DNA of 39,441 nucleotides from Candidatus Anoxymicrobium japonicum. Lineage in GTDB: Bacteria; Actinomycetota; Geothermincolia; Fen-727; Anoxymicrobiaceae. Positions 1 to 39,441 of the stretch are shown here, one piece after another. Position numbers and translations under genes: made by a program. Position 1 is the first letter of the stretch. Every line of letters starts with the position of its first letter. The stretch covers positions 7,035 through 46,475 of the forward strand of contig PHEX01000009.1 in the NCBI GenBank assembly GCA_002843005.1. Reading direction: 5' to 3'. The notes under the pieces were generated by a model. The model was not told the origin of the DNA. It searched no databases and saw nothing but the letters and a program-made list of their open reading frames with translations.

Positions 1-122
1 GGTCGCTGATACAACAACCGGAATATAGGGGGAGAATGCCGTTATGGCAAGGTTTGTTGGGGTTCAGTCACCCACCGATTTGTGTGAGGACCCAAAAAAG
101 AATCGCTTTTCAAATACGATGA

Positions 123-152
123 TTGACGGGTGTGGCGCTTTCGGTCTATCGT
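123..152 (+). promoter_or_regulatory. Putative sigma-70-type promoter for the zinc-ribbon gene
   Basis: TTGACG at 123-128 is followed, after 18 nt, by TATCGT at 147-152. This would start transcription near 159, about 38 nt before the preferred TTG start at 197. Bases 1-122 hold nothing else that I recognise. Judged by eye only. Confidence 0.4.
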
Positions 153-196
153 GAATTCAGGCGCACAGCATGAGTCCGTTAAAAGGATGCGCTTAC

Positions 197-1081
197 TTGA
201 AACAGTGTCCGGACTGCGCCGCGAGGAACCAGGAGACGAACCTCTTCTGTCCAATATGCGGCTATAGCTTCATCGATGATCCCGCCGGTGACGACAGGGC
301 GCGAGACCATGAAAAAAACCGCGCGCGCTTTGTCGCGGGGATCGAGAACTCGAAGCTACCCATAATAGTGACGGTTGTCATTGTCGTGGCGCTCGGGTTG
401 GGCGCGGGGATCACGAGCTATGTCGCATGCAGGCAGATCGAGCGCAACGCCATGTTGCCGGTCAAGAGCGGCACTTTGTGGAACTGCTCGAAGTGCGGCA
501 GAATCTACAAGAACAGAGTAAGGGTTCTGGACGTCAAGAAGTCCGAGCGCGACAACTACTTCGTGGAGACCGCCATGGGTCTCTGTGACACGTGCAAGTA
601 CGGGGAGCTTGTCGGAAGATACCAGAACTTGCTCGAATACTTTTTTCATAAAGGGTACTTTGGCGGCTTCACAATAGACATAGCCGAACCGGCGGCGGCC
701 TTCATGAACAGTCACCAGGAACTTTTTCCAACTACTGAAAAAGATCGAATCGCGGAATACGCTTCACCCACCGACCCCGCGCTCATCGAGCGCGACTACG
801 CGGAGTACGTTGGAAAACCGGTGTTCCTGACAGGAAAAGCGCTGGCTGTCGAGATTGTGAACACGCCCTCCGGCGGCAACGCCACGTTTGTCAGGCTCCA
901 GCCGACCTGGGAAAACAAAGCGCTGGACATGACGTTTTTCGTTGTTTATCAGGGACGGTCGCCGGTAGCAAAAGGCGACACGATTCGCTGTTGCCTGTTG
1001 CCGGTGGACCTCATTGCCTACCGCTCAAAAAGTGAAAACGTAAGAATAGTTTTGAGCATCGCAATACACATGGCCCGCTGA
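197..1081 (+). CDS. Zinc-ribbon, single-pass membrane protein of unknown function
   Basis: A hypothetical protein of about 294 residues. It opens with a zinc ribbon (CPDC followed about 15 residues later by CPIC), typical of small-membrane-protein zinc ribbons. A hydrophobic segment follows (LPIIVTVVIVVALGLGAGI), then a second Cys-pair module (CSKC ... CDTC). The C-terminal 90 residues look like a small beta-rich, possibly OB-like domain, which is inference. I prefer TTG at 197 because AAAGGA lies about 9 nt upstream and the zinc ribbon then starts at residue 3; an in-frame ATG at 170 would add nine residues with no obvious ribosome-binding site. The gene is transcribed alone and converges on the glycosyltransferase, with a shared terminator at 1086-1122. 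No enzymatic function can be assigned. Confidence 0.75.
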   Translation: MKQCPDCAARNQETNLFCPICGYSFIDDPAGDDRARDHEKNRARFVAGIENSKLPIIVTVVIVVALGLGAGITSYVACRQIERNAMLPVKSGTLWNCSKCGRIYKNRVRVLDVKKSERDNYFVETAMGLCDTCKYGELVGRYQNLLEYFFHKGYFGGFTIDIAEPAAAFMNSHQELFPTTEKDRIAEYASPTDPALIERDYAEYVGKPVFLTGKALAVEIVNTPSGGNATFVRLQPTWENKALDMTFFVVYQGRSPVAKGDTIRCCLLPVDLIAYRSKSENVRIVLSIAIHMAR

Positions 1082-1085
1082 CGCG

Positions 1086-1122
1086 AAAACGCATAATGGG
1101 GTCAAACCAAATTATGCGTTTT
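1086..1122. terminator. Bidirectional intrinsic terminator between convergent genes
   Basis: A perfect 12-bp inverted repeat, AAAACGCATAAT (1086-1097) with ATTATGCGTTTT (1111-1122), encloses a 13-nt loop that begins GGGGTCA. The A/T tails at both outer ends fit termination in both directions. The loop matches the GGGGTCA motif of the intergenic repeat family found throughout the window, so this may be a diverged member. Confidence 0.75.
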
Positions 1123-2330
1123 TAGCCCGCTGACATTACTTCCTCGAGAACTTCCTCGAGGATCTCAACGCCCTTTTGCCATGAGAACTGTTCCACCATG
1201 ATCTCACGCGCCCGAGCGGCGATCCGGTCTCGAAGGGCGACATCCTTTAAGAGCCTGATCGTTTCCGAGGCAAGGCCGGCCGGTGTTTCCGCCAGAAGGA
1301 TGTTCTCGCCGCTGGAGGCGGGAAACCCCTCGGCGCCGAGAGCGGTTGACACCACGGGCACACCGCTTGCCATCGCTTCCAGCACCTTTCCCCGGAAGCC
1401 GCCTCCTGTTCGAACAGGGCAGACGAAGACGTCTGACTCGTGGAAGTGCGGCTTTACGTCCGCCACCTCGCCGGTGATGACGATCGACGGATCCCGCTTC
1501 GCGAGCTCGAGCATGTCAGGCGTCGGGCCACGGCCGACCACCAGGAACCGGGCGTTGGGGACATCCTGTTTGACGAGCGGCCACGCGTTCTCGGCAAAAA
1601 AGACCATCGCGTCACGGTTTGGGTCGTGCGGGAAGTTGCCAAGAAACATTACCGTCGGCGGGTGGTCGACGCGGTCCGCAGCCGGGCGGAATCCGTCCAC
1701 GTCCACTCCGTGCGGAACCACTGAGATGTCCAGGTCGCCACGGATGGCGAGGAGCTCGTCCTTGCCCTCGGGGGTCAACGCCAGCACTTTGTCGGCATCC
1801 GCGTACATATCGGACTCGAACCGCTTCAAGCCCTTGAGCTGCATAAGCGCTCGCCCGCCTTCGACGCTGAAGCCGTGCATCTCGAGGGCTTTTTTTCTGG
1901 CGAGGTAGTAGCACTCGTGAACCGACATTACCCGTTTCATGCGGGCGAGGTCGGGGTTTTTGTAGAGATACTGCGCGACCATGGAGTACTCGGAGATGAC
2001 CACGTCGTAGGAGAAAGAGCGGGTCATTATCCCGATCTCTTCGTACATGCGCGGTGAGTAGTTGAGCATGAAGTAAGGCGGGACAGGGCCCGCCAGCCAG
2101 TCGCGAGACCGCTTTAGCGCGCCTCGGGCACTGAGGCCGGGAATCAGGCGGAGCTCATGAGTGTACATTTCGAGCGAGTCGATCTGCTCGGGCGTTGGTT
2201 CATGAGGCGCGAAAGCTATGCAGGAGACAGTATGGTTTGCCGACAGATATTTGACCCGGTTGTAGATGATTATCGGGCCGCCAATTACCTGACTATGAGG
2301 GAACTCTTTCACCACAAAGAGAATATTCAT
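1122..2330 (-). CDS. GT4-family glycosyltransferase
   Basis: A GT-B fold glycosyltransferase of about 402 residues that probably transfers a sugar from a nucleotide donor to an envelope glycan. The N-terminus reads MNILFVVKEFPHSQVIGGP, with the usual glycine-rich acceptor-domain loop. The C-terminal donor domain has FLGNFPHDPN, VVGRGPTP and GGGFRGKVLEAMASG, the last being the conserved E-x7-E-type donor region of GT4 (family knowledge). I start at ATG 2330, not at the 57-nt-longer reading frame, because the GT4 N-terminus begins exactly there. No Shine-Dalgarno precedes this ATG, but a TATACT box ends 6 nt before it, suggesting a leaderless mRNA. This is the only minus-strand gene, divergent from the glycosidase. 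Substrate unknown. Confidence 0.85.
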   Translation of the reverse strand: MNILFVVKEFPHSQVIGGPIIIYNRVKYLSANHTVSCIAFAPHEPTPEQIDSLEMYTHELRLIPGLSARGALKRSRDWLAGPVPPYFMLNYSPRMYEEIGIMTRSFSYDVVISEYSMVAQYLYKNPDLARMKRVMSVHECYYLARKKALEMHGFSVEGGRALMQLKGLKRFESDMYADADKVLALTPEGKDELLAIRGDLDISVVPHGVDVDGFRPAADRVDHPPTVMFLGNFPHDPNRDAMVFFAENAWPLVKQDVPNARFLVVGRGPTPDMLELAKRDPSIVITGEVADVKPHFHESDVFVCPVRTGGGFRGKVLEAMASGVPVVSTALGAEGFPASSGENILLAETPAGLASETIRLLKDVALRDRIAARAREIMVEQFSWQKGVEILEEVLEEVMSAG

Positions 2331-2336
2331 CTGTGC

Positions 2337-2365
2337 AGTATAACAAATCACGGTTGTCACAAGAA
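2337..2365 (-). promoter_or_regulatory. Putative leaderless promoter of the glycosyltransferase
   Basis: On the minus strand, TATACT (2342-2337) is preceded by a weak -35, TTCTTG (2365-2360), with a 17-nt spacer. Six nucleotides separate the -10 box from the ATG at 2330, so transcription would start at or next to the start codon. The absence of any purine-rich ribosome-binding site agrees with this. Confidence 0.4.
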
Positions 2366-2377
2366 TTTGTTGGAACC

Positions 2378-2433
2378 GGGGCAACATCTACCGCGCAGCG
2401 GTAGACGGAAAGGTAGACGGTGCCTGACCCCTA
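2378..2433. repeat. Intergenic palindromic element, GGTGCCTGACCCC family
   Basis: The element runs from GGGCAACATCTACCGC through GCGGTAGACGG and a second GGTAGACGG to GGTGCCTGACCCC. It lies between the divergent glycosyltransferase and glycosidase starts, so it could overlap regulatory sequence of either gene. It shares its core with the elements at 11506, 20732, 25246, 28362, 32463 and 34112. Confidence 0.8.
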
Positions 2434-2437
2434 ATGT

Positions 2438-5400
2438 ATGATAATGAATGTGATGGATTTAAGATTGAAAAGGACGATACTTTGTTCGGGGTTGGTGGCG
2501 CTCGTCGTTGTGGCGGCGTTGCTTCTCGTGACCGGAACCGCGCGCGCCGCGGGCGCCGGCCAGCCGGTCGTTGAACTGCAGCAGAACGCTACAAGCGATA
2601 TTACTTACCCAAGTCAGTTCACAACCACCAAGATAACGGGAACCAACAACCTGACCTTGCAGGAGTACAAGTTCCAGCGCCAGCGCGAGGGGAAGTGGTT
2701 CTCTTACGCTATGGGCAACCTGATGCCGTCCTCCACCTACTCTGTGGAACTCAGCTTTGTCGAGCACGACTTTTCCGCCAGCGGCAAGCGTCTCTTCAAC
2801 GTGTATGTGCAGGGCGGAAAGGCGCTCTCGAAGATCGACCTTTACGCGGTGGCCGGCAAGAACAAGGCGTATCAGAAAACTGTTGTCGCGACCACCGATT
2901 CCTCGGGCGTGCTTACCGTTTGCTTGCGTTCCAACGAGTCCGGCTGCAAGGATTACGCGACCATCAGCACCGTCCGCCTGTACAAGGGAGTCGCCAACGT
3001 CCTCGAGGTCAACGCGTCCACCAGCAGGCTCAACATGACTCCGCCGGCGCGTTTCAGCGGCTCGGGCAGTCAGGACGTCTTTGAGGCTATCCTTGGACGC
3101 CTCGGGGCGAGGTTCAGCCTGAATCTGGCGCCCCAGAGGCTCGCCGCCCGCTTTTCGTCGTTAGGGGACGGAACCGGCGACCTTCACGACCTAGTTTTAG
3201 CTCTCTCTAACGGAGGCGTCACCAGGGGCCTGCCGTTCACGGATCGGTACCCCGCCTGGGAGACTATGGTCCAGTCGCAAACCATGACTTCTCAAAGTTA
3301 CAAGTGTTCGTCCACCGCGTTGCCATTCGAGGTGACCACCACGTTCAGGGCGCCTTTTTACCCTGGGAACGAGAAGGTCAGTGGCGCTCCATTTTTCTAT
3401 GTGGACGTCACGGTCAAGAACAACGGCGCGGCTGCCGCTTCGCCAACGTTCGTTTTCGCGAGGCCACAGAAGCGCAACTTCGCGTCCAGCGCGATCACTC
3501 CGTTGTCAACCGCGACGGAAGAGGGGATTTCAAGCACGACGAGCTACAACTACTACGACGAGAGCTCTAACCCGTTCAAGGCCAGGACAGCCATCGAAAC
3601 GCTCGCGGTTCCGTCCGGGGAGGCGGGGGACGTCGATTTCCGTGGAGACGCCGAGGCGGAGTTCGCGGACTTCACCGCCGACAGGCTGTGGGGATACGTC
3701 TCGCCCGCCGGTTACCCGAAGACGTACAGCGACTACAAACAGCCGATCTACAGCTTTTATCCACGTGGCTATTTGGGGGCCGTCTGGTCCATAACGGCTC
3801 TCGCGCCCGGCGCGTCGGTCACCAGGCATTTCATCCTGGCGGGGTACGTCAACGAGCATATCTTGACGGTCGCCAACAGTTCTTATACGGATCAGACGTT
3901 CCGGTTCAGGTACCGAACGCAGTTCGCGAACGTCGGTGACGTTGTGAATTATGCCGTGAACGAAAGAAATGCTGGCGACGCTATCGAGGACAAGTCGAAC
4001 TTCTTTGATTCCACCATTTCGTCGGACTCGTACCTCACCCTCCCGACCGCATGCCGCGATCCCGTAAGGAACCTTATGGCGTGTGGCTTCCAGAGCTTTA
4101 TCATCAACACGTGGTGGATGCGCTCGGAGTCCGGCCGTGACTGGTTCAGCGTCTGGGAGGGCTCGAGCTGCAGGTTTCACAGCACTATCGATGTGGAGTA
4201 CAACAACGCCTGGTTCTATTTCTACTACTGGCCCTCCCTCTTGAAAACCATCATGAGCGAGTGGGTGCTGTACCAGCAAACGTGCCCACAGGGGACATAC
4301 CTGTCGCACGACATGGGCATCGGATATGTCGCGACCGGACAGGTTTATCCGTTGGACATGCCCGTGGAAGAGAACGCGAACTTCATATTGCTCCTCTATA
4401 AGTACTGGAAGACGACTGGCGACCAGGCGTTTGTGCAGCAGCAGTTTCCCACGATCCGCAAGCTGGTGGACTTCATCGTGAAATGCGACAGCAACAACAA
4501 CGGCCTTCCGGACCTGCATACGCAAAACACCGTGGATCAGGGCTCGCCCGCGATCCAGTGGGGCAAAGATTCTGTTTATCTGGGCGTGAAGTGCATGGGC
4601 GCGTTTCAGGCCGCGCGCGAGATGGCCTCGAGCCTTTCAACACCCGACCTCACTTACGCCTCGAAGTGTCGCGGCCAGGTGGAGTCCATCAACCAGACGC
4701 TCGAGTACGACATGTGGCGCTCGGATCACTTCGCGGTCTGCAGTGACCAGGATGTGACGCCCGAGGACAGGGACGCTTACAGTATCTATTCCGCCAATGG
4801 GCTGCTGTACCTGCTCGGCGGCACGCGCTCGGCAGGGGTGACGTCGGGCAATATCGACAAGTTCGCCGCTGACGTGGCCAACTCGACGGAAAAAACACTT
4901 AAGACATACGGTTGCCCGCACTCGACATACGACCAGTACAACGCGTGGGTCTCGCAAAATCTGTGGCGGGATCAGGTTGCCTGCCAGCTTGGCGTGAACC
5001 TGCACAATGACAACCCGCTCGCCCTGTCGACCCGTTACTGGAGCCTCGAGAAGTACTTCGCAAAGAACCTGAACGGGACGTTCTGGGACGTGGTGGTGTA
5101 TCCGGGCGGCAAGGGAGCGTCCGGCGCGTCGGCAACGGACGTGCCGTGGCGCGCTGCTGGACGCGGTGGCGGGGCTTACACTCGACGCGCCCGCGGGAGC
5201 GCTTTACTACCAGCAGACGACCGGCCCGCTTCGTGTGCCGGTTTTCTCGAGGGCGGACTGGGACAACGCCACGCCGGCGTCGCGTGTGCCAACCATGTAT
5301 TTCCCAAACGCAACCGCCGCGCCCGTTATCACCAACAGATCGCTGCTTCCGGCGAAGGTCGCCGTCAGAGGGATGAAGAATATAACGGGAATGAGCGCGG

Positions 5401-5659
5401 GCAGCCACGCGCTGAGCCCGAACTCGGACGGGGTGAACGACACGGTTGCGGTCTCTTACACGCTGCCGGTGTCATCAAAAGTTACAGCTTCTATCTGGGC
5501 GGGGTCTCTTCTTGTGAAGTCGTATCCCAAGACGAGCCTGTCGGCCGGCGGGCACAGCTTCTCCTGGGACGGCAAGGACTCAAGTGGCCAGCCGGTTGGG
5601 GACGGCACGTACACGGCAAAAGTGGACGCGCGATCGAACAGCGTGGCGTACGAGGTTAG
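2438..5659 (+). CDS. Exported malectin/glycoside hydrolase, N-terminal part of a frameshifted gene
   Basis: The 5' part of a large secreted glycosidase. ATGs at 2438, 2444 and 2453 are all in frame; none has a good ribosome-binding site. A signal peptide (LVALVVVAALLLVTGTARA) is followed by a malectin-like carbohydrate-binding domain at about residues 35-185 (RLFNVYVQGG, then a beta-strand ending TISTVRLYKG). A beta-sandwich domain (LPFEVTTTFRAPFYPGN) and an alpha-helical catalytic barrel (DMGIGYVATGQ, MPVEENANFILLLYKYW, IQWGKDSVYL) resemble GH116/GH52/GtaA-type (alpha/alpha) barrel enzymes; the exact family is uncertain. Homologous-looking sequence ends near base 5150 (VPW). The remaining 170 residues to the stop at 5659 are an out-of-frame Arg/Gly-rich artefact, and the true continuation is in the frame of the next entry. 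Confidence 0.7.
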   Translation: MIMNVMDLRLKRTILCSGLVALVVVAALLLVTGTARAAGAGQPVVELQQNATSDITYPSQFTTTKITGTNNLTLQEYKFQRQREGKWFSYAMGNLMPSSTYSVELSFVEHDFSASGKRLFNVYVQGGKALSKIDLYAVAGKNKAYQKTVVATTDSSGVLTVCLRSNESGCKDYATISTVRLYKGVANVLEVNASTSRLNMTPPARFSGSGSQDVFEAILGRLGARFSLNLAPQRLAARFSSLGDGTGDLHDLVLALSNGGVTRGLPFTDRYPAWETMVQSQTMTSQSYKCSSTALPFEVTTTFRAPFYPGNEKVSGAPFFYVDVTVKNNGAAAASPTFVFARPQKRNFASSAITPLSTATEEGISSTTSYNYYDESSNPFKARTAIETLAVPSGEAGDVDFRGDAEAEFADFTADRLWGYVSPAGYPKTYSDYKQPIYSFYPRGYLGAVWSITALAPGASVTRHFILAGYVNEHILTVANSSYTDQTFRFRYRTQFANVGDVVNYAVNERNAGDAIEDKSNFFDSTISSDSYLTLPTACRDPVRNLMACGFQSFIINTWWMRSESGRDWFSVWEGSSCRFHSTIDVEYNNAWFYFYYWPSLLKTIMSEWVLYQQTCPQGTYLSHDMGIGYVATGQVYPLDMPVEENANFILLLYKYWKTTGDQAFVQQQFPTIRKLVDFIVKCDSNNNGLPDLHTQNTVDQGSPAIQWGKDSVYLGVKCMGAFQAAREMASSLSTPDLTYASKCRGQVESINQTLEYDMWRSDHFAVCSDQDVTPEDRDAYSIYSANGLLYLLGGTRSAGVTSGNIDKFAADVANSTEKTLKTYGCPHSTYDQYNAWVSQNLWRDQVACQLGVNLHNDNPLALSTRYWSLEKYFAKNLNGTFWDVVVYPGGKGASGASATDVPWRAAGRGGGAYTRRARGSALLPADDRPASCAGFLEGGLGQRHAGVACANHVFPKRNRRARYHQQIAASGEGRRQRDEEYNGNERGQPRAEPELGRGERHGCGLLHAAGVIKSYSFYLGGVSSCEVVSQDEPVGRRAQLLLGRQGLKWPAGWGRHVHGKSGRAIEQRGVRG

Positions 5660-6947
5660 ACCCGTGTCCACGCCGATCTACGTGAACAGGTCGATCCCCG
5701 ATCTCTCGAAGACGTGGTACCTGGCCGAAGGCTTTACCGGACACAACGAGACGGGCGGCGAATTCGAGATGTACGTCCTTATTCAGAATCCCAACGCCGT
5801 GGCCGCCAACGTGACCGTGACCTTCATGATGCCCGGTGGGCAGACGCTGGTGCGCAGCTACGCGATCGCGGCGAACAGCCGGTTCACGATCACCGTGGAC
5901 GACCTGCTCCCGGATGCGGAAGTTAGCGCGTTCGTCAGCGCGGATGTGCCGATCGGCGTGGAGCGCGCCATGTACTTCAGCGGGAGGAAGGCGGGACACG
6001 CCTCCATCGGCGTCTCGCAACCATCGAAGACATGGTATCTGGCGGAAGGGTACACAGCGGACGGTTTCGACGAGTACGTGCTAATCGGAAATCCGGGAGA
6101 CGCCGTCGCCAACATCACCGCCACGTTCATGACCCCCGGCGCGGGCAACAAAATCAAGAAGTACACGGTCGGCGCCCACTCGAGGTTCACCATCCACGTG
6201 GACGACATCATTCCCGCGCAATCAATCTCGACACAGGTGGATAGCTCCGAGCCCGTGGTGGTCGAGCGCGCGCAATATCTCAACAACATGACCGCGGGTA
6301 CGAGTTCCATCGGAGCGTGCTCCCTTTCGAGGACGTGGTACCTGGCCGAGGGTTATACCGACCAGGGCTTCGAGGAGTACGTGCTCATACAAAACCCGCA
6401 GTCCACCAGCAACAACGTCACGGTCACGTTCATGGAGCAAACGGGACAAAACATGGTCAGGCAGTTCCAGCTTCCGCCAAAGTGCAGGTTCACGATAGGG
6501 GTTGACGATTACCTGCCCAAAAGCGAGGTGTCGGTCAAGGTTCGCGCCCAGAGCCCCGTCTTGGTCGAGCGCGCTATGTACTGGAACAACCGTAGCGACG
6601 GCCACGACTGTATTGGGACCCCGACCCCGGATAGCGCCTGGTACTTGCCTGAGGGGTACACCGCCCAGGGGTTCGAGACGTGGATACTCGTGCAAAATCC
6701 TGGGGATGAGGACAGGAAGATCAACGTGACTTACATGGCGCCGGGCGGCGCAAACACCACGAAGGCTTACACGGTGGCGCCGCGCAGCCGTTTTACGATT
6801 TCGATGGACGAGACGCTGCCCGCCTCGGAGGCCAGTGCCAGGGTGACCACGGACGGCCCGATAATCGTCGAGCGCGCCATCTACTTCAACGACAGAAGCG
6901 GCGGAACAGACTCGCTAGGCATCCGTGGAGGATCAGGCATTCCTTAA
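5166..6947 (+). CDS. Same glycosidase, C-terminal part: barrel end, FlgD-like Ig domain, four envelope modules
   Basis: This frame is open upstream to about 5151 and reads ALLDAVAGLTLDAPAGALYY, the natural continuation of the glycosidase barrel. The GTG at 5166 is therefore probably not a real start. After the barrel comes a FlgD/gliding-type Ig-like domain (SPNSDGVNDTVAVSYTLP ... WDGKDSSGQPVGDGTY). Four modules of about 100 residues follow, with WYLAEGFTG, WYLAEGYTA, WYLAEGYTD and WYLPEGYTA at their leading edges and ERAMYF/ERAIYF near their ends. Unlike the four sister proteins, this one begins its array with the WYLAEG strand and stops after LGIRGGSGIP without a closing copy. Removing one base near 5150 would restore a protein of about 1,500 residues. 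Either a sequencing indel or a real pseudogene is possible. Confidence 0.8.
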   Translation: MAGLTLDAPAGALYYQQTTGPLRVPVFSRADWDNATPASRVPTMYFPNATAAPVITNRSLLPAKVAVRGMKNITGMSAGSHALSPNSDGVNDTVAVSYTLPVSSKVTASIWAGSLLVKSYPKTSLSAGGHSFSWDGKDSSGQPVGDGTYTAKVDARSNSVAYEVRPVSTPIYVNRSIPDLSKTWYLAEGFTGHNETGGEFEMYVLIQNPNAVAANVTVTFMMPGGQTLVRSYAIAANSRFTITVDDLLPDAEVSAFVSADVPIGVERAMYFSGRKAGHASIGVSQPSKTWYLAEGYTADGFDEYVLIGNPGDAVANITATFMTPGAGNKIKKYTVGAHSRFTIHVDDIIPAQSISTQVDSSEPVVVERAQYLNNMTAGTSSIGACSLSRTWYLAEGYTDQGFEEYVLIQNPQSTSNNVTVTFMEQTGQNMVRQFQLPPKCRFTIGVDDYLPKSEVSVKVRAQSPVLVERAMYWNNRSDGHDCIGTPTPDSAWYLPEGYTAQGFETWILVQNPGDEDRKINVTYMAPGGANTTKAYTVAPRSRFTISMDETLPASEASARVTTDGPIIVERAIYFNDRSGGTDSLGIRGGSGIP

Positions 6948-6954
6948 CTTTTGT

Positions 6955-6999
6955 AAACGCAACAGGAGGGGCCTGACCCCCTGTGTTGCGTTTTTGTTT
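6955..6999. terminator. Terminator-like palindrome with GGGGCCTGACCCC core (copy 1)
   Basis: AAACGCAACA (6955-6964) pairs with TGTTGCGTTT (6984-6993), enclosing AGGGGCCTGACCCCCT, and is followed by TTTTTGTTTT. It lies just after the glycosidase stop and fits an intrinsic terminator. It belongs to the same subfamily as 7025-7060 and 17772-17814. Confidence 0.75.
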
Positions 7000-7024
7000 T
7001 GCCAGGAAAGCAACATCGATCTGC

Positions 7025-7060
7025 CGCAACAGGAGGGGCCTGACCCCCTGTGTTGCGTTT
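7025..7060. repeat. Second identical copy of the CGCAACA...TGTTGCG palindrome
   Basis: CGCAACA (7025-7031) pairs with TGTTGCG (7051-7057) around the same GGGGCCTGACCCC core. About 36 nt are identical to the copy 66 bases upstream, so the pair looks like a tandem duplication with a short unrelated spacer. A possible -10 box for the amidase gene, TATAGT, lies downstream at 7113-7118. Confidence 0.75.
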
Positions 7061-7180
7061 ACCAAAAGTAAAGGATTGTTGCTGTCGATTAGAGAAATAT
7101 TCGATAAATTAATATAGTCCTTTTGCCAGGGAGCCGGAATTACAAATCGGGTTATGCCTGGTTTTTTTGTCTGGAGGATG

Positions 7181-9094
7181 ATGAGAGCGCGAATTGATGG
7201 AAAGATGATAAAGGCAGTGGCGGCAGCGGCCATCGTCCTTGCGATGGCGTGCCCGGTTTCGCGCGCGGGGCAGCAGGCGCCTACGGGAAGAGGGCTTGCC
7301 CTAATGTGCATCGACCCGGGGCACGGCGGTGACGACTCCGGCGCCGCCTACAACGATGTCAAGGAAAAAGATGTCAACTTGAACATTGCTCTGCGCGCGA
7401 AGCCGCTCATAGAGGCTATGGGCTATCAAGTTCTCATGACGAGGAGCACGGACAAAACCGTATCTCTCCAGGAGCGTTGCGACATAGCCAATAACGCCGG
7501 CGCTTTGATTTTCGTGTCGATACACAACAACGCGTATCTGACAACTTCCGAGGGCACCGAGACCTACTGCTACTACGATTCAGAGGAAGGACGGCGCCTC
7601 GCGACTTTCGTTCACCAGGAGGTCGTGAAGAGAATCAAGCTCGAAGACCGCGGGGTCAAGGAGGCCGGTTTTTACGTCCTCAAGAATACGGATATGACTT
7701 CGGCGCTCGTCGAGGGCGCTTTTCTGACCAACCCGGCGGAGGCAAAGCTCCTGAAGGATCCGAAGTTCAGGCAGAAGATCGCCGAAGGGATCGCGGCGGG
7801 TATCAACGACTATCTGTTGGATCCCGGGCGTTTTGACGAGTACATCCTCATGATGAACCCGGACTCTGAGAAAACCGCCGAGATTAAAATCGATTACATG
7901 AACACGGGCGGGCACAAGAATACCCGCGCCATAACGGTTCCACCGCTGTCCAGGTACACCGTGCACGTTGACGAGTCTGAGCCAAACATGGATCTCTCTG
8001 CGTTTATCTCGAGCGCCAACGGCGTGCCAATCATCGCCGAGCGCGCCATGTATTTTAACTTTGCTGGTTGCAGAGGAGGGCACGACTCTCCAGGGGTGAC
8101 GGCACCCTCTAGCGAGTGGCACCTCGCGGAGGGCTCGACTGCCTGGGGCTTTGACACGTATGTCTTGATACAGAACCCGGGTGGCGCGCAGAATTCTGTG
8201 ACGGTGCGATTCATGCGCTCCGATGGCAAGAACGTGGATTACAAGTGCAACCTGAAACCTTACTCACGCTTTACACTCAACTGCTCAGACGTCCCGGGTG
8301 TTGAAAATGCCGACTTCTCCGTGAAAGTAATGGCTGCCTCGCCTGTCGTCGCCGAGCGCTCGATGTACTTCAACAACCACGATGGCAAGTCGGGAGGGCA
8401 CAACTCGCCCGGAGTGATCTCGCCCGCGCGAAACTGGTACCTCGCCGAAGGGTACACTGGCAAGGGGTTTGATACCTTCGTGCTCATCGAGAACCCGAAC
8501 GCCGTGGACGCGTCGGTGCGCGTCGATTATTTGTTGCCCGGGGGCAAAGCGACAAGCGCGATAGAAGAGGTCGCCCCAAACAGCCGGAAGACGATCCACG
8601 TCGATGAGCTGGAGGGGCTGGGCGCTACAGACGTCTCGGTCGCGGTGGAATCCAGCGTCCCTGTCGTTGTCGAGCGCTCGATGTACTTCGACTACTCCGG
8701 CATAAAGGAAGGCACATGCTCGATCGCGGCAACCGCGCCCTCGACGCTATGGTATCTGGCCGAAGGATACACGCGAGCGGGCTGCGACACGTACATATTG
8801 TTGGAGAATCCGGGGCAGGAGAGCGCCGGCGCCACCGTCGAGTTTCTGCTCCCGGATGGGGCCGTGAAGAAGATAGGCGTGAGCGTTCCCGCGAGGTCGC
8901 GGCAAACGATCAAGGTCAATGAAGTCGAGGGCATGGGCGCGGCCGAGTTCTCCACGCGCGTGACGTGCCGCGTGCCGCTGGTCGTCGAGCGTTCGATGTA
9001 TTTCGATTACGGCTCGAAGCACGGGGGCCACAACGCGATGGGCGTGTCCGCGCCCGCGCTCGAGTGGTACTTCGCGGAGGGCTGCACGAGGTAA
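7181..9094 (+). CDS. Secreted N-acetylmuramoyl-L-alanine amidase (Amidase_3) with four C-terminal modules
   Basis: A peptidoglycan amidase that cleaves the amide bond between MurNAc and L-alanine (family knowledge). After a signal peptide (AVAAAAIVLAMACPVSRAG), an Amidase_3 domain occupies about residues 40-215. Zn ligands are visible as H48 (DPGHGG), E62 (KEKDVN) and H115 (SIHNNA), with catalytic E178 in LVEGAFLTNP. Immediately after the domain, FDEYILMMNP opens the first of four envelope modules, and the protein ends WYFAEGCTR. In-frame ATGs lie at 7154, 7178, 7181 and 7205. I chose 7181 because GGAGG at 7173-7177 precedes it, although the spacing is short. The next gene starts four bases after this stop, so the two are probably co-transcribed. 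The modules probably tether the enzyme to the envelope (inference). Confidence 0.88.
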   Translation: MRARIDGKMIKAVAAAAIVLAMACPVSRAGQQAPTGRGLALMCIDPGHGGDDSGAAYNDVKEKDVNLNIALRAKPLIEAMGYQVLMTRSTDKTVSLQERCDIANNAGALIFVSIHNNAYLTTSEGTETYCYYDSEEGRRLATFVHQEVVKRIKLEDRGVKEAGFYVLKNTDMTSALVEGAFLTNPAEAKLLKDPKFRQKIAEGIAAGINDYLLDPGRFDEYILMMNPDSEKTAEIKIDYMNTGGHKNTRAITVPPLSRYTVHVDESEPNMDLSAFISSANGVPIIAERAMYFNFAGCRGGHDSPGVTAPSSEWHLAEGSTAWGFDTYVLIQNPGGAQNSVTVRFMRSDGKNVDYKCNLKPYSRFTLNCSDVPGVENADFSVKVMAASPVVAERSMYFNNHDGKSGGHNSPGVISPARNWYLAEGYTGKGFDTFVLIENPNAVDASVRVDYLLPGGKATSAIEEVAPNSRKTIHVDELEGLGATDVSVAVESSVPVVVERSMYFDYSGIKEGTCSIAATAPSTLWYLAEGYTRAGCDTYILLENPGQESAGATVEFLLPDGAVKKIGVSVPARSRQTIKVNEVEGMGAAEFSTRVTCRVPLVVERSMYFDYGSKHGGHNAMGVSAPALEWYFAEGCTR

Positions 9095-9097
9095 GCG

Positions 9098-11479
9098 ATG
9101 TCAGAGAGACGGGGCACACGAATGCGCGCTCATGCGCTAAAGCTCGCCGCGACGATCATTGCCGCGGCACTGCTCATCTGCCCCGCCACACTTATGACAG
9201 CGCCCCGCGCGCTCGCCACGAGTTTTCCCGACATAGCGAACCAGCCAGCCGACATTCAGCAGGCTATAGAGTACGTCACGAGCAAGGGGTACATGAACGG
9301 CGGCGCGGACGGGAACTTTCACCCGACTGACCCTGTCAACAGGATTGACTACGCGTGCGCCCTGGTAAAATTATTCAAAGACGTGGGCGAAGCGCCTGAC
9401 CCCGCCATAACATTCACCGATCTTCCCGCGTCGGACTCCAACTTCCGCTTCGCGAACATCGCGGTCAAGCACGGGTATGTCACGCGTTTCGCCGACGGCT
9501 CTTTCAAGCCTCATGATCCGCAGGTTGCCTTCTCGGCTCTCGCGGGACTCAATGCGGGGTTGGAAGTGGGCGGACCGGTAAAATATGCGCGTGGGATCTG
9601 GCCCGGCGGGCCCGAGTATCTCGGAGCTTCTATCGTGGCACACGATCTTCACCTGAAGTACCGTGACACGCGCATCTGGCCCACGGCCGCCTATCCGCGC
9701 GGCGAGATGGCGTTCAACCTCCAGAAGGCGGATGAAGTTGAAAGCTGGCGGGTCGATTACGTGAACGAGACATTCGACTGGGTGCACTGCCAGCAGGCGC
9801 TTGTTGGCCCGATACGTGAAAAGGCGCTTTCCACCGCTTTCTCGAAGATAGGCTACCCGTACGTCTGGGGAGGCGAGTCCGACGCCGAGGGCGGGTACGA
9901 CTGCTCCGGCCTGGTCTACTACGTATTCCACACTGTTCTCGGCCATCCGATGATGCGTGTCGCGGACGACCAGGCGAAAGATGGGCGCTACCAGACGGTC
10001 ACGCGCGAGAACCTGCTACCGGGAGATTCGATCTTCTTCTACAAGGACCCCGGCCAGTCCGATTACTGCGGGCACGCCGGCATGTATATCGGGTGCGGCC
10101 TGTTTGTCCACTCGACCGGTGGCAACGCCGGCGTAAGCGTGGACTGCCTTTCCTCGGGCTACTACGCGGAGCACTTCGCCTGCGGCAAGCGTGTGACGCT
10201 CGAGCCGCCGCCCGAATCGTTCGACACGTTCATGCTGCTTGCCAATCCCGGGGAGGAGACCGCGCGCGCGCGCGTCACATACGCGCTCTCAGACGGCAGG
10301 CGGATACCGCTGGATGTCACTGTAAAACCACACAGCCGCAAGACCGTGAAGATGGACGATACGCTGGTCAGCCAGGAAGCTTCGACAACGGTGGAGGCTA
10401 TCGAAGGCAAGGTGGTAGCGGAGCGCTCGATGTACTTTCGTTACCTGAACAAGTACCCCGGTGGACACGTCAGCGCCGGGGCGACCGTGCCGTCTCTCAA
10501 CTGGTGCCTCGCCGAAGGTTGCACGGCGTACGGCTTCGATACCTACATCCTCGTTCAAAATCCGGGCGCAGAGCCCGCACAGGTTACGTTGACGTTTCTC
10601 AAGCCGGGCGGCAAGACGCAACAGCTCGTGTTTGAGGCCGCGCCGTTCTCGAGGCGCACGGTACTGGTCGATTCGCTTGAAGGCATGGCCGAGACCGAGT
10701 TTTCGACGTGTGTCGAAGCGACAAAGCCGGTCGTGGTTGAGCGCTCCATGTACTTTGACTATCACGGAATAAAAGAAGGGCACAACTCGGGAGGTGTGAC
10801 CTCACTTTCGAGCGAGTGGTACTTCGCGGAAGGGTACACCGGCGGCGGCTTCGACACATATTTCCTGCTCGCGAACCCCTCGGACGCCACCACCCACGCT
10901 ACCATGACCCTGCAGTCAGACGACGGGCTCAAAGAAGAGTTTCCGGTGAACCTCGAGCCGCGCTCGCGAAAGACCATAGTAGTGGACAACGTGAAAGGTT
11001 GGGAGCAAAAAGCGTTCAGCGCGAAGGTGCGCGCCGACAACCCAATTGCCGCCGAGAGGGCGATGTACTTCAACTACAACGGGATCACGGGAGGACACGA
11101 CGCGTTCGGCGCCGCCGCGCCCGCCAAAAACTGGTTTCTCGCGGAGGGATATACGGCAGGCGACTTCGATACGTACATCCTGATAGCGAACCCGAACAAG
11201 GATACGGCGAGCGTTACCGTCGGTTTTCTTTTAGACAGCGGGCAATCTGTGGATAAGACGTACAAGGTGGCGCCGGAGTCGCGCTATACGATATCTGTGG
11301 ACAAGATAAAGGGACTCGAGGCCCGAGAGGTCTCAACGTCCGTCAGCAGCAACCTTCCGATAGTGGCCGAGCGCTCGATGTATTTCCAATATATGGGAAA
11401 GCCAGGTGGCTCCTGCGCGGGTGGCGTTACCGGCCCGGCGCCCCGCTGGTACTTCGCCGAAGGCTACACAGGGCGGTAG
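9098..11479 (+). CDS. Secreted SLH-NlpC/P60 peptidase with four C-terminal modules
   Basis: An exported cell-wall peptidase of about 793 residues. A signal peptide (AATIIAAALLICPA) is followed by three S-layer-homology repeats at about residues 43-210 (FPDIANQPAD with GYMNGGADGNFHPTD; GYVTRFADGSFKPHD; YRDTRIWPTAAYPRGEM), which usually bind secondary wall polymers. An NlpC/P60 domain (about 240-365) then shows the catalytic set C269 (GYDCSG), H326 (CGHAGMYIG) and H338 (FVHSTGG), so it is probably an active gamma-D-Glu-type endopeptidase. Four modules follow, starting FDTFMLLANP and ending WYFAEGYTGR at the stop. AGGT with short spacing precedes ATG 9098; ATG 9122 is an alternative. Having both SLH repeats and the module array gives it two possible wall anchors. 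Confidence 0.88.
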   Translation: MSERRGTRMRAHALKLAATIIAAALLICPATLMTAPRALATSFPDIANQPADIQQAIEYVTSKGYMNGGADGNFHPTDPVNRIDYACALVKLFKDVGEAPDPAITFTDLPASDSNFRFANIAVKHGYVTRFADGSFKPHDPQVAFSALAGLNAGLEVGGPVKYARGIWPGGPEYLGASIVAHDLHLKYRDTRIWPTAAYPRGEMAFNLQKADEVESWRVDYVNETFDWVHCQQALVGPIREKALSTAFSKIGYPYVWGGESDAEGGYDCSGLVYYVFHTVLGHPMMRVADDQAKDGRYQTVTRENLLPGDSIFFYKDPGQSDYCGHAGMYIGCGLFVHSTGGNAGVSVDCLSSGYYAEHFACGKRVTLEPPPESFDTFMLLANPGEETARARVTYALSDGRRIPLDVTVKPHSRKTVKMDDTLVSQEASTTVEAIEGKVVAERSMYFRYLNKYPGGHVSAGATVPSLNWCLAEGCTAYGFDTYILVQNPGAEPAQVTLTFLKPGGKTQQLVFEAAPFSRRTVLVDSLEGMAETEFSTCVEATKPVVVERSMYFDYHGIKEGHNSGGVTSLSSEWYFAEGYTGGGFDTYFLLANPSDATTHATMTLQSDDGLKEEFPVNLEPRSRKTIVVDNVKGWEQKAFSAKVRADNPIAAERAMYFNYNGITGGHDAFGAAAPAKNWFLAEGYTAGDFDTYILIANPNKDTASVTVGFLLDSGQSVDKTYKVAPESRYTISVDKIKGLEAREVSTSVSSNLPIVAERSMYFQYMGKPGGSCAGGVTGPAPRWYFAEGYTGR

Positions 11480-11505
11480 CCCCCGATCAGATCATTTACT
11501 GCGTA

Positions 11506-11650
11506 GGGGGTCAGGCACCGTCTACCGCTTTAGCGGTAGACGGAGAGGTAGACGGTGCCTGACCCCTTTTTGCGTTTAGCGGTAGACGGAGCGGTAGACG
11601 GTGCCTGACCCCAGGTTGCGGTAGACGGTGCCCCTCTACTTGACCCCTCT
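11506..11650. repeat. Cluster of three GGTGCCTGACCCC-family elements
   Basis: Three head-to-tail elements fill most of this gap. A long palindrome (11506-11566) is followed by a half-element, GCGGTAGACGGAGCGG ... GGTGCCTGACCCC (11578-11612), and a further degenerate copy whose core is broken to GGTGCCCCTCTACTTGACCCC (11621-11646). The block lies between the NlpC/P60 gene and the promoter of the SpoIID gene. No protein-coding sequence is evident. Confidence 0.8.
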
Positions 11651-11661
11651 CGCAGTAAAAC

Positions 11662-11689
11662 TTGATATTTATCAGGAATGAACTATAAT
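11662..11689 (+). promoter_or_regulatory. Sigma-70-type promoter of the SpoIID-module gene
   Basis: TTGATA (11662-11667) and TATAAT (11684-11689) are separated by 16 nt, one of the best promoter matches in the window. It lies 24 nt before the ATG at 11713, and a GGAAGG ribosome-binding site sits at 11702-11707. Confidence 0.6.
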
Positions 11690-11712
11690 TAACAAAAACA
11701 ACGGAAGGTAAC

Positions 11713-14124
11713 ATGAGTATCGTGCAGAGAAACAGCGTCAAGGTCATTTTCGCGATGTCGATGTTCCTGTTGCTTGCGCTGATCCTGTCGTCCGGGGCGG
11801 TGTGGCCTGTTCCCGCGGGCGGCGACAGGGCGAACGCGGGCGGCGGCGCCAGTTACTATTTCGTGGGATACGGCCGCGCGCACGGCGTCGGCATGTGCAT
11901 GGACGGCGTGTATTACATGGCAAAAGAAGGCAAGAAGTACCATGACATTCTCTCTTTCTACTATACCGGCATCACGTTCTCGAAGACCGATGAGTCACAG
12001 CCGATCAGGGTCAAGGGGCGCGACGGCCAGATCCGCGTCTGGACCATGCACGACTATCTGCACCACCTCCAGGAGGAGCCGGACAACTACCCGATAGAGG
12101 AACTCAAGGCTCTTTACGTCGCCGCGCGCACGTACACGCTCTCCTGCATCAATCGCAACAAGCACGCCGCCGAGGGCTTCGACATCTGCTCGAGCGGCGA
12201 CTGCTGCCAGGCGTGCGACGAGAACAAGAACATTCCCGCCTACCCCAACAACAACGCGGCGGTTGACGCCACCGCGGGCGAGATAATGACGTACAACGGC
12301 CAGCCGATAATCGCCGCCTACTGCGGTTCCTGCGGCGGGCACACGGAGAACAACGAGGATGTCTGGAACGGCTCGGTCATACCGTATCTGCGCGGCAAGC
12401 CCGACCCGTACTGCTGTCACTCCTCACGTTTTCAGTGGAGCGTCACTTTTTCGAAGGCTGACGTCGAGGCGCGCCTGAACTCGAGGAGCGATACAGCGGT
12501 AGGAAGCTTGTATGTGATGGATCTCTCGAGCAGAACGCCGGGCGGACGCGTAAAGACCGCGAAGCTGGTGGGTTCGAGCGCTGTCAAGTACGTGTCGGGG
12601 AGCGTTATCGAGAGACTTTTCGGCTTTTCGAGCACGAAGTTCGACCTGGTGCGCCCTAACTTTGATGAGTACATCCTCGTGCTCAACCCCAACCCGGCGG
12701 CGGCCACTGTCACTTTCACGTTTATGAAACCCGATGGCACGACCAGCGACAAAATCCAGGAGGTAGCCGTGAACTCGCGGTTTACGCTCAATGTCAATGA
12801 GTGCATGCAGTTCCAGGAGGTCTCGACGCGCGTCACGTCCAACATGCCGGTCATCGCGGAACGCGCGATGTACTTCAACTACGGTAACCGCTTCAACGGC
12901 GGTTCGGCGAGTATGGGAGTGACAGGGGCACAGAAGAAGTGGTACCTCGCCGAAGGGTATACGGGAGGCAATTTCGAAACTTACGTGCTTGTGCAAAACC
13001 CGGGACCAAACACGGCTGACATCAAGTACACGTTCATGACGCCGGGAGGGAAGACCCCCGTGGAAAAGACCCAGCAGGCGCCGGCTTTCTCGCGGACCAC
13101 CCTGTGCGTCAATGACGTGCCGGGCCTCGAGAACACCGACGTCTCCACGGTCGTGGAGTGCGTGAGCGGGGACGGAATCATCGCCGAGCGCTCGATGTAC
13201 TTCGATTACATGGGACGCGACGGAGGGCACAACGCGATGGGAGTGCCCGCGCCGGCGGAGTCGTGGCACCTCGCCGAGGGTTACACAGGCGGCGGCTTTG
13301 ACACCTATGTGTTGATTCAGAACCCGAGCGGGAAGGCGGCGTCTGTAGAGGCGACCTACATGAAAGAGGACGGCGTCGTGATCAAGAAGACTTACGACAT
13401 CGCGGCGCGCTCGCGTTACACGATACACGCCGACGTGATCCCCGGGCTCGAGAACGCCGGGTTCTCCACGATGCTTCTCTCGAAGAACGGCGTCAACTTC
13501 ATCGCAGAGCGCGCGATGTACTTCGACTATGACTTAGTGCCCCTTTCCATAAATACGGTAACGTACCGAGAGCGTCGATGCGCCGTTCCTGCAAATGGCG
13601 CTGCGACCGAGTCGTACTCGGTGAGTACGGCGAGGAAGCGGAACGCGGCAGGCGCGGATGCAGCGGCGTTCGAATGCGAGCGTATTTATGGAATGGGGTA
13701 CTCAGCCGGCATTGACGACGGGAGCGACAGCGCGGGCGTATCCGCGCCGTCGGACACGTGGTACTTCGCGGAAGGATACACCGGCGGCAGGTTCGATACT
13801 TATGTGCTTATCGAAAACCCGGAGGCGAAACCCGCCGAAGTGAAGGCGACCTTCAGCGTGCCGACTGGCAACGCCGTCGAGAAGTCGTACACCATCCGCG
13901 CGCACTCGCGTTTCACTATTCACGTGGACGAGGTCGAAGGGCTTTCGAACACGGAGGTATCAACCACCTTGCGTTCCACAAACGGGGTGAAGGTGGTAGC
14001 CGAGCGCGCGATGTACTTTGTGTACACCGATGGATACAGCGCCCGTGACGGCGGGCACGACACCGCCGGGACGACCGCTCCATCTAAGACCTGGTACTTC
14101 GCGGAAGGGTACACCGGCTTTTAA
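11713..14124 (+). CDS. Secreted SpoIID/LytB-type protein with four C-terminal modules and an in-frame insert
   Basis: Probably a peptidoglycan-acting lytic transglycosylase of the SpoIID family. After a signal peptide (MSMFLLLALILSSGAVWP), HGVGM (residues 57-61) and the YYTG segment come first. The core follows: PIEELKALYVAARTY, with E129 at the position of the catalytic Glu, then a Cys-rich stretch (CSSGDCCQACDEN), YCGSCGGHTEN, VWNG and PYLRG. In classical SpoIID the HGVGM segment is C-terminal, so this is a permuted order that I recall from other actinobacterial homologues. Four modules follow, and the protein ends WYFAEGYTGF. Module 3 is interrupted after ERAMYFDYD by about 53 residues without resemblance to any other module (bases 13538-13696). 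The deacetylase starts 4 nt after the stop, suggesting an operon. Confidence 0.85.
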   Translation: MSIVQRNSVKVIFAMSMFLLLALILSSGAVWPVPAGGDRANAGGGASYYFVGYGRAHGVGMCMDGVYYMAKEGKKYHDILSFYYTGITFSKTDESQPIRVKGRDGQIRVWTMHDYLHHLQEEPDNYPIEELKALYVAARTYTLSCINRNKHAAEGFDICSSGDCCQACDENKNIPAYPNNNAAVDATAGEIMTYNGQPIIAAYCGSCGGHTENNEDVWNGSVIPYLRGKPDPYCCHSSRFQWSVTFSKADVEARLNSRSDTAVGSLYVMDLSSRTPGGRVKTAKLVGSSAVKYVSGSVIERLFGFSSTKFDLVRPNFDEYILVLNPNPAAATVTFTFMKPDGTTSDKIQEVAVNSRFTLNVNECMQFQEVSTRVTSNMPVIAERAMYFNYGNRFNGGSASMGVTGAQKKWYLAEGYTGGNFETYVLVQNPGPNTADIKYTFMTPGGKTPVEKTQQAPAFSRTTLCVNDVPGLENTDVSTVVECVSGDGIIAERSMYFDYMGRDGGHNAMGVPAPAESWHLAEGYTGGGFDTYVLIQNPSGKAASVEATYMKEDGVVIKKTYDIAARSRYTIHADVIPGLENAGFSTMLLSKNGVNFIAERAMYFDYDLVPLSINTVTYRERRCAVPANGAATESYSVSTARKRNAAGADAAAFECERIYGMGYSAGIDDGSDSAGVSAPSDTWYFAEGYTGGRFDTYVLIENPEAKPAEVKATFSVPTGNAVEKSYTIRAHSRFTIHVDEVEGLSNTEVSTTLRSTNGVKVVAERAMYFVYTDGYSARDGGHDTAGTTAPSKTWYFAEGYTGF
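13538..13696. mobile_element. Putative MITE-like, in-frame insertion with inverted-repeat ends inside the SpoIID gene
   Basis: The stretch is bounded by an 18-bp inverted repeat with a single mismatch: CCCCTTTCCATAAATACG (13538-13555) and, inverted, 13679-13696; the inner 13 bp are perfect. It is 159 bp long, exactly 53 codons, and contains no stop. Inside it are two smaller palindromes, CGGTA-ACG-TACCG (13554-13566) and ACCGAGT-CGT-ACTCGGT (13604-13620). The encoded residues interrupt a module that is otherwise regular in all sister copies. No clear target-site duplication is seen. A chance palindrome or an unrelated peptide insertion remains possible. Confidence 0.5.
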
Positions 14125-14128
14125 GAAC

Positions 14129-15145
14129 ATGAGGATGAGCAGCAGTTTGAACAGTTTCGACATCTCGCGTCTGACGATCCCGCGCGCGGACGTGAACGAT
14201 CACGCGCTCGCGCTCGCGCTGACTTTCGCGATAACCGTTGTGGCGTTTCAACTGGTGCAGCAGATCCCATCGAGGGTTGTGAGATCCGAGAGCGTCAGAG
14301 TGGCCAAAGCCGATTCGGGCATTGCGGCGTCCGCGAAACACGGTAAGAAAGTGAAAGTGCGCGGGCTCGCCTTCATGCCCCCCGGCGTCAAAGCGCGCAC
14401 AGCGGGCTCGGAACTCGACGCCAGGCGCGACGCTGGCCTCCTGCGAGGGTATAGCGTGCCGCCGAACAGGCTTGCTTTCACGCCCGGCGCCCAGGCCGTT
14501 TTCCTGCCAGCGCCGCCTGTTCCCGGAAAGCCCGTCGCGGCGCGGTCGGTGTTCAACGGGAATCGCGCGCGGAAAAAGGTGGCGCTCACGTTTGACACGA
14601 GTGATGTAAGCGAGAAAAGCCATCCGATGGCGATCCTCGATGAACTCACGCGGCTGCGCGCGCCGGCGACGTTTTTCGTTTGCGGGGCGTGGTGCCACAA
14701 GAATCTTGAGGTGCTTCGCGCTATGCTGGATCGCGGGTTCGAGGTGGCGAACCACTCGTACAACCATCCGATGTTCACAAAACTGACGAATGAGCAGATA
14801 ACCGCTCAGCTCAAAGGAACCGAGGAAGCCGTGATGAAGGTCGCGGGCGCAAAGATAGCGGCCTACTTCCGGCCGCCGTACGGCGACACGGACGCCAGGG
14901 TCGAGCAGGTCGCGGCCGATAGCGGTTACATTACGGTGATATGGGACAAAGACACGCTGGACTGGCGAGCGGACACGATTCGGGAAAATATTCGCGATAG
15001 GGCCACCCTCGACGTGCGCGGTGGCGACATCGTTCTCATGCATACGCTGGGTGGACACACGCGAGACGCGATTGTCGAAGTGACGGGGAACATCCGCGCG
15101 CAAGGCTTTGAGCTCACCACGGTCTCGGGCGTGCTGGTCCAATGA
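14129..15145 (+). CDS. Membrane-anchored polysaccharide deacetylase (NodB/CE4 domain)
   Basis: A protein of about 338 residues, with an N-terminal membrane anchor (LALALTFAITVVAFQLV), a linker of about 100 residues, and a NodB domain at residues 150-335. CE4 enzymes remove acetyl groups from N-acetyl sugars in peptidoglycan or other glycans (family knowledge). Visible motifs are TFDTS (155-158 region), NHSYNHP with H209 and H213, RPPYG (248-252), DTLDW and VLMH with H305. The first motif normally reads TFDDG. Here the second Asp, a metal ligand, is T157, so metal binding may be altered. The start is ATG 14129 (or 14135), because the reading frame upstream lies inside the SpoIID gene. The gene follows that stop by 4 nt and is probably co-transcribed with it. 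Confidence 0.85.
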   Translation: MRMSSSLNSFDISRLTIPRADVNDHALALALTFAITVVAFQLVQQIPSRVVRSESVRVAKADSGIAASAKHGKKVKVRGLAFMPPGVKARTAGSELDARRDAGLLRGYSVPPNRLAFTPGAQAVFLPAPPVPGKPVAARSVFNGNRARKKVALTFDTSDVSEKSHPMAILDELTRLRAPATFFVCGAWCHKNLEVLRAMLDRGFEVANHSYNHPMFTKLTNEQITAQLKGTEEAVMKVAGAKIAAYFRPPYGDTDARVEQVAADSGYITVIWDKDTLDWRADTIRENIRDRATLDVRGGDIVLMHTLGGHTRDAIVEVTGNIRAQGFELTTVSGVLVQ

Positions 15146-15179
15146 TGCCACCGTCTCCGCGCGCGTCAGTACAACCAAC

Positions 15180-15207
15180 TTGAGATACCGATCCACCTGA
15201 TGATAAT
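15180..15207 (+). promoter_or_regulatory. Putative promoter of the dTDP-sugar operon
   Basis: TTGAGA (15180-15185) and GATAAT (15202-15207) are separated by 16 nt. They lie upstream of the ATG at 15247, which has a strong AAGGAGAGAG ribosome-binding site. Confidence 0.5.
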
Positions 15208-15246
15208 ATCCTGGGGTTGCTCAATTTTCCAATAAGGAGAGAGTCG

Positions 15247-16311
15247 ATGAAGGCACTGGTCCTTTGCGGCGGCGCCGGCACCCGGTTGCGGCCGATAACG
15301 CATACGATGGCTAAACAACTTGTTCCGATCGCGAATAAGCCCGTGCTGTTTTACGGGTTAGAGGCGATCAAAGCCGCGGGCATCAAAGACGTCGGCATCG
15401 TCGTCGGCGAAACGGCCAAAGAGATAATCCAGGCTGTTGGGGATGGCGCCGGACTGGGTATCAACGTTACCTACATCAAGCAGGACGAGCCGCTCGGGCT
15501 GGCCCACGCGGTGCTGGTGGCCGAGGAGTTTCTGGGCGCGGACGACTTCGTGATGTACCTTGGGGACAACCTCATCAAGGAGGGAATCTCCGGCCTTGTC
15601 GAGCAGTTCCGGCAGAACCGGCCGAACTGCCAGATACTGCTGGCGAGTGTCAAGGAACCACAGCGGTTCGGGGTCGCCGAGCTCGACGCCGGACGTGTCG
15701 TGCGCCTGGTGGAGAAGCCGGAGAAGCCCGCGAGCGACCTCGCGCTGGTGGGCGTTTACATGTTTGATTCCAGCATTATGGACGCGGTCAAGGCGATCAA
15801 GCCGTCCGGCCGCGGCGAACTCGAGATCACGGACGCCATCCAGTGGCTCATCGACCAGGGCCTTGTCGTGGATCCTCACATTATCGACGGCTGGTGGAAA
15901 GACACCGGCCGCCTCGACGACATGCTCGAAGCCAACCGGATAATGCTCGATACGTTCGAGTCGCGGGTCGAGGGCCATGTCAGCAGCGACTCCAGCATCC
16001 TTGGAACAGTGGTCATCGAGAAGGGCGCGGAGGTAATCGGCAGCACGATCAGGGGCCCGGCGATTATTGGTGAAGGCGCCAGGATAGTCAACTCGTTCAT
16101 AGGCCCGTTTACGTCCATTTACTACGGTGTCACCATCATAGACTCGGAGATAGAGCACAGCATCATCCTCGAGAACAGCACGGTCACCGACATCTCCGGC
16201 CGCATTGAGGACAGTCTGATCGGGCAGAATGTGGTGGTTGAGCGCTCGCCCTTAAAGCCGGTGGCGTACCGTTTCATGCTGGGAGACAACAGCCGCGTTG
16301 GAATGCTGTAG
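15247..16311 (+). CDS. rfbA: Glucose-1-phosphate thymidylyltransferase, long form
   Basis: It makes dTDP-glucose from dTTP and glucose-1-phosphate, the first step towards dTDP-deoxysugars. The N-terminus has the nucleotidyltransferase signature LCGGAGTRLRPIT and the lysine region KQLVPIANKPVL. MYLGDNL supplies the metal/sugar Asp, and EKPEKP and GWWKDTG are conserved family motifs. The last roughly 110 residues (SSDSSILGTVVIEKGAEVIGS and onward) form a left-handed beta-helix of hexapeptide type, the mark of the 350-residue long-form RmlA rather than the 290-residue short form. ATG 15247 has the ribosome-binding site AAGGAGAGAG. It is the first gene of an rfbA-rfbC-rfbB operon. The C-terminal helix could change regulation, and dTDP-glucose as product is inferred from the neighbouring rfbB. 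Confidence 0.88.
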   Translation: MKALVLCGGAGTRLRPITHTMAKQLVPIANKPVLFYGLEAIKAAGIKDVGIVVGETAKEIIQAVGDGAGLGINVTYIKQDEPLGLAHAVLVAEEFLGADDFVMYLGDNLIKEGISGLVEQFRQNRPNCQILLASVKEPQRFGVAELDAGRVVRLVEKPEKPASDLALVGVYMFDSSIMDAVKAIKPSGRGELEITDAIQWLIDQGLVVDPHIIDGWWKDTGRLDDMLEANRIMLDTFESRVEGHVSSDSSILGTVVIEKGAEVIGSTIRGPAIIGEGARIVNSFIGPFTSIYYGVTIIDSEIEHSIILENSTVTDISGRIEDSLIGQNVVVERSPLKPVAYRFMLGDNSRVGML

Positions 16312-16322
16312 GGAGAGGAAAC

Positions 16323-16778
16323 ATGATTGACGGCGTCGTGATCAAGCAGTTGAAGGTCATCCCCGACGAGCGCGGGCGCCTGACGGAGATGCTCCGCAGC
16401 GACGACGAGGTTTTCGAGAGATTCGGGCAGGCGTACGTGACCACGACTTACCCGGGTGTCATCAAGGCGTGGCACATGCACCACAGGCAGAACGACAACG
16501 TGGTATGCGTGCGCGGGATGATCAAGCTCGGGCTCTACGATGGACGGGTGAGTTCGCCGACGCGCGGCGAGGTGCAGGAGATCTTCCTTGGCGAGCACCG
16601 GCCTGTGCTCGTGCATATTCCCAAAGAGGTATATCACGGCTGGAAGTGCGTGAGCGAAAACGAGGCGTTTATCGTAAACATGTCTACCGAACTCTACGAC
16701 TACGACGACCCGGATGAGCAAAGGCTTCCGTACGACACGGATCAGATACCGTACGACTGGTCTGTCAAGCACGGCTGA
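16323..16778 (+). CDS. rfbC: dTDP-4-dehydrorhamnose 3,5-epimerase-like cupin protein
   Basis: A small RmlC-like beta-barrel protein (151 residues, shorter than the usual 180 or so). It carries the conserved start DERGRLTEMLR, the catalytic-type histidine region WHMHHRQNDN (RmlC-like WHxHxxQ), and VHIPKEVYHGWKC. It lies between rfbA and rfbB and probably epimerises a dTDP-4-keto-6-deoxyglucose intermediate. Because it is short and I cannot check the second catalytic Tyr, it could be a different sugar epimerase or isomerase of the same superfamily. The GGGAGAGGAAAC ribosome-binding region and 11-nt gap after rfbA indicate co-translation. Confidence 0.75.
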   Translation: MIDGVVIKQLKVIPDERGRLTEMLRSDDEVFERFGQAYVTTTYPGVIKAWHMHHRQNDNVVCVRGMIKLGLYDGRVSSPTRGEVQEIFLGEHRPVLVHIPKEVYHGWKCVSENEAFIVNMSTELYDYDDPDEQRLPYDTDQIPYDWSVKHG

Positions 16779-16798
16779 CCCCGGGCGAACGCGACGAG

Positions 16799-17773
16799 GT
16801 GAAGCAGTTGAGAATTTTAGTGACGGGCGGGTGCGGTTTTATTGGCTCGAACTTTATACGCTATATGTTCGAGACCCATGACGGCATCGCAATAACCAAC
16901 CTGGACAAGCTCACTTACGCGGGCAACCAGGAGAACTTGAGGGATATCGAGGACGCATGCGACTACACGTTCGTCAAAGGCGACATATGCGACGAGGTCC
17001 TCGTGGATCAGCTTATCTCCGAGGGGTACGATGCGGTGATCAACTTCGCGGCCGAGAGCCACGTCGACCGCTCTATTACGGATCCGGCGCAGTTTATCAA
17101 GACCGACATTTTTGGGGCGTTCACCTTGCTGGAGGCGTGCCGCCGCAGGCACGTGCGCCGTTATCTCCAGGTATCGACCGACGAGGTTTACGGCTCGATC
17201 GAGGACGGCTCCTTCACCGAGCAATCGAACCTGGCTCCGAACAGCCCGTACTCCGCGAGCAAGGCGGGGGCGGACCTGCTCGTGCGGGCCTATCACAAAA
17301 CGTACGGGATGCCCGTGCTGATCACGCGCTCCAGCAACAACTTTGGACCGTATCAGTACCCTGAGAAGCTCATCCCGCTGTTCATAACGAACGCCATCGA
17401 CGACATCGGATTGCCGCTTTACGGTGACGGGCAGAATGTGCGGGACTGGCTTTTTGTGACGGACAACTGCGCGGGGATAGACCTCGTGCTTCGGAAAGGC
17501 GAGCCGGGTGAGGTGTATAACATAGGCGGCGGACAGGAAAGAACCAACATTGAAATAACCAGAAGCGTTCTCTCCGCGCTCGGAAAGCCCGAATCGCTTA
17601 TTCATTACGTGGACGACCGCCCCGGCCACGACCGCCGTTACTCGCTTGATTTCAAAAAGGCGGCCGCCCTGGGTTATAGTCCGCGCTCGGACTTCGGTGC
17701 AATGCTCGAGGAAACCGCGCGTTGGTACGTCGATAACCGGCCCTGGTGGGCGTCCCTGAAGCCACAGAAGTAA
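16799..17773 (+). CDS. rfbB: dTDP-glucose 4,6-dehydratase
   Basis: An extended short-chain dehydrogenase (324 residues) that converts dTDP-glucose into dTDP-4-keto-6-deoxyglucose using bound NAD. It shows the Rossmann motif TGGCGFIGSNF, the family segment NFAAESHVDRSI, the catalytic STDEVYG (Thr, Asp, Glu) and YSASK (Tyr, Lys). RSSNNFGPYQYPEKLIPLF and NVRDWLFVTDNC are diagnostic of RmlB. The start is either GTG 16799 or, with the better-spaced GAGGTG ribosome-binding site, TTG 16808. It is the last gene of the rfbACB operon, which ends at the terminator at 17772. No rmlD reductase is present here, so the pathway to dTDP-L-rhamnose is incomplete in the window. Confidence 0.92.
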   Translation: MKQLRILVTGGCGFIGSNFIRYMFETHDGIAITNLDKLTYAGNQENLRDIEDACDYTFVKGDICDEVLVDQLISEGYDAVINFAAESHVDRSITDPAQFIKTDIFGAFTLLEACRRRHVRRYLQVSTDEVYGSIEDGSFTEQSNLAPNSPYSASKAGADLLVRAYHKTYGMPVLITRSSNNFGPYQYPEKLIPLFITNAIDDIGLPLYGDGQNVRDWLFVTDNCAGIDLVLRKGEPGEVYNIGGGQERTNIEITRSVLSALGKPESLIHYVDDRPGHDRRYSLDFKKAAALGYSPRSDFGAMLEETARWYVDNRPWWASLKPQK

Positions 17774-17814
17774 AAAACGCAACACCGGGGCCTGACCCCA
17801 TTGTTGCGTTTTTT
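17772..17814. terminator. Intrinsic terminator with GGGGCCTGACCCC core
   Basis: AAAAAACGCAACA (17772-17784) pairs perfectly over 13 bp with TGTTGCGTTTTTT (17802-17814); the loop is 17 nt. The stem overlaps the end of the rfbB stop codon and closes that operon. It is closely related to the two palindromes at 6955 and 7025. Confidence 0.8.
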
Positions 17815-17827
17815 GCAAAGCGTCAAG

Positions 17828-17856
17828 TTGGATCCGCTGTATTCCGATTCTATAAG
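17828..17856 (+). promoter_or_regulatory. Putative promoter of the beta-propeller gene
   Basis: TTGGAT (17828-17833) and TATAAG (17851-17856) are spaced by 17 nt. They precede the AAAAGGTGA ribosome-binding site at 17884-17892. Confidence 0.5.
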
Positions 17857-17897
17857 CGTAGGCGTGTGCGCTGACACAGATAGAAAAGGTGATTGGA

Positions 17898-20645
17898 TTG
17901 TTGACTTGTGGTAAGAAATTCATGGCGTGGACGCTCGCTCTGGCGCTGGCGTCGTTGATGACAGTAATTCCTGGAGCGCCCGCGGCGGAAATGGACAGGC
18001 CGATAAAAGCTCAAGTTGACGTGCAGTCAGCTTTCAATGACGCCAAGTTGAGCGTGGCCGACATCGATGGTGACGGCCAGGACGAGATACTGGCCGGGAA
18101 CATGAACGGCCATCTGTACTGTTTCACGGCGAAGGGGCAGGTCAAGTGGGCTTTCCATGCCGGGGCGTCAATCCGCGGTGGCGCGGCGTGCTATGACGTT
18201 GACGGCGATAAGAAGAAGGAAATCTTCTTTGGCGACATGGCCGGTCGCGTCTGGGGCCTCAACTCGAGCGGCGGCGTGCTCTCACAGTGGGGATGGCCCA
18301 AGCAGACGCCGAATACAGGCGGCTTTGTCAGTGTCTATTGCACACCCGCGATTGGCGACGTCAACGGGGACGGGGCACCCGATATTGTTGTTGGCGCCTA
18401 TGGACATTACGTTTACGCGTGGAGCTATTCAGGCGGCCTGCTTCCCGGCTGGCCGTACGATACCAAGGACACGATATGGTCCTCGCCGGCGCTGGCGGAT
18501 ATTGACCGCGACGGCCTGAAGGAAATCATCATTGGCGGCGACTGCACGGGCGGCAGCGGCTGGCCTTACCCGTCCGGCGGGCTCCTGTGGGTATTCAACG
18601 GGGACGGCAGCGTACAGCCGGGCTTCCCAAAATGCACACCGGAAGTCATCTGGTCCTCGCCAGCGTGCGCGGATATCGACAACGATGGATATTACGAAAT
18701 AGTCGTGGGCACGGGACACTACTACACAGCCATGGGCAGGCTTTCGAGTGAAGGTTTCCGGGTGTACGCCTGGAATCACGATGGCTCGGATTGCGCGGGT
18801 TTTCCGGTAGCGACGCTCGGCTGCACGATGTCGTCACCCGCGATAGGCGACATAGATGGTGACGGCATAAAGGAGATCGCTATCGCCTCGTATCCGGTGG
18901 CCGGCAAGGGCACCGACAGCATCATGCTGATCAAGGGCAACGGACAGAAGATGTGGGAAATAGCGGGGCTCCCCGGCCCTAACAGGGCATCCCCGGCGCT
19001 TGGTGACGTCAACGGTGATGGCAACTCCGAGGTCATCATAGGTTCCGGCTCGGAGATGTTCGCCTGGGACGCCCGGGGCAATCGCGTCTGGCATCATCCG
19101 GATACGGATAAATATCCTACGATGTCGGGCCTGGACAGCATGGTCATCACGAGCCCCGTGGTCGGAGATTTCGACCGCGATGGGCGCATAGAGGTCGCGC
19201 TCGGCACCGGCGGGGAATCGGGCGGAGGTAGTTTCTACGTGTTTGATTGCGGTCCGAAAAAGAGCGGGGCCACGGGCGATCTGCTGTGGCCGCAGTTTCG
19301 GAAAAACGCGGAGCACACAGGGAACATACCGACCGGCAACGAGCCACCACCACCGCCGCCACCGCCACCGCCGGCGAATTTTCACGAGTACATCTTGCTC
19401 ATGAACCCAGGAAGCGTGGCCGCGAACGCGACTGTCGAGCTCATGAACGAGAAGGGCGAGAAGAAATCCGTCAGGATGAAGGTTGCCGCATCTTCACGCG
19501 CGACCGCTATGATCAACCGTTCTATGTCGGGGTGTGGCGTGAGCGCGCGCGTGATCTCGGATGCGCCGGTCATCGCTGAGCGCGCTATGTACTTCAACTT
19601 CCAGAACAAGTGGAAAGGCGGGACAGACTCGGCTGGCGCGACGGCGCCGTCGAAGACGTGGTACCTGGCGGAAGGTTACACGGCGGACAACTTCGACGAG
19701 TACGTGCTGGTTCAGAACCCGCAAAAAAACACGGTTACCGTCAATATGGCTTTCATGCGCGAGAAGAACACACCTGTCTATGCGTCCTTCAGCGTCCAGC
19801 CGGAAAGCCGGTTCACACTTAACGTGAAAGACGTTCCCGGTCTCATGGGAGCTTCCGTGTCCACAATGGTCAACGCGACAGGTGACGTCATCTGTGAGCG
19901 TTCAATGTACTTTGATTACAACGGGTTTGTGGGAGGTCACAACGCGATGGGTGTCACCGCTCCCCAACTCAACTGGTATCTCGCTGAGGGCTACACCGCG
20001 CAGAGTTACGACACTTACGTGCTCGTGCAAAACCCGGGGACGAAACCGGCGAACGTTACGGCGACAATGCTTCGGAAAGATGGCTTCACGCGCGAGATGT
20101 CTTTCGCGATTCCCGCTCAGAGCCGTAAGACCATCATAGTGGATGAGGTTCCGGGCTTTGAGGCCGCGGAGGTTTCCACTCAGATTACGTCGAACGTCGG
20201 GGTTATCGCCGAGCGCGCTATGTACTTCAACGCGGATGGACGTACGGGAGGACACGACGCGGCTGGCGTGAGCGAGCCCGCAAAAACGTGGTACCTGGCC
20301 GAGGGGTTCACCGGCGGGTCTTTCGACGAGTACGTTCTCATCATGAACCCGGGCGACGCCGCCGCAGTCGTCAAGACCACTTTTATGCCCGCCAAAGGGA
20401 GTCCAACGTCCAGGATGGACGCCTTGAAGCCTCACTCACGGTTCACTATCCACGTGGACGAGCAGCCCGGCCTTGATAACGCTGAGGTCTCGACGTGTGT
20501 CGAGGTTCAAGGCGCGGGCCAGGTTATCGCGGAGCGGGCAATGTATTTCGTGTACAACGGGGTCTGGTCGGACGGGCACGACGCCGCAGGCGTAAAAGAA
20601 GCGTCGAAGGAGTGGTACTTCGCCGAAGGTTACACCGGAATGTAA
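17898..20645 (+). CDS. Secreted FG-GAP/VCBS beta-propeller with four C-terminal modules
   Basis: An exported protein of about 915 residues. The signal peptide (WTLALALASLMTVIPGAPAA) is followed by a beta-propeller with eight Ca-binding loops of the type DxDxDGxxE (for example DIDGDGQDEIL, DVNGDGAPDIV, DIDRDGLKEII, DIDNDGYYEIV and DFDRDGRIEVA). Each probably marks one blade. Ten consecutive prolines link the propeller to four envelope modules that begin NFHEYILLMNP and end WYFAEGYTGM at the stop. The propeller is probably a binding or adhesion platform; no catalytic residues were recognised. Candidate starts are GTG 17889 and TTG 17898 or 17901. The TTGs fit the ribosome-binding site better. 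It has its own promoter and is followed by repeat sequence. Confidence 0.82.
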   Translation: MLTCGKKFMAWTLALALASLMTVIPGAPAAEMDRPIKAQVDVQSAFNDAKLSVADIDGDGQDEILAGNMNGHLYCFTAKGQVKWAFHAGASIRGGAACYDVDGDKKKEIFFGDMAGRVWGLNSSGGVLSQWGWPKQTPNTGGFVSVYCTPAIGDVNGDGAPDIVVGAYGHYVYAWSYSGGLLPGWPYDTKDTIWSSPALADIDRDGLKEIIIGGDCTGGSGWPYPSGGLLWVFNGDGSVQPGFPKCTPEVIWSSPACADIDNDGYYEIVVGTGHYYTAMGRLSSEGFRVYAWNHDGSDCAGFPVATLGCTMSSPAIGDIDGDGIKEIAIASYPVAGKGTDSIMLIKGNGQKMWEIAGLPGPNRASPALGDVNGDGNSEVIIGSGSEMFAWDARGNRVWHHPDTDKYPTMSGLDSMVITSPVVGDFDRDGRIEVALGTGGESGGGSFYVFDCGPKKSGATGDLLWPQFRKNAEHTGNIPTGNEPPPPPPPPPPANFHEYILLMNPGSVAANATVELMNEKGEKKSVRMKVAASSRATAMINRSMSGCGVSARVISDAPVIAERAMYFNFQNKWKGGTDSAGATAPSKTWYLAEGYTADNFDEYVLVQNPQKNTVTVNMAFMREKNTPVYASFSVQPESRFTLNVKDVPGLMGASVSTMVNATGDVICERSMYFDYNGFVGGHNAMGVTAPQLNWYLAEGYTAQSYDTYVLVQNPGTKPANVTATMLRKDGFTREMSFAIPAQSRKTIIVDEVPGFEAAEVSTQITSNVGVIAERAMYFNADGRTGGHDAAGVSEPAKTWYLAEGFTGGSFDEYVLIMNPGDAAAVVKTTFMPAKGSPTSRMDALKPHSRFTIHVDEQPGLDNAEVSTCVEVQGAGQVIAERAMYFVYNGVWSDGHDAAGVKEASKEWYFAEGYTGM

Positions 20646-20711
20646 TTAAGATGAAAATGTCTCAGGGTAGCACACCCCCACATTAATCTTCACTTTTATA
20701 CACGAAACAAT

Positions 20712-20770
20712 CCAGGGGGCCAGCCCCCTGGTTGCGGTAGACGGAGAGGTAGACGGTGCCTGACCCCTGG
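20712..20770. repeat. Hairpin plus GGTGCCTGACCCC-family element
   Basis: A perfect 9-bp hairpin, CCAGGGGGC (20712-20720) with GCCCCCTGG (20723-20731), is joined to a half-element of the 39-nt type (GGTTGCGGTAGACGG ... GGTGCCTGACCCCTGG). It is the main content of the 218-base gap between the propeller gene and the DUF948-like gene. A weak -10-like TATATT lies at 20828-20833. Confidence 0.75.
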
Positions 20771-20863
20771 TTGCTGGTTGCGAAAAGTTAAGCGGATCTG
20801 AACATCCTTCCTGAACATCTGTTATGGTATATTGATATCCAAAATTCGAGGAAAGGAGCGCAT

Positions 20864-21211
20864 ATGGGCGCCGTCGCAGGCATGATAGCAGCTATCGCTT
20901 TTGCGGTAATGTCGATATTCACCGCATGGTTGCTCTACCAGCTGGTAAAGACCATGGGGATAACAAACCGATTCATCAACGACGTACGGGTTGAGACTAT
21001 CCCGTTGATGACTCGCCTTCAAACGACCATGGATCACGTGAACACTGAGCTCGAAAGGGTCGATGGGATATTGACAGCCCTCGAGTCCATGTCTCAAAAG
21101 GCCAACAGCGCTACCAAGGTCGTACAGGAGGTCGTGACTTCTCCGATAGTGAAAGTTCTTGGCATAGGCGCGGGTGCCGGCAAAGCGTTCAGAAAGATGA
21201 AGAAAAAGTAA
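20864..21211 (+). CDS. DUF948-like small membrane protein upstream of alaS
   Basis: A 115-residue protein with one N-terminal transmembrane segment (MIAAIAFAVMSIFTAWLLY), then an amphipathic, coiled-coil-like stretch (about 35-85) and a basic tail (FRKMKKK). Size, layout and position directly before alaS match the DUF948/YtxG-like proteins often found at this locus in Gram-positive bacteria. The biochemical role is unknown. ATG 20864 has GGAG nearby (GAAAGGAGCG). The 115 bases to alaS contain a pyrimidine-rich tract but no clear hairpin, so read-through into alaS is possible. Confidence 0.7.
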   Translation: MGAVAGMIAAIAFAVMSIFTAWLLYQLVKTMGITNRFINDVRVETIPLMTRLQTTMDHVNTELERVDGILTALESMSQKANSATKVVQEVVTSPIVKVLGIGAGAGKAFRKMKKK

Positions 21212-21326
21212 ACGGTAGTGCCAATCGTCAAGCGCTCCCGCCTCCATTTAAAATATTTTTTCTTTTTTCTCTTCCTTCCTCTTTAGACGGGGAGGATTCC
21301 ATGTTCTAAAAAACGAGGTTGAGTTC

Positions 21327-23963
21327 TTGAAGAGCAGCGAGATACGCGACATATTTCTGGAGTTTTTCTCCTCGAGGGGCCATCACGTGGCGCCAGGCTC
21401 GTCGCTCGTGCCTGACGACCCGACCCTGTTGCTCACCAACGCTGGAATGGTGCAGTTCAAGCCGTATTTTCTCGGAGAAGCGCCGCCGCCTTACAGGCGC
21501 GCCACATCGGCGCAGAAGTGCGTTCGCACCACTGACATCGAGTCCGTCGGCATCACCGCGAGGCATAACACGTTTTTTGAGATGCTGGGCAACTTCTCTT
21601 TCGGGGACTACTACAAGGATGAAGCAATTCCATGGGCCTGGGAGTTTCTGACCTCGGTGCTCGAGATCGATCCCGGCTCACTCTGGATGAGCGTTTACGA
21701 AGAGGACGACGAGGCCGAGCGCGTCTGGAAATCCACTTCCGGGGTTGCTCCGGAGCGCGTCATAAGGCTCGGCGCGCAAGACAACTTCTGGGACATGGGC
21801 GATACGGGTCCGTGCGGCCCGTGTTCGGAGATACTATATGACCGCGGCGAGAAGTTCGCGTGCAGCCACGCGTGTGGCCCCGGCTGCGACTGTGACCGTT
21901 TTCTCGAGCTCTGGAACCTCGTGTTCATGCAGTACGACAGGCGGCCCGATATGTCGCTTGTGGAGTTGCCCAGAAAGAACATCGATACCGGCATGGGTCT
22001 CGAGAGGGTCGCCGCCGTCAAGCAGGGCGCCTCGACGATTTTCGAGATCGATATCATAATGCCTGTCATAGAAGCCATTACCGGCCTGTGTGGCGTGCGC
22101 CTCGGGGACTCTCCAGGCGCTGATATCTCAGTCAAGGTCATAGCCGACCACTCGCGCGCCGCCACTTTTCTGATCTCCGATGGCGTCATGCCCTCGAACG
22201 AGGGAAGAGGATATATTTTGCGCAGATTGCTGCGCAGGGCAGTGAGACACGGACGCCTGCTTGGCATAGAGGGTCACTTTATCGACGCGCTTGCGGGTGT
22301 GGTGACAGAGCTTCTCGGGGACGTTTATCCGGGCCTCAAGGAGCGAAACAAGCTTGTGACGGGAGTGATCACTTCCGAGGAGGAGAGTTTCGACCAGACG
22401 CTCGATCGGGGCGTAGAACTCCTTAGCAACGTGATCGAGGAGCACAAGGCCGAGGGCAAAGATACCATTGGAGGAAAGACGGTCTTTTACTTGCACGATA
22501 CGCTCGGCTTCCCGCTGGAGCTTACTCGTGAGATTGTCTCTGATAAGGGCATGAAGATAGACCACGAGGGTTTCGGTGTTCTCATGGAGGAACAGCGTGA
22601 GCGGGCCAGGCTCTCCAGGAAAGGGGAGATGGACGAGGAAGGCGCGGCTTACTCCGAGGCCAGCAACAGATGCGGGCGCTCGCGCTTTGAGGGTTACGAG
22701 CGTAACCGGCTCGAGACCACGGTCACCGCGATAATTATCGACGAGAATTCCGTCGAGTCTGTCGAGGGAGAGCGGGACATCGAAGTCGTCCTCGAGCGCA
22801 CGCCATTTTACGCGGAGTCCGGAGGCCAGGTTGGCGACAGCGGCGTCATCGAGGGCCTGACCGGCGCGATTGCGGTCGAGACCACGTTTTACGGGGCGCC
22901 CGACCTCGCGATCCACAGGGGCCGTATCAGTGGCGCGCTCAAGGTCGGCGATACCGTCACGGCGTCTGTGGATGTGGAACGCCGGCTGGCGATCGCCCGC
23001 AACCACAGCGCGACCCATCTTGTGCACTGGGCGTTGAGGGACGTGCTTGGCGCTCACGCCCGGCAGGCGGGATCGCTTGTCGCGCCCGACAGGCTTCGTT
23101 TCGACTTCACGCATTTTGACGCTGTGAGCCCCGATGAGATTGCCCGGATAGAGATGCTTGTCAACGAGCGTGTTCTGGATGATGCGCCGGTACGCGTCAC
23201 GGTGATGGCGCGCGAGGCGGCAATAGCCGGCGGCGCGATGGCCCTTTTTGGCGAGAAGTACGGCGAGGAGGCGCGCGTCGTCGAGATAGGTGATTTTTCA
23301 AAGGAGCTTTGCGGAGGCACTCACGTCGAGCGCGCGGGCAATATCGGTCCGGTAAGGATTACAGCTGAGAGCAGTGTCGGGGCGGGCTTGCGCAGGATCG
23401 AGGCGACGAGCGGCTTTGAGACGCTTCGGCACTACAGGTTCATAGAGGGAGTTCTGCGCGAGACAGAGGATCTTCTAAAAGTCCGGAGTGAATCGGTGCC
23501 ACTGCGTGTCGCGGAGATGCTCATTCGCGTCAAAGATATAGAGCGCGTCGCCGCGAAGGAACGCTCGAAATCCGTGGATGGCATGGCCGGTGAAATCACA
23601 GACAAAGCAAAGAGGATCACTGTCGGAGGCGCCGACTTTCTGTTCGCTCGCGTTGACGCCGTGGATCAGAGTAGATTGAGAAACCTCGCCGACGTAATGA
23701 TAAAAAAAGAGGAGAGTATCGGGGCCGTCGCGCTTGTCGCCGTCGCCGGTGAGAAGGCCCAGTTGGTTGTGAAGGTCGCGAAGGGTATGGTCGGAAGGCT
23801 CAACGCGCGCGATCTCGCGGACGCCGGCGGAAAGATGCTTGGCGGCGGCGGCGGCGGGCGAGAGGACATGGGAATCGCGGGTGGGCCAATGATCAACGGC
23901 GCCGACGCGGCGTTGCTCGAGATTGAAAAAGCGATAAAAGAAAAGATCGAGGCGCCCTTATGA
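21327..23963 (+). CDS. alaS: Alanyl-tRNA synthetase
   Basis: Charges tRNA-Ala with alanine. At 878 residues it has the full domain set: the class II catalytic core (MKSSEIRDIFLEFF, PTLLLTNAGMVQFKPYFLG, RHNTFFEMLGNFSFGDYYK), the tRNA-recognition helical domain, and the editing domain. The editing Zn ligands are visible as H560, H564 (HSATH), C662 and H666 (CGGTH), almost the same numbers as in E. coli. The C-terminal DHHA1/C-Ala domain includes a glycine run, LGGGGGGRED. The start is a TTG with GAGGTTGAG upstream. No T-box leader is present in the 115-base gap. The stop overlaps the ruvX ATG by 4 nt. Confidence 0.97.
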   Translation: MKSSEIRDIFLEFFSSRGHHVAPGSSLVPDDPTLLLTNAGMVQFKPYFLGEAPPPYRRATSAQKCVRTTDIESVGITARHNTFFEMLGNFSFGDYYKDEAIPWAWEFLTSVLEIDPGSLWMSVYEEDDEAERVWKSTSGVAPERVIRLGAQDNFWDMGDTGPCGPCSEILYDRGEKFACSHACGPGCDCDRFLELWNLVFMQYDRRPDMSLVELPRKNIDTGMGLERVAAVKQGASTIFEIDIIMPVIEAITGLCGVRLGDSPGADISVKVIADHSRAATFLISDGVMPSNEGRGYILRRLLRRAVRHGRLLGIEGHFIDALAGVVTELLGDVYPGLKERNKLVTGVITSEEESFDQTLDRGVELLSNVIEEHKAEGKDTIGGKTVFYLHDTLGFPLELTREIVSDKGMKIDHEGFGVLMEEQRERARLSRKGEMDEEGAAYSEASNRCGRSRFEGYERNRLETTVTAIIIDENSVESVEGERDIEVVLERTPFYAESGGQVGDSGVIEGLTGAIAVETTFYGAPDLAIHRGRISGALKVGDTVTASVDVERRLAIARNHSATHLVHWALRDVLGAHARQAGSLVAPDRLRFDFTHFDAVSPDEIARIEMLVNERVLDDAPVRVTVMAREAAIAGGAMALFGEKYGEEARVVEIGDFSKELCGGTHVERAGNIGPVRITAESSVGAGLRRIEATSGFETLRHYRFIEGVLRETEDLLKVRSESVPLRVAEMLIRVKDIERVAAKERSKSVDGMAGEITDKAKRITVGGADFLFARVDAVDQSRLRNLADVMIKKEESIGAVALVAVAGEKAQLVVKVAKGMVGRLNARDLADAGGKMLGGGGGGREDMGIAGGPMINGADAALLEIEKAIKEKIEAPL

Positions 23964-24361
23964 CGGTTATCGGACTCGACGTGGGTGAAGCGCGCATTGG
24001 AGTTGCGGTAAGCGATCCCTTAAAGAAAATTGCCCAGCCCCGTGAGACTATCAAGAGGGACGAATTCTCTGTTCGCCGGCTCTCCGAGCTTGTCTGTGAG
24101 ACGGGCGCTGAAACGGTTGTGATCGGTCTGCCGCTACTCCTTGATGGAAGAGAGGGCCAGCAGGCGCGACTCACGCGGGAGTTCGCGAGAGAATTGCAAG
24201 ATGTTCTCGATGTGCCGATAACTTTCGTTGATGAGCGATTGAGCACCAGGGAAGCGGAGGCGATCCTGGCAAGAGGACGCGTGAAACGCGCCAGGAAGCG
24301 GAGCGCTTCCGACCGGGTGGCCGCGGCGTTGATACTTCGAGCGTACCTGGACGGCCTTTGA
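23960..24361 (+). CDS. ruvX: Putative Holliday junction resolvase / pre-16S rRNA nuclease (YqgF family)
   Basis: A 133-residue RNase H-fold nuclease of the RuvX/YqgF family, implicated in 16S rRNA 5'-end processing and possibly junction resolution. Conserved motifs are GLDVGEARIGVAVSD (catalytic Asp), VIGLPLLLDGREG, FVDERLSTREAE (catalytic Glu/Asp region) and KRSASDRVAAALILRAYL. Length and motif order are standard. It is translationally coupled to alaS (ATGA overlap), and mltG starts 1 nt after its stop, the usual alaS-ruvX-mltG order. Confidence 0.92.
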   Translation: MTVIGLDVGEARIGVAVSDPLKKIAQPRETIKRDEFSVRRLSELVCETGAETVVIGLPLLLDGREGQQARLTREFARELQDVLDVPITFVDERLSTREAEAILARGRVKRARKRSASDRVAAALILRAYLDGL

Positions 24362-24362
24362 T

Positions 24363-25247
24363 ATGAACGACTTGCCCGAGCGCGGTGACTGTGGAAGCAG
24401 GGTCGAACGCCGGCGTGAAAGATCTCTAAAGAAAGCCCAAAGAAGGCGCGCCACGGCGATCGCCTTCTCGGTTTCCTTGATACTGATCGTCCTGCTGGGC
24501 GCCGGTGGTTGGGTCATCTACCGGAGGGCGAGCGCTCGTCGCGGTCCGACGCCAAGGACGTACGCGGTTACATTGCCCGAGGGTCTGAACGCCACGGAGA
24601 CGGGAGAGAGGTTTGAGGAAGCGACAAACGGTTCTATAAAAGCGGCGGAGTTCTCGCGAGCACTGAAAGCCGGCGGTTATGACTACAGCTTTCTTAAAGG
24701 GACGAAGGGCAATCTGGAGGGCTTTCTCTTTCCCAACACTTACCAGGTGACTTCAACGACCACCGCGCGCGAGACGGTGGACAAACTGCTTTGTGATTTC
24801 AAGAAAGAGACCGACGACCTCGAGTGGAACCGCGCGGCAGAACTCGGGGTCACGCCTTATCAGATCGTGATAATCGCCTCGTTAATCGAGAAAGAGGTCA
24901 AGTTGTCCACGGAGCGGCCGCTTGTGGCGTCGGTGATTTATAACAGGCTCAAGAAGAACATGAAACTGGGGATGTGCTCGACCGTGCTCTACGCGCTCGG
25001 CCAGTGGAAGCCGAAGCTCACCAACAAAGATATCGAGGTGGACTCCCCGTACAACACTTATAAAATAAACGGTCTCCCGCCGGGTCCGATATGCAATCCC
25101 GGCTTCGAGTCTATCCGCGCGTCGTTGTTCCCCGCGACGACAGATTACTTATACTTTATCCTGACCGGCCCTGAAGGCAGTCACAGCTTCACGAGCGATT
25201 ACAGGCAATTCGACATCTGGAAAAACGAGCAAAACAAAAAGCAATAG
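24363..25247 (+). CDS. mltG: Endolytic murein transglycosylase MltG
   Basis: Inner-membrane lytic transglycosylase that cuts nascent glycan strands and sets their length. A basic, cytoplasmic N-terminus of about 30 residues precedes a single transmembrane helix (IAFSVSLILIVLLGAGGWVI). The YceG domain follows, with GNLEGFLFPNTY, ASLIEKEV (catalytic Glu at about residue 176), ASVIYNRL and SPYNTYKINGLPPGPICNPG. At 294 residues it is shorter than E. coli MltG, mainly in the LysM-like N-domain. It is followed directly by an intergenic palindrome whose first bases overlap the TAG stop. Confidence 0.93.
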   Translation: MNDLPERGDCGSRVERRRERSLKKAQRRRATAIAFSVSLILIVLLGAGGWVIYRRASARRGPTPRTYAVTLPEGLNATETGERFEEATNGSIKAAEFSRALKAGGYDYSFLKGTKGNLEGFLFPNTYQVTSTTTARETVDKLLCDFKKETDDLEWNRAAELGVTPYQIVIIASLIEKEVKLSTERPLVASVIYNRLKKNMKLGMCSTVLYALGQWKPKLTNKDIEVDSPYNTYKINGLPPGPICNPGFESIRASLFPATTDYLYFILTGPEGSHSFTSDYRQFDIWKNEQNKKQ

Positions 25248-25320
25248 GGGTCTGGCAACGTCTACCGCTTTAGCGGTAGACGGTGCCTGACCCCTGCCTT
25301 GGTAGCGGTAGACGGTGCTC
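25246..25320. repeat. GGTGCCTGACCCC-family palindrome plus partial copy
   Basis: AGGGGTCTGGCAACGTCT ... GCGGTAGACGG ... GGTGCCTGACCCCT (25246-25295) is followed by a partial copy, GGTAGCGGTAGACGGTGCTC (25301-25320). The left arm has TCTGGCAACG where the perfect copy at 34112 has TCAGGCACCG, so this copy has three arm mismatches. It overlaps the mltG stop and separates the housekeeping block from the hydrogenase-like operon. Confidence 0.85.
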
Positions 25321-25348
25321 AGAAGCAGTGACAGAAACGGAGATATTC

Positions 25349-25837
25349 GTGGTGAAGGTTGAAGGCGCAAAACATGAGCCTGAGCTCAAGGCGCTGATGC
25401 GCATGGTGTTTATCTTGGATGTCACGATTGATGGCGTATTAGGCAAAGGTGCTCATGCCATGATGTACCAGTCGGGGCGCGATACTGGCCGCGTCCAGGG
25501 GCGCCTGGCCGCGCGAACAGAGGATTTTGACACGGCTTTGCGGTCTGTGCTTGCCGAAGGCGAAGGCGTATGGCGGTTCGAGTATTGGAAAGATCCCGGT
25601 CAGCAGGATCACTGGATACACGGCGGCGACAGGAGCTCCGCGTGGCTGGTATTCAGGAGTTGTCCGCTCCAAAGGCTCACTCGCGCTGTTGGAACAAAAC
25701 CTGGCGGATTGCTTTGTCACGCTTTTCACGGCTACATGATCGGTTGTATGGAAATGGCGCTCGGCCGGCGGGTAGACATGAAGATTGGCCATTGCGGACC
25801 GCGGGCGTGCAAGGTGCAAGTGGAGATGAGGAAGTGA
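25349..25837 (+). CDS. V4R-like small-molecule-binding protein
   Basis: A protein of about 162 residues whose C-terminal third (LLCHAFHGYMIGCMEMALG, then GHCGPRACKVQVEM) resembles the end of V4R domains, which bind small molecules or metal through conserved Cys residues. No membrane segment or DNA-binding domain is apparent. The longest reading frame would start at 25283 inside the palindromic repeat. I prefer GTG 25349 because ACGGAGA (25336-25342) is well placed and the upstream codons only translate repeat sequence. Its stop overlaps the ATG of the hydrogenase-like small subunit by 1 nt, so it is almost certainly co-translated with it. A role as a ligand sensor or accessory for that complex is inference. 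Confidence 0.55.
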   Translation: MVKVEGAKHEPELKALMRMVFILDVTIDGVLGKGAHAMMYQSGRDTGRVQGRLAARTEDFDTALRSVLAEGEGVWRFEYWKDPGQQDHWIHGGDRSSAWLVFRSCPLQRLTRAVGTKPGGLLCHAFHGYMIGCMEMALGRRVDMKIGHCGPRACKVQVEMRK

Positions 25838-26691
25838 TGTATGTCGCGACAGTTGCTCTGAGCGCGTGTGGTGGATGCGAGAACGCGCTGCTCTCGATAG
25901 GTGAACCTCTAATAGCGCTCTTGAGCGAGCATGCCATCTCGTTCTCGAGCTTGCTGGTGGACAGGCGGTCGATCTCTCCGTCGGACGTTGTGCTCGTGAG
26001 CGGTTGCATAAGCAATGACGAGGAACGCGCAATCGCGTCCGAGATCGCTCACATCAGCAGAAAGATAATCGCTGTCGGTTCCTGCGCGGTTTACGGTGGG
26101 CTGTTTGGCTCGCGGAAAATTATTGACAACAGTTGCGACGACGCTCTCGATGCGATTTTGCCACGTGTTTTTGAGCACGTCGAGCCTCTGGATTCGAGAG
26201 TGGATGTCGAGCTGTACGTCCCTGGATGCCCACCCCCGCCGGACCTCATCTTTGAGGCTTTGAAGTCCGCGCTCGAGGGGCATGCCCCACCGCATCTGAA
26301 CAGCACGGTTTGCTCCGATTGCACACGCCGTGTGGCGCGCAAGTCGGCAAAAGCCTTTCAACTCCACCCGGGTCCGGGAGTCCCCGAGAGCGTGTGCATC
26401 CTGAACTCGGGAGTGCTCTGTATGGGTCCCGTGACACGAGGAGGCTGTCGCGCCGCGTGTCCACAGGTGGCCGCGGCGTGTCTGGGTTGCAGGGGACCCG
26501 CGGACGCCGTTCTTTCGTCGCAGTTGCACTCGGTGCGCTCTGACTTGATTACTTATATCGCGCGCACCACAGGATCGCGCGAGGAGAAGGTCGCCCGACA
26601 GATTGAACCGATGCGGCAAGCGCTTTACATGTTCACAGGCTCAGACCCGGTGACAAAAGCGAAAGTCAAGGAGATGGCGCCAGATGACTGA
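25837..26691 (+). CDS. [NiFe]-hydrogenase-like small subunit (MvhG/group 3-type)
   Basis: An iron-sulfur subunit of 284 residues that would pass electrons to or from the NiFe site. Proximal-cluster ligands are visible as C11 and C14 (SACGGCEN), C83 (VGSCAVYGG) and C131 (VPGCPPPPD). The C-terminal half carries eight further Cys (CSDC; CILNSGVLCMGPVTRGGC; CPQVAAACLGC) in the order typical of group 3 (MvhG/HoxY-like) small subunits, so two more clusters are likely. No Tat signal is present, so it is cytoplasmic. The reading frame is open upstream inside the V4R gene; ATG 25837 gives the standard N-terminus and has AGGAAG nearby. It overlaps the large-subunit start by 8 nt. No HdrA, MvhD, F420- or NAD-binding subunit is present. 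Confidence 0.88.
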   Translation: MYVATVALSACGGCENALLSIGEPLIALLSEHAISFSSLLVDRRSISPSDVVLVSGCISNDEERAIASEIAHISRKIIAVGSCAVYGGLFGSRKIIDNSCDDALDAILPRVFEHVEPLDSRVDVELYVPGCPPPPDLIFEALKSALEGHAPPHLNSTVCSDCTRRVARKSAKAFQLHPGPGVPESVCILNSGVLCMGPVTRGGCRAACPQVAAACLGCRGPADAVLSSQLHSVRSDLITYIARTTGSREEKVARQIEPMRQALYMFTGSDPVTKAKVKEMAPDD

Positions 26692-28036
26692 TCGGAAAGA
26701 ATCCGCGTTGGGGGAGAAAATTCGTTTGTACCCGGTTACGCGCATACAGGGGCGCGCCGACATCGAGATACTTTTTACCCCGCAACAGGTGGTCGCCGAG
26801 GCGCGTTTCAGGGCGCTCGAGACGCGGGGCATCGAGCGTATGGTCGTCGGAAAGCCCGCTCTCCGCGTGCCGCAAATCCTTGCCAGGACGTGCGGCGCCT
26901 GTGGCCCTTTCCATCAGCTCGCATCCGCTATGGCGATCGAGTCCGCGTGTGGCGTGGAGGTGCCCGAAGATGCCACGTCACACAGGGAAACGCTTTGCTG
27001 GCTATTCCTTGCCGCTACTCAGATAAAGACCATGATTTTTCAGATTCTTCCCGACTTCGCTCTTCCGATGTCGGATGCGGCGGTCAAGAACATCACCGGC
27101 ATATACATGGTAGATCAGGAGTCTGTGAGCAGGCTCTCTTCTGTGCTTGTTTCTATCGATAAGGCGCTCGAGGAGCTCAGCCGCAACCGATTTCACCCGG
27201 GAGCGATTGTCGTAGGCGGTGTTTCCGGGTTGCCTGACCAGGCGGCGGTTGACAGGGCGTTAGAGCTTTTGGATGGATGTGCCGACAATCTCCACGAGAG
27301 TATGCGCCTGGCGGAGATGCTGACAAGGCGTGAGTCGAAGATGGTGAAGAGTGACGTCTCGCTCGAGGGCTTTTACATGACGACGACCGACGCCGGCCGG
27401 CCCGCCATTCTCGGCAATGAGATCACGTGCGCACCGTTCGCTGGTGGCGAAGAATCCACTATGGAGTTTAAGGAGTTCCTGGCGTCGATTGAGGAACGAC
27501 CCGTTCCGTGGTTCTATCTTAAACCGCTTGCCGTAACTGGATTTGAGCCTTGTATGGTCGGTTCGCTTGCCAGGGTGAACGTTGGTTTCGGTCCGGATAC
27601 GCCAGTAGCGGAACTCGAGTGTGATCGCGTGCTCGAGCAGTGGGGGCATCCACTGGACAGAGAGCATTTCCTTTTGGCAGCTCTCGCGCTCGAGGCGATA
27701 TGGGGATGGGAGAAAGCCAAAAATCTGCTGGCGGAAGGAGCGGCGGATGCCCGCGAAGCGTGTGCAGGAGCGCGGCTATCCGCGTCAAATGGTTTCGCGG
27801 TTCTTGACTCGCCCGGTGGAGTTCTTGCCCACGCGGTCTCCCTGGGCTCCGACGGGGCTGTGAGTTCCTACAAGATCATGAGTCCATTGCAGTTCAACGG
27901 CATCTTGATGAACAGTTACCTCTCGAGAGTCGCGGGTGAAACGGTGATGGGAATTGAAGTGAGCGACGCCGCCGCGTCAAGGCTTGCGCGCGCTGTCAGG
28001 TCTTTCAATCCATGCGTGCCATGTGGAACGCACTGA
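26684..28036 (+). CDS. Divergent [NiFe]-hydrogenase-like large subunit, lacking conserved outer-shell residues
   Basis: A catalytic-type subunit of 450 residues. The four NiFe Cys ligands are present: C70 and C73 (RTCGACGPFHQL) and C444 and C447 (NPCVPCGTH). Several residues that surround the metal in canonical enzymes differ. The usual PVTRIEGH reads PVTRIQGR (Q22), the Arg of the PRG loop appears as Gly (SPGG, G379), and the Asp of DPCxxC is Asn (N442). The HALHF-like segment reads KTMIFQIL. The protein ends exactly at H450, where canonical precursors are cut by a maturation protease, so no C-terminal peptide would need removal. It is co-translated with the small subunit. It may be a sensory or low-activity hydrogenase, or an enzyme with another substrate. 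The alignment was made by eye. Confidence 0.87.
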   Translation: MTDRKESALGEKIRLYPVTRIQGRADIEILFTPQQVVAEARFRALETRGIERMVVGKPALRVPQILARTCGACGPFHQLASAMAIESACGVEVPEDATSHRETLCWLFLAATQIKTMIFQILPDFALPMSDAAVKNITGIYMVDQESVSRLSSVLVSIDKALEELSRNRFHPGAIVVGGVSGLPDQAAVDRALELLDGCADNLHESMRLAEMLTRRESKMVKSDVSLEGFYMTTTDAGRPAILGNEITCAPFAGGEESTMEFKEFLASIEERPVPWFYLKPLAVTGFEPCMVGSLARVNVGFGPDTPVAELECDRVLEQWGHPLDREHFLLAALALEAIWGWEKAKNLLAEGAADAREACAGARLSASNGFAVLDSPGGVLAHAVSLGSDGAVSSYKIMSPLQFNGILMNSYLSRVAGETVMGIEVSDAAASRLARAVRSFNPCVPCGTH

Positions 28037-28060
28037 CAAAGTAGAAGGCAGGCGTAAAAA

Positions 28061-28330
28061 GTGCTGGAAATAATAATCGATAAGGAGCGTTGTGTGGCCT
28101 GCGGGGATTGCGCGAGCATGTGCCCGCAAAGCGGCCCGGCAGTGGAGTTTCCAGTGCTTGAAGCAGTCGCTGGAGGTGAGGTTTTCATAAAGCGCGCTGA
28201 AGCGTGCATCGCGTGTTTCACGTGCGTCGAGTTCTGTCGGTCCGCGGCTATCACGATCGTTGGCGCTGATCCTGGCGGCGAAGAACAGCCTCCCATCTAC
28301 CCGAGCAGGCTCGTAACCCGTATAATTTAA
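28061..28330 (+). CDS. 2[4Fe-4S] ferredoxin-type protein
   Basis: A protein of 89 residues with two complete CxxCxxCxxxC motifs, CVACGDCASMC (N-terminal) and CIACFTCVEFC (central). Each is expected to bind one [4Fe-4S] cluster. The sequence after the second motif is hydrophilic, with no membrane helix. It follows the large-subunit gene by 24 nt and is probably the electron donor or acceptor of the hydrogenase-like pair. The start is GTG 28061, with AGAAGG somewhat far upstream. Its stop codon lies inside the left arm of the nested palindrome at 28327. Confidence 0.85.
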   Translation: MLEIIIDKERCVACGDCASMCPQSGPAVEFPVLEAVAGGEVFIKRAEACIACFTCVEFCRSAAITIVGADPGGEEQPPIYPSRLVTRII

Positions 28331-28472
28331 CTTTCGGGTCAGGTCTTTTTTTAAAGTTTAAGAGGGGTCTGGCAACGTCTACTGGCAACGTCTACCGCTT
28401 TAGCGGTAGACGGTGCCTGACCCCTCTGGACGAGCGATCGACTTAAGAAAAAAGACCTGACCCGAAAGTTAA
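28327..28472. repeat. Nested palindromes: 25-bp outer arms enclosing a GGTGCCTGACCCC-family element
   Basis: The outer arms, TTAACTTTCGGGTCAGGTC plus a T-run (28327-28351) and their exact reverse complement (28448-28472), are 25 bp and perfect. Between them lies an element at 28362-28427 (GAGGGGTCTGGC ... GCGGTAGACGG ... GGTGCCTGACCCCTC) with an internal duplication of TGGCAACGTCTAC. The outer arms also contain GGGTCAGG / CCTGACCC, so two related palindromes are nested. The structure separates the ferredoxin gene from the Roadblock cluster and may fold into one large hairpin. Confidence 0.85.
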
Positions 28473-28548
28473 GCCTGCTCATAATTATGCGCGGGTTGTC
28501 CGACATTAAATACAGGCCCTTTGACGGCCACAGGAGGTTGTAACCTGA

Positions 28549-28911
28549 ATGCGCGAAGAACAGATGATAGAGACACTCAAAAAGTTGAGATCTGACAGTG
28601 ATAGTGTGCAGGCAGTGGCGCTCATAAGTTCCGATGCGATGCCGCTTGCGTCTGACATGCCGGATGGCATGACCGAGGAGCTTCTCAGCGCCACGGCTTC
28701 TTCGCTGATTGCGTCGGGGGAAAAGGTTGCCGGTGAGCTTTTGAGAGGCGACGTCGAGCAGGTTTATCTTCGGGGAAGCTTTGGCGATCTGGTCGTTGTC
28801 AAGGTGAACGATGACGTTATTCTTGCGTGCGCCGTTGATAACCAAGCGAAGATGGGCATGACTCTTCTCGATGTCAATCGTTGCGCGCAAAAGCTCGCCG
28901 GGATTATTTGA
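28549..28911 (+). CDS. Roadblock/LC7 domain protein (first of two)
   Basis: A single-domain protein of 120 residues. The central strand pattern (VQAVALISSDAMPLAS ... VYLRGSFGDLVVVKVNDDVILACAV) is that of Roadblock/LC7 (MglB-type) proteins, which bind small GTPases and often act as activators (family knowledge). The ribosome-binding site is CAGGAGG upstream of ATG 28549. It is the first gene of a block that continues with a second Roadblock protein, a DUF4388-type scaffold and a GTPase. The two Roadblock proteins are clearly diverged and may form a heterodimer (inference). Confidence 0.8.
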   Translation: MREEQMIETLKKLRSDSDSVQAVALISSDAMPLASDMPDGMTEELLSATASSLIASGEKVAGELLRGDVEQVYLRGSFGDLVVVKVNDDVILACAVDNQAKMGMTLLDVNRCAQKLAGII

Positions 28912-28975
28912 AGTGAGACAATGTGAGGTTAGTGAGGTCGTGTGGTAGAATTGATTAAAAAAGAGGTAAGAACGC

Positions 28976-29374
28976 ATGGATAGTATTCAACAGAACGAAC
29001 TTGAGGAAACGCTCAAGGGGCTTTTGGAAAAGACAAAGGATATCGATGCGGCCGCGGTTGTGAGCATGGATGGGTTCGTGATGGCGTCGATCCTTCCTGA
29101 GAGCTACGAGGAAGATCGCCTTGGAGCTATGTCGGCGGCGCTCTTGAGCCTCGGGGAGAGAACCGCCCATGAGTTTGGGCGTGGAGAGCTGGCACAGGTT
29201 TTTGTGGAAGGCGCCGATGGATATGTGTTCCTGTTGGCCGCCGGTGAGGACGCGGTGTTGAATGCTGTTGTCAAGCGTGGAAGCAAACTCGGGCTTGTCC
29301 TGTACGATATCAAGAACACGGCAAAGGCAATCGCCGCCATCATCGAATCACATCTCCAGGTTGAATACGAATAA
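28976..29374 (+). CDS. Roadblock/LC7 domain protein (second of two)
   Basis: A protein of 132 residues with the Roadblock/LC7 fold signature: DAAAVVSMDGFVMAS, a helix carrying GERTAHEFGRGELAQVFVEG, and YVFLLAAGEDAVLNAV. It is closer to MglB-type proteins than is its upstream neighbour. The start is ATG 28976, preceded by AAGAGG. It lies 64 nt after the first Roadblock gene and 39 nt before the DUF4388-type gene, so it is part of the same operon. A GAP or scaffold role for the GTPase at 32609 is inferred from related clusters. Confidence 0.82.
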   Translation: MDSIQQNELEETLKGLLEKTKDIDAAAVVSMDGFVMASILPESYEEDRLGAMSAALLSLGERTAHEFGRGELAQVFVEGADGYVFLLAAGEDAVLNAVVKRGSKLGLVLYDIKNTAKAIAAIIESHLQVEYE

Positions 29375-29398
29375 TGTCCCTGTGGGACGGAACAGTAA

Positions 29399-32455
<3,057 letters not shown>

Positions 32456-32462
32456 TCTGTAG

Positions 32463-32589
32463 AGGGGTCAGGCAACGTCTACCGCGCAGCGGTAGACGGT
32501 GCCTGACCCCTGGTTGCGGTAGACGCAGCGGTAGACGGTGCCTGACCCCTGGTTGCGGTAGACGCAGCGGTAGACGGTGCCTGACCCCT
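32463..32589. repeat. Palindromic element followed by two perfect 39-nt tandem copies
   Basis: A full palindrome (32463-32511) is followed by two identical 39-nt units, 32512-32550 and 32551-32589. Each unit runs from GGTTGCGGTAGACGCAGC to GGTGCCTGACCCCT. The block lies between two genes of the same predicted operon, and its end is only about 7 nt from the GTPase ribosome-binding site. Perfect identity of the units suggests a recent duplication. Confidence 0.9.
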
Positions 32590-32608
32590 GACGCTCAGGA
32601 GGGATTAC

Positions 32609-33151
32609 TTGGATAGAGTCTACAAGATAGTGGTGACTGGCCCGTTCAACTCCGGGAAGACTACTTTTATAAATGCGATAAGCGAGATTGAAGTGGTTTC
32701 CACCGAGAGAAAAATGGGGCGGGGAAGCGAAAAATGCGACACCACCGTCGCGATGGACTTTGGTCGCATCACATTTCCTGACGGGTACTCTCTCCACCTT
32801 TATGGAACGCCGGGTCAGGCGCGCTTCGACTTCATGTGGGAGATACTCTCCGAGGGAATGCTTGGCTACGTGGTTCTGGTTGATGGCAGCAAGCCGTCAT
32901 CGTTTGGTGAGGTGGACGGCATAGTCAGGGCTTTTGCGGGCATGTCGGATAAGCCGTGCGTAGTGGGGCTCACGAGGTCGGACCACAAGGATTGCTTTTC
33001 AGCGGACGAGATAAGAAATAATATTGATTGTCTTCAAGACAAGGATATCGTTGGATGTGACGCGAGGAAGTTGACTGACGTCAAGGAAGTTCTACTGGCC
33101 TTGCTCGAGAAAGTGATGGCTAGGGCGGAGGCTCTGGAACAGACAGGTTGA
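32609..33151 (+). CDS. Small Ras-like GTPase (MglA/CvnD-like)
   Basis: A GTPase of 180 residues. The P-loop is GPFNSGKTT (residues 11-19), and switch II reads YGTPGQARF with GTPGQ at 66-70 in place of the classical DxxGQ. The G4 motif is TRSD (122-125) rather than NKxD, as seen in prokaryotic CvnD/COG2229-type GTPases. Together with two Roadblock proteins and a DUF4388 protein it resembles a conservon or MglAB module that controls polarity or motility in other bacteria. The start is TTG 32609 with AGGAGGG (32597-32603). Only the repeat block separates it from the DUF4388 gene. The pilus genes begin 1 kb downstream. Confidence 0.85.
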   Translation: MDRVYKIVVTGPFNSGKTTFINAISEIEVVSTERKMGRGSEKCDTTVAMDFGRITFPDGYSLHLYGTPGQARFDFMWEILSEGMLGYVVLVDGSKPSSFGEVDGIVRAFAGMSDKPCVVGLTRSDHKDCFSADEIRNNIDCLQDKDIVGCDARKLTDVKEVLLALLEKVMARAEALEQTG

Positions 33152-33154
33152 CAG

Positions 33155-33194
33155 TTCTCCCCCTACCCCCCTGACAAGGGGGGCAAGGGGGTTC
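33155..33194. repeat. C-rich/G-rich hairpin repeat of a different family
   Basis: CCCCC-TA-CCCCCCT (33159-33172) pairs with AGGGGGG-CAA-GGGGG (33177-33191) around the loop GACA, flanked by TTCT on both sides. It is unrelated to the GGTGCCTGACCCC family. It follows the GTPase stop and could act as a terminator-like hairpin, although no T-run follows. Confidence 0.6.
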
Positions 33195-33245
33195 TGGCGT
33201 GTCTTGCATGAGTGACGCCTCGGGCGTTTGAGGAACGGGATTCTA

Positions 33246-34109
33246 ATGCGCATAAATGGTAGTACGCGTTTGGTAGGAATCATAGGGAACCCGCTGGAAC
33301 ATTCGCTTTCACCGGCTATCCATAACGCGGCATTTGATTATCTTGGCCTGAACTGGTGTTACGTGCCGATGCTCGTCGAGGAGGGGAACCTGGCCTTGGC
33401 GATCCATGGAATGAAAGCGATCTCCTTTGCCGGGGCTAACGTAACCATGCCCTTTAAGATCATGGTGCTTGGCTTGCTGGACGAAGTTGCCGTGTTTGCG
33501 GAGTCGGTAGGCGCGGTGAATACGATTCTCGCGGACAAGGGCAAGTTCATGGGCTACAACACGGATGGGCGCGGCTTTTACACCGCGCTGGCGCGGGATC
33601 TGGAATATGACGTCAAAGGCCGCAAGATCCTGGTGCTTGGCGCCGGTGGCGCGTCGCGCAGCGTCACCGTTTCGCTGGCGCTGGCGGGTTGCTCTTCCAT
33701 CGCCATTGTCGACCAATTGCCCGACAGGAGCAGGCAGCTTGTGGAGATAATCCGCTCGAGTACGCCCGACGTCGACGTCACGTGGCTGTCTCCCGACGAC
33801 AACCACGACATTGTTGTGGCCGAGTCCGACGTAATAATAAACGCGACGCCGCGCACGATCTCCAGCGAGTCATTGCGTGTGCCGCCGTCTTTGTTGAATA
33901 AGAACAAACTGGTCTGCGATCTCAATTATTCACTGTCCCAGCCGCCGCTGCTTCAGGAGGCGGCCTCGCGCGGGGCGCGGGTCATGGACGGGAAGGGTAT
34001 GTTGCTTTACCAGGCCGCCGCCTCCTTCGAGATATGGACGGGGCTGGAAGCTCCGGTGGAAGTCATGAGAGTTGCGCTCCTGCGCGCGCTGGAAGAGACG
34101 CACAGTTAG
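33246..34109 (+). CDS. aroE: Shikimate dehydrogenase
   Basis: NADPH-dependent reduction of 3-dehydroshikimate in aromatic amino-acid synthesis. The protein of 287 residues has the substrate site SLSPAIHNAAF and NVTMPFK (catalytic Lys), NTDGRGF (catalytic Asp), the NADP loop LGAGGASRSV, and the C-terminal DLNYS ... DGKGMLLYQAAASFEIWTG pattern. ATG 33246 is preferred over the in-frame TTG 33228 because GAGGAACGGGA lies just upstream. In related genomes aroE often lies close to mltG; here an 8-kb block with the hydrogenase-like operon and GTPase cluster lies between them. A perfect palindrome directly follows its stop. Confidence 0.93.
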   Translation: MRINGSTRLVGIIGNPLEHSLSPAIHNAAFDYLGLNWCYVPMLVEEGNLALAIHGMKAISFAGANVTMPFKIMVLGLLDEVAVFAESVGAVNTILADKGKFMGYNTDGRGFYTALARDLEYDVKGRKILVLGAGGASRSVTVSLALAGCSSIAIVDQLPDRSRQLVEIIRSSTPDVDVTWLSPDDNHDIVVAESDVIINATPRTISSESLRVPPSLLNKNKLVCDLNYSLSQPPLLQEAASRGARVMDGKGMLLYQAAASFEIWTGLEAPVEVMRVALLRALEETHS

Positions 34110-34111
34110 GG

Positions 34112-34159
34112 GGGGTCAGGCACCGTCTACCGCTTTAGCGGTAGACGGTGCCTGACCCC
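34112..34159. repeat. Perfect 48-nt palindrome, best copy of the GGTGCCTGACCCC family
   Basis: Two 23-bp arms, GGGGTCAGGCACCGTCTACC onward (34112-34134) and their exact reverse complement (34137-34159), are separated by TT. This is the least diverged member in the window and gives the family consensus. It lies between the aroE stop and the pilB ribosome-binding site. Confidence 0.95.
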
Positions 34160-34179
34160 TCGACCAAGGAAGACACAGA

Positions 34180-35868
34180 ATGGAGAAGCCGAAGCAAGAC
34201 CGCCTGGGGCGGCTCATGCTCGAAAACAATCTGATAAGTGAGGATCAGCTTGAAGAGGCTCTCCAGGAGCACTCGAGCACCGGCAAGTCACTTGGTCGTG
34301 TGCTCATAGAGAAAGGCGTTCTCACCGAAGGGCAGCTTACGTCAGTTCTCGCGGAGCAAATAGGCATCCGGTACGTCGACCTTTCCAACTACATCGTCGA
34401 TCCTTCCGTTGCCGCGCTCATAGACGCGAATTTCGCGCGAAGGCACATACTTATTCCGATCGACTACGACAGCGACAAGCTCGTGGTGGCGATGGCGGAT
34501 CCAACCAACGTGTTCGCTCTCGATGATCTGCGTATCATGACGGGCAGGGCGATCGCGCCGGTTGTGGCGACCAAGAAGGACATTGAAGAGGCGATAGGAA
34601 GGTACCTGCACTCCGACATGGCCGCCCAGGAGGAGCTTGAAGATTTCTCTCTCGACGAAGAGAACGTGATCGAGGAGGTGGAGGATCTCAAGGAGATGGG
34701 GGAGGAGGCTCCTATCGTAAAGTACGTCAACCTCATAATCAGTGAGGCTGTTGTTGACGGCGCAAGCGACGTTCATGTCGAGCCGGGGGAGAAAGACATA
34801 CGCATCCGTTATCGCATAGACGGCGTGCTTCGCGAGATCCGGCGATCCCCGCGGCGCATTCACCCCGGCATAGTCTCGAGGTTAAAGATCCTTGGTAGCA
34901 TGGACATATCCGAGAGGCGGATTCCGCAGGACGGCCGATTCGCGCTCGAGATAGAAGGCAAGCACATTGACCTTCGCGTGGCTTCCGTGCCAACAGTCCA
35001 CGGAGAGAAGATGGTCCTCCGGATACTCGACAGCACCTCGCTCTTGATGAACCTCTCACAGTTGGGCATCTCTCCTGATCTGTTGAAGCGGTTCACGGAG
35101 TCTTTTACGAAGCCGTACGGCACCGTGATCGTCACTGGGCCTACCGGCTCCGGGAAGACGACAACGTTGTACGCGGCTCTCTCCGAACTGAACAAGCGTG
35201 AAGTTAACATCATCACGGTAGAGGATCCGGTCGAGTACCGGCTCCACGGAACGAACCAGGTGCAGGTCAACACCAGGGTGGGCCTCACGTTTGGCACGAC
35301 CTTGAGGTCAATTTTGAGATGCGACCCCGACGTTATCATGATCGGTGAGATCCGAGACAGCGAGTCGGCCAAGATAGCTATCGAATCAGCGCTGACCGGT
35401 CACATGGTGCTGTGCACGCTTCACACAAACGACGCGCCTTCGGCTATAACCAGAATGACGGAGATGGGGGTCGAGCCGTTTCTTATTGCGTCGGCTGTGG
35501 ACAGTGTCGTGAGCCAGAGGCTTGCCCGAAGGTTATGCGTTCACTGCAGGGAAGAGACGACATACGACGCTGAGTACCTCGAGAAGATAGGCTTTCCTGT
35601 TGGTGACGAGAACAAGATTACAGTATTTAAGGCCGATCCCGGTGGATGCTTCTACTGTAATAACACCGGCTTTCGTGGGAGGATAGGAATCTACGAGGTG
35701 CTGGGGGTTGATGAGGAAATAGAAAAACTGGTTGTCAACATGTCGACCGCGCGTGAAATCGGAACGCTGGCCAGGGAGCATGGAATGGTCACTTTGCGCG
35801 GAGATGGTTTCAGCAAGGTCGCGCAAGGTATAACCTCTATAGAAGAGGTTCTTCGAGTCGTTATGTAG
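34180..35868 (+). CDS. pilB: Type IV pilus assembly ATPase
   Basis: Hexameric extension motor of the type IV pilus (562 residues). The N-terminus contains two 24-residue MshEN-type motifs (8-31 and 37-60) with exactly a 5-residue spacer, an arrangement known to bind c-di-GMP in related motors. The Q at the end of the first motif is H here. Next come the N2 domain and the ATPase core: Walker A GPTGSGKTTT, Asp box EDPVEYR, Walker B CDPDVIMIGEIRD, His box LHTNDAPSA, and a zinc tetracysteine (CVHC ... CFYC). ATG 34180 has AAGGAAG upstream. pilT begins 16 nt after the stop. Confidence 0.93.
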   Translation: MEKPKQDRLGRLMLENNLISEDQLEEALQEHSSTGKSLGRVLIEKGVLTEGQLTSVLAEQIGIRYVDLSNYIVDPSVAALIDANFARRHILIPIDYDSDKLVVAMADPTNVFALDDLRIMTGRAIAPVVATKKDIEEAIGRYLHSDMAAQEELEDFSLDEENVIEEVEDLKEMGEEAPIVKYVNLIISEAVVDGASDVHVEPGEKDIRIRYRIDGVLREIRRSPRRIHPGIVSRLKILGSMDISERRIPQDGRFALEIEGKHIDLRVASVPTVHGEKMVLRILDSTSLLMNLSQLGISPDLLKRFTESFTKPYGTVIVTGPTGSGKTTTLYAALSELNKREVNIITVEDPVEYRLHGTNQVQVNTRVGLTFGTTLRSILRCDPDVIMIGEIRDSESAKIAIESALTGHMVLCTLHTNDAPSAITRMTEMGVEPFLIASAVDSVVSQRLARRLCVHCREETTYDAEYLEKIGFPVGDENKITVFKADPGGCFYCNNTGFRGRIGIYEVLGVDEEIEKLVVNMSTAREIGTLAREHGMVTLRGDGFSKVAQGITSIEEVLRVVM

Positions 35869-35884
35869 AAAGCGGAGGTGTTAC

Positions 35885-36961
35885 GTGGCACAGCAAGGAT
35901 CAAGACTCGACATAAACGAGATGCTCAAGGAAGTGATAAACCGCGGGGCTTCTGACCTGCATATCACGGTAGGTATCCCGCCTGTGTTGCGCATCAATGG
36001 CGTCCTGCAGCGGATGGATCAGCAAAAGCTCACGAGCGCCGACACCCGTGATATGGTTTACAGCATTCTCACGGCCCGCCAGCGGGAAACGCTGGAAACC
36101 AACCTGGAGTTCGACCTGTCGTACTCCGTGCCGGGCAGCGCCCGTTTTCGCGTAAACGCGTACTTTCAGAGGAACAGTGTCGGCGCGGCTTTCCGTATTA
36201 TTCCATATCGCATCAAGTCGCTCGACGAGCTCATGCTTCCGCTGGTGGTCAAAGAGTTCGCGCGGCTTCCCAGGGGTTTTGTCCTGGTGACCGGGCCGAC
36301 CGGCCAGGGCAAGTCGACCACGCTTGCCGCGATCATCGACCTCATCAATTCGACCCGTGAAGAGCACATAATCACGATCGAAGACCCTATCGAGTTTCTT
36401 CATTTGCACAAGAAGTGCATGGTCAACCAGCGCGAAGTCGGCTCGGACACACATTCGTTCGCAAGCGCCTTGAAGTATGCTTTGAGGCAGGATCCCGACA
36501 TCATACTCGTCGGCGAGATGAGAGACCTCGAGACCATACAAACCGCGCTGACCGCCGCCGAGACCGGCCACCTGGTCTTTGCGACGCTTCATACGCAGGA
36601 CGCCCCCCAGAGCATCGACCGTATAATCGACGTCTTTCCGACTTTTCAGCAGGCGCAGGTCAGGCTCCAGTTGGCCTCGACGCTACGGGCTATCGTGACG
36701 CAGCAACTGGTTCCCACAAAGGACAGGCGGTCCAGGGTTCCCGCGGTCGAGATTATGATAGCGACCTCCGCTATCCGCAACATGATCAGAGACGCGAGGA
36801 TTCACCAGATTTACTCGGCCATGCAGTCGGGCGGCCAGCTCCGGATGCAAACCATGGACGCCTCGCTCGCGGAGCTTTACCGCGCGGGCCAGACAACTTA
36901 TGAAACCGGGCTTGCGAGAGCCCACAACAGAGATGACTTCAGGCGCCTCGTCGGCCGGTAA
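35885..36961 (+). CDS. pilT: Type IV pilus retraction ATPase
   Basis: Retraction motor that depolymerises the pilus for twitching motility and DNA uptake (358 residues). It has the N-terminal ASDLHITVGIPPVLRING, Walker A GPTGQGKST, the Asp box EDPIEF, Walker B DPDIILVGEMRD, the His box LHTQDAPQSIDRI, and the PilT-specific C-terminal AIRNMIRD segment. GTG start with GGAGG at 35873-35877. It is co-transcribed with pilB. The 205-base gap to pilC contains a palindrome and a likely separate promoter. Confidence 0.94.
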   Translation: MAQQGSRLDINEMLKEVINRGASDLHITVGIPPVLRINGVLQRMDQQKLTSADTRDMVYSILTARQRETLETNLEFDLSYSVPGSARFRVNAYFQRNSVGAAFRIIPYRIKSLDELMLPLVVKEFARLPRGFVLVTGPTGQGKSTTLAAIIDLINSTREEHIITIEDPIEFLHLHKKCMVNQREVGSDTHSFASALKYALRQDPDIILVGEMRDLETIQTALTAAETGHLVFATLHTQDAPQSIDRIIDVFPTFQQAQVRLQLASTLRAIVTQQLVPTKDRRSRVPAVEIMIATSAIRNMIRDARIHQIYSAMQSGGQLRMQTMDASLAELYRAGQTTYETGLARAHNRDDFRRLVGR

Positions 36962-36970
36962 TGTCCATTT

Positions 36971-37058
36971 TTATCACAAGCAAGAATGCCCGTGTCACAC
37001 TTCCTAGCCCCGGGGCCACCGCGCGCGAAGCGCGTGGGGTGGAGAGGGTTGGAGGGGG
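36971..37058. repeat. CACAxxCAagaaTGxxxGTG hairpin and GC-rich palindrome downstream of pilT
   Basis: CACAAGCA-AGAA-TGCCCGTG (36975-36994) is an imperfect hairpin of the same design as the one at 38413. It is followed by a GC-rich palindromic stretch, CCACCGCGCGCGAAGCGCG (37016-37034), and a G-rich run. Neither is part of the GGTGCCTGACCCC family. Termination after pilT is possible. Confidence 0.45.
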
Positions 37059-37074
37059 GTATGTAGCGCTTCGG

Positions 37075-37103
37075 TTCATAGAATCGAAAAATAGTGCTAT
37101 TAT
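37075..37103 (+). promoter_or_regulatory. Putative promoter upstream of pilC
   Basis: TTCATA (37075-37080) and TATTAT (37098-37103) are separated by 17 nt. They are 64 nt upstream of the GTG start of pilC. Confidence 0.4.
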
Positions 37104-37166
37104 TGTGATTGGTGAGGCGTAGGCAGGGTAAGGATATCGGTTCGGTCACGTTGGGAGGTTCTTAAA

Positions 37167-38384
37167 GTGGCCACAGAGTTCACATATACAGTCAGAGACC
37201 GTACGGGCCGCGAGATATCAGGGTCACTGGAGGCCGAGAACTCGGAAGTTCTATCTGGAAAGCTTCGCCAGATGGGGTACGTCATTGTCAGCATCGAAGA
37301 AGTCAAAGTGTCGATGGGCAAGAAAGAGATTTACATCTTCGGCGCAAAGGCGAAGCAGGAGGATGTGAACATATTTACCCGGCAGTTCGCGACCATGATC
37401 AATGCCGGGCTTCCCCTGATCAAGTGCCTGAGCATCCTGGCCCGGCAGACGGAGTCCAGCGTGCTTGCCGACATCATCACCGATTGCCAGAAAGAGGTGG
37501 AAGGTGGGCGATCCCTGTCCGAGGCCCTCTCGAAGCATCCCCAGGCGTTCAGCAATCTGTACGTGGCGATGGTGCGCGCCGGCGAGATGGGCGGCATGCT
37601 CGATGACGTTCTTTTGCGTATTGCCGAGCAGCTCGAGCGTGAGTTCGAGATCCACCGCAAGGTAAAATCGGCGATGACGTACCCAATAGCTATCATGGCG
37701 CTGTCATCGCTTTTGCTGGGGATAATGATCATCTTTGTGGTGCCAAAGTTCGCGGCGATGTTCGAGACGCTGGGCGGCAGCCTGCCGGCCATGACCCAGA
37801 TGCTTGTCAACTTTAGCCACTTCGTCGCCGGCCCTGGCGGCCTCGTTATTGTTGCCGTCATAGTCGGATTGGTTATCGCGTTCAGGCGGATCAAGATGAC
37901 CAAGAAGGGGCGCTACGCGATCGACAGCTTCAAGTTGAAAATGCCGTATGTCGGCACTCTCTTTCATAAAACGGCGATGTCCAAGTTCTCGAGGAGCCTC
38001 GGGGCGCTGATCTCTTCCGGGGTGCCGATCCTGGGCGCTCTCGAGATAACAGGTGAAACTACGGGCAACATGGCCGTCACAAGGGCTCTTGATCACGTGC
38101 GCGAGAGTGTCAAAGAGGGAGAGACAATCGCCAGGCCGTTGGATGAGTCCGGCGTCTTTCCTCCGATGGTGACACAGATGATTGCCATTGGAGAAGAGAC
38201 GGGAGCGCTGGACGTAATGCTCTTGAAGATCAGCCAGTTTTACGACAGCGAGGTGAACGCCGGAGTAGACAGCCTTACCGCGACGCTCGAGCCACTGTTG
38301 ATGATGTTCCTCGGCGGATCGGTCGGTTTCATCGTAATCGCGCTCTATCTGCCGATCTTCAAAGTCATCACCATGATCAAGTAA
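37167..38384 (+). CDS. pilC: Type IV pilus inner-membrane platform protein
   Basis: Polytopic T2SF-family protein of 405 residues on which the PilB/PilT motors act. Two T2SF domains are visible. The first starts at about residue 65 (FTRQFATMINAGLPLIKCL) and the second at about 270 (KFSRSLGALISSGVPILGALEI). Three membrane helices are evident: IAIMALSSLLLGIMIIFVV, GGLVIVAVIVGLVIAF and the C-terminal GSVGFIVIALYLPIF. The family signature GEETGALDVMLLKI is present. GTG start with GGGAGG (37152-37157). Confidence 0.93.
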   Translation: MATEFTYTVRDRTGREISGSLEAENSEVLSGKLRQMGYVIVSIEEVKVSMGKKEIYIFGAKAKQEDVNIFTRQFATMINAGLPLIKCLSILARQTESSVLADIITDCQKEVEGGRSLSEALSKHPQAFSNLYVAMVRAGEMGGMLDDVLLRIAEQLEREFEIHRKVKSAMTYPIAIMALSSLLLGIMIIFVVPKFAAMFETLGGSLPAMTQMLVNFSHFVAGPGGLVIVAVIVGLVIAFRRIKMTKKGRYAIDSFKLKMPYVGTLFHKTAMSKFSRSLGALISSGVPILGALEITGETTGNMAVTRALDHVRESVKEGETIARPLDESGVFPPMVTQMIAIGEETGALDVMLLKISQFYDSEVNAGVDSLTATLEPLLMMFLGGSVGFIVIALYLPIFKVITMIK

Positions 38385-38412
38385 ACATTTCCTCACCTTC
38401 AGTGGATGGTAG

Positions 38413-38446
38413 CACAGACATTCTTGTCTGTGGTGTTTTGTTTTTA
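38413..38446 (+). terminator. Putative terminator after pilC
   Basis: CACAGACA (38413-38420) pairs with TGTCTGTG (38425-38432) around TTCT, followed by GTGTTTTGTTTTT. The stem belongs to the same hairpin type as the one downstream of pilT. Confidence 0.6.
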
Positions 38447-38550
38447 TCACAGGCCTGCTAAAGTTTTTGGCAATGCATGCCGAAACACCGAGTTGAAGGA
38501 AGGAAAAGGAAGGAAAAAGTAGTTGAAGAGCATGAAGGGAGGTGAAAGAA

Positions 38551-38931
38551 ATGAGTAAATATCTACATGGGGAAAAGGGATTCACCCTGATTGAGCTGAT
38601 GATTGTTATCCTCATCATTGCAATTTTGGTTGCAATAGCAATCCCGGTGTTCTTGGCAGCTAAGAAGAACGCCCAGACGAGAACCTGTCAGGCTAACATG
38701 AGGACTATCGATGGCGCGGTCAACACATATTGCGCGCAGTATGAGGCGTACCCGCCGGCTGGCGCTGTTAGCGCCGAGCTGGGACCGAGTTTCCTTAAGC
38801 GGAACCCGACGTGCCCCGGAGCAACACCAGCAGCATACACCCTGTCTTCGGTTAGTGGCGATGTGACAGGCATCAATCCACCGTATGTATCATGTCCAAG
38901 TGTTGGCACGGTCACTGATCATACTATCTAG
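38551..38931 (+). CDS. pilA: Type IV prepilin with short leader
   Basis: Pilin-type protein of about 126 residues. The leader MSKYLHGEKG is followed by the cleavage site and FTLIELMIVILIIAILVAIAIP, the classical N-methylated pilin helix with Glu at +5. Four Cys residues in the globular domain (RTCQA, TYCAQ, PTCPG and VSCPS) could form two disulfides. ATG 38551 is preferred over an in-frame GTG 38542 because GGGAGGTG immediately precedes it. The protein is small and could be a major pilin or a ComGC-like pseudopilin. It lies after pilC and is followed by a strong terminator, so it may be expressed separately at high level. Confidence 0.88.
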   Translation: MSKYLHGEKGFTLIELMIVILIIAILVAIAIPVFLAAKKNAQTRTCQANMRTIDGAVNTYCAQYEAYPPAGAVSAELGPSFLKRNPTCPGATPAAYTLSSVSGDVTGINPPYVSCPSVGTVTDHTI

Positions 38932-38951
38932 GTTCTGAAGAAGTGACGAAT

Positions 38952-38990
38952 GGAAGCCGATTTCTCATAGATCGGCTTCCTTATTTTATA
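38952..38990 (+). terminator. Strong intrinsic terminator after the pilin gene
   Basis: A perfect 10-bp stem, GGAAGCCGAT (38952-38961) with ATCGGCTTCC (38971-38980), has a 9-nt loop and is followed by TTATTTTATA. A TATACT box at 38987-38992 could be the -10 of the next gene, but I see no good -35. Confidence 0.85.
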
Positions 38991-39017
38991 CTTGCATGAA
39001 AAGATTAGTTGGAGGAT

Positions 39018-39441
39018 GATTAGAAACAATCGTTGGTCGTATTTTCTATTTACTGATAGGTTCAGGAGTGAAGCCAGCCTGCGGCACATGAGTTCTGGTG
39101 GATTAGATGAAGCGTCGTTGGACGGCGCAAGAAGGGACAAAGGCATCAAGAAATCAGCCAGGGCTATTCTTTCCCGTCTAAGGGCGTTTCCCCCCGAGGT
39201 CTGGATATTTTTCTTCTATCTCGCATTTACGTTGTTCTTGACCTGGCCACTGATAATCCATCTGCGCACCTCCGTCTACGGGTACCCTGGCGACAATCTA
39301 GGCGCCATCTGGATGAACTGGTGGGTGAAGAACGCTGGCGCTATGGGCGGTAGCGCAACGTTCTCGCCAATGATAGGTTACCCGTTTGGCAGCTCGCTGG
39401 GGTTTCCCCTTGAGCCTCTTGTTTACCTCGAGTCGCGTTTC
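39018..39441 (+). CDS. Polytopic membrane protein, probable GT-C-type glycosyltransferase (partial)
   Basis: The reading frame is open from about 39000 to the window edge without a stop, so the gene is truncated here. From ATG 39018 it gives about 141 residues: a basic, cytoplasmic-looking N-terminus, a transmembrane helix (VWIFFFYLAFTLFLTWPLII), and an extracytoplasmic loop with YGYPGDNLGAIWMNWW and MIGYPFGSSLGFP. The GD pair after the first helix and the Trp-rich loop are typical of GT-C-fold membrane glycosyltransferases, but this is inference from a short fragment. GGAGG touches the ATG, so the true start is uncertain (ATG 39090 is possible). Confidence 0.6.

Follow-up and report, generated by a model that had tools for sequence, protein, structure and literature searches.

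Four Cys, a Glu and an Arg are key residues of [NiFe] catalysis (PMC10430524), and the Hyp proteins build and insert the [NiFe] cofactor (PMC7294309, PMC9100943). The H2-sensing regulatory hydrogenase RH (HoxBC/HupUV) is a hydrogenase core serving as a sensor (PMC7294309). Ligand binding is known for V4R proteins (PMC10933270), and MglA/MglB, a Roadblock/GTPase system, controls type IV pili in Myxococcus. We studied a four-gene cassette (positions 25349 to 28330) of the Candidatus Anoxymicrobium japonicum contig PHEX01000009.1, within a stretch of 39,441 nucleotides that was analysed as a whole and is called here the window. The cassette encodes a V4R-fold protein, small and large subunits similar to those of MvhAG/VhuAG, and a ferredoxin.

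As compared with MvhAG/VhuAG (PDB 5odc), the small subunit has the identical 12 Cys, whereas the large subunit has lost the Glu, the Asp, often the Arg, and the C-terminal extension; the V4R protein and the ferredoxin replace MvhD/HdrABC, and the maturases for Fe(CN)2CO are missing in five genomes. The NiFe site and the proton-gate Glu were given up in steps and the Fe-S wire was retained, as in the MBS sulfane-sulfur reductase and complex I, both of which have hydrogenase-derived cores (PMC7684303). These are, however, membrane complexes that lack two or four of the Cys, whereas the cassette core is soluble, keeps three or four of them, retains the four proximal-cluster Cys and has a V4R partner. 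The missing C-terminal extension is shared with RH (PMC7294309), but RH keeps a Hyp-inserted NiFe(CN)2CO and signals via a histidine kinase, and the cassette has neither. What is new is a soluble group 3c-like hydrogenase core without the NiFe site and with a V4R partner; loss of the NiFe site is known from complex I and MBS, on the membrane-bound side, and the cassette represents the soluble, group 3c-like case.

Gene organization of the cassette

All four genes are in the positive strand, and their reading frames agreed to the base with the positions, overlaps and gap given in a preliminary description of this DNA. The V4R-fold protein, a structural match to MopR, PoxR, DmpR and TRAPP proteins (see below), is encoded at 25349..25837 (GTG start, 162 aa), the MvhG/VhuG-like small subunit at 25837..26691 (ATG start, 284 aa, 12 invariant Cys), the MvhA/VhuA-like large subunit at 26684..28036 (ATG start, 450 aa) and the 2[4Fe-4S] ferredoxin at 28061..28330 (GTG start, 89 aa, 8 invariant Cys). 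The first two genes meet at a TGATG with a 1-nt overlap, the small- and large-subunit genes overlap by 8 nt, and a gap of 24 nt separates the latter from the ferredoxin gene. A GGAG is found just 5' of the GTG at 25349; the alternative GTG in this frame, at 25283, lies where a palindromic repeat ends, and position 25349 was therefore preferred as the start of the V4R gene.

Profile searches related the small subunit to Pfam Oxidored_q6 (4.5e-23) and NCBIfam VhuG (1.7e-36), the large subunit to Pfam NiFeSe_Hases (1.3e-17) and VhuA (6.5e-36), and the ferredoxin to Fer4 models. Both subunits aligned over nearly their full length with MvhAG, and the model of the large subunit (pLDDT 89.4) was closest to MvhA (5odc_F) with a TM of 0.92, so its fold is intact. 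By homology and fold, the large and small subunits are group 3c-like MvhAG. As the preliminary description had stated, no Hdr, MvhD, F420 or NAD subunit was found within the cluster, and the annotated neighbours of the cassette contained no MvhD/HdrABC partners.

Distribution and conservation

Scanning genome contigs with a V4R profile recovered relatives that a contig scan with the large subunit alone had not returned. The order V4R-small-large was present in all 19 loci obtained, followed by the ferredoxin in 18 of them; in the other locus (L057) the contig ends there. Identical gene order in all 19 loci is far beyond chance. Most genomes were MAGs, and the cassette loci include those of Candidatus Geothermincola and Candidatus Solincola MAGs. 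Among the 31 genomes of the window's class, 24 had the cassette: the V4R gene was found in 23, and in the 24th (G005) the cassette is interrupted by a contig end. In G003, G010 and G012 mltG and the Roadblock genes were present and the four-gene block between them was missing; all four genes are gained or lost as one block. A large-subunit match in G018 was considered as a further cassette and discarded, as it corresponded to an ordinary hydrogenase. In a sample of 396 Actinomycetota, V4R relatives were absent outside the window's class and, except for one locus (L051, see below), they were absent from 395 genomes of the phylum of that locus; beyond Actinomycetota and Nitrospirota they were sought by a pattern scan of contigs only.

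These loci, together with the joint gain and loss of the four genes, bear out the earlier proposal that the V4R gene is part of the operon. Its suspected novelty also held in the literature searched, where we found neither a described operon combining V4R with a hydrogenase of such composition nor a homologous operon characterised as an ordinary group 3 hydrogenase; a hydrogenase survey of related clades reported groups 1, 3b, 3c and 3d and no V4R (PMC7325909).

The V4R-fold protein

The V4R protein of the window had no Pfam or NCBIfam match in a single-protein search and no credible match among PDB sequences in a profile search. Profile HMMs, suggested previously as a check of its identity, gave a divided answer: weak Pfam V4R matches in five of the 15 family members, with a best E of 0.016, none above the curated cut-off and none for the window protein. 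The identity was supported by the fold. A structure model built from 20 family sequences (pLDDT 87.8) had the V4R sensor domains of MopR, PoxR and DmpR as top Foldseek matches (E 3e-5, probability 1.00), and VIA-align 2 gave a Z of 11.7 with TRAPP Trs33 and of 10.9 with MopR; according to this model, the first cassette protein has the V4R fold. Numbered in the 166-aa reading from 25337, the residues C109-P110, C127, H131-G132 and C158 were invariant and H152 nearly so, and the conserved Cys and His suggest a predicted metal or ligand site. Like the common fold, conserved Cys/His in the C-terminal half are a likeness to the MopR, PoxR and DmpR sensor domains and to TRAPP Bet3/Trs33. Identity with these proteins is only about 10-16%, however, and the cassette protein differs in standing alone, without an attached AAA+ or DNA-binding domain, and in being always accompanied by hydrogenase-like genes.

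The large-subunit active site and maturation genes

The large subunit of the window retains all four NiFe-binding Cys (N- and C-terminal CxxC) and stops at the His of PCxxCxxH, without the C-terminal extension, which was absent in all actinomycetotal large subunits. Its Glu is changed to Gln (RIQGR), its Asp to Asn (NPCVPC) and its Arg to Gly (SPGG). The altered active site noted in the preliminary description proved to extend further than first seen: the proton-gate Glu (RxEGH) and the Asp of DPCxxC were gone in 18/18 actinomycetotal members, and both were present in 16/16 ordinary hydrogenase large subunits taken for comparison from Nitrospirota and Actinomycetota. At the position of the pendant Arg (PRG), most members outside the window's family have Glu; four relatives of the window retain the Arg, and some members of its family retain both the four Cys and the Arg. 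Cys70 and Cys444 were invariant, and Cys73, which corresponds to a Cys bridging Ni and Fe, was replaced by Asp in 10 of the 18 actinomycetotal members. Cys447 was present in 18 of 19 rows, and the large subunit of L050 lacks its last four residues, this Cys included. An in-frame TGA at this position of L050 was considered as a selenocysteine codon and rejected, because the residues after it differ from those with which the family ends and continue into the frame of the ferredoxin. Selenocysteine at the DPC position of some Nitrospirota MvhA-like matches, considered from counts of in-frame TGA, was likewise rejected, as the four readable ones had Cys.

Five cassette-bearing genomes (G000, G002, G015, G017 and G024) had no match for HypD and none over the cut-off for HypE and HypF; one of them, G000, is the genome of the window and is 99.6% complete. 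In these five the cassette contains the only hydrogenase-like large subunit. Throughout the 31 class genomes, HypD accompanied the large subunit of an ordinary hydrogenase in 24/24 cases and was found in 0/7 genomes without one. HypB was present in four of the five cassette-bearing genomes named above, G000 having only a fragment, so nickel delivery to something would be possible. Judging from these residues and gene contents, the actinomycetotal large subunit has very probably ceased to convert H2. Of the earlier reading as hydrogenase-like subunits, the homology to MvhAG stands, and the name hydrogenase is wrong here because the catalytic residues and the maturases are gone; surveys of H2 metabolism based on large-subunit homology will miscount these Actinomycetota.

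Roadblock, GTPase and type IV pilus genes next to the cassette

Downstream of the cassette, and in the same strand, the window encodes two Roadblock/LC7 proteins at 28549..28911 (Pfam Robl_LC7 4.5e-12) and 28976..29374 (MglB-like, Robl_LC7 2e-18), a DUF4388 protein with a long acidic tail at 29414..32455 (Pfam DUF4388 1.9e-35) and a Ras-like small GTPase at 32609..33151, which matched Pfam ATP_bind_1, MMR_HSR1 and Ras, and NCBIfam small_GTP with 2.2e-9, slightly below the cut-off of that model. Type IV pilus genes follow at 34180..38384 (Pfam T2SSE, MshEN and T2SSF): PilB-like (34180-35868), PilT-like (35885-36961) and PilC-like (37167-38384). The gene order in the class, to the contig limits, is alaS-ruvX-mltG-V4R-small subunit-large subunit-ferredoxin-Roadblock genes-DUF4388-Ras-like GTPase-aroE-pilB-pilT-pilC, and Roadblock genes adjoin the cassette wherever the contigs extend so far. 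Since unrelated housekeeping genes (alaS, ruvX, mltG) are included, this synteny is weak evidence of function.

The neighbours, not the cassette proteins themselves, have the pairing of Roadblock and Ras-like GTPase of MglAB-type signalling, and Roadblock proteins with a Ras-like GTPase ahead of pilB, pilT and pilC resemble the MglA/MglB module of Myxococcus. As compared with that module, the cassette is linked by gene context alone, and no hydrogenase-like input to it was found described in the literature consulted. In bacteria, the cassette offers a testable link from redox wiring and a V4R protein to the locus of a Ras-like GTPase.

Electron wiring and possible function

The small subunit retained 12 Cys, for three [4Fe-4S] clusters, in 20/20 rows and the ferredoxin 8 Cys in 19/19 rows, i.e., 20 Fe-S Cys are invariant across 25-60% identity, and all four Cys ligands of the proximal cluster are among the invariant residues. 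In close pairs, the genes had dN/dS values of 0.08-0.10 (V4R), 0.09-0.12 (small subunit), 0.09-0.21 (large subunit) and 0.15-0.16 (ferredoxin). Invariant Cys and low dN/dS together indicate a functional electron wire and no relic.

We tentatively favor a cytosolic redox module, formerly a group 3c-like hydrogenase, that would signal a redox or ligand state to the Roadblock proteins and the Ras-like GTPase. The group 3c-like [NiFe]-hydrogenase core would have abandoned H2 chemistry and become a four-protein cytosolic module, in which electrons would travel along a five-cluster wire, made up of two [4Fe-4S] in the ferredoxin and three in the small subunit, to the pocket where the large subunit formerly held NiFe. 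This pocket would be unable to hold or use NiFe(CN)2CO and, because it retains three or four of the four Cys, probably binds a small ligand or a different metal. The V4R-fold protein would be the ligand-binding partner, and the module would most likely signal the redox state of the ferredoxin, or a small ligand, to the adjoining Roadblock proteins and GTPase, the system standing ahead of the type IV pilus genes. We infer that the four proteins form a complex with a new metal or ligand, that they sense and that their output goes to the GTPase; the whole would be a ferredoxin-linked redox or ligand sensor. Against this reading, the Roadblock, GTPase and pilus genes also occur in genomes that lack the cassette, and some members of the window's family retain the four Cys and the Arg. 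A more specific version, where a Cys4 or Cys3-Asp metal-thiolate site without CN/CO would act with V4R to sense ferredoxin redox or a gas and drive a GTPase switch steering the pili, seems rather unlikely as a whole.

As the main alternative, the cassette may be a metabolic oxidoreductase whose former NiFe pocket, near the proximal cluster, takes a new substrate; it would exchange electrons with the ferredoxin, and V4R would hold or deliver that substrate. The complete wire, with the ferredoxin inside the cassette, would suit such an enzyme, and there is a precedent in MBS, which has lost the key Glu as well as two of the four Cys and reduces polysulfide at its proximal cluster (PMC7684303). 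However, that cluster has three Cys ligands in MBS, whereas the cassette's four are all invariant, and its proximal cluster is therefore not obviously opened; moreover, no substrate-pathway genes were found among the neighbours, and a metabolic enzyme would not usually have a V4R partner or be encoded beside Roadblock genes.

V4R-fold proteins Bet3 and Trs33 are subunits of TRAPP, V4R/TRAPPC3, Roadblock proteins and GTPases of Asgard have been investigated jointly (PMC10933270), and the only Roadblock genes in the genome of the window are those at the cassette locus. This would be consistent with an assembly that scaffolds or regulates the Roadblock/GTPase system, with V4R in the role that TRAPP subunits have in an exchange factor for GTPases and redox chemistry being secondary, but a scaffold alone would have no need of the Fe-S ligands, all of which are invariant, and the Roadblock, GTPase and pilus genes remain in genomes without the cassette; we consider it unlikely.

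That the cassette encodes an ordinary group 3c-like [NiFe]-hydrogenase, which converts H2 despite its unusual residues, is very unlikely. The full-length match to MvhA in sequence and fold and the four Cys of the window would agree with it, active H2 sensors also lack the C-terminal extension (PMC7294309), and E. coli Hyd-1 without the Glu is not fully inactive (PMC10430524); it is opposed by the loss of Glu and Asp in all 18 members, of the Arg in the window and of a Cys (to Asp) in ten, and by the lack of HypD, HypE and HypF in five cassette-bearing genomes. A decaying relic maintained by synteny is extremely improbable, since the truncated end of L050 and the relatives without a cassette are outweighed by purifying selection in all four genes (dN/dS 0.08-0.21) and by the 20 Fe-S Cys, which largely refute it.

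An intact form in Nitrospirota

In a MAG labelled Nitrospiraceae, the locus L051 has the order Roadblock-V4R-small subunit-large subunit-ferredoxin. Its large subunit is canonical (RIEGH, RICGICPIPH, APRG and DPCLSCATH followed by the C-terminal extension), and its genome had a HypD match. In the tree, L051 attaches beside the stem of the actinomycetotal clade (100/100 for the clade, 84/81 for its grouping with L051), and in these sequences it looks like an ancestor-like form of the cassette. A misbinned actinomycetotal contig was considered and rejected: GC content was 0.490 vs 0.496 and tetranucleotide r was 0.87 with another locus of its own genome, above the 0.55-0.78 obtained with the compared actinomycetotal loci. 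Because its composition fits its own genome better, L051 was accepted, with caution, as Nitrospirota.

The surroundings of L051 are otherwise unlike the actinomycetotal loci, and its Roadblock gene contains an assembly gap; this neighbour, in a single MAG contig, is a hint, as one independent sign, of a tie to Roadblock signalling. Together with the Roadblock/Ras-like GTPase/pilus context, the intact form extends the earlier reading of the cassette. The steps of the loss are still visible: the intact L051, forms without Glu and Asp that keep the four Cys, and forms with Cys changed to Asp and Arg to Glu.

The large subunit of the related locus L050 (11285-12607), which carries the same four-gene cassette, had a TGA at the codon position of Cys447, the C-terminal NiFe-ligand position, so that the final four residues were missing; the remaining cassette genes were all intact. 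In the whole genomes of G002, G015, G017 and G024, members of the same class in which the cassette encodes the only hydrogenase-like large subunit, HypB scored above the cut-off; of the maturases for Fe(CN)2CO, HypD gave no match, and HypE and HypF gave none above theirs. This HypB may be needed for some other nickel enzyme, or for a nickel site within the cassette large subunit. The window's genome has only a C-terminal fragment of HypB.

The two Roadblock/LC7 genes directly behind the cassette (28549-29374) were the only such genes in this genome. The cassette is flanked by two copies (25247-25295 and 28377-28425) of a REP-like palindromic intergenic repeat with the core GGGGTCnGGCAnCGTCTACCGCTTTAGCGGTAGACGGTGCCTGACCCC, found at no fewer than five sites in the window (also 11507-11555, 32463-32511 and 34112-34160), which may be a mobile element or a terminator.

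Upstream, at 5700-20645, a coding repeat of 300-320 nt, translating like ...WYLAEGYTGGGFDTYVLIQNP..., recurs many times at 60-75% identity across several large genes with matches to FG-GAP, DUF5719 and SpoIID, which points to a protein family that is rich in repeats and either surface-located or secreted.

Follow-up and report, generated by a model that had tools for sequence, protein, structure and literature searches.

A degenerate [NiFe]-hydrogenase-like large subunit in a signaling and pilus locus of Candidatus Geothermincolia

Gene content and order at the locus

The window, by which we mean the whole stretch of 39,441 nt analyzed here, comes from Candidatus Anoxymicrobium japonicum (contig PHEX01000009.1, positions 7,035 to 46,475). 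It carries genes in the order AlaS-RuvX-MltG-V4R-HydS-HydL-Fd-roadblock(s)-DUF4388-Ras-like GTPase-AroE-PilB, where HydL denotes a degenerate hydrogenase-like large subunit and Fd a ferredoxin. This order is constant in 18 neighborhoods from the same bacterial class, as far as the contigs reach, and is repeated at named loci from the same or further genomes.

The HydL gene occupies positions 26684 to 28036 on the forward strand, as do all genes described here from V4R through the PilT-like gene at their own positions. It is preceded by HydS (25837 to 26691), an MvhG/VhuG-like small subunit that matches PF01058 (E 4.5e-23) and, with a score under the curated cut-off, the VhuG model (E 1.7e-36). 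Twelve HydS cysteines are invariant across 16 sequences, a set that would be enough for three [4Fe-4S] clusters, and the proximal cysteines C11, C14, C83, and C131 are all among the invariant residues, CxxC pair included. The HydS start codon overlaps the stop codon of the V4R gene (TGATG), the HydL start overlaps the HydS stop (ATGA), and HydL is translationally coupled to HydS. Directly after HydL, here and across the class, lies a gene for a 2x[4Fe-4S] ferredoxin (28061 to 28330) with eight cysteines (CVACGDCASMCP, CIACFTCVEFCR) and a Pfam Fer4 match at E about 1e-8.

The gene upstream of HydS (25349 to 25837, with a presumed start inside an open reading frame that begins at 25283) encodes what we call the V4R-fold protein. 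By itself this protein matches no Pfam family, and a sequence search of the PDB returned chance matches only. Among its homologs, PF02830 (V4R) is the most frequent weak match (5/16, best E 0.016). Foldseek places its AlphaFold model (pLDDT 81.5) closest to phenol-sensor domains, those of PoxR, MopR, and DmpR (TM 0.55-0.61, E about 1e-4), and gives H-NOX and MJ1460 as weaker matches. The protein is likely to bind a small molecule or Zn, and the invariant residues C105, C123, H127, H148, and C154 (alignment numbering) could fit a putative metal site.

Downstream of the ferredoxin gene are two roadblock/LC7 proteins (28549 to 28911, PF03259 E 4.5e-12; 28976 to 29374, PF03259 E 2e-18) and a protein with a PatA-type N-terminal DUF4388 domain and a long acidic tail (29414 to 32455, PF14332 E 9.3e-37). 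Next comes a small Ras-like GTPase of the MglA/CvnD type (32609 to 33151; PF03029, PF00071), which carries the G-P-loop GPFNSGKTT and a TPGQ motif and is present in 28 of 31 class genomes. The constant downstream flank begins with a gene that we take from its sequence and family to be AroE, shikimate dehydrogenase (33228 to 34109). Pfam searches of the pilus genes (PF00437, PF00482, and PF07963 across the group) identified PilB-like (34180 to 35868) and PilT-like (35885 to 36961) type IV pilus ATPases, followed by a PilC-like gene (37167 to 38384) and a pilin-like gene (38542 to 38931). The conserved locus contains no metabolic genes, its neighbors being signaling and pilus genes, and it holds neither an HdrA/MvhD partner nor membrane subunits; no conservon CvnA or CvnC was identified there.

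Two of the genomes without the block keep surrounding genes. One from the same family as the window (G003) has the same flanks but none of V4R, HydS, HydL, Fd, or roadblock 1; MltG and roadblock 2 are separated there by 708 bp. In another (G018), MltG, DUF4388, GTPase, AroE, and PilB are present without the block. Thus, the V4R-HydS-HydL-Fd block comes and goes as one unit within a locus older than itself, and roadblock 1 is missing along with it in one genome only (G003). A lateral gene cassette was considered and rejected because the position is fixed and the clade is restricted to the class.

Two other features of the window were noted. A palindromic repeat of ~49 bp (ggggtctggcaacgtctaccgctttagcggtagacggtgcctgacccc) occurs at 25247-25313, about 28365-28425, about 32464-32590, and about 34112-34160; genome-wide it yields 109 BLAST pieces on both strands in roughly 45 places and resembles REP/MITE elements. 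Farther upstream, positions 5166 to 20645 encode at least five large proteins (FG-GAP, amidase, NlpC/P60 with SLH, and SpoIID types) that have in common a C-terminal DUF5719 module, possibly a cell-surface or sorting domain.

The large subunit and its clade

The first-pass annotation described an otherwise intact gene, and the open reading frame is indeed real and uninterrupted, encoding 450 amino acids that end at H450. HydL matches PF00374 (E 1.3e-17), and the curated models that come closest, VhuA and sulfhydrogenase alpha, give scores far under their cut-offs. Searches of the PDB with phmmer and with a profile aligned it end to end with the group-3c enzymes 7t2r, 5odc, and 9sw2; profile E values reached down to 1e-91 (4.5e-91 to MvhA). 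Its AlphaFold model (mean pLDDT 88.9) superimposes over the whole length on 5odc_F (TM 0.90, rmsd 2.3), with TM values of 0.90 and 0.89 against group 3c and HydL structures. HydL is a full-length [NiFe]-hydrogenase-fold large subunit of the MvhA/HydL type.

Active-site motifs were compared with those of MvhA (5odc, 9sw2) and the HydL of 7t2r. In phmmer, profile, and MAFFT alignments alike, the motif blocks are free of gaps. Both NiFe-ligating CxxC motifs are present: CGACGPFH stands against CGICxxxH in the references, retaining C70 and C73, and NPCVPCGTH stands against DPCLSCxTH, retaining C444 and C447. All four cysteine ligands are therefore where they had been placed by eye. The proton-transfer Glu (RIEGH), the pendant Arg of PRG, and the canopy Asp of DPC are each missing from their aligned columns. 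Q22 replaces Glu in PVTRIQGR (references PVTRIEGH), and N442 replaces Asp in the C-terminal block, both as originally proposed. The loss of Arg likewise stands (SPGGVLAH against APRGTLIH), with the correction that the replacing residue is G378; G379 corresponds to the Gly of PRG, which does not vary. D124, the second Asp of the canopy and the partner of the lost one, is present and invariant. C70 and C444, presumably the terminal nickel ligands by homology, are invariant in the clade.

Hydrogenase precursors are cleaved after a CGTH-type motif, and in most families the peptide is removed after maturation; H2 sensors are known exceptions to this rule. In HydL the stop codon directly follows CGTH, so that the C-terminal peptide is absent, and no member of the clade has one. 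Among comparison hydrogenases with full genes, 23 either possess the tail or are chains known in their mature form, apart from a small number of exceptions (L093, L106).

Homologs of HydL were found in 24 of 31 genomes of the class, which is recognized as Candidatus Geothermincolia because the named contigs that carry homologs belong to Actinomycetota metagenome-assembled genomes including Candidatus Solincola and Candidatus Geothermincola. In the scan of named contigs, a single-protein query gave no match and an alignment query recovered the homologs. In a tree of 49 rows, a branch with support of 100/99 separates the 22 complete clade members from the rest; they lie beside the group-3 enzymes and away from group-1-like ones. 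Across 247 genomes sampled from the phylum, E values for class members are at or below 1e-160, against 1e-102 for the highest-scoring outsider; the best outsiders inspected have Glu, Arg, and Asp, mostly with a tail. Among the genomes searched, the clade was found only in this one actinobacterial class.

Glu and Asp are absent from every clade relative that has those columns, where Q, M, P, N, S, G, Y, or F and N, S, L, G, or A are found instead, respectively. Because 26 of the 27 comparison hydrogenases in the tree retain the triad of Glu, Arg, and Asp, this loss is not a matter of chance. The Arg column behaves differently: Arg is kept, within an intact PRG, in all six relatives from the same family as the window protein, which itself has Gly; Ala occurs in L008 of the same order, and Glu or Gly in the rest of the class. 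The suggested test for close homologs with the same three changes thus finds two of them shared, and the Arg loss falls outside the shared signature. Cysteine ligands also vary, with C73 changed to Asp in all members of family f5 and C447 lost in L008.

Two long-branch members of the clade (L025 and L026, from G027 and G030) show further motif change, with AEG and a CFFCAS end, and to judge from these motifs represent a later stage of divergence. The sole comparison sequence without the triad, L093 (71-1741 on G033:C93), is a second, unrelated degenerate large subunit that lies next to group-1-like enzymes in the tree. It has RIKGQ for RIEGH (Lys for Glu) and PDG for PRG (Asp for Arg), keeps DPC, and lacks a C-terminal tail.

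The HydL family is under purifying selection. Pairwise dN/dS is 0.09-0.25 for seven pairs from family f5, which is not the family of the window protein, as computed by the Nei-Gojobori method with our own script. On this basis a pseudogene reading was rejected. In one relative (L010/L065, G006:C316) HydL is split into two overlapping open reading frames by a frameshift or assembly error.

Maturation genes in HydL-bearing genomes

Assembly of a NiFe(CN)2CO center by known routes involves Hyp proteins, and the class genomes were screened for HypD, the HypF zinc finger, HypE, and HypA. Five HydL-bearing genomes have neither HypD nor the HypF zinc finger, namely that of the window (G000) and G002, G015, G017, and G024, whose completeness is 99.6%, 95%, 99%, 97%, and 82%, respectively. 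These absences come from draft genomes, which are weaker evidence than finished ones, and five independent assemblies concur. The same five genomes have no canonical large subunit, and all 24 class genomes that do have one also have HypD. A search of G000 for [FeFe] hydrogenase (PF02906) found none.

No HypE match exceeds the cut-off in G000; sub-threshold matches occur there and in many control genomes alike and are uninformative beyond that cut-off. The only HypA match in G000 covers 78 residues with in-frame stops. At this place (L114, G000:C59 about 7040-7400), the first 78 hypA residues are joined to a HypB-like C-terminus, recognized by eye, in a different frame, an apparent deletion scar that could be an assembly artefact. 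Almost every other genome of the class has HypA, which may be needed there for other nickel enzymes. Its presence in most of the relatives that lack HypD means that nickel at the HydL site is possible outside G000.

Without these Hyp proteins, no Fe(CN)2CO can be made by known routes, and H2 chemistry is therefore excluded in at least five species. Given the shared residue losses, such chemistry would be very unlikely across the rest of the clade as well. HydL is thus very probably not a functional NiFe hydrogenase, and it is very unlikely to act as a hydrogenase or NiFe(CN)2CO protein of any kind. The initial suggestion of a sensor, an electron-transfer subunit, or an enzyme for a different substrate had leaned on the three altered residues, one of which is not shared. 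It is now strongly supported on other grounds, which are the Hyp-minus genomes, the lack of a maturation peptide throughout the clade, and purifying selection.

Candidate functions of the proposed HydSL complex

For a protein that may be a sensor, an electron-transfer subunit, or another enzyme, we favor, with slightly less than even confidence in the whole, a reading in which HydL is part of a repurposed electron-transfer or redox-sensing complex. It would derive from the large subunit of a group-3 [NiFe]-hydrogenase but have no NiFe(CN)2CO center and no capacity to handle H2. Together with HydS and its three predicted [4Fe-4S] clusters, the ferredoxin, and the V4R-fold protein, it would most likely form a soluble complex that takes electrons from the ferredoxin pool, or reports the redox state of this pool, at a rebuilt cysteine pocket. 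We infer complex formation, the redox role, and ligand binding by the V4R protein. Gene order suggests that HydSL probably signals to the roadblock/Ras-like GTPase module, and output from this module would most likely be directed to the type IV pili.

Retention of all four cysteines in the window protein might instead point to a [NiFe]-hydrogenase that withstands the changes and is either weakly active or a sensor of H2. Regulatory H2 sensors are also known to lack the C-terminal peptide. Moreover, altering the catalytic Glu of E. coli Hyd-1 leaves inactivation incomplete (PMC10430524), so the statement in the first-pass annotation that a Glu to Gln change blocks turnover in studied enzymes was too strong. 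However, five HydL genomes without HypD and HypF have no known route to Fe(CN)2CO, family f5 has Asp in place of C73 in all its members, L008 has no C447, and an Arg to Lys change alone costs Hyd-1 more than 100-fold (PMC5962704). This alternative is highly improbable. Even less credible is a decaying hydrogenase relic, which would account for the lost catalytic residues, the small genome with its broken hypA/hypB, the frameshift in the HydL gene of one relative (G006), and the absence of the block from several genomes. Frames are intact in nearly all members, dN/dS values are low, operon overlaps are conserved, and retention is class-wide, all of which speak against decay.

A structural scaffold for the neighboring signaling proteins, devoid of redox chemistry, would be consistent with a fold that is retained while the catalytic pocket varies between families, but we consider it improbable because 12 invariant HydS cysteines and a retained ferredoxin are hard to explain without electron transfer. 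HydSL could also be an oxidoreductase for another substrate, with ferredoxin electrons passing through HydS to a rebuilt site, which would be either a different metal or, as in the membrane-bound sulfane reductase MBS, the proximal cluster. The V4R protein would then bind or present a hydrophobic or aromatic substrate. The electron path is complete (12 cysteines of HydS plus 8 of the ferredoxin), the V4R fold is similar to aromatic-binding domains, and the block is gained or lost as one unit. A precedent exists in MBS, which retains only two of the four NiFe cysteines and whose proximal cluster is the site of polysulfide reduction (PMC7684303). Yet the three-Cys proximal cluster and shortened Cys loop of MBS are not seen here, and the conserved locus offers signaling and pilus neighbors in place of a metabolic gene. 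An MBS-like site was rejected because the HydS CxxC pair and all four proximal cysteines are invariant. An oxidoreductase is on balance rather unlikely.

A redox- or ligand-sensing role is preferred because of the fixed neighbors, which are the V4R sensor-like protein, the roadblock proteins, the Ras-like GTPase, and the pilus motors. In Myxococcus, roadblock proteins and MglA-type GTPases control type IV pili (PMC9481161). Against this signaling role, the housekeeping order AlaS-RuvX-MltG-AroE-PilB may be kept for other reasons, and the GTPase and pilus genes also occur without the block (G003). Against a sensor as such, the four cysteines retained in this family and a full Fe-S wire fit an enzyme equally well. 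The more specific proposal, in which the NiFe-stripped heterodimer is the class-wide redox- or ligand-sensing input of a Ras-like GTPase/roadblock switch controlling type IV pili, is speculative and rather doubtful.

Among the closest known systems are the group 3c enzymes MvhA/VhuA and the HydL of HydABCSL (5odc, 9sw2, 7t2r), which resemble HydL in full-length fold, four cysteines, and an MvhG-like small subunit. Unlike these, the window protein lacks the Glu, PRG Arg, Asp, and C-terminal peptide, its genome lacks HypD/E/F, and its locus lacks an HdrA/MvhD partner. The regulatory H2-sensing hydrogenases HupUV/HoxBC are also known to have no C-terminal peptide and are sensors made from a hydrogenase, but they keep the NiFe center, need Hyp proteins, and signal to a histidine kinase rather than to a roadblock/GTPase module. 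The MglA/MglB system and the actinobacterial conservon proteins CvnB/CvnD are similar in having roadblock proteins beside a small Ras-like GTPase, with pilus genes adjacent; in place of CvnA/CvnC, which were not identified, this locus has the hydrogenase-like block and the DUF4388 protein.

Loss of NiFe from hydrogenase-fold subunits has precedents, most of them in the complex I lineage (NuoD, MBS). The 49-kDa subunit of complex I (NuoD/Nqo4) also re-uses the fold for electron transfer after NiFe loss, but it has lost all four cysteines, and HydL is a separate gene; weak NuoD-like matches, identified by position only, occur elsewhere in G000. MbsL/MbsJ of MBS likewise include a large subunit that works without a NiFe site and without H2 (PMC7684303). 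MBS belongs to the group-4/complex I lineage, is membrane-bound, and has two Cys lost and a three-Cys proximal cluster, whereas HydSL has no membrane arm, keeps the proximal CxxC, and belongs to a lineage sister to group 3.

What is new is a group-3-side, class-wide, Hyp-independent clade in a signaling/pilus locus. The open-access literature searched yielded no description of this clade and no paper linking a hydrogenase-like protein with roadblock/GTPase (MglA) modules; the combination of Geothermincolia and hydrogenase gave one match, a cultivation review. If the proposed GTPase input is real, it would be a use of the hydrogenase fold undescribed in that literature, and if the locus functions as a unit, it would tie the redox state of the cell to a Ras-like switch and pili. 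The clade is a separate case of NiFe loss in which more than one stage can be seen, with all four Cys present, with three Cys and an Asp, or with one terminal Cys missing, and its natural Hyp-minus genomes make the function of a hydrogenase scaffold without its metal center directly testable. These findings also call for caution before such genes are labeled hydrogenases in metagenomes.
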